32,429 bases of DNA from Spirochaetota bacterium. GTDB lineage: Bacteria > Spirochaetota > Spirochaetia > SZUA-6 > Fen-1364. The position numbers and the translations under genes were made by a program. Below, in pieces: positions 1-32,429 of the stretch. The stretch is from NCBI GenBank assembly GCA_026398635.1, contig JAPLSM010000360.1, positions 1 through 32,429 on the forward strand, given 5' to 3'. Within the stretch, counting starts at the first letter, position 1; the number at the start of each line of letters is the position of its first letter. The notes under the pieces were generated by a model. It saw only the letters and a program-made list of their open reading frames with translations. It ran no database searches and was not told where the DNA came from.

Positions 1-120
1 GTCCCGCACGTCCACGAGCCGGACCGCCACGAGGCCCCGCTCGATCGCCCGGGCGAGTATGGACTCGCCCAGGAAGCCCGCGAACAGCCCCGGGAACAGT
101 GTCAGGACGGTGAAGGTCAT
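1..120 (-). CDS. trmD: tRNA (guanine-N1)-methyltransferase, N-terminal part only (runs off window)
   Basis: Reverse strand from 120 reads [40 protein letters not shown], typical TrmD N-terminus; ATG overlaps the rimM stop codon (ATGA). Confidence 0.88.
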
Positions 121-617
121 CTCAAGACCTCGGCGTCCCGCAGCTCGACGCGGCCCGCGGCCACGTCCACCTCACCCACGAAGTGGTCCTTGAACGGCAC
201 CATGACGGTCCTCCCGTCGCCGGTCCTGACCTCCAGCAGCTGGGCGTGGCCGGTCTCGCAGACCGCGGTCACCACCCCCACCCGCTCGGCGCCCACGAAC
301 AGGCCGCACCCGCACAGGTCCGTGGCGTAGTACTCGCCATCGGCGAGCGGCGCCGCCCGGGACCGGTCCACGCAGAGCTCCCAGCCCGCGAGCGCCTGTG
401 CCGCCTCGCGGTGATCGATGCCGGCGAACTTCACCAGTACGTCGGGCAGCGCCGTACGGCAGGCCTCTACTTTCAACGTCCGCTCCGCACCGCCCCGCCG
501 CAGCACCACCTCGGCGAGGCGCAGCAGGTGGTCCGCCTCGCCCGAGTAACTGCGCACCCGCACCTCGCCCGCGGTGCCGTGCGCCGTGCGCACGACGCCG
601 ACGGCCAGACGCTCCAT
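117..617 (-). CDS. rimM: 16S rRNA processing protein RimM
   Basis: [27 protein letters not shown]... RimM-like; context rpsP-KH-rimM-trmD. Confidence 0.92.
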
Positions 618-850
618 CAGTCGAGGATCTCGAGCGTCACCCTCTTGCCGCTGCGCGTCGATGCGGCGGCGAGCAGCGTGCGGATCGCCTTGGCGATCCG
701 GCCGTGCTTGCCGATCACCTTGCCGACGTCGGCTTCGGCGACCTTGAGCTCGAGGATGGTCGCCTTCTCGCCCTCGATCCGGTTGACGACCACGCCGGTG
801 GGGTCGTCGACGAGGATCTTGGCGATGTACTCGACCAGGTCCTTCTCCAC
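617..850 (-). CDS. khpA: KH-domain RNA-binding protein (KhpA/YlqC family)
   Basis: 77 aa with GKVIGKHGRIAKAIRTLL KH motif, between rpsP and rimM. Confidence 0.9.
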   Translation of the reverse strand: MEKDLVEYIAKILVDDPTGVVVNRIEGEKATILELKVAEADVGKVIGKHGRIAKAIRTLLAAASTRSGKRVTLEILD

Positions 851-857
851 GGCCGGC

Positions 858-1106
858 CTACTTTACCTTCTCAACGCGGTTCAGAAGCCGCCGCACCACC
901 GCCGATGGCTGCGCGCCCTTCTTCATCCAGTCGCGCACGCGCTCCACCTTGAGGGACACCTGCTTCTCCCTCTTCTCTATGGGCTGGTAGATCCCTACCT
1001 CCTCCAGCACCCGGCCGTCGCGCGGGGTGTGGGAGTCCATCACCACGACGCGGTAGAACGGCTTCCGCTTCGTCCCGAACCTCTTGAGCCTGATGCGAAC
1101 GCTCAC
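858..1106 (-). CDS. rpsP: 30S ribosomal protein S16
   Basis: MSVRIRLKRFGTKRKPFYRVVVMDSHTPRDGRVLEEVGIYQP. Confidence 0.96.
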   Translation of the reverse strand: MSVRIRLKRFGTKRKPFYRVVVMDSHTPRDGRVLEEVGIYQPIEKREKQVSLKVERVRDWMKKGAQPSAVVRRLLNRVEKVK

Positions 1107-1130
1107 CGTCTCCTCCTTGGAGTTCCGTCG

Positions 1131-2471
1131 CTAGTTCTTTCCCGTGACCCCGAGCTGCGACATGAGCCGGGCCTGGTACTTCGGATTGCGCGATGCCTTC
1201 TTCATCGCGAGGCACGTCTTCTCGAACTTCCTGATGAACCGGTTGACCGCGAACGCCGAGGTGCCGCTGCCCCGCGCGATGCGGGCCCTTCTCCCGGGCC
1301 CGATGATGCGGTGGTTCAGCCGCTCCGACGGCGTCATCGACAGGATCATCGCCTCCTCGTGGCGCATCTCCTCCTCGTCGATCTTCCCTTCGTCCACGGC
1401 CCCCGCGAGACCAGGTATCAGCTCGACCAGCGAGCGGAGGCTGCCCATCTTCCGCATCCGCCGGTACTGGTCCAGCAGGTCGACGAACGTGAATGTTTCG
1501 CCGGCCAGCTTCTCCTGCAGCGCGAAGGCCTCGGAGACCTCCATGGTCTTCTGGGCCTTCTCGACCAGGGTCACCACGTCGCCCATCCCGAGGATCCGCG
1601 AGGCGATCCGGTCGGGGTGGAACGGCTCGAGGCCGTCGAGCTTCTCACTGACCCCGATGAACTTCACCGGCCGGCCGGTGACGCTCCGGATGGACAGTGC
1701 GGCCCCGCCCCGGGTGTCCGAGTCGAACTTGCTCAGGATCACCCCGGTCAGCGCGATGCGCTCGTCGAAGGTCTTCGCGATGTCGACCGCGTTCTGGCCG
1801 GTCATCGCATCGGCGACGAGCAGCGTCTCGTCGGGCGAGCACGCGTCGCGGATCCGAACGAGCTCGGCCATCAGCCCTTCATCCACCTGCAGCCGGCCGG
1901 ACGTGTCCACGATCACCGTGTCGTAGAGGCTCCGCCGCGCATAGTCCATGGCGCCCTCGACCACCCGCACGGGGTCCGTGCCCTCTCCGCGATACACGTC
2001 GACGCCCGCCTTGCCGGCGAGCACCGCGAGCTGCTCGACCGCCGCGGGGCGCACGAGGTCGGCGGCGACCAGCAGGGGCTTGCGGCCCTGCTCCTTCAGA
2101 CGCAGCGCCAGCTTCGCCGCGGTGGTCGTCTTGCCCGACCCCTGCAGTCCCGCCATCAGGACGACCGAGACCGCGTCGGGTCCCTTCAGCGCGAGGGCCT
2201 GGTGCTCGCCGCCGAGGAGCGCCACCAGCCGGTCGTACACGACCTTGATGAACTGCTGCCCGGGCGTGACCGAGCGCACGACCTTCGCTCCAAGGGCTTC
2301 CTCCGCGGTCTGGTTGACGAACCGGCGCACCACGCGCAGGTTGACGTCCGCCTCGAGGAGGGCGACCTTGATCTCGTCGATCGCGTCCTGGATGTTCTTT
2401 TCGCTGATGTTGGCCTTCCCACCGATCTGGCGTACCAGGTCGGCGAGCTTGCCGCTGAGTTTTTCGAGCAT
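1131..2471 (-). CDS. ffh: Signal recognition particle protein Ffh
   Basis: GLQGSGKTTTAAKLA G1 motif, VDTSGRLQVDEGLM, C-terminal methionine-rich M domain. Confidence 0.96.
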   Translation of the reverse strand: MLEKLSGKLADLVRQIGGKANISEKNIQDAIDEIKVALLEADVNLRVVRRFVNQTAEEALGAKVVRSVTPGQQFIKVVYDRLVALLGGEHQALALKGPDAVSVVLMAGLQGSGKTTTAAKLALRLKEQGRKPLLVAADLVRPAAVEQLAVLAGKAGVDVYRGEGTDPVRVVEGAMDYARRSLYDTVIVDTSGRLQVDEGLMAELVRIRDACSPDETLLVADAMTGQNAVDIAKTFDERIALTGVILSKFDSDTRGGAALSIRSVTGRPVKFIGVSEKLDGLEPFHPDRIASRILGMGDVVTLVEKAQKTMEVSEAFALQEKLAGETFTFVDLLDQYRRMRKMGSLRSLVELIPGLAGAVDEGKIDEEEMRHEEAMILSMTPSERLNHRIIGPGRRARIARGSGTSAFAVNRFIRKFEKTCLAMKKASRNPKYQARLMSQLGVTGKN

Positions 2472-2551
2472 CCCGGGTCTCGCGTAAATCCTTGGCTGGC
2501 AAATCTATACCGGTGACGGGGCGGGATGTCAAGTGCGCCCCCTCGGGAGGA

Positions 2552-3760
2552 TCAGTCCGGCTCTTCCACCATGGCGATGGCATCCCGGGGACACACGTCC
2601 ACGCAGGTCGAGCAGCCGAAGCAGGTCGCGGTGTTGATGGTCGTGCGGTCGTCGGGGTGCGTGATGGAGCAGCAGTGTCCGACCTTCCAGCAGGCGCCGC
2701 AGGCGTTGCATTTTGCCAGATCGACCTCCGCGTGCCCCTGCCGGATGTGCAGCTCCGAAGCCGACTTGATGTTCCCCAGAAGCAGGTCCCGGAAGTCCCG
2801 TATGCGGGAGTACCCCATCTCCGACATGTACGCCCGAAGCCCGTCGAGGACCTTCGGCAGCCAGGCGAAGCCGCGCACCATTGTCTCGGTGCAGACCCAC
2901 ACCGCGTCGGCGCCGACCATGATTTGCTGAACGGCACTGGTGAGATCGCTCACTCCGCCCGACCCGATGACGAACGGTTCCTTCCCCAGGAACACCCGCA
3001 TTTCGTAGGTGTCCCGCAGGGCCAGGGGCCGGATCCAGGGTCCCGAGAGGCAGCCGAGGGTTATGGAATCCTGCAGGCGGTAGATGGTCCCCATGGGGTT
3101 GCGGATGTCGATGTCGGGGATGCCGAGCCGGTTCGCCACGCCGCCGACAGCCGCGGCGCCGGCCGCAAGCGACTGAAAGGCGGCCTGCGCGATCCGGCCG
3201 CCCTCCGGCGTGAGCTTCACGATCACGGGCAGTCGCGTGGCCTCGACCACGAGCTTCACGACCTTCGGCAGCTCCACGAGGTCCGAGCCGAGGCTGGCTC
3301 CGGTGGCTTTCGCCGTGCGCTCTCCCGTGGTGGACAGGTTGAAGGACATGTTGGGGCAGCACATGTTCAGTTCGATGGCGTGCGCCCCGGCGTCCTCAAA
3401 GCGCTTCGCGAGCCTTCCCCATCCCTCGTAATCCTCGCCGTCGTAGGTGATGTTGGGCATGATGAGGATGCCGCGGGTGGCCTTTCGCGCCTCCTCGCAC
3501 AGCCTGAGGCCCTCGGGGGGCGTCAGCCGTCTCTCGGCCGTGAAGATGTGCAGCCGCTGCCGCCGGAGCCACCGGTAGCGCGGCGGCTGGCTGAGGTATG
3601 GCGAGGGGTCCACGGTCAGCTTCGGGCACACCGCGGCCCAGCCACCGTCCTCGGCAGCCCTGATCTGGTCGACGGTCCGGACCGTGGGACCGGAGCCGAC
3701 GATGAACGGGTTCGCGAGCGTGAGCGGGCCGAGGCGGACGGAGAGGTTTATCGAATCCAT
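2552..3760 (-). CDS. Dihydroorotate/dihydropyrimidine dehydrogenase (PreA)-like flavoprotein with C-terminal ferredoxin domain
   Basis: MDSINLSVRLGPLTLANPFIVGSGP..., IELNMCCPNMS, VIGSGGV; Cys-rich C-terminus CNACGAC...CFGCSTCVDVCP. Confidence 0.85.
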   Translation of the reverse strand: MDSINLSVRLGPLTLANPFIVGSGPTVRTVDQIRAAEDGGWAAVCPKLTVDPSPYLSQPPRYRWLRRQRLHIFTAERRLTPPEGLRLCEEARKATRGILIMPNITYDGEDYEGWGRLAKRFEDAGAHAIELNMCCPNMSFNLSTTGERTAKATGASLGSDLVELPKVVKLVVEATRLPVIVKLTPEGGRIAQAAFQSLAAGAAAVGGVANRLGIPDIDIRNPMGTIYRLQDSITLGCLSGPWIRPLALRDTYEMRVFLGKEPFVIGSGGVSDLTSAVQQIMVGADAVWVCTETMVRGFAWLPKVLDGLRAYMSEMGYSRIRDFRDLLLGNIKSASELHIRQGHAEVDLAKCNACGACWKVGHCCSITHPDDRTTINTATCFGCSTCVDVCPRDAIAMVEEPD

Positions 3761-3771
3761 GGTGTTCCCTT

Positions 3772-5202
3772 CTAGCGAATCGTGAAGAAGTGCTGCTCCA
3801 GGTACCGCAGGCGCTCCACGGCTTCCGGCGCGTGCGCGCTCTCGGGGAACTCGCGAAGCAGCGCCGCGTAGAGGTCGCGGGAGCGTTTCAGGTCGCGGAA
3901 CGGCGATTCGGCCTCGAGCAGCTGGGCGGTGACGAACGCGGCTTCATCCATGCGCTTCCCCTTGGGGTAGCGCCGGCCGTACTCGGACAGCAGGTCGATG
4001 CCCAGCCCGACGTCGCCCTTCGCGCGGGCGGCGAGTGCCGCGTCGACGAGCACGTCGTCGATCGGTTCGGCGCTCACGGCGAGCAGCTGCCGGTGCCACG
4101 CGAGGTACCCGTCCAGGTCGCCCCGCGCAACAGCCAGGCGCGTGATGCCAACCACCGCCCGATCGCCCCACGGGGATGCGGCGCCCACGTTCTTGCGCCA
4201 GTATTTCTCGGCCGCGGCCCCGTCGCCCGTGCGGGTGTAGAGCGCCGCGATGCGGTCGTTCAGCTCGGGGTTTCCCTCCCGGTAGCCCTTGAGGTACTCG
4301 GCGATGGCCGCGTTCTCCTTGCCGAGCGCCACGAGTTTTTCCGCCCACTCGAGCCTGCCGGTCTCGAAGGCCTCCGGCACCGTCTCCCCGCCCTTGGCGG
4401 TCTGCCGCTGCACGGCTGCCGCGAAGTCCGCCTCCTCGAGCACGGCCACGCGTACGCTCTCGATGCGGGTCGCGCCGGTGGTGTTGTCCTGCTGCTGGAA
4501 ATCCAGGTCCCAGGTGCCGAGCTTCAAAGCCTTGAACGTGAAGAAGGTCTTGCCATCCTTTACGGTCCGGGCCTTGAAGGTCATGCTGTCGGTCTGGCGG
4601 TCGGCGAAGCCCAGGAACAGGAATCCGACGCCGTCGAGCCCGATCTCCATCTCGTCGCCGACCCGGGCATACACCTCGCGGACCTTCTTCGTCGAGGCCG
4701 TGGCCGACGATGGGGGCGTCGACGGGACCGAGGCTGCCGGTGCGGCCTTCGCGGCAGCAGTCGCCGTCGAAGCACCGGAGGCGGGGGCTGCCGACGCGGC
4801 GATCGCGGGCTGGGATGCGGTCGTCCTCGCGCTGGTCGTCGCGGGCGGGACGGGTGCCGGCAGCGCGATGGGCGTGCCCGGGGCAGCGATGGCCGGACGG
4901 ATCACGATACCCACCTCCGAAGGGCTGGGGACAAGGGGCATCGCCGGGGCGATAACGGCTGCGGCATCGGAAGCGGACGCGCTGCCGGAAGGAACTGGGA
5001 CGGTGCCGACCGAGTCCGTCACCGGGGGCAGCGGCAGGACAAAGGTATAGGTGGGAACGTCGCCGAGGCGCCCGCGCGCGATGAGGTAGGAGTCCATGTC
5101 GTAGAGATCAGGGGCCCGGTCCACGGCCGGGACGAATCCCGCGCACGAGGCCAGTGCGAGCGCCGCGGCGACCGGCAAAAGGACGGTCACCCTGTACCGC
5201 AT
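3772..5202 (-). CDS. Putative lipoprotein with tetratricopeptide-like C-terminal region
   Basis: Signal MRYRVTVLLPVAAALALASC with lipobox-like LASC; Ala/Ser/Pro-rich linker; repeat-like helical C-terminal half. Confidence 0.65.
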   Translation of the reverse strand: MRYRVTVLLPVAAALALASCAGFVPAVDRAPDLYDMDSYLIARGRLGDVPTYTFVLPLPPVTDSVGTVPVPSGSASASDAAAVIAPAMPLVPSPSEVGIVIRPAIAAPGTPIALPAPVPPATTSARTTASQPAIAASAAPASGASTATAAAKAAPAASVPSTPPSSATASTKKVREVYARVGDEMEIGLDGVGFLFLGFADRQTDSMTFKARTVKDGKTFFTFKALKLGTWDLDFQQQDNTTGATRIESVRVAVLEEADFAAAVQRQTAKGGETVPEAFETGRLEWAEKLVALGKENAAIAEYLKGYREGNPELNDRIAALYTRTGDGAAAEKYWRKNVGAASPWGDRAVVGITRLAVARGDLDGYLAWHRQLLAVSAEPIDDVLVDAALAARAKGDVGLGIDLLSEYGRRYPKGKRMDEAAFVTAQLLEAESPFRDLKRSRDLYAALLREFPESAHAPEAVERLRYLEQHFFTIR

Positions 5203-5259
5203 CGATTCCCCTCCCCCCCCCGGCAGTATAGCACACGCGGGGCTGGCAGGACCAGCAAA

Positions 5260-8067
5260 TCAGGTGAGCGATCCCACGGTCTCTGTCCGTGCCCGGTTTT
5301 CCAGCCTGATGGCGACCATCTTCGAGATGCCCGACTCCTCCATGGTGACCCCGTAGAGCGTGTCGGCACCGGCGACCGTGCGCTTGTTGTGCGTGATCAC
5401 CACGAACTGCGAGTTGACGGAGAACTCCTTGAGCAGCGTGATGAGCCTGCCGACGTTCTCCTCGTCCAGGGCGGCGTCAATCTCGTCGAGCAGGCAGAAC
5501 GGAGACGGCCTCACCATGTAGATGGCGAACAGCAGCGCCACACCCGTCAGCGACTTCTCTCCGCCCGACAGCAGCGAGATGTGCTCGAGTTTCTTGCCCG
5601 GCGGCTGCGCGAGGATGTCAATGCCCGACTCCAGCGGCTTGTCGGGAGTATCGAGCCGCAGCTCCGCCCGTCCACCGCCGAAAAGACGGCGGAATACCGC
5701 GTGGAAGTTGCGCTTGATCAGGTTGTAGGTGTCGAGAAACAGCTCCGTGCTCTCGCTGCGGATCTCCACCGTCACTTTTTTCAGATCCTCGCGGGCCTTC
5801 GTGAGGTCGCCGAGCTGGGCGGAGAGGAACTCGAAGCGCTCCCGCACCTCGGCGAACTCCTCGGGCGCCATCAGGTTGACCGACCCCAGCTTCCGCTGCT
5901 GTTCGCGCAGCTCCGCGAGGCGCGGCCGCAGGTCGGCCGGGGGCGCAAGGTCGGGGATCCGGGTCTCGTACTCGGAGAGGTCCCGCGAGTAGCGTTCCTG
6001 GAAGTTCGCGTACAGCTCGCGGATCTCCGTGCGGATCTCGGCGGCCTCGATCTGCAGCCGCTCGACCTCGCCCTGCACCTTCGCGAGTTCGCCGTTCTTG
6101 TCCTTGAGCTCCTGCTCCTTCACGGCCAGTTCCCGGTTCCGGCTGCCGATCTCGACCTCGATACCTGCGATCGCGGACCGTTCTGACGCTTTCTGGCGCT
6201 CGATCTCGCGCTGCTCCTCCTCGACGGCGGTGATGCGGGCTTCCGCCTCGGCGGCCCGTTCGCGGGTCTCTCCCGTGGCCCGGGCCACCTCCGCGAGCGA
6301 TTCCTCCTGCTCGGTGCGTTCACGGGCCAACCGCGCTATTTCCTGCTCGACGGAGAGGCGCTGGGTCTGAAGACGCGCGAGGTTGATCCGCAGGGCCTCG
6401 AGGGTTGTGCGGTACTCGTCGATGCGCTCGCGCAGGGCGAGGTTCTCCTTCTTCAATATGGTATTGCGCTGCCGCCGCCGGGCGATTCCGTCGAGGATCT
6501 CGTTCAGGCTGCGGTCGATTTCGCGCTTCCTCGTGATGATGCCCTCGGGGGCGACGAACTCGTCGAGGAACGAGGGCGTGTAGCGCCGGTATTCCTCGAG
6601 CAGCCCCGCGAGCGACGCGAGGCGCTCGAGGCCGGACTTCAGCGCCGCGAGGGTGCCGGCAAGCACCCGGTCGCGGTCGGCCTGCGAGACCGTTTCCCCC
6701 GAGGCGTCTTCGAGCAGCGCCGCCCGGCCCGCGAGCTGGATGCGCAGGTGCTCGAGCGCCTCGGACATGGCGCCCTCGATGCGCAGGCGCTCCGTGGACG
6801 AGTAGCCCGACTCCCGCAACCGCTGGTCGAGCTGGGTGACGATGTCCTCGGTGATGGCGCGCAGCTCGAGCCGAAGGTGCTCGCTGTCCTCTTCGAACCC
6901 GTGGATTTCCGCGTCGTTCGAGCGGGACTCCTCCTCGTTCGCGCCCACGCGTTCGGCGAAGCCCTCGATGTCCGCGTTGAAGGCCGCGATGTTGCGCTCG
7001 GTCTCGCCCGCCTGCCGGGCGAGCTCGTCGAGCGCCTCCCGACGGCGGCCCGCGTCCGCGTCGGTCTCGCCTATCTTGCGCTGCAGCGCGCGCTCGCGTG
7101 CCTCCTCGGTCTCGATCGAGCGGCCGAGCTCGGCAATGCGCTCGCGCACCATGCGCAGCGTGCCGTCCCGGGTGGTCTTCTCGAGGTCGAGCTGGTACAG
7201 GCGCTTGTTCGACTCCACCAGCTGCCGCTCCATGGAGTTGACGAGGTCGACCTGCTTCGTGATCGAGTCGGCGATGCTTTCGATGGCCGCGCGAAGGGCG
7301 TCGCGCCCCTTCTCGCGTTCGCCGAGACGCGCTTCCCGGCGGCGACGGTCGTCCATCAGCGCCTTCAGGCGCACGAGCTGCGTCTCGAGCTCGGCCTCGA
7401 AGATCTGCTCCTTCAGCGCCCGGTAGGACTCCGCCTTCTCCGCCTGTCCCTTCAGCGAGGTGTAGCTGCGCCGGACCTCCTCGAGGATGCCCTCGATGTG
7501 GCGCATGTTTTCCTCGGTGCGCTCGAGCTTGCGCTCGGCCTCCTGGCCACGCACCCGGAAGCGCGTGATGCCCGCGGCCTCTTCGAACACCAGCCGCCGG
7601 TCCTCGGGCTTGGTGGACAGCAGCTGGTCGATGCGGCCCTGCTCCATGATGGAGTAGGCGGACTTGCCGATGCCCGTATCGAAGAACAGCTCTCGCACGT
7701 CGCGGAGCTTCACGGGGTTGTTGTTGATGAAGTACTCGCTCTCCCCCGAGCGGTACAGCCGCCGGCGGATCGAGATCTCGGGGAGGTCGAGCGGGAGGAT
7801 ATCCTTCTCGTTCGACAGCACGAGGCCGACCTCGGCCACGTTGAGCGGCTTACGGGACTCGCTGCCCGCGAAGATGATGTCTTCCATGCGCTCCGCGCGC
7901 AGCGACTTCGAGGACTGCTCGCCGAGCACCCACTTCACGGCGTCGACGACATTGCTCTTGCCGCAGCCGTTGGGGCCCAGCAGGGCGGCCACCCCGTCGG
8001 AGAACTCGATACGCACCCGGTCGGCGAAGCTCTTGAAGCCGAATATCTCGAGGGTTTTAAGGAACAC
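5260..8067 (-). CDS. smc: Chromosome segregation protein SMC (likely GTG start at 8065-8067; longest ORF starts at 8106)
   Basis: VFLKTLEIFGFKSFADRVRIEF...GPNGCGKSNVVDAVKWVLGEQ; coiled coil; C-terminal LSGGEKSLTGVALLFAIY..PFCLLDEIDAALDE. SD-like GGGAGCGGAA before the GTG. Confidence 0.95.
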   Translation of the reverse strand: MFLKTLEIFGFKSFADRVRIEFSDGVAALLGPNGCGKSNVVDAVKWVLGEQSSKSLRAERMEDIIFAGSESRKPLNVAEVGLVLSNEKDILPLDLPEISIRRRLYRSGESEYFINNNPVKLRDVRELFFDTGIGKSAYSIMEQGRIDQLLSTKPEDRRLVFEEAAGITRFRVRGQEAERKLERTEENMRHIEGILEEVRRSYTSLKGQAEKAESYRALKEQIFEAELETQLVRLKALMDDRRRREARLGEREKGRDALRAAIESIADSITKQVDLVNSMERQLVESNKRLYQLDLEKTTRDGTLRMVRERIAELGRSIETEEARERALQRKIGETDADAGRRREALDELARQAGETERNIAAFNADIEGFAERVGANEEESRSNDAEIHGFEEDSEHLRLELRAITEDIVTQLDQRLRESGYSSTERLRIEGAMSEALEHLRIQLAGRAALLEDASGETVSQADRDRVLAGTLAALKSGLERLASLAGLLEEYRRYTPSFLDEFVAPEGIITRKREIDRSLNEILDGIARRRQRNTILKKENLALRERIDEYRTTLEALRINLARLQTQRLSVEQEIARLARERTEQEESLAEVARATGETRERAAEAEARITAVEEEQREIERQKASERSAIAGIEVEIGSRNRELAVKEQELKDKNGELAKVQGEVERLQIEAAEIRTEIRELYANFQERYSRDLSEYETRIPDLAPPADLRPRLAELREQQRKLGSVNLMAPEEFAEVRERFEFLSAQLGDLTKAREDLKKVTVEIRSESTELFLDTYNLIKRNFHAVFRRLFGGGRAELRLDTPDKPLESGIDILAQPPGKKLEHISLLSGGEKSLTGVALLFAIYMVRPSPFCLLDEIDAALDEENVGRLITLLKEFSVNSQFVVITHNKRTVAGADTLYGVTMEESGISKMVAIRLENRARTETVGSLT

Positions 8068-8149
8068 TTCCGCTCCCAGTTTCCGTTCGGTAGAATACCG
8101 TTCCAACGTCTACCACCCAAGCCAAGGGGTGGTCAAGGAGCGTCAGCCG

Positions 8150-8698
8150 GTGGCTGAGATCGTGTGCGGGATCGATGAGGCGGGACGGGGTCCCCTTGCC
8201 GGGCCGGTGACGGCCGCTGCGGTCATTCTGCCGCCCGACTTCCCGACCGGCATCCTCGCCGACTCCAAGGCCCTCTCCCCCGCCCGCCGGGAGGCGGCTG
8301 TCCGGGTCATCCGCGAGCGTGCGACGGCATGGGCCGTGGGATGGGCGTCGGCCGCCGAGATCGACATCCTGAACATCCACCACGCCACGCTGCTGGCGAT
8401 GCGGCTTGCGGTCGAGGGACTTGCCGTGCGGCCGTCGCTGCTGCTCGTCGACGGGCTGTTCGTGCCCGACACCGGCGTGCCCGGGCGCGCGGTCGTCAGG
8501 GGCGATGCCACGGTGCCCGAGATCATGGCTGCCTCGATCCTGGCGAAGACCGCCCGGGACGCCTGGATGGTGGCGTACGCGAAACGCGAACCGGGCTACG
8601 GATTCGAGCGTCACAAGGGGTATCCGACGGCGGAACACCGGGCAGCAATCGCGCGGCTGGGGCCTTGCGCCATCCACCGGCGCAGCTTCAGGCTCTAG
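8150..8698 (+). CDS. rnhB: Ribonuclease HII
   Basis: GTG start with AAGGAG SD; IVCGIDEAGRGPLAGPVTAAAVIL, ASILAKTARD, YGFERHKGYPT. Confidence 0.93.
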   Translation: MAEIVCGIDEAGRGPLAGPVTAAAVILPPDFPTGILADSKALSPARREAAVRVIRERATAWAVGWASAAEIDILNIHHATLLAMRLAVEGLAVRPSLLLVDGLFVPDTGVPGRAVVRGDATVPEIMAASILAKTARDAWMVAYAKREPGYGFERHKGYPTAEHRAAIARLGPCAIHRRSFRL

Positions 8699-8720
8699 AC
8701 AAGATGTCTGAACCGCGCGA

Positions 8721-8772
8721 GGGCATGGATGCCCAAGGTCGGCCGAGCGCAGGGATGCGCGTAAGGCCGACC
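8721..8772. terminator. Compound hairpin between convergent rnhB and the DUF3276 gene; possible bidirectional terminator or dispersed palindromic repeat
   Basis: GGGCAtggaTGCCC at 8721-8734, then GGTCGGCC (8737-8744) pairing with GGCCGACC (8765-8772), with inner GCGC-AGGGAT-GCGC. Confidence 0.5.
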
Positions 8773-8837
8773 AGCAGCCATGGGCTCCCGTCATGCTTCG
8801 CGTGACTGCCGCCCTCGGGATGGCGCTCGCGGCGCGG

Positions 8838-9071
8838 TTACCGCCGGCGCATGAAGCCGACGGCCTTCTCCATGCCCTCGAGGAATGTGGCGAGGTCTTC
8901 CTTGAAGACGATGATCTGCCGGCGCTCGAACCGGTCCGTCTCCTCGCCCAGCCGGCGCGACTCGACGATGTTGAGGAAGTGGTCGCCGAACCGGTTCTCC
9001 TTCACGTTGAAGAAGTAGGTTCGCTTGTTCGTGTCCGCCTTGGCGGTGAAGATCTCGCCCCTGGTACCCAT
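8838..9071 (-). CDS. DUF3276/PUR-domain nucleic-acid-binding protein
   Basis: MGTRGEIFTAKADTNKRTYFFNVKENRFGDHFLNIVESRR...; GGAG SD before ATG at 9071. Confidence 0.75.
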   Translation of the reverse strand: MGTRGEIFTAKADTNKRTYFFNVKENRFGDHFLNIVESRRLGEETDRFERRQIIVFKEDLATFLEGMEKAVGFMRRR

Positions 9072-9160
9072 GGTGGTCGCTCCGTGGCCCGGACTGTAGC
9101 AGAAGGGCCGACCCTCAACAATCGCGCGTACCGCGCCATGGCAAATACGCCATGGCGGGA

Positions 9161-9190
9161 TTGACACCCCCTGCGCACGCCCCGTACATT
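9161..9190 (+). promoter_or_regulatory. Probable sigma70-type promoter for tRNA-Gly
   Basis: TTGACA (9161-9166) - 18 nt - TACATT (9185-9190), just upstream of the tRNA 5' end at 9202. Confidence 0.6.
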
Positions 9191-9201
9191 GCCCCCGTCC
9201 C

Positions 9202-9273
9202 GCGCCCGTCGTATAACGGCTATTACCTCAGCCCTCCAAGCTGAAGACGTGGGTTCGACTCCCATCGGGCGCT
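9202..9273 (+). tRNA. tRNA-Gly(TCC)
   Basis: GCGCCCG/CGGGCGC acceptor stem, anticodon arm TCAGC-CCTCCAA-GCTGA, T-arm GTGGG-TTCGACT-CCCAT. Confidence 0.93.
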
Positions 9274-9289
9274 TCGTGCGATCCTCCCC

Positions 9290-10492
9290 ATGAACAGCAC
9301 CAGCATCGAGCGGAACATCCCGAAAAACTACCCCTACACGTTCCTGAGCGGCACGCGCCTTTCGGAAGCGATCTGGATGCTCTACCTCGCTTTCCGTGGA
9401 ATGAGCCTCGTGCAGATCGGCCTCATCGAGTCCGTTTTCCACGTGACGTCCCTGCTGATGGAGGTTCCGACCGGTATCATCGCTGACCGGTTCGGCCGCA
9501 GGACCTCGCGGCTCCTGGGCCGGCTCATGGCGATGCTCGGTACGCTCCTCATGGTCGTCTCGGGTTCGTTCTGGGGGTTCGCGGTCGCCTTCGTGTTCAC
9601 GGCGCTGAGCTTCAACCTGGAATCGGGGGCGGGCGACGCCCTGGTGTACGACTCCCTTGTCCAGTGCGGGAAGCAGGACCGTTACACGAGGGTGAAGGGC
9701 CGGCAGGAGGTCGCCTGGCAGGCGGCCCAGATCGTCTCCCTCGTGGTGGGCGGCATCATCGCCACCTTCGACTACACCCTCGCCTATCTCCTGACGCTCG
9801 GTATTGAAGCCGTGAGCCTCGTCGTCTGCCTCACGTTCGAGGAGCCCAGGATCGGTGCGACCAATCCGAAGGGCCAAAGGCCCGGATTTGTGCGGCACGT
9901 TACCGGGTCTTTCCGGGTACTGCACGAAAACCGGGGCATCCTCGTCTACATCCTGTTCATCGAGGGGTTCGGGATCTTCTGCACGACACTTCACTTCTAC
10001 TTCCAGAACTTCCTGAAATCCCGGGGGTACGTCGAGTGGCAGATCGGCACCGTGCTCGCCCTTTCATCACTCGCGGGCATGCTCGGGGCCGCGCTCGCCC
10101 ATCGCCTGGAGAAGCGGCTCGGCAAGCGCCTGCTTGTCTCGCTCTCGCCGTTCGTCGCCCTCGCCGCCTTCGCCCTCATCGCCTTCACCGGGCTCGAGAT
10201 CCCCGCGATGATCCTGCGGGCTGCGGTAGAGGGGATCCTCTATGTCAGCTTCTCGGATTCAATCAACCGGCTCATCCCCTCGGAGCACCGGGCGACGCTG
10301 CTCTCCTTCGAGTCCATGTCCTTCAGCGTGATGATGATCTTCCTCTTCCCCGTGATCGGTGCGGTGGCCGACAGGATGGGTTTCAAGATCGCTTTCACCG
10401 TGATCTTCGCGGCGGCGGTCCCCCTGCTGCTGCTCAGCCGGTGGCTCCTCCTCAGGACGATGCGCAGCGAGCCGATGCCCCCCGCGTCATGA
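9290..10492 (+). CDS. MFS transporter
   Basis: ~400 aa, multiple hydrophobic segments, GIIADRFGRRTSRLLGR MFS signature-like loop. Confidence 0.85.
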   Translation: MNSTSIERNIPKNYPYTFLSGTRLSEAIWMLYLAFRGMSLVQIGLIESVFHVTSLLMEVPTGIIADRFGRRTSRLLGRLMAMLGTLLMVVSGSFWGFAVAFVFTALSFNLESGAGDALVYDSLVQCGKQDRYTRVKGRQEVAWQAAQIVSLVVGGIIATFDYTLAYLLTLGIEAVSLVVCLTFEEPRIGATNPKGQRPGFVRHVTGSFRVLHENRGILVYILFIEGFGIFCTTLHFYFQNFLKSRGYVEWQIGTVLALSSLAGMLGAALAHRLEKRLGKRLLVSLSPFVALAAFALIAFTGLEIPAMILRAAVEGILYVSFSDSINRLIPSEHRATLLSFESMSFSVMMIFLFPVIGAVADRMGFKIAFTVIFAAAVPLLLLSRWLLLRTMRSEPMPPAS

Positions 10493-11287
10493 AGCCGAAC
10501 CACCGCGCTTGCCCCTGGCGGCAGTCAGCCGGGCGGCGGTGTCCTGCCGGTAGAAGGCAGCGAGCAGGCGATATATGTCTGGGTATTCAGAGGTGAGTAC
10601 GCGGGGCTTTTCGAAGAAGTACTCGCTGGCGACGGCGAAGAACTCCGAGTCGCTCTCCGTGGCGTAGCTGTCGATCTTCGAGCGGTGCTTGCGGCTGCGT
10701 TTCCGCCTGCTCAGGTCCTCGAACGATCCCGAGAACACCCTGCGCCACTCGTCTGGATCCATGCCCTGATGGAGCGCGGGGCAGCCGTTGACGGCACCGT
10801 CGGTCTGGTCGAGCCGATGGGCAGCCTCGTGGATGACCACGTTGTAGCCGTCGCCCCAGCCCGACGCCTCGATGTCCTCCCAGGAGAGAACCACCGGGCC
10901 CTCGTCCCACGACAGGCCGCTCTTGTCTTCCTCCCACTCGTGGACAACGCCCGCTTCGTCGGGCTCAGTGTATTCCTCGGTGAACACGTCGGGGACCACC
11001 ACCACGGTTTTCCAGTTCCCGTACCAGTCGATGTCGAGCCCGAGAATCGGCAGGCAGGCCTGCACCGCGATGACGGCCCGCAGGTGATCGGTCAGGTCGA
11101 TCCCTTCGGCCGCGGAGAACGTTTTCTCGTGGAGGAACAGGGTCGCGAGCTCGCGCAGCCTGCGCGCCTCGTCGTCCGAGAACCCCTTCAGGATCGGGTG
11201 CTGGCTGAGGAGCGTGGCCCAGGTCTCTACGGGGATCAGCGAGTTGCGGAGCACGCGAGGCCGCAGCATGCGGCGCACGAAGCCCAT
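10487..11287 (-). CDS. MtfA/DgsA-anti-repressor-like zinc-dependent peptidase
   Basis: LPILGLDIDWYGNWKTVVVVPDVF..., VLSWEDIEASGWGDGYNVVIHEAAHRLDQTDG (HEAAH zinc motif), SEFFAVASEYFFEKP. Confidence 0.85.
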   Translation of the reverse strand: MGFVRRMLRPRVLRNSLIPVETWATLLSQHPILKGFSDDEARRLRELATLFLHEKTFSAAEGIDLTDHLRAVIAVQACLPILGLDIDWYGNWKTVVVVPDVFTEEYTEPDEAGVVHEWEEDKSGLSWDEGPVVLSWEDIEASGWGDGYNVVIHEAAHRLDQTDGAVNGCPALHQGMDPDEWRRVFSGSFEDLSRRKRSRKHRSKIDSYATESDSEFFAVASEYFFEKPRVLTSEYPDIYRLLAAFYRQDTAARLTAARGKRGGSAS

Positions 11288-11325
11288 GAATGGAATCTAT
11301 CGGGGCGCAGGCGAACGGGCAAGGA

Positions 11326-11367
11326 TGGGCGGTCCGTGGTTCGAACACGGGACCTGCTGGGTGTAAA
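11326..11367 (-). pseudogene. 3' half of a tRNA-Val(TAC)-like gene (no matching 5' half)
   Basis: Minus strand TTTACAC-CCAGC-AGGTC-CCGTG-TTCGAAC-CACGG-ACCGCCC-A: perfect 5-bp T-stem, T-loop, 3' acceptor strand; no GGGCGGT 5' half upstream. Confidence 0.7.
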
Positions 11368-11389
11368 GATTGCGTCCTGAGAATATACG

Positions 11390-11490
11390 CGCTATTGCCG
11401 CTATTGAGTACGCATGACAAAGCGATTTCAGCTATAGAACACCATACGCGCTACTGACATTGCATGAATGCCGCTACAATAGCGCTACAG
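11390..11490. repeat. Cluster of CGCTA(T/C)TG-like short repeats in direct and inverted orientation
   Basis: CGCTATTG at 11390-11397 and 11399-11406, CGCTACTG 11449-11456, CGCTACAA 11472-11479, CAATAGCG (inverse) 11477-11484, CGCTACAG 11483-11490. Confidence 0.55.
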
Positions 11491-11904
11491 TCAGGTGGCG
11501 GAAAAAATCCCATCACCTGCAGGGCAGGCAATTGTGCTACACCCCGTGGTGTATAATGGCGCCAAGTCTGTATTGAGCCTTCCCCGGTCTTCGGACGCTC
11601 TTATGCGACAGTTGTATTTCGGCTGCACTCGATTCGCGGCCGGCGTCCGGACGCTCGCCCGAACCGGGAAACACGCCTGCGCCTCGCCATGGATGTCGTG
11701 CATGTTCTCTTGTCACTCTCGGCACTCGTATTGCAGCTCCCGAGTCGGTACGTGCTCGATCTCTTCGGGCGAAAGGCCATCCGACGTGGCATGCAGCCCT
11801 TGTTGACAGGCGAGCACGAGACATGGATCAAGGCTCGAAAGCGGGAGTGGGTGATGCCGAAGCGGACGCCCTGGGCGCTCGGCGGCCTATCTGGTCTCTC
11901 TTCC

Positions 11905-11934
11905 TTGACAAACGGCATGAACGTTGTCATACAA
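11905..11934 (+). promoter_or_regulatory. Candidate promoter/operator of the GntR gene
   Basis: TTGACA 11905-11910, weak -10 CATACA 11928-11933; inverted repeat TTGT-CAT-ACAA 11924-11934 over the -10. Confidence 0.45.
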
Positions 11935-11939
11935 GATAC

Positions 11940-12659
11940 ATGTCGCGTACACCAGTGAGTAAAGACTCCCTCAAGCCAGTACGGCAAGCGCGCGTCAAGC
12001 AGCAGGTCTTCGAGCAGCTCCGCAACGGCATCGTCCGCGGCTCGTGGCCTGCAGGCACCCGCTTGCCCTCAGAGAACCAGCTCACGGTGAAGCTCGGCTG
12101 CAGCCGCATCTCGATCCGCGAGGCGCTCCATATGCTCGCGAGCTTGGGGCTGGTCGAGACCCGACATGGCGGCGGCACCATCGTCCGCCCATATTCCGGC
12201 GAGGTACTCCTGAGCCCGCTCCTCCCGATGATCGCCCTGGAGAAAACCGACATCCTGCACGTATTGGAGTACCGGCGGATCCTGGAACCCGGCTGCGTGG
12301 CGCTTGCGGTCTTGCGAGCCGGCGAGGCGGACGTAGCGGAGCTCGAGCGCGCCTGCAAGTCGTTGCGGGCATCGGCGCAGGACCTGAATGCCTTCGCGCG
12401 AGCGGATCTCGAGTTCCACTTGGCGCTCGCGCGGGCCTCGAAGAACCCGGTGCTGGTGAAGGTGAACAGCGTCATACTCGACGTCCTGAGCGCCTCCTGG
12501 GAGGAAATCGTGCGTGCGCTGGGCACGCGGGACGGGCTGCACTACCACCGCCGGATCCTCGAGGCCTTGAAGGCGCGGGACGCCGTGGCCGCCGTGGCGC
12601 TGATGGAGGAGCATATCACCCGCACCATCGATCGGCTGAAGGAGAAGGCAACTGGATAA
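11940..12659 (+). CDS. GntR-family (FadR-like) transcriptional regulator
   Basis: N-terminal wHTH VFEQLRNGIVRGSWPAGTRLPSENQLTVKLGCSRISIREALHMLASLGLVETRHGGGTIV; C-terminal FCD-like helical domain. Confidence 0.9.
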   Translation: MSRTPVSKDSLKPVRQARVKQQVFEQLRNGIVRGSWPAGTRLPSENQLTVKLGCSRISIREALHMLASLGLVETRHGGGTIVRPYSGEVLLSPLLPMIALEKTDILHVLEYRRILEPGCVALAVLRAGEADVAELERACKSLRASAQDLNAFARADLEFHLALARASKNPVLVKVNSVILDVLSASWEEIVRALGTRDGLHYHRRILEALKARDAVAAVALMEEHITRTIDRLKEKATG

Positions 12660-13500
12660 GAAGGAGATCGCGCGCATCGAGACGATGGCGGTTCGCCTCC
12701 GGCGCGACGTCGTCGAGATGGTCGGCGTGGGCAAGGCCGGGCACCTGGGGGGCTCCTGCTCGCTCGCGGAGATCGTGGCGGCCCTCTACTTCTCCCGCCT
12801 GCGCTTCAACCCCCGCCGGATCGACGATCCGGATCGTGATCGCTTCGTGCTCAGCAAAGGACACAGCGTGCTGGTACAGTACGCGGCTCTCATCGAGCTC
12901 GGGGTGATCCCACGGGAGGAGATCGGGCGCGTCAAGACGCTCGAGGGGATGCTTCAGGGGCACCCGGACATGGAGCAGACCCCGGGCCTGGAAGCGGTGA
13001 CCGGCTCGCTGGGCCAGGGGCTGTCGATCGGCATGGGCATGGCGCTGGCGCTGCGCCTCGACCGGCGGCCGAGCCGGGTGTGGGTGATCATGGGCGACGG
13101 GGAGCTCGCCGAGGGGCAGGTGTGGGAGGCCGCCATGGCCGCCGCTGCCTACCGGCTCGACCGGCTGACCGGCATCGTGGATCGCAATAGAATTCAGGCG
13201 TCTGGCCCCATCGCTGAGGTCATGCCGAATCCCGACATCGAGCGGAAGTTTGAGGCGTTTGGCTGGAAGGCCCTGACGGTCGACGGTCACGACGTCGCCG
13301 CAGTGCTGGAAGCGATGGATGAGGCCGCCGCGGTATCGGGAAGACCGACGGTCATCGTCGCGGATACCGTGAAGGGCAAGGGGGTCGCGTTCGCCGAAAA
13401 CACCGCGGCGTTCCACAACGCCATGATGACGCGCGTGCAGTACGACGAGGCACTCGTGGGGCTCGATCGTCAGCTCGCGGCCATGGGGCGGACGGAGTAG
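12652..13500 (+). CDS. Transketolase, N-terminal (TPP-binding) subunit; first ATG at 12685, conserved N-terminus suggests CTG start at 12652
   Basis: GKAGHLGGSCSLAEIVAALYF, GSLGQGLSIGMGMALALRL, VIMGDGELAEGQVWEA. Confidence 0.9.
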   Translation: MDKKEIARIETMAVRLRRDVVEMVGVGKAGHLGGSCSLAEIVAALYFSRLRFNPRRIDDPDRDRFVLSKGHSVLVQYAALIELGVIPREEIGRVKTLEGMLQGHPDMEQTPGLEAVTGSLGQGLSIGMGMALALRLDRRPSRVWVIMGDGELAEGQVWEAAMAAAAYRLDRLTGIVDRNRIQASGPIAEVMPNPDIERKFEAFGWKALTVDGHDVAAVLEAMDEAAAVSGRPTVIVADTVKGKGVAFAENTAAFHNAMMTRVQYDEALVGLDRQLAAMGRTE

Positions 13501-13505
13501 CCGTC

Positions 13506-14444
13506 ATGGAGTACCAGAAGAACCTGCGTGAAGCATGGGGGCAGGCCTTACTCGCCCTTGCCCGGAGGAACCCCGACGTCGTGGCCCTGGAGGCGGATCT
13601 GGGGAAGTCGACCCGCTCGATCCTCATGAAGGGCGAGTTCCCGGAACGCTGCTTCGAGATGGGCATCGCGGAGCAGGACATGGCCTCCACCGCAGCCGGC
13701 CTGGCACTCACCGGCAAGATCCCCTTCATGCACTCCTTCGCGGTATTTGCATCGGGCCGCGCCTACGACCAGCTCCGGAACTCGGTCTGCATCCCGCACG
13801 TGCCGGTGCGTGTCTGCGGGTCGAGCGCCGGCCTCTCCGACTTCGGCGACGGCAAGACCCACCAGGCCCTCGAGGATATGGCGATCATGCGCGCGCTGCC
13901 CAACATGACGGTGCTGTGTCCCGCGGACGGCATCGAGTGCGCCGGCATGGTCGCCGCACTGGAGACCTGGCCGGGGCCGGCGTACGTGCGCGTGAACCGG
14001 AACGACCTTCCGTTCGTCACGCCGCCCGACCGCCCGTACCGCATCGGTCCCGCCGTGGTGCTGCGCACGGGCGGCGACGCGGTCGTGTTCGCCTGCGGGG
14101 TCATGGTGTCGCGGGCCCTGGAGGCGGCCGAGCGCCTGCAGCAGGCTGGGATCTCCATCGCGGTCGTGAACGTGAGCACCCTGAAGCCAATCGACCGCGA
14201 GACCATCGTGGAGACGGCGCGAGGCGTAAAGGCCATCGTGACGGCGGAGGAGCACTCCATCATCGGCGGCCTGGGCTCGGCCGTGCTCGAGGCGCTGCGG
14301 CGCGAGCGCCACGCGCCGCTGGAGATGGTCGGGGTCCAGGACCGTTTCGGGCTTTCCGCGGCCGACTACGACGGGCTGCTCGCGCACTTCGGCCTCACGG
14401 CCGAGGCCATCGAGCGCACCGTCCGCGCGCTCCTGAAGACGTAG
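13506..14444 (+). CDS. Transketolase, C-terminal subunit
   Basis: MEYQKNLREAWGQALLALARRNPDVVALEADLGKS...FEMGIAEQDMASTAAGLA..FAVFASGRAYDQLRNSV. Confidence 0.9.
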   Translation: MEYQKNLREAWGQALLALARRNPDVVALEADLGKSTRSILMKGEFPERCFEMGIAEQDMASTAAGLALTGKIPFMHSFAVFASGRAYDQLRNSVCIPHVPVRVCGSSAGLSDFGDGKTHQALEDMAIMRALPNMTVLCPADGIECAGMVAALETWPGPAYVRVNRNDLPFVTPPDRPYRIGPAVVLRTGGDAVVFACGVMVSRALEAAERLQQAGISIAVVNVSTLKPIDRETIVETARGVKAIVTAEEHSIIGGLGSAVLEALRRERHAPLEMVGVQDRFGLSAADYDGLLAHFGLTAEAIERTVRALLKT

Positions 14445-14473
14445 GGCCAGTTGGGGCAGGACGGAGGATCCAG

Positions 14474-15358
14474 GTGACGATCGGGTTCATCGGACTGGGG
14501 ATCATGGGCAAGCCTATGGCCGCCAATCTCATGAAGGCCGGCTACCGGCTCGTGGTCCACGACGTGGCACGCGATCGGCTGAGGGAGGCCCTCGCGAACG
14601 GGGCGGAACTGGGCACCTCTCCGGCGGATGTCGCTGCCCGGAGCGAGTTGATGATCACGATGCTCCCCAACTCCCCGCACGTGAGGGAGGTGGCGCTCGG
14701 AGCGCACGGCATCGTCGAGGGTGCCCGGCGCGGCGCCATCCTCATCGATATGAGCTCCATCGCGCCAGCGACCTCGCGGGAGGTCGCCGCGGTGCTGGCG
14801 GCCAAGGGCGTGGAGATGCTGGATGCCCCAGTGTCCGGCGGCGAGCCCAAGGCGGTGGACGGCACCCTGGCGATCATGGTCGGCGGAAAGCCCGAGGTCT
14901 TCGATCAGGTGAAGGACCTGCTCCTGAAGATGGGATCGTCAGCAGTGCTCTGCGGTGGGATCGGGAGCGGCAACGTCACCAAGCTCGCGAACCAGATCAT
15001 CGTGGCGCTGAACATCGCGGCCATGTCCGAAGCCCTTGTCCTCGCTACGAAGGTCGGGGTGAAGCCGGAGACGGTGTTCAACGCGATCAAGGGTGGGCTC
15101 GCCGGCAGCACGGTGCTCAACGCGAAGGCTCCGATGGTGCTGGACGGCAACTTCAGACCCGGCTTCCGCATTGAGCTGCACATCAAGGACCTGCAGAACG
15201 CCATCGACACGGCACGCGAGGCGGGCGTGCCCATCCCGCTCACCAGCCAGGTCATGGAGATGATGCAAGCCCTCAAGCAAGACGGGAAGGCCGGCCAGGA
15301 CCATTCTGGGCTGGTCCAGTTCTACGAGAAGCTCGCCGGCGTGCAGGCGAGGAGGTAG
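14474..15358 (+). CDS. garR: 2-hydroxy-3-oxopropionate (tartronate semialdehyde) reductase-like beta-hydroxyacid dehydrogenase
   Basis: GTG start with GGAGG SD; TIGFIGLGIMGKPMAANLMKAGY, MLPNSPHVREVALG, DAPVSGGEPKAVDGTLAIMVGG, KLANQIIVALNIAAMSEAL, HIKDL: close to E. coli GarR as remembered. Confidence 0.8.
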   Translation: MTIGFIGLGIMGKPMAANLMKAGYRLVVHDVARDRLREALANGAELGTSPADVAARSELMITMLPNSPHVREVALGAHGIVEGARRGAILIDMSSIAPATSREVAAVLAAKGVEMLDAPVSGGEPKAVDGTLAIMVGGKPEVFDQVKDLLLKMGSSAVLCGGIGSGNVTKLANQIIVALNIAAMSEALVLATKVGVKPETVFNAIKGGLAGSTVLNAKAPMVLDGNFRPGFRIELHIKDLQNAIDTAREAGVPIPLTSQVMEMMQALKQDGKAGQDHSGLVQFYEKLAGVQARR

Positions 15359-15363
15359 GCCCC

Positions 15364-16023
15364 ATGCGACTCGCGGGGAAGGTGACGCTGATCACCGGGG
15401 CGGCGCAGGGCATCGGCGCGGCCACGGCGCGGCGCTTCGCCTCCGAGGGCGCCGCCGTGTTCATCGCCGATGTGAAGGCGGCGGAAGGCCAGGCGCTTGC
15501 CGCCGAGCTGGACGCGAAGGGGAACCGGGCCTGGTTTCTCCTGCTCGACGTGCGCAGCGAATCCGACTGGGCGAGGGCCTTGGAGACCGTGGCAGCGCAT
15601 GCCGGCCGCCTGGACGTGCTGCTGTGCAACGCCGGGGTCAACATCCGCGAGCCAATCGAGCAGATGAGCGAGGCAAGCCTCGACACCATGCTCGCCGTGA
15701 ACATCAAGGGCACGTTCCTTGGGATCAAGCACGCCCTGCCGCTCCTGCGGCGCGGCGGCGGCGGGACAATCCTCATCACCTCTTCGATTGCCGGCCTGGT
15801 CGGTCACCGCTACACGACGGAAGCCTATACCATGGCCAAGGGCGCACTGACGCTCCTGACGCGGGACCCGCAGCGCCGCGCGGAGCGCCTCGCGGAGGTG
15901 CCGCTGGGCCGCATGGCGAGCGTCGACGACGTGGCGAGCGCCTTTGTCTATCTGGCTTCCGACGAGGCGGCCTTCATCAACGGAGTGGCGCTGCCCGTGG
16001 ATGGGGGACTCACCGCCGGCTGA
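15364..16023 (+). CDS. Short-chain dehydrogenase/reductase, apparently internally shortened
   Basis: TGAAQGIG, NAGVN, YTMAK active site, C-terminal PLGRMASVDDVASAFVYLASDEAAFINGVALPVDGGL; segment expected after YxxxK is missing. Confidence 0.8.
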   Translation: MRLAGKVTLITGAAQGIGAATARRFASEGAAVFIADVKAAEGQALAAELDAKGNRAWFLLLDVRSESDWARALETVAAHAGRLDVLLCNAGVNIREPIEQMSEASLDTMLAVNIKGTFLGIKHALPLLRRGGGGTILITSSIAGLVGHRYTTEAYTMAKGALTLLTRDPQRRAERLAEVPLGRMASVDDVASAFVYLASDEAAFINGVALPVDGGLTAG

Positions 16024-16061
16024 GGTTGGCGGCGCGAAACGCGTTCAAGAAAGGAGGCGGT

Positions 16062-17558
16062 GTGAAGGCGACGATCAAGGTGGACGCGGAGCGGATCATC
16101 GGCAGGGTGGACCCGCTCATCTTCGGCCATTTCATCGAGCACCTTGGCCGTTGCGTCTACGGCGGTGTCCTGGACGAGCGCGGCGAGTACCGGCAGGAGC
16201 TGATCGAAGCCATGCGTCGCATCCGCCCGTCCATACTGCGCTGGCCCGGCGGCTGCTTTGCCGACGGCTACCACTGGCGAGACGGCGTCGGGCCGCGAGA
16301 CCGCCGCCCGATCCGCGTGAACCTGGCGTGGCACAACGCCGACGAGTCGAACCGCTTCGGGACCGACGAGTTCGTCGCCTACTGCCGCAGGATCGGCGCC
16401 GAGCCGTATATCTGCGCCAACGTCGGCAGCGGCACCCCAGAAGAGGCTGCCGCGTGGGTGGAGTACTGCAACGGGACCGGAGATACCGCGTACGCGAAGA
16501 TGCGACGGGACAATGGCAGCGAGCGGCCGTTCGGGGTCCGCTACTGGGGTATCGGCAACGAGATCGATGAGACGGAGCACGTCAACGAGATCGGCTGCCT
16601 CTCCGCGGAAGACTACGCGCGCGCTGTGCGGGAGTACGCCAAGCTCATGCGGCGCGTGTCTCCCGACATCAGGCTGGTCGCCGTCGGCTCCAACCGCGGC
16701 GAAGTGGACTGGAACCTCACTGTCCTCGAGAAGGCCGGCGCGTGGATCGACTACATCGCCCAGCATGGGTACTACGGGACGGACGACCACTACTCCACGG
16801 TGGCGGGGCCCATGTACGTCGAGAAGCGCATCCGCATGCTGCACGCCGCTGTCGAGCTGGCGGGCTTCACCACCGGGCTGGAGCGGCAGATCCCCGTCGC
16901 CTTCGACGAGTGGAACATCTGGTATCGTAGCAGGTCCGACACGGAGCAGCGCTTCGAGGAGGTGTACGAGCTCAAGGACGCCCTCTTCGTCGCGGGCACC
17001 TTCAATTCGCTCCAGCGGATGTGCGGCATCGTGAAGATGGCCAACCTGGCCCAAATGGTGAACGCCCTCGGCATGATTCATGTGGACGCGGATGGCATGG
17101 TGCTCTCCCCGCTGTACCACGCCTTCGACCTCTACGCGAACCACACGGGCTCGACTGTCTTCGACACCTTCACCCTTTCGGACACCTTCGACACCCACGA
17201 CCGCGGCGGGCCCCGGGGCCTGGGACCCCTCACCGGGGTTCCGTACCTCGACGCGTCGGCGACGATGCGGGAGGAGGGCAGCCGCGCGCTGTGCCTCGCG
17301 GTGGTCAACCGCCACCAGGACGAACCGATCGAATGCCAGATCCGGCTCGACGGCTTCTCCGTCGGGGACTCGGCACCGGTCTTCGAGCTCACCGGAAGCG
17401 GGCCCGGAGCCCGCAACACCCCACAAGAGCCCGAGGCGGTCTCTGTAAAGGCGCGTCCACCGATCCGCCCCGGGGCGACCTTTGTCCACACCTTCGCGCC
17501 ACGCTCGGCCACGGTGCTTGAGATCCCGATCGCCGGCCAGGGAGGGAGAGCGCCGTGA
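16062..17558 (+). CDS. Alpha-L-arabinofuranosidase, GH51 (cytosolic)
   Basis: GTG start with AAAGGAGG SD; IFGHFIEHLGRCVYGG, ILRWPGGCFADGYHWRDGVGPRDRRP, YWGIGNEIDE (acid/base), VAFDEWNIWY (nucleophile region). Confidence 0.92.
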   Translation: MKATIKVDAERIIGRVDPLIFGHFIEHLGRCVYGGVLDERGEYRQELIEAMRRIRPSILRWPGGCFADGYHWRDGVGPRDRRPIRVNLAWHNADESNRFGTDEFVAYCRRIGAEPYICANVGSGTPEEAAAWVEYCNGTGDTAYAKMRRDNGSERPFGVRYWGIGNEIDETEHVNEIGCLSAEDYARAVREYAKLMRRVSPDIRLVAVGSNRGEVDWNLTVLEKAGAWIDYIAQHGYYGTDDHYSTVAGPMYVEKRIRMLHAAVELAGFTTGLERQIPVAFDEWNIWYRSRSDTEQRFEEVYELKDALFVAGTFNSLQRMCGIVKMANLAQMVNALGMIHVDADGMVLSPLYHAFDLYANHTGSTVFDTFTLSDTFDTHDRGGPRGLGPLTGVPYLDASATMREEGSRALCLAVVNRHQDEPIECQIRLDGFSVGDSAPVFELTGSGPGARNTPQEPEAVSVKARPPIRPGATFVHTFAPRSATVLEIPIAGQGGRAP

Positions 17559-19060
17559 AGGCAAGGATCACGATCGTCCTGGACGAGAAGATCGGGACCG
17601 TCAACCGCAACATCTTCGGTCACTTCGCGGAGCACCTCGGCCGCTGCATCTACGAGGGCATCTGGGTCGGAGAGGACTCCGCAATCCCCAACGTCCGGGG
17701 GATCCGCACGGACGTGGTGCAGGCCCTGCGGCGGCTCGACCCGCCGGTCCTGCGGTGGCCGGGAGGCTGCTTCGCGGACGCCTACCGGTGGCGGGACGGG
17801 ATCGGACCCCGGAAGGACCGACCACGGACGCTCAACATCCACTGGGGGAATGCCCCGGAGACCAATCAGTTCGGCACCCACGAGTTCATCGATCTCTGCC
17901 GGCAGATCGGTGCCGAGCCCTACATCTGCCTGAACCTCGGCAGCGGCTCCCCGCGGGAGGCCCGGGAGTTGGTCGAGTACTGCAACGGCGTCGGAGATTC
18001 GACGCTGATCGAGGAGCGGCGGAAGAATGGCTCTCCTGAGCCCTTCAACGTCCGCTACTGGGGCGTGGGCAACGAGCTCTGGGGCTGCGGAGGCCACCTG
18101 CAGCCTTCCGCTTACGCTGCGGAGGTAAAGCGCTACCTCACCTTCCTGAACCACTTCGGCATCTTCAAGATCGCCTGCGGACCCCGCGGCACGAACCCCT
18201 TCGAACTACGCCGCGACTGGACCCTCGAGTTCTTCCGGGAATACGCGAAGGTGCAGCACCCGTCGCAACGCCCGGTCGACGGGTTCGCCCTTCACTTCTA
18301 CACCCGCAGCCCCGAAGCGGGTGGCGATCTTGAGTTCTCCCCCGCGGAATACTACTGGAGCATCCAGGACACCGTGCGGATGGATGGCCTGATCCGAGAG
18401 GTCCGGGCGGGGATGGACGCCTACGATCCCGGGCAGGACATCGCGCTGGTGATCGACGAGTGGGGCACCTGGCATCCGCAGGCACGCAGCGACACCGGCC
18501 TGGAGCAGCAGAACACCATGCGGGACGCCCTCGTGGCCGCGCTCAACCTCGACATCTTCGTCCGCAACGCGGACGTCGTGGCCATGGCGAACATCGCCCA
18601 GACTGTCAACGTGCTCCAGGCGATGATCCTGACGAAGGGGGAGCGGATGATCGTGACCCCGTCGTACCATGTCTTCGAGATGTACCGGCGTCACCAAGCA
18701 GCGGAATCCGTACGGGTTCTATTCGACTCTCCGAAAGCCGGCTCGGGAGCTCCTGCCGATCCGCCCGTCGTGGCCGGAGCAGCGTCCCTGAAGGACGGCC
18801 GGCTGTTCCTCACCCTCACCAACGTGCAGATCGACCAGCCGGTGGACGTGGAGGTCGTGCTCTTGGGCGGCGACCACCCCTCCGTGCGGCGAGAAACGGG
18901 ACGGCAGCTCGCCGGCACGGATGTCCGCGACCACAACAGCTTCGACCGCCCGGAGGCGGTCCGGCCGGTCGACGTTTCGCCGGTCTGGAAAGGAGGTGAT
19001 CGGTCTGTACTGCGCCTTCCCGCGCATTCCGTTTCGGCCCTGGAGCTGGAACTCGCGTGA
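17555..19060 (+). CDS. Alpha-L-arabinofuranosidase, GH51 (second cytosolic paralogue)
   Basis: GTGA overlap with previous gene; NIFGHFAEHLGRCIYEGIWVG, VLRWPGGCFADAYRWRDGIGPRKDRP, YWGVGNELWGCGG, VIDEWGTWHP. Confidence 0.92.
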   Translation: MKARITIVLDEKIGTVNRNIFGHFAEHLGRCIYEGIWVGEDSAIPNVRGIRTDVVQALRRLDPPVLRWPGGCFADAYRWRDGIGPRKDRPRTLNIHWGNAPETNQFGTHEFIDLCRQIGAEPYICLNLGSGSPREARELVEYCNGVGDSTLIEERRKNGSPEPFNVRYWGVGNELWGCGGHLQPSAYAAEVKRYLTFLNHFGIFKIACGPRGTNPFELRRDWTLEFFREYAKVQHPSQRPVDGFALHFYTRSPEAGGDLEFSPAEYYWSIQDTVRMDGLIREVRAGMDAYDPGQDIALVIDEWGTWHPQARSDTGLEQQNTMRDALVAALNLDIFVRNADVVAMANIAQTVNVLQAMILTKGERMIVTPSYHVFEMYRRHQAAESVRVLFDSPKAGSGAPADPPVVAGAASLKDGRLFLTLTNVQIDQPVDVEVVLLGGDHPSVRRETGRQLAGTDVRDHNSFDRPEAVRPVDVSPVWKGGDRSVLRLPAHSVSALELELA

Positions 19061-19084
19061 CGTTCGGGGAGGGCGGAATAAAAA

Positions 19085-19114
19085 CGTTGACTTTTGCTGG
19101 CACCCGTCCGAGAA
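19085..19114 (+). promoter_or_regulatory. Candidate internal promoter ahead of the solute-binding-protein gene (approximate coordinates)
   Basis: TTGACT - 17 nt - GAGAAT after the GH51 stop; overlaps inverted repeat GTCCG-agaatga-CGGAC. Confidence 0.4.
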
Positions 19115-19154
19115 TGACGGACCAGCGGACCTCATCAACCGAAGGAGGAGCAAT

Positions 19155-20771
19155 ATGAAACGATGGTTGGTGTTTATCGTCCTGCTCGCTATGGTCATGC
19201 CCGCGTTCGCGACGGGTACGACCGAGGCGAAGCAGGCTGGCTTCCACGAGAAGGGCTACCCGATCGTGGACACCAAGGTGACGCTGCGGATCTTCGGACA
19301 GAAGGATCCGCTGCACCGCAAGCCGTTCAACGAGCTTCCCGTCATCATGAAGACGGAGAGGATCACGAACGTCCACATCGATTGGATCGAGGTCCCGGCC
19401 GCGGCCGTCAACGAGAAGAAGAACCTCATGCTCGCGAGCAACGACCTCCCCGATGCATTCTCGGTCAACCTGCCGGACTACGACATCGTGACCTACGGGG
19501 CGGCCAAAGTGCTCATCCCGCTGCAGGACCTCATCAAGAAGTACATGCCCAACTACCAGAAGGTCATCGCGCAGAAGCCCGACATCCCGAAGTTCACGAC
19601 CGCACCGGACGGCAACATCTACACGTTCGCGCGGCTGAACGAGGGCAGCTGGATGCGGCAGCTGAGCGTCCACGGCATCTACAAGCCGTGGGTGGACAAG
19701 CTTGGTAAGTCCATGCCGAAGACCACCGACGAGTTCTTCGACCTCATGGTGGCGATGAAGAACACGGACCTGAACGGCAACGGCAAGCTCGACGAGATCC
19801 CCATCGCAATGGGCTGGGGCGACCTTGCGAACGGCGTGCCGCGCACTGGCCCGTGGTTCGTGTACTACGCGTTCGGCCTGCCGGCGATGGACACCGGGGT
19901 CGACTCGTATGCCAATCTGTTCGTCGAGGACGGAAAGGTGATCTTCGCGCCAGCTGACGAGCGCTTCAAGCAGGCCACGGCGTTCCTGAACAAGCTCTGG
20001 AAGGCGGGCACGATCGAGCCGGAAGCGTTCACCCTGACGTGGGGCCAGGTGCAGGCCAGGTGGAGGCAGTTGCCCGTGACCTACGGCGTGATCTCCACGT
20101 GGAACCTCCAGGACGAGTTCACCCCCGGAGCCGACCCGCGCGCCGAAGAATACGTACCGCTCGCGTTCTTCACGGCCCCCGGGGTCGCGAAGCCGGCGGT
20201 CTACCGCCAACCGTACCCGGGCTGGAACCGCGGGCAATTCTCGATTACCAAGGTGAACAAGTATCCCGAGATCACGGCGCGCTGGGCTGACTATATTTAC
20301 GACACCTACAGCTCCATGGAGTGGATGGAGGGCATGATCGGCAGCCGGCTGGTGAAGGACGAAAAGACGGGCGTAGTCACCATGAAAGACCCGCCCGCCG
20401 GCGTGACGACCCAGGAGTACCGCATGTCCGAGACGGTCTGGGCTTTGCCGATGGCCGTCACGATGGAGACGTACCGGACCCTGTTCCCCGCGCCGATCTA
20501 CGAGATGAAGGGTGCGACGATCGACAAGTACTACGTCCCCTTCTGGCCCAAGGAGTTCTGGAGCAATCCGCTGATAGCGCCGGACCTGATGAAGCAGCTG
20601 AACGCCATCGACACGGACATCCGGAACTTCGTGGCCAAGACGCAGGCGAAGTGGATCACCCAGGGCGGCATCGAGACGGAATGGAATGACTACCTGAAGC
20701 AGCTCGAGACCCTCGGACTGAGCAAAGGGCTCCAGATCCGCCAGGCAGCCTACGACAAGCTCAACAAGTAG
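19155..20771 (+). CDS. ABC transporter extracellular solute-binding protein (LplA-type)
   Basis: Signal peptide MKRWLVFIVLLAMVMPAFATGTTEA; followed by two LplB/LplC-type permeases; GGAGGAG SD. Confidence 0.87.
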   Translation: MKRWLVFIVLLAMVMPAFATGTTEAKQAGFHEKGYPIVDTKVTLRIFGQKDPLHRKPFNELPVIMKTERITNVHIDWIEVPAAAVNEKKNLMLASNDLPDAFSVNLPDYDIVTYGAAKVLIPLQDLIKKYMPNYQKVIAQKPDIPKFTTAPDGNIYTFARLNEGSWMRQLSVHGIYKPWVDKLGKSMPKTTDEFFDLMVAMKNTDLNGNGKLDEIPIAMGWGDLANGVPRTGPWFVYYAFGLPAMDTGVDSYANLFVEDGKVIFAPADERFKQATAFLNKLWKAGTIEPEAFTLTWGQVQARWRQLPVTYGVISTWNLQDEFTPGADPRAEEYVPLAFFTAPGVAKPAVYRQPYPGWNRGQFSITKVNKYPEITARWADYIYDTYSSMEWMEGMIGSRLVKDEKTGVVTMKDPPAGVTTQEYRMSETVWALPMAVTMETYRTLFPAPIYEMKGATIDKYYVPFWPKEFWSNPLIAPDLMKQLNAIDTDIRNFVAKTQAKWITQGGIETEWNDYLKQLETLGLSKGLQIRQAAYDKLNK

Positions 20772-20799
20772 TCGCGACCAGGATAGACTGCGTGAATCC

Positions 20800-20833
20800 G
20801 GGTCCGGCGCCCCCTCGGCGCCGGACCCTTTTT
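20800..20833 (+). terminator. Intrinsic terminator/attenuator between solute-binding protein and permease genes
   Basis: GGGTCCGGCGCC-CCCTC-GGCGCCGGACCC (12-bp perfect stem) followed by TTTTT, then GGAGG and the GTG start at 20845. Confidence 0.85.
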
Positions 20834-20844
20834 GGAGGAATGGA

Positions 20845-21792
20845 GTGACGAACACCGTCGCGGCACCGGCGGTCCCACGGCATGCCAGGCGCAGGGTTCT
20901 AAATCGAGCGATGCGCAGCTGGGAGCTCTACGCCTTCCTCCTGCCGACGCTGTTGTATTTCGCGATCTTCCACTACGGGCCCTTGTACGGCGCCCAGATC
21001 GCCTTCCGTGACTACCTCGGGCCCCTCGGGATCTGGGGGAGCCCCTGGGTGGGATTGCAGAACTTTGAACGCTTCTTCAATTCGGCATACTTCGTCAACC
21101 TTCTGTCGAACACCGTGATCCTGAGCGTGCTCATGCTCGTGTTCAGCTTCCCGATGCCCGTGATCTTGGCCCTGATGCTGAATCAGCTCGGGAACCAGCG
21201 GTACAAGCGCATCCTGCAGACGGTCTCCTACGCGCCGCACTTCATCTCGACGGTCGTCTTCGTCGGCATGCTGTTCCTCTTCACGTCCCCGTCGGTCGGC
21301 ATCATCAACATCCTAGCGTCGAAGATCGGCCTCCCCCGGATCTACTACATGGGGAACGTGGCGTGGTTCCGCCCGGTCTACGTGCTCTCCGATATCTGGC
21401 AGGAGACCGGCTGGGGCGCCATCATCTACCTGGCGGCGCTCTCGGCGATCAACCCCGAGCTCTACGAGGCGGCCACGATCGACGGGGCCACCAAGTTCCA
21501 GCGGATTCTGAACATCGACATCCCGGCGATTCTCCCCACCGTGACCATCCTGCTCGTGCTGCGCGCGGGCGCCATCATGTCCCTCGGATTCGAGAAGGCC
21601 TTCCTGATGCAGTCGTCGCTCAACCTCGATTACTCTGAAATTATCTCCACGTACGTCTACAAGGTCGGGCTCTTGGGAGCCCAGTTCAGCTTCGCTTCGG
21701 CGGTCGGCCTGTTCAACTCGGTGGCCAACCTGACGCTGCTCCTCATCGTCAACCGTGTTGCGCGCGCCCTCGGCGGGACGAGCCTCTGGTAG
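20845..21792 (+). CDS. ABC transporter permease (LplB type)
   Basis: LYAFLLPTLLYFAIFHYGPLYGAQIAFRDY; EAA motif region YEAATIDGATKFQRILNIDIPAILPT. Confidence 0.9.
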   Translation: MTNTVAAPAVPRHARRRVLNRAMRSWELYAFLLPTLLYFAIFHYGPLYGAQIAFRDYLGPLGIWGSPWVGLQNFERFFNSAYFVNLLSNTVILSVLMLVFSFPMPVILALMLNQLGNQRYKRILQTVSYAPHFISTVVFVGMLFLFTSPSVGIINILASKIGLPRIYYMGNVAWFRPVYVLSDIWQETGWGAIIYLAALSAINPELYEAATIDGATKFQRILNIDIPAILPTVTILLVLRAGAIMSLGFEKAFLMQSSLNLDYSEIISTYVYKVGLLGAQFSFASAVGLFNSVANLTLLLIVNRVARALGGTSLW

Positions 21793-22687
21793 GCGGGGGA
21801 GACGGCACATCAAGCGAACCCGTGGCGACGTGATCTTCGATACCGTCAATTACACCCTGGTCTCGGTGTTCTTCCTGCTGATCCTCTACCCGCTGTACTT
21901 CATCATCATCGCCTCCATCAGCAACCCGGATTACGTCAATATCGGGGCGATCACCTTCTGGCCCCGCGGGATCACCCTCGAGGGGTACCAGCGGACCATC
22001 CGGGAAGCGAGCGTGTGGCGCGGCTACCGGAACACGATGCTGTACACGGTGCTGGGCACCACCATCAACGTGTCCCTGACGATGACGGCCGGCTACGCCC
22101 TTTCCCGCAAGGAGCTGGCGGGCCGGTCAGTGATCATGCGCCTCATCGTGTTCACGATGCTCTTCAGCGGCGGCCTCATCCCGACCTACCTGATCGTGAA
22201 GGGCCTCGGAATGACGAACACCATCTGGGCCATGGTCATCCCGAACGCGGTCTCGGCTTGGAACCTCATCATCGCCCGCACCTACCTCCAGCAGAGCATC
22301 CCGCAGGAGCTGCTGGAGGCCTCCCTGGTGGACGGCTGCTCCTACGCCCGGTTCTTCTGGGAGGTGGTCGTGCCGCTGTCGGGCGCCATCATCGCGGTGC
22401 TCGCCCTGCTGTACTCCGTGGCGCACTGGAACTCGTTCTTCACGGGACTGATCTACCTGCAGGACTACGCGAAGTACCCGCTGCAGCTGATCCTCCGGGA
22501 CATCCTCCTCGGCTACCAGACCAGCGGGGCCGCGGACGACGCGAAGACCGTCCAGGAGATGCAGCGCATCGCCGACCTCATGAAGTACGCGCTGATCCTC
22601 GTGGCATCCCTCCCGGTCATGGTCCTCTACCCGTTCCTGCAGCGGTACTTCGTGAAGGGCGTCATGGTAGGCGCCATCAAGGGCTGA
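21755..22687 (+). CDS. ABC transporter permease (LplC/carbohydrate type); start uncertain
   Basis: VIFDTVNYTLVSVFFLLILYPLYFIIIASISNPDYVN; LLEASLVDGCSYARFFWEVVVPLSGAIIAV; ends YFVKGVMVGAIKG. Confidence 0.9.
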   Translation: MLRAPSAGRASGRRGRRHIKRTRGDVIFDTVNYTLVSVFFLLILYPLYFIIIASISNPDYVNIGAITFWPRGITLEGYQRTIREASVWRGYRNTMLYTVLGTTINVSLTMTAGYALSRKELAGRSVIMRLIVFTMLFSGGLIPTYLIVKGLGMTNTIWAMVIPNAVSAWNLIIARTYLQQSIPQELLEASLVDGCSYARFFWEVVVPLSGAIIAVLALLYSVAHWNSFFTGLIYLQDYAKYPLQLILRDILLGYQTSGAADDAKTVQEMQRIADLMKYALILVASLPVMVLYPFLQRYFVKGVMVGAIKG

Positions 22688-23027
22688 CGCGCCTGCACTC
22701 CACGCGGTGCGGCACCCGTACACTCCGCGGTACCACGAATGGCGCTATAGTTGTCCGCTCGATCATCCACGACGCGAGGGAGAACCGGGCGGCGAAGACT
22801 TGCAAGCTCCTCGGCGGGGAGCGCGCCGGCTGACCTATCGACTGCGGTGGTTCGACCGGGGTCGTGGGTTCAGGATCGCGGGCAGGAAGCCTGGCATTCC
22901 TCGGCCCGGTTTCCTCATCCAAGCACACGTTCCGTGTGGTCGACTTTCTCAAGCGGAGCGGCAAAGAACACCATGACGTCGTCGACGATTACCGCTTCGG
23001 TCAGCCCGTTCCTCCGGAGCGCCAGGA

Positions 23028-24956
23028 TCACTTCAGCTCGAACCGGAACAGCGTCACCGAGTAGGCTGGGACCTGGAGGCTCGGGACGATGGAGAGGGCG
23101 CTCTCCGTGATCGTCACGGTCGGCGGCTTGCCGGGTTGGTTGTCGCTCATTGGATCCGGGCCGGTGAGAATCCATCTCGTTCCCTGACCGGAGAGCGCCG
23201 CCGTACGGACATCAAGGCTGATATCATCGGGGAGCGGCTGGGGATTCACCACAGCAACGGTGAGGGCCTTCCCGTCCTCGGTCAACGCTGCCGAGATGTC
23301 GAGCTTCCCAGCGGTTCCGGACACCAGAACGGGAATCGAGCCGAACCGGTTTCGATAGAGGCTCAGCACGAGACCCGTGGTGTCAAACGTGGCGTCCGTT
23401 CTGGACGTCTTGATCGCGCCGATCACATTGACCGTCTGCGCGTAGTTGGCCATGAAATAGAGGTCGCTGTTGCGGAAGAAGGCATGCAGGCCCCTCGCGA
23501 TGCCCAGGGCGTCCTTGAGGTGATACTGAACGCCGAGCTCGCCGTAGATGTACCGTCCGTACCAGTAGTTCCACTCGTCCATGGCGATGCGGAGATTCCT
23601 GCCTGCAAGGGCGGGGATGGTCGTGCGGTAGTTCCGGTGGGTTCGGGCGATCCGCTCGATATCGTCCGCCAGCTGCCGGGAGTGAGCGTCCACGTCCAGC
23701 TGTTCCTTCCGATAGATGTGCTCGCTGATCAGGTCCATGTGGTCCGCGCTTCCCGCGAGAATCCCCTCGTCCCACGGTCCCACCGCGCCCACGGCGACCA
23801 CGTGGGCCGTGGGATCGATCCGCCGGATCGCGTCGACTACGCTGTTGTGCTTCCTGACGTACTGATCCAGCGGCATGTTCCCCAACTGCCACTGACCGTA
23901 CATCTCGTTCCCGACAGCCCACCAGTGAACCGGGAAAGGGTCGGGATGGCCGTTGTCCGCTCGAAGCTTCCCCATGGGCGTGATCGTTGGTCCGACGCAG
24001 TACTCCACCTCACCCGCGGCATCTTGCACGGTTCCGAGCCCCGTATTGAGCGAGACATACGGTTCAGCCCCGATCATGGACATCAGGTCCATGAACTCGT
24101 GGATGCCGACATCGTTCGACTCTACTCCCCTCCACGCCGGGTTCTGCCTGGGTGGCCGGGTATCGCGGCCGCCGATGCCGTCTCTCCAGTTGTAACCGCT
24201 CACGAAGTTCCCGCCGGGCCACCGATAGATCGGGGAGTCGAGTTCCTTGAGCAGGGCGACCACGTCCCGTCTCCACCCGTTCAACGCGTCGGCGGGCATG
24301 AGCGACAGAGCTCCTATCTCGAAGCTGCCCGCGCCGGTTCCGACGATCTCGATCCGCGCGTTGTCGCTTGTTGATGGAGAGACGAACTGGAACGAAAACG
24401 TCTTGTACTGGCGATCCGGCCTCACCTCGGTCAGCGGCGCGGCCTCTGCGGAATCTCCGACCATGCGGACCACGACGGACACGCCGGGATCCGAGGCGAG
24501 GACGACCCTTCCCGTGTAGGCCCGGCCTTGTACGAGGGCGAGCCCTTCCTGAGATATACCGACGCTGGCACCGTTCTTCGGCAGGTGCTCCACGGGGGAA
24601 TGGATTCCCGTGAAGGGGTTGTCGGTGTCCATGGAGACAGTGTTGGGCGGACCGATGACCTTCCAGGGGGAGCCCTGCAGGTAGTCGTACGACCCCGAGC
24701 CCCAGTTCGGATCCGACGTGGTCCCCCAGGGCGCGTACCGGTCCCGGATGATGAAGAAGAACTTGCGGTCTTCGAGCATCTCCGCCCAGAGCCCACCGTA
24801 GACACCGCGCCCGAGGTGCTCGATGAACTGCCCGTAGATGTACGGAGAAATCGGCGTGCCGGTGCGCGCCGTGTCGATCGCGATCGTGCGGGGCGCGCCC
24901 CAGCATGCGAAGGAGAAAAGCAGGAACGCACTAGGAAACAACGCGGGCTGTTTCAT
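23028..24956 (-). CDS. Secreted alpha-L-arabinofuranosidase, GH51 type
   Basis: Signal MKQPALFPSAFLLFSFACWGAPR; ISPYIYGQFIEHLGRGVYGGLWAEMLEDRKFF; IYRWPGGNFVSGYNWRDGIGGRDTRP; WWAVGNEMYG; IAMDEWNYWYG. The 1198-aa ORF reaching 26624 is an artefact; ATG at 24956 fits. Confidence 0.9.
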   Translation of the reverse strand: MKQPALFPSAFLLFSFACWGAPRTIAIDTARTGTPISPYIYGQFIEHLGRGVYGGLWAEMLEDRKFFFIIRDRYAPWGTTSDPNWGSGSYDYLQGSPWKVIGPPNTVSMDTDNPFTGIHSPVEHLPKNGASVGISQEGLALVQGRAYTGRVVLASDPGVSVVVRMVGDSAEAAPLTEVRPDRQYKTFSFQFVSPSTSDNARIEIVGTGAGSFEIGALSLMPADALNGWRRDVVALLKELDSPIYRWPGGNFVSGYNWRDGIGGRDTRPPRQNPAWRGVESNDVGIHEFMDLMSMIGAEPYVSLNTGLGTVQDAAGEVEYCVGPTITPMGKLRADNGHPDPFPVHWWAVGNEMYGQWQLGNMPLDQYVRKHNSVVDAIRRIDPTAHVVAVGAVGPWDEGILAGSADHMDLISEHIYRKEQLDVDAHSRQLADDIERIARTHRNYRTTIPALAGRNLRIAMDEWNYWYGRYIYGELGVQYHLKDALGIARGLHAFFRNSDLYFMANYAQTVNVIGAIKTSRTDATFDTTGLVLSLYRNRFGSIPVLVSGTAGKLDISAALTEDGKALTVAVVNPQPLPDDISLDVRTAALSGQGTRWILTGPDPMSDNQPGKPPTVTITESALSIVPSLQVPAYSVTLFRFELK

Positions 24957-25036
24957 GGATTTCTCCCGAACGCGCCGGATTCCCGATGATACTATCCGCC
25001 CCCACGGGCCGCAGCCGACGCGGAGGGCTGCCTCAG

Positions 25037-25858
25037 CTACTTGATTGCTCCCGTCAACTGCGGGGCGAGGAACCTCTGCAGGGTTATGAACAGGATGAGC
25101 AGCGGCAGCGCCGTGAGGAAGGCGCCCATGACCGTCAGGTTGTAGACCGGCCACCCGGAGGCGGAGCTGATCGTCGTGATCCCCAGGATCAGCGGGAACA
25201 CCTCGTGGCGGTTCAGCATGATCAGCGCGAGGAAGTAGTTGTTCCAGATCGCCACGAACGCGATGAGAAGGACGGTCGTAGCACCCGGAAGGATGGTGGG
25301 GAGCCCGATCCGCAGGAAGATCGTCAGCTCCCTCGTGCCGTCCATCATGGCGGCATCGAACATCTCCTCGGGGACCTGGTTCCAGTACACCACCATGAGG
25401 TAGACGCCGAAGACGTTCAGGACGGAAGGAACGATCATGGCCCACATCGTGTTCAGGATGTGGAAGTTCTTGAACTCGATGAACAGCGGGAGTGCCGTTG
25501 CGAAGTGGGGGATCATCGCGAAGCCGAGAATGAGGAAGAAGAGCAGCTTGCGGCCGAAGAATCGGTATCTCCTGAATGCGAACCCCGCCATGGCCGCTAG
25601 GAAGGTGCCCGTAATCGAGCCCACGCTGGAATAGAGGAACGAGTTCGCCAGCCAGTGCACGAACACGCCCTTGTTGTAGGCAAAGACCCCGACGAGATTG
25701 TCGATGAAGTGAATGGGGACTTGGGGCACGAACGTGCCCTCCATGAGCTGCCCGATGTCCTTCGTCGTGCTCTGCAGGAGCCAATAGAAAGGGACGAGAA
25801 AAAAAACGGCAATCAGGATCCCGACGATCTCGAACCCGGCCCGACGGGTCGCTTTCAT
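25037..25858 (-). CDS. ABC transporter permease (MalG/AraQ type)
   Basis: EIVGILIAVFFLVPFYWLLQSTTKD; MFDAAMMDGTRELTIFLRIGLPTILPGATTVLLIAF. Confidence 0.9.
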   Translation of the reverse strand: MKATRRAGFEIVGILIAVFFLVPFYWLLQSTTKDIGQLMEGTFVPQVPIHFIDNLVGVFAYNKGVFVHWLANSFLYSSVGSITGTFLAAMAGFAFRRYRFFGRKLLFFLILGFAMIPHFATALPLFIEFKNFHILNTMWAMIVPSVLNVFGVYLMVVYWNQVPEEMFDAAMMDGTRELTIFLRIGLPTILPGATTVLLIAFVAIWNNYFLALIMLNRHEVFPLILGITTISSASGWPVYNLTVMGAFLTALPLLILFITLQRFLAPQLTGAIK

Positions 25859-25891
25859 GTCCGCCGCCTTTCTCCCTCGAGGGGATGCAGA

Positions 25892-26755
25892 TCACGCATG
25901 GACGTCCAGTTCCTTCATGGATCGTCTCATGAAGAAGAAGGAGACGACGAACGTGACCGCGGCCAGGACGAGGCACATCGCGATCGCATAGGTGAAGGCG
26001 CCGTAGGCAAACGCCTGGTTGTAGACATACATCGCAGGCGTGTAGTTCATGGGAAGGGTGAAGAGCACGTTGATCATTCGGGGTTCGTTGAAGACCTGCA
26101 TGGCGCCGAAGATGTTGAAGATGAAGAGGACGAAAACCGTGTTTCTGAGAAGCGGAACCTTGATATAATACGCCACCTTCAGCCAGGTCGCCCCGTCCAT
26201 CTCCGCCGCCTCGGCGTACTCCCTGGGGATGGAAACCAGCGCGGAATAGATGACGAGCGAAGTGAATCCTGTCCATTCCCAGAGGATCATGACGAGCATG
26301 ATCCAGGGCACGCTCTTGAGGGTGATGAACTCCGGATTGGCAACACCGAACAGCTTCCAGAGCGCCACGAGCGGAGACATGGACTTGGAAAACATGTAGG
26401 ACCAGAGGATTCCCGCCACGACTCCGGGCACGGCATACGGGAGGTAGTAGAGAAATCGGTACAGGGCCGAGACTCTCACCTTCTCGTAGAGGAGCCCGAT
26501 GAAGATCGCGATCAGGATCATGCCGGGGATCTGGATGAAGAGCAGGAACAACACGATGACGAATCCCTGCCAGAACAGGGGGTCCGTGAACACGGTCTTG
26601 TAGTTGTTCAGCCCCACGTACCACATTCTCGCCCCGTGCTGTCCGAAGAAGGAGAGGTATCCTCCGTAGATCACGGGATACGCGGTCACGATGACGAAGA
26701 ATGCCAGGAAGGGCAGGAGAAACAGATAGGCCCTGATCGTCTGGAACCGCCTCAT
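25892..26755 (-). CDS. ABC transporter permease (MalF/AraP type)
   Basis: RAYLFLLPFLAFFVIVTAYPVIYGGYLSFF; EYAEAAEMDGATWLKVAYYIKVPLLRNTVFVL. Confidence 0.9.
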   Translation of the reverse strand: MRRFQTIRAYLFLLPFLAFFVIVTAYPVIYGGYLSFFGQHGARMWYVGLNNYKTVFTDPLFWQGFVIVLFLLFIQIPGMILIAIFIGLLYEKVRVSALYRFLYYLPYAVPGVVAGILWSYMFSKSMSPLVALWKLFGVANPEFITLKSVPWIMLVMILWEWTGFTSLVIYSALVSIPREYAEAAEMDGATWLKVAYYIKVPLLRNTVFVLFIFNIFGAMQVFNEPRMINVLFTLPMNYTPAMYVYNQAFAYGAFTYAIAMCLVLAAVTFVVSFFFMRRSMKELDVHA

Positions 26756-26847
26756 GTCTGCCTTTCCGCTGAACCGCTGGAATGCCGCTGCGGCATTCCT
26801 CGCACCCGCCGGAACCGTCGAACGTGATGGTTCGTACCGGCCGGCAG

Positions 26848-26887
26848 AAAAGGGGCTGCCCCAGGGTGTGCGGCCCCGAGGCAGCCC
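26848..26887 (-). terminator. Terminator-like hairpin between solute-binding protein and MalF-type permease genes
   Basis: On the minus strand GGGCTGCC (26887-26880) pairs with GGCAGCCC (26860-26853) followed by C-TTTT. Confidence 0.65.
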
Positions 26888-26932
26888 GATGATTGCGGTG
26901 GAGACCCGACCGTGCGATTCAGCTCCGTTTCC

Positions 26933-28258
26933 TCAGGGCAACTTCCCCACGATGAGGTTGTTGAATCCCTGTTTCTTCATGAAGTCGACGACGTTGGCCT
27001 CCCAGTTCTTCAGGTAGGTGGCGGCGTCTTCCGCACCGCTCACGAACTTCAGGGTTTCCTCGTTGTGGCTCGACGACACGTAGCTCATGACCGGCAGCGC
27101 CGTGAAGGCGGTGTTCACCAGCTTCATCGCATCCACGCTGACGGGCGTGATCTTCTGCTGGCCGAAATACGGATATTGAACGTTCGCCAGCTCCGGGCCC
27201 ACTTCCATGGTGAAGGTCTTGGACCAGAGGATGGGGAGCTGGCTCTTTTCGTGGAGCTGCACCAGCGACTCCTTCGCCGAGTTCAGCCAGAGGACGAAGA
27301 GCGCGGCGGCTTCGGGGTTCTTGCACTGGCTGCTCACGTAGAAGCCGGATCCGCCCATCTCGCCGTTCGTGGGATTCTTGGGGTCCCACAGCGGGGGAAC
27401 CGCAACCCTCCAGGTTCCGTCCGGGGTCTTGCAGTTCAACTGGAGCCACTCGGGGAACCATCCGCCGCACACGACCGTGGCGTCCTTGCCGTCCTTGAGT
27501 GCCGCGTACCAGTCCGCGTTCCACCACGGCTCTGCCTTAACGGACTTGTCCTTGAAGAGCTTCTCCCAGAACTGGAACACCTTCAGGGCGGTCGGGTTCT
27601 GGAAATTGATGTACCAGATCCCGTTGTTGTAGTCGAACATCTTCCCGCCGGCCTGCCAGACCAGTCCCATGGTCACGAGCACGAAGTTGGAAGGATAGGA
27701 CAGCATTGAAATGTTGGGATTGGCGGCCTTCAGCTTCGCGGCCTGGACAGCGAACTCCGCCCACGTCTTGGGCACGGTCAGCTTGTACTTGTCGAAGATG
27801 TCCTTCCGGTAGACCATGGTGCACGCGCCGCTGTCCTGAGGCGTCCCGTAAATTTGCCCGTCCATCGCGCACCATTTCAAGGTGACGTCGGGGTAGTACT
27901 GCAGGTAGGTATTGATGGGCACCCACTTGTTGATGGGCTGGTAGGTCCCGTACGACATGAACTGGGGCGCGTAGGTGTACTCGGCCATGATCACGTCGGG
28001 CAGACCGCTCCCGGCTGCTGTCGCTGTGAGGATCTGGGCATAGGGGACATTGTTGTTCGTCCAGTCGATCGTGATGTCCGGGTATGCCTTTGTGAAGAGA
28101 TCGTTGGAGAAGTTCTCGTTGCTGGTCCAGGCCCACTCGGTCAATTGCACCGGCTTGCCGGTGTACGCCGGGTATCCGCCCGGACCAGGGGCGGCAAGCA
28201 GCGGCATTGCCACGAGCACGAAAATGGTGACAACACCCACGACCCACAAACGATTCAT
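26933..28258 (-). CDS. ABC transporter extracellular solute-binding protein (MalE-like)
   Basis: MNRLWVVGVVTIFVLVAMPLLAAPGPGGYPAYTGKPVQLTEWAW..., YAQILTATAAGSGLPDVIMAEYTY; GGAGGTG SD; ATG at 28258 (longest ORF to 28384 over-extends). Confidence 0.88.
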   Translation of the reverse strand: MNRLWVVGVVTIFVLVAMPLLAAPGPGGYPAYTGKPVQLTEWAWTSNENFSNDLFTKAYPDITIDWTNNNVPYAQILTATAAGSGLPDVIMAEYTYAPQFMSYGTYQPINKWVPINTYLQYYPDVTLKWCAMDGQIYGTPQDSGACTMVYRKDIFDKYKLTVPKTWAEFAVQAAKLKAANPNISMLSYPSNFVLVTMGLVWQAGGKMFDYNNGIWYINFQNPTALKVFQFWEKLFKDKSVKAEPWWNADWYAALKDGKDATVVCGGWFPEWLQLNCKTPDGTWRVAVPPLWDPKNPTNGEMGGSGFYVSSQCKNPEAAALFVLWLNSAKESLVQLHEKSQLPILWSKTFTMEVGPELANVQYPYFGQQKITPVSVDAMKLVNTAFTALPVMSYVSSSHNEETLKFVSGAEDAATYLKNWEANVVDFMKKQGFNNLIVGKLP

Positions 28259-28307
28259 ATGACACCTCCTGCTAGACGTTTGGTTTGTCCCAAACGACTT
28301 TAGCCGA

Positions 28308-28366
28308 TTGTTAAGACGTCTTACAACATACGAGTGTTTATACACCTGATTCTGGTGCGTTGTCAA
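28308..28366 (-). promoter_or_regulatory. Promoter and palindromic operator of the SBP-MalF-MalG-GH51 operon
   Basis: Minus strand TTGACA (28366-28361) - 18 nt - TATAAA (28342-28337); near-perfect palindrome TTGTTAAGACGTCTTACAA at 28308-28326 just downstream. Confidence 0.65.
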
Positions 28367-28525
28367 GAAATATTCTGGGAACATGCGGAGTGCTCCCCCG
28401 AATTCGGGCCACTGACAGCTTCTGCTGAGCCCGGAACTCTCGGGGGCTCTTGGAGCCTCATTTTTGATGCGGGCGACCGACGTTGTACCAATCGATCCAC
28501 TGCCGGATCGCCGGGACCGGCGTGC
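28367..28525 (-). pseudogene. C-terminal remnant of an IS3-family-like transposase
   Basis: Minus strand reads AIRQWIDWYNVGRPHQK*GSKSPREFRAQQKLSVARIRGS..., the WxxWYNxxRPHQxLGxxSPxEFRAQQ tail with an in-frame stop in the expected LGY region. Confidence 0.65.
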
Positions 28526-28561
28526 CTTTTGCGGGCATCCCGTGATAGTCTTCGTGCAGCC

Positions 28562-29809
28562 ATGCCCTTCCCGCCCCTCGTCAGAGTCCGTCGGACGTTC
28601 GATGCGAGTCGTATCGACGACGTCGCCGGAGCCGTCCGGCGCGAGCTCGAGCGCATCCTACCCGAAGTCCCGCCCGCGGCCCCGATCGCGATCGCGGTCG
28701 GCAGCCGCGGCATCTCGGACATCCGCACGATCGTCCACGAGACGGTCCGGTTCCTGAAACTGAAAGGGGCAGCCCCCTTCATCGTACCTGCCATGGGCAG
28801 TCACGGCGGCGCGACGGCCGAGGGGCAGCGGCAGATCCTGGCCGGCTATGGGATCACCGAAGACGCCATGGGAGCGCCGGTCCGAGCCTCAATGGAGGTG
28901 GTGCGGCTGCCCGAGGAGGGTCTGGGCTATCCGGTCTACATAGACCGGCTCGCGTGGCAATCCCATGGCGTGGTCCTCGTGAACCGGGTCAAGCCTCACA
29001 CCGATTTCCACGGCTTCCCCGAAAGCGGCCTGATGAAGATGGCGGTGATCGGCCTCGGCAAGCACGCCCAGGCGCTCGTCGTCCACGCGCGGGGAGCGCA
29101 GGGCCTGGCGACCATGATCGCCCCGGCAGCGCGCCAGATCTTTACCTCGGGGAAGATCCTCGCAGGCCTCGCCGTGGTCGAGAACGCGTACGATCGGACG
29201 TGCGTAGTGCGCGCGGCCCTCCCCCGAGACATCGAGACGGTGGAACGGGGTCTTCTGGCCGAAGCTGTCGCACAAAAGCCCGGGCTTCCCGTGAGGGAGA
29301 TCGACGTACTGGTCGTCGACGAGATGGGCAAGGACGTGAGCGGCGTGGGACTCGATACGACCGTCATCGGCAGGATGCGCGTCCCCGGGGTGGAAGAACC
29401 CCGCTTGCCCGCCATCAGAGTCATCGTGGTCACGGATCTGACCGAGGCGTCGCATGGGAACGCGCTTGGCGTGGGTCTCGCCGACATCGTCACCCGGCGG
29501 CTGCAGCACAAGATCGACCCCGCAGCAACGAACGAGAACGCGGTGACGAGCACCTTCCTGGAGAGGGCGAAGGTCCCCCTGGTGGCCGAGACGGATCGAC
29601 AGGCACTGGAGATCGCCCTGCGATGCTCCCAGCCAGCGGAGGATGTCGAACCTCGGGTCATCCGCATCCGCAACACGCTTCGCCTGGACGAGCTCTACGT
29701 GTCACGGCCGGTGCTCGACCAGATGCGCGCAGCAGAGCCCGTCGAGGAACTCGGCGCATTCCAGGATCCGCTCGATGCTTCGGGCGCACTCATCCCTTTT
29801 GGCGGCTGA
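28562..29809 (+). CDS. Lactate-racemase-domain (DUF2088/LarA-like) protein
   Basis: APFIVPAMGSHGGATAEGQRQILAGYGI; VNRVKPHTDFHGFPESGLMKMAVIGLGKH; first gene of a run with DUF1537 and PdxA. Confidence 0.7.
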   Translation: MPFPPLVRVRRTFDASRIDDVAGAVRRELERILPEVPPAAPIAIAVGSRGISDIRTIVHETVRFLKLKGAAPFIVPAMGSHGGATAEGQRQILAGYGITEDAMGAPVRASMEVVRLPEEGLGYPVYIDRLAWQSHGVVLVNRVKPHTDFHGFPESGLMKMAVIGLGKHAQALVVHARGAQGLATMIAPAARQIFTSGKILAGLAVVENAYDRTCVVRAALPRDIETVERGLLAEAVAQKPGLPVREIDVLVVDEMGKDVSGVGLDTTVIGRMRVPGVEEPRLPAIRVIVVTDLTEASHGNALGVGLADIVTRRLQHKIDPAATNENAVTSTFLERAKVPLVAETDRQALEIALRCSQPAEDVEPRVIRIRNTLRLDELYVSRPVLDQMRAAEPVEELGAFQDPLDASGALIPFGG

Positions 29810-29817
29810 AGGAAGCC

Positions 29818-31041
29818 ATGAACCCCCGACTGTTCGTCATCGCGGATGACCTCACCGGAGCGCTGGACACCGGCGTCCAGTTCGCGCGCGCCGGCGTGCA
29901 GACGAAGGTCGTGACGCACGGGCATCTCGCGCGGCTCCTGCGGTTGTGCAAAGAGCCGGTCCTGGTTGTCGATACGGAAAGCCGCCACCTCCCAGCCGAC
30001 AAGGCTGGTTCCCGGGTGGCTTCGTGCGTCCGCTCGGCGCGCTCACGGGGTGTCGACCGCTTCTACAAGAAGACGGACTCCACCCTGCGGGGGAATGTCG
30101 GCGCCGAGCTCACCGCAGTCGTCTCCGCATCGGGCGGCCGCGAGCTTTTCTTCGTTCCTGCCCTGCCCAAGGCGGGACGGGTTACGCGATCCGGCGTCCA
30201 GTTCGTGGACGGCGTGCCGCTCCACGAGTCATCGTTCGCCCGCGATCCGCGTGAGCCGGTGCTCGGCACCTCGATCGAAGGGATCATAGCGACCCAGAGC
30301 GGGATGCCGGTCGTGACGGTCGGGCGCGGGGAGAACCCCGCGACAGTTCTCGCCGGGCGCGGCCGTCCGCTCATCGTAGCCTTCGACGCTGAGACCGACG
30401 GGGATCTCGAAGCCATCGCGGACCGGCTTGCGATCCGCGACATGCCGCACCTGACAGCAGGTTGCTCCGGGTTCGCCGCGTTCCTGCCCCGGCTCCACGG
30501 TCTACCGACCGGCGGATGCGACCGGATCGACATCCGGCCTCCCCTGCTCGTCGTGTCGGGCAGTCTCCACGAGCGCTCGCTCGGCCAGCTGCGCCACTCC
30601 GAGCTCCGCGGCATACCGTCGCTGGAGGTTGATCCCGAAGCTGTCACACAGTCCGGGTGGCGCCGCGCGGCCACGCGGACGATTGTCGGACAGCTGCGGG
30701 AGCATGGGACCATGATCGTTCGCACCCGCCCGGGCCTCGCCGCCCCGCCGCCTACCGCCGAGACGCTGCTGCGGGGAATCGGGTGCCTGGTACGGCGAAT
30801 CATCAGTTCGACGGCCGTATCGACGATCGCGCTGTTTGGCGGCGACACGGCATTCGCGGTCGTCGAGGCCCTGGGCATCTGGGGTCTCGATCCGGTGGGA
30901 GAGATCTGCCAGGGCGTGGTGGTATGTCGCGCCAAGGGGTCGCGGGATCTCGGCGTGCGCAACCTAGTTACTAAGGCCGGCGGATTCGGTCCTGTCGACG
31001 TTGTCGACCGGATCGTGGGCGCACTCGAGCAGGAGGCGTAG
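29818..31041 (+). CDS. Four-carbon acid sugar kinase family protein (DUF1537)
   Basis: MNPRLFVIADDLTGALDTGVQFARAG; RFYKKTDSTLRGNVGAEL; ALPKAGRVTRSGVQFVDGVPLHESSFARDP; FGGDTAFAVVEALGI. Confidence 0.92.
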   Translation: MNPRLFVIADDLTGALDTGVQFARAGVQTKVVTHGHLARLLRLCKEPVLVVDTESRHLPADKAGSRVASCVRSARSRGVDRFYKKTDSTLRGNVGAELTAVVSASGGRELFFVPALPKAGRVTRSGVQFVDGVPLHESSFARDPREPVLGTSIEGIIATQSGMPVVTVGRGENPATVLAGRGRPLIVAFDAETDGDLEAIADRLAIRDMPHLTAGCSGFAAFLPRLHGLPTGGCDRIDIRPPLLVVSGSLHERSLGQLRHSELRGIPSLEVDPEAVTQSGWRRAATRTIVGQLREHGTMIVRTRPGLAAPPPTAETLLRGIGCLVRRIISSTAVSTIALFGGDTAFAVVEALGIWGLDPVGEICQGVVVCRAKGSRDLGVRNLVTKAGGFGPVDVVDRIVGALEQEA

Positions 31042-31042
31042 C

Positions 31043-32017
31043 ATGGCAATCGCCGTCACGATGGGGGACCCGGCAGGCGTCGGCCCCGAGCTGATCCTGA
31101 AGGCCTTCCTCGATGGGAGCGTTTCCTCGGGATTCTTCGTCGTGGGCGACCTCGATGTGCTCGCCGCCTGCAACGAAGCGCTTCGGCTTGCCGTCCCGCT
31201 CCGCGTCGCCGCCGACCACCGTGACCTGCAGAGCAGGTACGTGAATGTCCTCGATGCCGGCATCATCACGAGGGGCGACGTGACACCCGGGACGATGTCC
31301 CGGCGCTGCGGCGAGGCGGCCAAGATATATATCCAGACCGCGGTCCGCATGGCGCTAGCCGGAAGCGCGAACGCCCTGGTCACGCTGCCGGTGAGCAAAG
31401 AGGCCGTGCGCCTCTCGGACCCGTCCTTCCGCGGGCACACGGAGCTGATCGCCGGGCTCTGCGGCGCCGCAGGCGTCGTGATGATGCTCCACTCGCCGAA
31501 GCTCGTCGTGACCCATGTCAGCACCCACGTGCCCCTCCGGGAAGCGATCCACGGCGTGACTAAGGAGCGCGTCCTGGAGGTGATCAGGCTCACCGCCTCC
31601 GCGCTGCGGACACTAGGAGGAGGATCGCGAATCGCCGTTGCTGGTCTCAACCCCCACGCGGGCGAAGGCGGCGCATTCGGTACCGAGGAGCGGGGAGAGA
31701 TCGCGCCCGCGGTGGCTGCCGCGCGGGAGGAAGGGATCGACGCGCACGGACCGTTCCCCCCCGACACCGTGTTCCGACAGGCAACGGGCGGCCACTACGA
31801 CGCCGTCGTCTGCATGTACCACGACCAGGGGCACATCCCGATGAAGCTGCTGGATTTCGAAGGCGCGGTGAACGTGACGATCGGCCTTCCCATCGTCAGG
31901 ACATCCGTCGACCATGGGACGGCGTTCGACATCGCGTGGAGAGGCGTCGCTTCGACGGGCAGCTACGCAGCGGCCTTTGCGCTCGCGCGAAAGCTCTACG
32001 GCGCGGACCGTTCCTGA
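31043..32017 (+). CDS. PdxA-family 4-phospho-sugar-acid dehydrogenase (PdxA2-like)
   Basis: MAIAVTMGDPAGVGPELILKAFL; LPVSKEAVRLSDPSFRGHTELIA; AGLNPHAGEGGAFGTEE; CMYHDQGHIPMKLLDFEGAVNVTIGLPIVRTSVDHGTAFDIAW. DUF1537 neighbour supports PdxA2. Confidence 0.92.
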   Translation: MAIAVTMGDPAGVGPELILKAFLDGSVSSGFFVVGDLDVLAACNEALRLAVPLRVAADHRDLQSRYVNVLDAGIITRGDVTPGTMSRRCGEAAKIYIQTAVRMALAGSANALVTLPVSKEAVRLSDPSFRGHTELIAGLCGAAGVVMMLHSPKLVVTHVSTHVPLREAIHGVTKERVLEVIRLTASALRTLGGGSRIAVAGLNPHAGEGGAFGTEERGEIAPAVAAAREEGIDAHGPFPPDTVFRQATGGHYDAVVCMYHDQGHIPMKLLDFEGAVNVTIGLPIVRTSVDHGTAFDIAWRGVASTGSYAAAFALARKLYGADRS

Positions 32018-32254
32018 ATTGATGAGCCGAACCATCGCCCCCCCGCATCGCCTTCGATCCTGATCCCTGCCCTGCGCGACGATTGCGTTGTGCTGCTCGC
32101 AATCCTGAACCACTCCCCTGGGTCGAACTGCCGCCATCAAAGGCATGATCGCCTCATCGGCGAGGGGATGGCTTCCCCTAGATGTCGGCAAACACGCCGG
32201 GGCGGGCGGACATGCTGCTGCCATGGGAGGTGCGCCGGGTGAGAGGGAAACGTG

Positions 32255-32429
32255 AGAACCGTGCTTGCTCATCCCTGAGGAGGCGGGCCCCTACCGTGGC
32301 GATCCAGTCATGCGATGATCGATGTACGGGAGCCTCAGCGTTGGCAGCCCATAACGTCCAGCTCGTGGACCTTGGCCAGCAGCTGAGCCCGGGCCTTCCT
32401 GCGCGCGATTGCGCCAACCTGCTGATCCA
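32255..32429 (-). pseudogene. Decayed C-terminal fragment of a putative transposase
   Basis: Minus strand DQQVGAIARRKARAQLLAKVHELDVMGCQR*GSRTSIIA*LDRHG resembles the RLLAKVYEVDPLxCPxCGxxMxIIAFI tail of putative transposases; two stops. Confidence 0.6.

Follow-up and report, generated by a model that had tools for sequence, protein, structure and literature searches.

How might bacteria bring into catabolism a four-carbon acid sugar whose C2 has the wrong configuration? The question is raised by three closely spaced genes in a 32,429-nucleotide stretch of DNA from a Spirochaetota bacterium (the window, by which we mean the whole stretch analysed). Four-carbon acid sugars arise from ascorbate and sugar breakdown, and the D-threonate branch of their DUF1537/PdxA2 catabolism was reportedly described by Zhang et al. 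in PNAS in 2016, a study that PMC9997740 and PMC7954711 cite. As in that branch, a kinase gene here adjoins one for a PdxA2-type 4-phosphate dehydrogenase, and dihydroxyacetone phosphate (DHAP) is the expected product. Unlike that branch, the triple has an extra first gene of the LarA superfamily. An earlier note, made from the sequence alone, suggested that this gene encodes an epimerase joining the D-erythronate and D-threonate pathways.

Here we weigh that suggestion against its alternatives. We give a probability of about one half to the reading that the triple is a catabolic module in which a group-22 epimerase, dependent on the nickel-pincer nucleotide (NPN), acts at C2 and feeds the D-threonate branch, most likely by turning D-erythronate into D-threonate.

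The triple and its LarA-superfamily protein

A reading-frame check of the window found three open frames on one strand (Table 1). As the earlier note had it, 8 nt separate genes 1 and 2 and 1 nt separates genes 2 and 3. A candidate ABC-transporter cluster diverges from the triple, with which it possibly has a control region in common. Its two permease genes are followed by a GH51-like arabinofuranosidase gene (NCBIfam matches).

Table 1. Features of the triple and its surroundings, in window coordinates.
Feature	Position	Strand	Evidence
Gene 1 (415 aa), LarA superfamily, NPN-isomerase group 22; putative C2 epimerase for a short sugar acid, using NPN	28562-29809	+	NF052515 491 bits; AlphaFold2; PDB fold matches
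His81, matches catalytic His108 of L. plantarum LarA	28802-28804	+	invariant; profile-profile alignment
His146, matches catalytic His174 of LarA	28997-28999	+	invariant; profile-profile alignment
Lys159, matches Lys184, covalently NPN-bound in LarA	29036-29038	+	invariant; profile-profile alignment
His175, matches Ni ligand His200 of LarA	29084-29086	+	invariant; profile-profile alignment
Gene 2 (407 aa), DUF1537 kinase of four-carbon acid sugars, closest to members of the D-threonate-kinase type	29818-31041	+	PF07005, PF17042, NF047819, PDB chains
Gene 3, PdxA2-type 4-phosphate dehydrogenase, 324 aa	31043-32017	+	PF04166 332 bits; best PDB match 6e85
ABC-transporter sugar-binding protein, divergent from triple; true start probably near 28258	26933-28384	-	PF01547 106 bits
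Two permeases after the sugar-binding protein gene	26755-25892, 25858-25037		PF00528, NCBIfam matches

Gene 1 encodes not an odd LarA but a full member of the NCBIfam family NF052515, 'nickel pincer cofactor-dependent isomerase, group 22', scoring 491 bits where the cut-off is 400. The model for nickel-dependent lactate racemase (NF033504, cut-off 460) gave no match at E <= 1. Pfam Lar_N (cut-off 23.3) scored 22.3 bits on the trimmed protein and 23.4 bits on the whole frame. The AlphaFold2 model (pLDDT 95.4, pTM 0.92) was best matched in the PDB by 9eia (Foldseek E 5.4e-11, probability 1.00, TM about 0.55), and all 15 of the 15 matches at E < 0.001 belong to the LarA family (LarA, Mar2 or LarA-like). 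Fold comparison alone found these structures; when gene 1 was run against the PDB sequences by phmmer and profile search, no relative came up. Family score and predicted fold together sustain the earlier assignment of gene 1 as LarA-like, and the pincer-ligand residues are present as well.

With the LarA proteins of L. plantarum (5huq) and I. pallida (9eia), gene 1 has in common the fold, the two catalytic histidines, the cofactor lysine and the nickel histidine. It is only 12-17% identical to them. The four residues, H81, H146, K159 and H175, and the phosphate-binding R49 are invariant in an alignment of 75 group-22 relatives. The Y-Q-x-x-K substrate segment of LarA, in contrast, is not conserved in group 22, which has an invariant G-K-x-x-S-G-x-x-x-D there instead. 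Another carbohydrate-linked subfamily without a known substrate is that of the single-histidine LarAs (group 17 type; LarA Bw and LarA Sp), but these lack the second catalytic histidine that group 22 keeps (PMC12611868).

Does the motif around these residues point to other chemistry? The earlier note had flagged it as non-canonical and had taken it as a sign that substrate or cofactor may differ; it lies at residues 143-159. The spacing does depart from the canonical one: 13 from His to Lys rather than 10, a loop three residues longer. The second half of that argument fared less well. The distance from Lys to the nickel His is 16, as in canonical LarA, the ligands are kept and the variant is common to the whole group. 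Because a group-wide loop variant without ligand loss is all that is seen, the motif alone is no argument for a different cofactor.

We also considered D148/H150 of the PHTDFHG loop as a kinase-specific signature. In the alignment, D148 occurs in 15 of 15 kinase/PdxA-linked members versus 33 of 60 others, but VKPHTDFH was itself among the search patterns that gathered these sequences, and in a larger set the association is not significant (p about 0.2). For these two reasons the signature was dropped. A hint remains; the Treponema-containing clade mostly has A148, and only there do the linked members, three in number, stand out.

Kinase, dehydrogenase and the proposed route

Gene 2 has both domains of DUF1537 acid-sugar kinases (PF07005, 166 bits; PF17042, 65 bits). 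The best of the kinase models is that for D-threonate kinase (NF047819), at 214 bits against a cut-off of 450, compared with 105 bits for the 3-oxo-tetronate kinase model; the best PDB chains are 4xfr and 4xfm. Because the score is well under the D-threonate-kinase cut-off, the substrate is not fixed by family. Gene 3 (PF04166, 332 bits) matches D-threonate-4-phosphate dehydrogenase 6e85 at 268 bits, 2hi1 at 265 and E. coli PdxA at 184; judged by its sequence, it is closer to the catabolic PdxA type than to biosynthetic PdxA. It reaches 291 bits with the equivalog model NF002891 (cut-off 583); this model is narrow, and the low score therefore weakens a claim of orthology, not the likeness. Model scores and best PDB matches agree with the D-threonate-type kinase and PdxA2 that the earlier note had named.

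A kinase-PdxA pair could instead serve vitamin B6 synthesis via 4-hydroxythreonine, with the LarA-like gene incidental. DUF1537 and PdxA2 enzymes are capable of 4-hydroxythreonine reactions (PMC7954711, PMC9997740), and gene 3 is the sole PdxA of the assembly. A B6 role is nevertheless hardly probable at all. Gene 3 is nearest the catabolic type, and we rejected this role for the PdxA on finding no PdxJ in the whole assembly, since the DXP-dependent B6 pathway cannot then be completed.

At C2 and C3, D-threonate 4-phosphate is arranged like 4-phosphohydroxy-L-threonine, the usual substrate of PdxA; D-erythronate 4-phosphate is the C2 epimer of D-threonate 4-phosphate. The C3 geometry of the D-series fits PdxA-type enzymes, which argues against an L-series substrate. 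In the route that we favour, the starting acid sugar, most probably D-erythronate (2R,3R), would have the wrong configuration at C2 and would be epimerised to D-threonate (2S,3R). The C2 hydrogen would pass to NPN as a hydride, giving a 2-keto acid intermediate, and would return on the opposite face, with acid/base roles for both His81 and His146. The DUF1537 kinase would form the 4-phosphate; PdxA2 would then oxidise C3, CO2 would be lost and DHAP would result. The cluster has no further dehydrogenase, isomerase or aldolase gene when set against DUF1537/PdxA2 catabolism of D-threonate. The NAD-dependent route of C2 oxidation and isomerisation also takes four-carbon acid sugars to DHAP with a DUF1537 kinase, whereas the triple would rely on a redox-neutral inversion of C2 and on PdxA2. 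As the earlier note suggested, the epimerase might in this way replace a dehydrogenase branch.

There is precedent for such chemistry in the superfamily. LarA homologues interconvert 4-deoxy-D-threonate and 4-deoxy-D-erythronate (PMC11770544), and also gluconate and mannonate (PMC7583248). The latter paper describes D-gluconate 2-epimerase GntE (LarAH19/LarAH20), in which, as proposed for gene 1, NPN-dependent C2 epimerisation opens the pathway of another aldonate; GntE belongs to another LarAH group, acts on a hexonate rather than a four-carbon acid and has another specificity loop. Of the published activity data, Table 1 of PMC7583248 gives none for group 22, and PMC11770544 covers other groups. 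Within the literature accessible to us, a search for work linking DUF2088 to four-carbon acid sugars found none beyond the 4-deoxy assays of PMC11770544; an earlier record of the linkage is conceivable, for instance in Table S1 of PMC7583248, which gives the COG neighbours of each LarAH group.

The same chemistry may have another entry point. The epimerase could act after the kinase, converting D-erythronate 4-phosphate into D-threonate 4-phosphate, or on an L-series or other short acid sugar. We regard this as possible but unlikely. The sequence leaves the order of steps unfixed, gene 2 is only a distant relative of D-threonate kinases, and DUF1537 kinases take several four-carbon acids (PMC7954711, PMC10580937). 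The LarA homologues characterised in PMC11770544 and PMC7583248, however, use unphosphorylated 2-hydroxy acids.

Recurrence of the linkage

Is the adjacency of the three genes fortuitous? The neighbourhood survey that the earlier note had proposed covered 80 group-22 loci with flanks of up to 8 kb. The linkage recurs in seven phyla (Bacteroidota, Atribacterota, Planctomycetota, Bacillota, Actinomycetota, Chloroflexota and Spirochaetota): kinase and/or PdxA is present in 14 of the 80 loci (kinase 12, PdxA 12, both 10, split or cut genes being counted), and every match lies at most three genes from the group-22 gene. The orders vary: group 22-kinase-PdxA, kinase-PdxA-group 22, PdxA-x-kinase-group 22, and divergent. 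The group-22 tree needs 10 changes of linkage, and supported branches force at least four gains or losses. Chance alone does not account for the linkage. Among further Spirochaetota loci sampled by HMM, 3 of 33 have both genes, and one closed Spirochaetota genome (G311) has two clusters of kinase, PdxA and group 22. The nearest Spirochaetota relatives of gene 1 (53-56% identical) have no kinase or PdxA beside their group-22 gene.

Other neighbours of group-22 genes are IlvD/EDD, galactarate/altronate dehydratase, enolase-superfamily dehydratase and DHDPS-type aldolase, with carboxylate transporters (GntP, TRAP, Tct) nearby. These support acid-sugar catabolism as the wider context of the group, though PMC7583248 cautions that LarAH activity was often not predicted by genomic context.

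Kinase and PdxA are both missing from 66 of the 80 loci, and LarA enzymes are promiscuous (PMC11770544). Gene 1 might thus racemise an accessory 2-hydroxy acid of the pathway itself (glycerate, lactate or similar) and be tied to its neighbours by shared regulation only. This is improbable, in our view: adjacency has changed repeatedly, in different orders and phyla, which favours a direct metabolic link.

Cofactor supply in the Spirochaetia

The window holds no larB, larC or larE, as had been noted. A search of the whole assembly (491 contigs, about 95% completeness) gave a divided answer: LarB was found (contig C356, 222 bits), whereas LarC had no match and LarE none over the cut-off. The weak LarE-like matches were discarded, the best of them resembling GMP synthase as judged from its sequence alone. 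The genome also encodes a true LarA (contig C65, 493 bits).

Could the gene 1 protein be NPN-free in this organism, with the cell unable to make the cofactor and the protein inactive or in another role? The missing LarC and LarE would fit, as would a count among 23 well-assembled Spirochaetota genomes that have a group-22 gene, of which only 9 have LarC. Yet the ligand residues are invariant, LarB is present and the assembly is in 491 pieces. Moreover, canonical LarA is affected as well: among genomes that have it, LarC is found in 16 of 50 from Spirochaetia versus 24 of 27 from other classes. LarB, LarC and LarE are missing in many Spirochaetia, closed genomes included, while the canonical LarAs there keep all NPN ligands. 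We therefore rejected the argument that group 22 is NPN-free because most Spirochaetia with group 22 lack LarC, and we consider an NPN-free gene 1 protein quite improbable. LarB, LarC and LarE all exceed their cut-offs in six genomes with the linkage (G304, G395, G401, G404, G411 and G412).

A more ambitious claim goes beyond the favoured module, and we hold it to be doubtful. It joins two statements: that the triple handles D-erythronate by an NPN-epimerase route not described before, and that group-22 and canonical LarAs of Spirochaetia run on NPN not made by LarB, LarC and LarE. Such a supply would imply that the cells import the cofactor or synthesise it by an unknown pathway.

If the module is as we propose, a large LarA group without reported activity would gain its first testable substrate class, and four-carbon acid sugars would gain a non-oxidative, C2-inverting entry into catabolism, analogous to gluconate epimerase. 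The link to missing cofactor genes would also make the NPN supply of some bacteria testable in closed Spirochaetia genomes.

Gene 1 belongs to a distinct LarA group

Pfam Lar_N barely detects gene 1 (22.3 bits only); NF052515, the NCBIfam model for a group of nickel pincer cofactor (NPN)-dependent isomerases in the LarA superfamily (group 22), matches it at 491 bits, where the cut-off is 400. An AlphaFold2 model of the protein (pLDDT 95.4, pTM 0.92) finds only LarA, Mar2 and the single-histidine LarAs of 2025 as significant PDB matches in Foldseek (E down to 5e-11, TM about 0.55). Profile and predicted structure agree on LarA membership.

The earlier note had also remarked on an odd motif. In an alignment of 75 group-22 relatives, R49, H81, H146, K159 and H175 of gene 1 are invariant, and profile-profile alignment with canonical (lactate-racemase type) LarA equates them with R75, H108, H174, K184 and H200 of the L. 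plantarum enzyme. The spacing is indeed off, as the H174-K184 loop is three residues longer in group 22, but the ligand and catalytic residues are all invariant and the K184-to-H200 distance is the same. A difference does lie on the substrate side: group 22 does not conserve the Y-Q-x-x-K segment of canonical LarA and has an invariant G-K-x-x-S-G-x-x-x-D segment near that site.

The triple and its recurrence

The three same-strand ORFs lie exactly where the earlier note placed them (table), on contig C19 of a 3.94-Mb Spirochaetota assembly of 491 contigs. Their surroundings are an arabinan-use island of GH51-like genes and ABC transporters. A second sugar-acid or sugar-phosphate module also lies in the window; its tartronate-semialdehyde-reductase-like gene scores 482 bits (cut-off 397).

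Features of the triple, its surroundings and other LarA-related loci
Feature	Sequence	Position	Strand	Remark
Gene 1 (LarA-like)	window	28562-29809	+	
Gene 2 (DUF1537 kinase)	window	29818-31041	+	8-nt gap after gene 1
Gene 3 (PdxA)	window	31043-32017	+	1-nt gap after gene 2
GntR/FCD regulator; transketolase split over two genes; tartronate-semialdehyde-reductase-like gene	window	within 11823-15358		second module
At least three GH51-like arabinofuranosidase genes; two sugar ABC transporters	window	15624-19060 and 23031-28384		
Canonical LarA	same assembly, contig C65, locus L001	838-2271	-	493 bits
Distant hexonate-epimerase-like LarA homologue	same assembly, contig C302, locus L002	1360-2691	+	160 bits, under cut-off
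LarB	same assembly, contig C356			222 bits
Group-22 gene, PdxA, DHDPS-type aldolase, IlvD/EDD dehydratase	Bacillota locus L061	6845-12116		kinase not adjoining

Gene 2 carries both DUF1537 domains. Its best model is D-threonate kinase, at 214 bits and under that model's cut-off; 3-oxo-tetronate kinase reaches 105 bits. The nearest PDB entry to gene 3 is 6e85, a D-threonate-4-phosphate dehydrogenase (268 bits), followed by PdxA2 2hi1 (265 bits); biosynthetic PdxA scores 184. Gene 3 is the only PdxA of the assembly and PdxJ is absent from it, so a role in vitamin B6 synthesis is unlikely.

The linkage is recurrent. Among 80 group-22 relatives from GTDB species genomes, a kinase occurs at 12 loci and PdxA at 12, both at 10 and either at 14, always within three genes of the group-22 gene; neither occurs at the other 66. 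The 14 loci are spread over seven phyla: Bacteroidota (L041), Atribacterota (L048), Planctomycetota (L050), Actinomycetota (L063), Spirochaetota (L101), Chloroflexota (L116) and Bacillota (L047, L052, L055-L058, L060, L061). Gene order differs among loci, and on a maximum-likelihood tree the linkage label needs 10 changes, of which supported branches force at least four. The window's closest relatives (Spirochaetota, 53-56% identity) have no kinase or PdxA adjoining the group-22 gene. Of 33 Spirochaetota loci drawn separately by HMM (flanks up to 6 kb), three have both, two of them in the closed genome G311. The Bacillota locus L056, like L061, has PdxA with the kinase not adjoining, a mixed arrangement.

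Other group-22 genes keep the company expected of an acid-sugar epimerase: IlvD/EDD, enolase-superfamily and galactarate/altronate dehydratases, DHDPS-type aldolases, FAD-linked oxidases, Gfo/Idh/MocA oxidoreductases, aldehyde:ferredoxin oxidoreductase, and GntP, TRAP (DctP/Q/M) and Tct transporters. The aldehyde:ferredoxin oxidoreductase adjoins the group-22 gene in a Spirochaetota subset (L176, L181, L184, L185, L187).

A possible entry for D-erythronate

In its C2/C3 geometry D-threonate 4-phosphate matches 4-phosphohydroxy-L-threonine, the usual PdxA substrate; D-erythronate 4-phosphate differs from D-threonate 4-phosphate in its C2 configuration, so that an enzyme inverting C2 is exactly what D-erythronate entry would require. 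The group-22 enzyme, acting on either the free acid or the 4-phosphate, would bring D-erythronate into the kinase/PdxA2 pathway. In LarA enzymes, inversion of 2-hydroxy acids at C2 proceeds through proton-coupled hydride transfer (PMC12611868, PMC11770544). Among homologues, such epimerisation has been shown for gluconate/mannonate (PMC7583248) and, as a promiscuous activity, for 4-deoxy-D-threonate/4-deoxy-D-erythronate (PMC11770544). Group 22 is missing from the activity table of PMC7583248 and from the enzymes of PMC11770544. The triple joins a known superfamily to a known kinase/PdxA2 pair in a combination for which we found no description in the literature. The earlier interpretation is supported in part, by the LarA family and fold, the recurrent kinase-PdxA link and the D-threonate-type nearest matches; its substrate assignment is unproven, D-erythronate being a good guess.

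Supply of the NPN cofactor

A genome check for larB, larC and larE had been proposed. Profile search of the assembly recovered LarB, but nothing matched LarC and no LarE hit passed its cut-off. This absence is not peculiar to the window's genome. When Spirochaetota genomes with completeness of at least 90% and contamination of no more than 5% are compared, LarC accompanies canonical LarA in 16 of 50 from the window's class, versus 24 of 27 from other classes. Neither LarB nor LarE exceeded cut-off in any of 25 LarC-negative genomes of the window's class with LarA homologues (canonical LarA and/or group-22 genes), five of which are single contigs (G146, G326, G356, G358, G387). Where canonical LarAs of genomes lacking LarC were inspected, every NPN and catalytic residue (D72, R75, H108, H174, K184 and H200) proved to be conserved. 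All three genes are present in six linked-module genomes (G304, G395, G401, G404, G411, G412). Partial sets also occur: LarC only in the single-contig G311, LarE only in G410, LarB and LarE without LarC in G406, and LarB only in the window's assembly. These distributions suggest that many Spirochaetia either obtain NPN from outside or make it by a route invisible to the models used.
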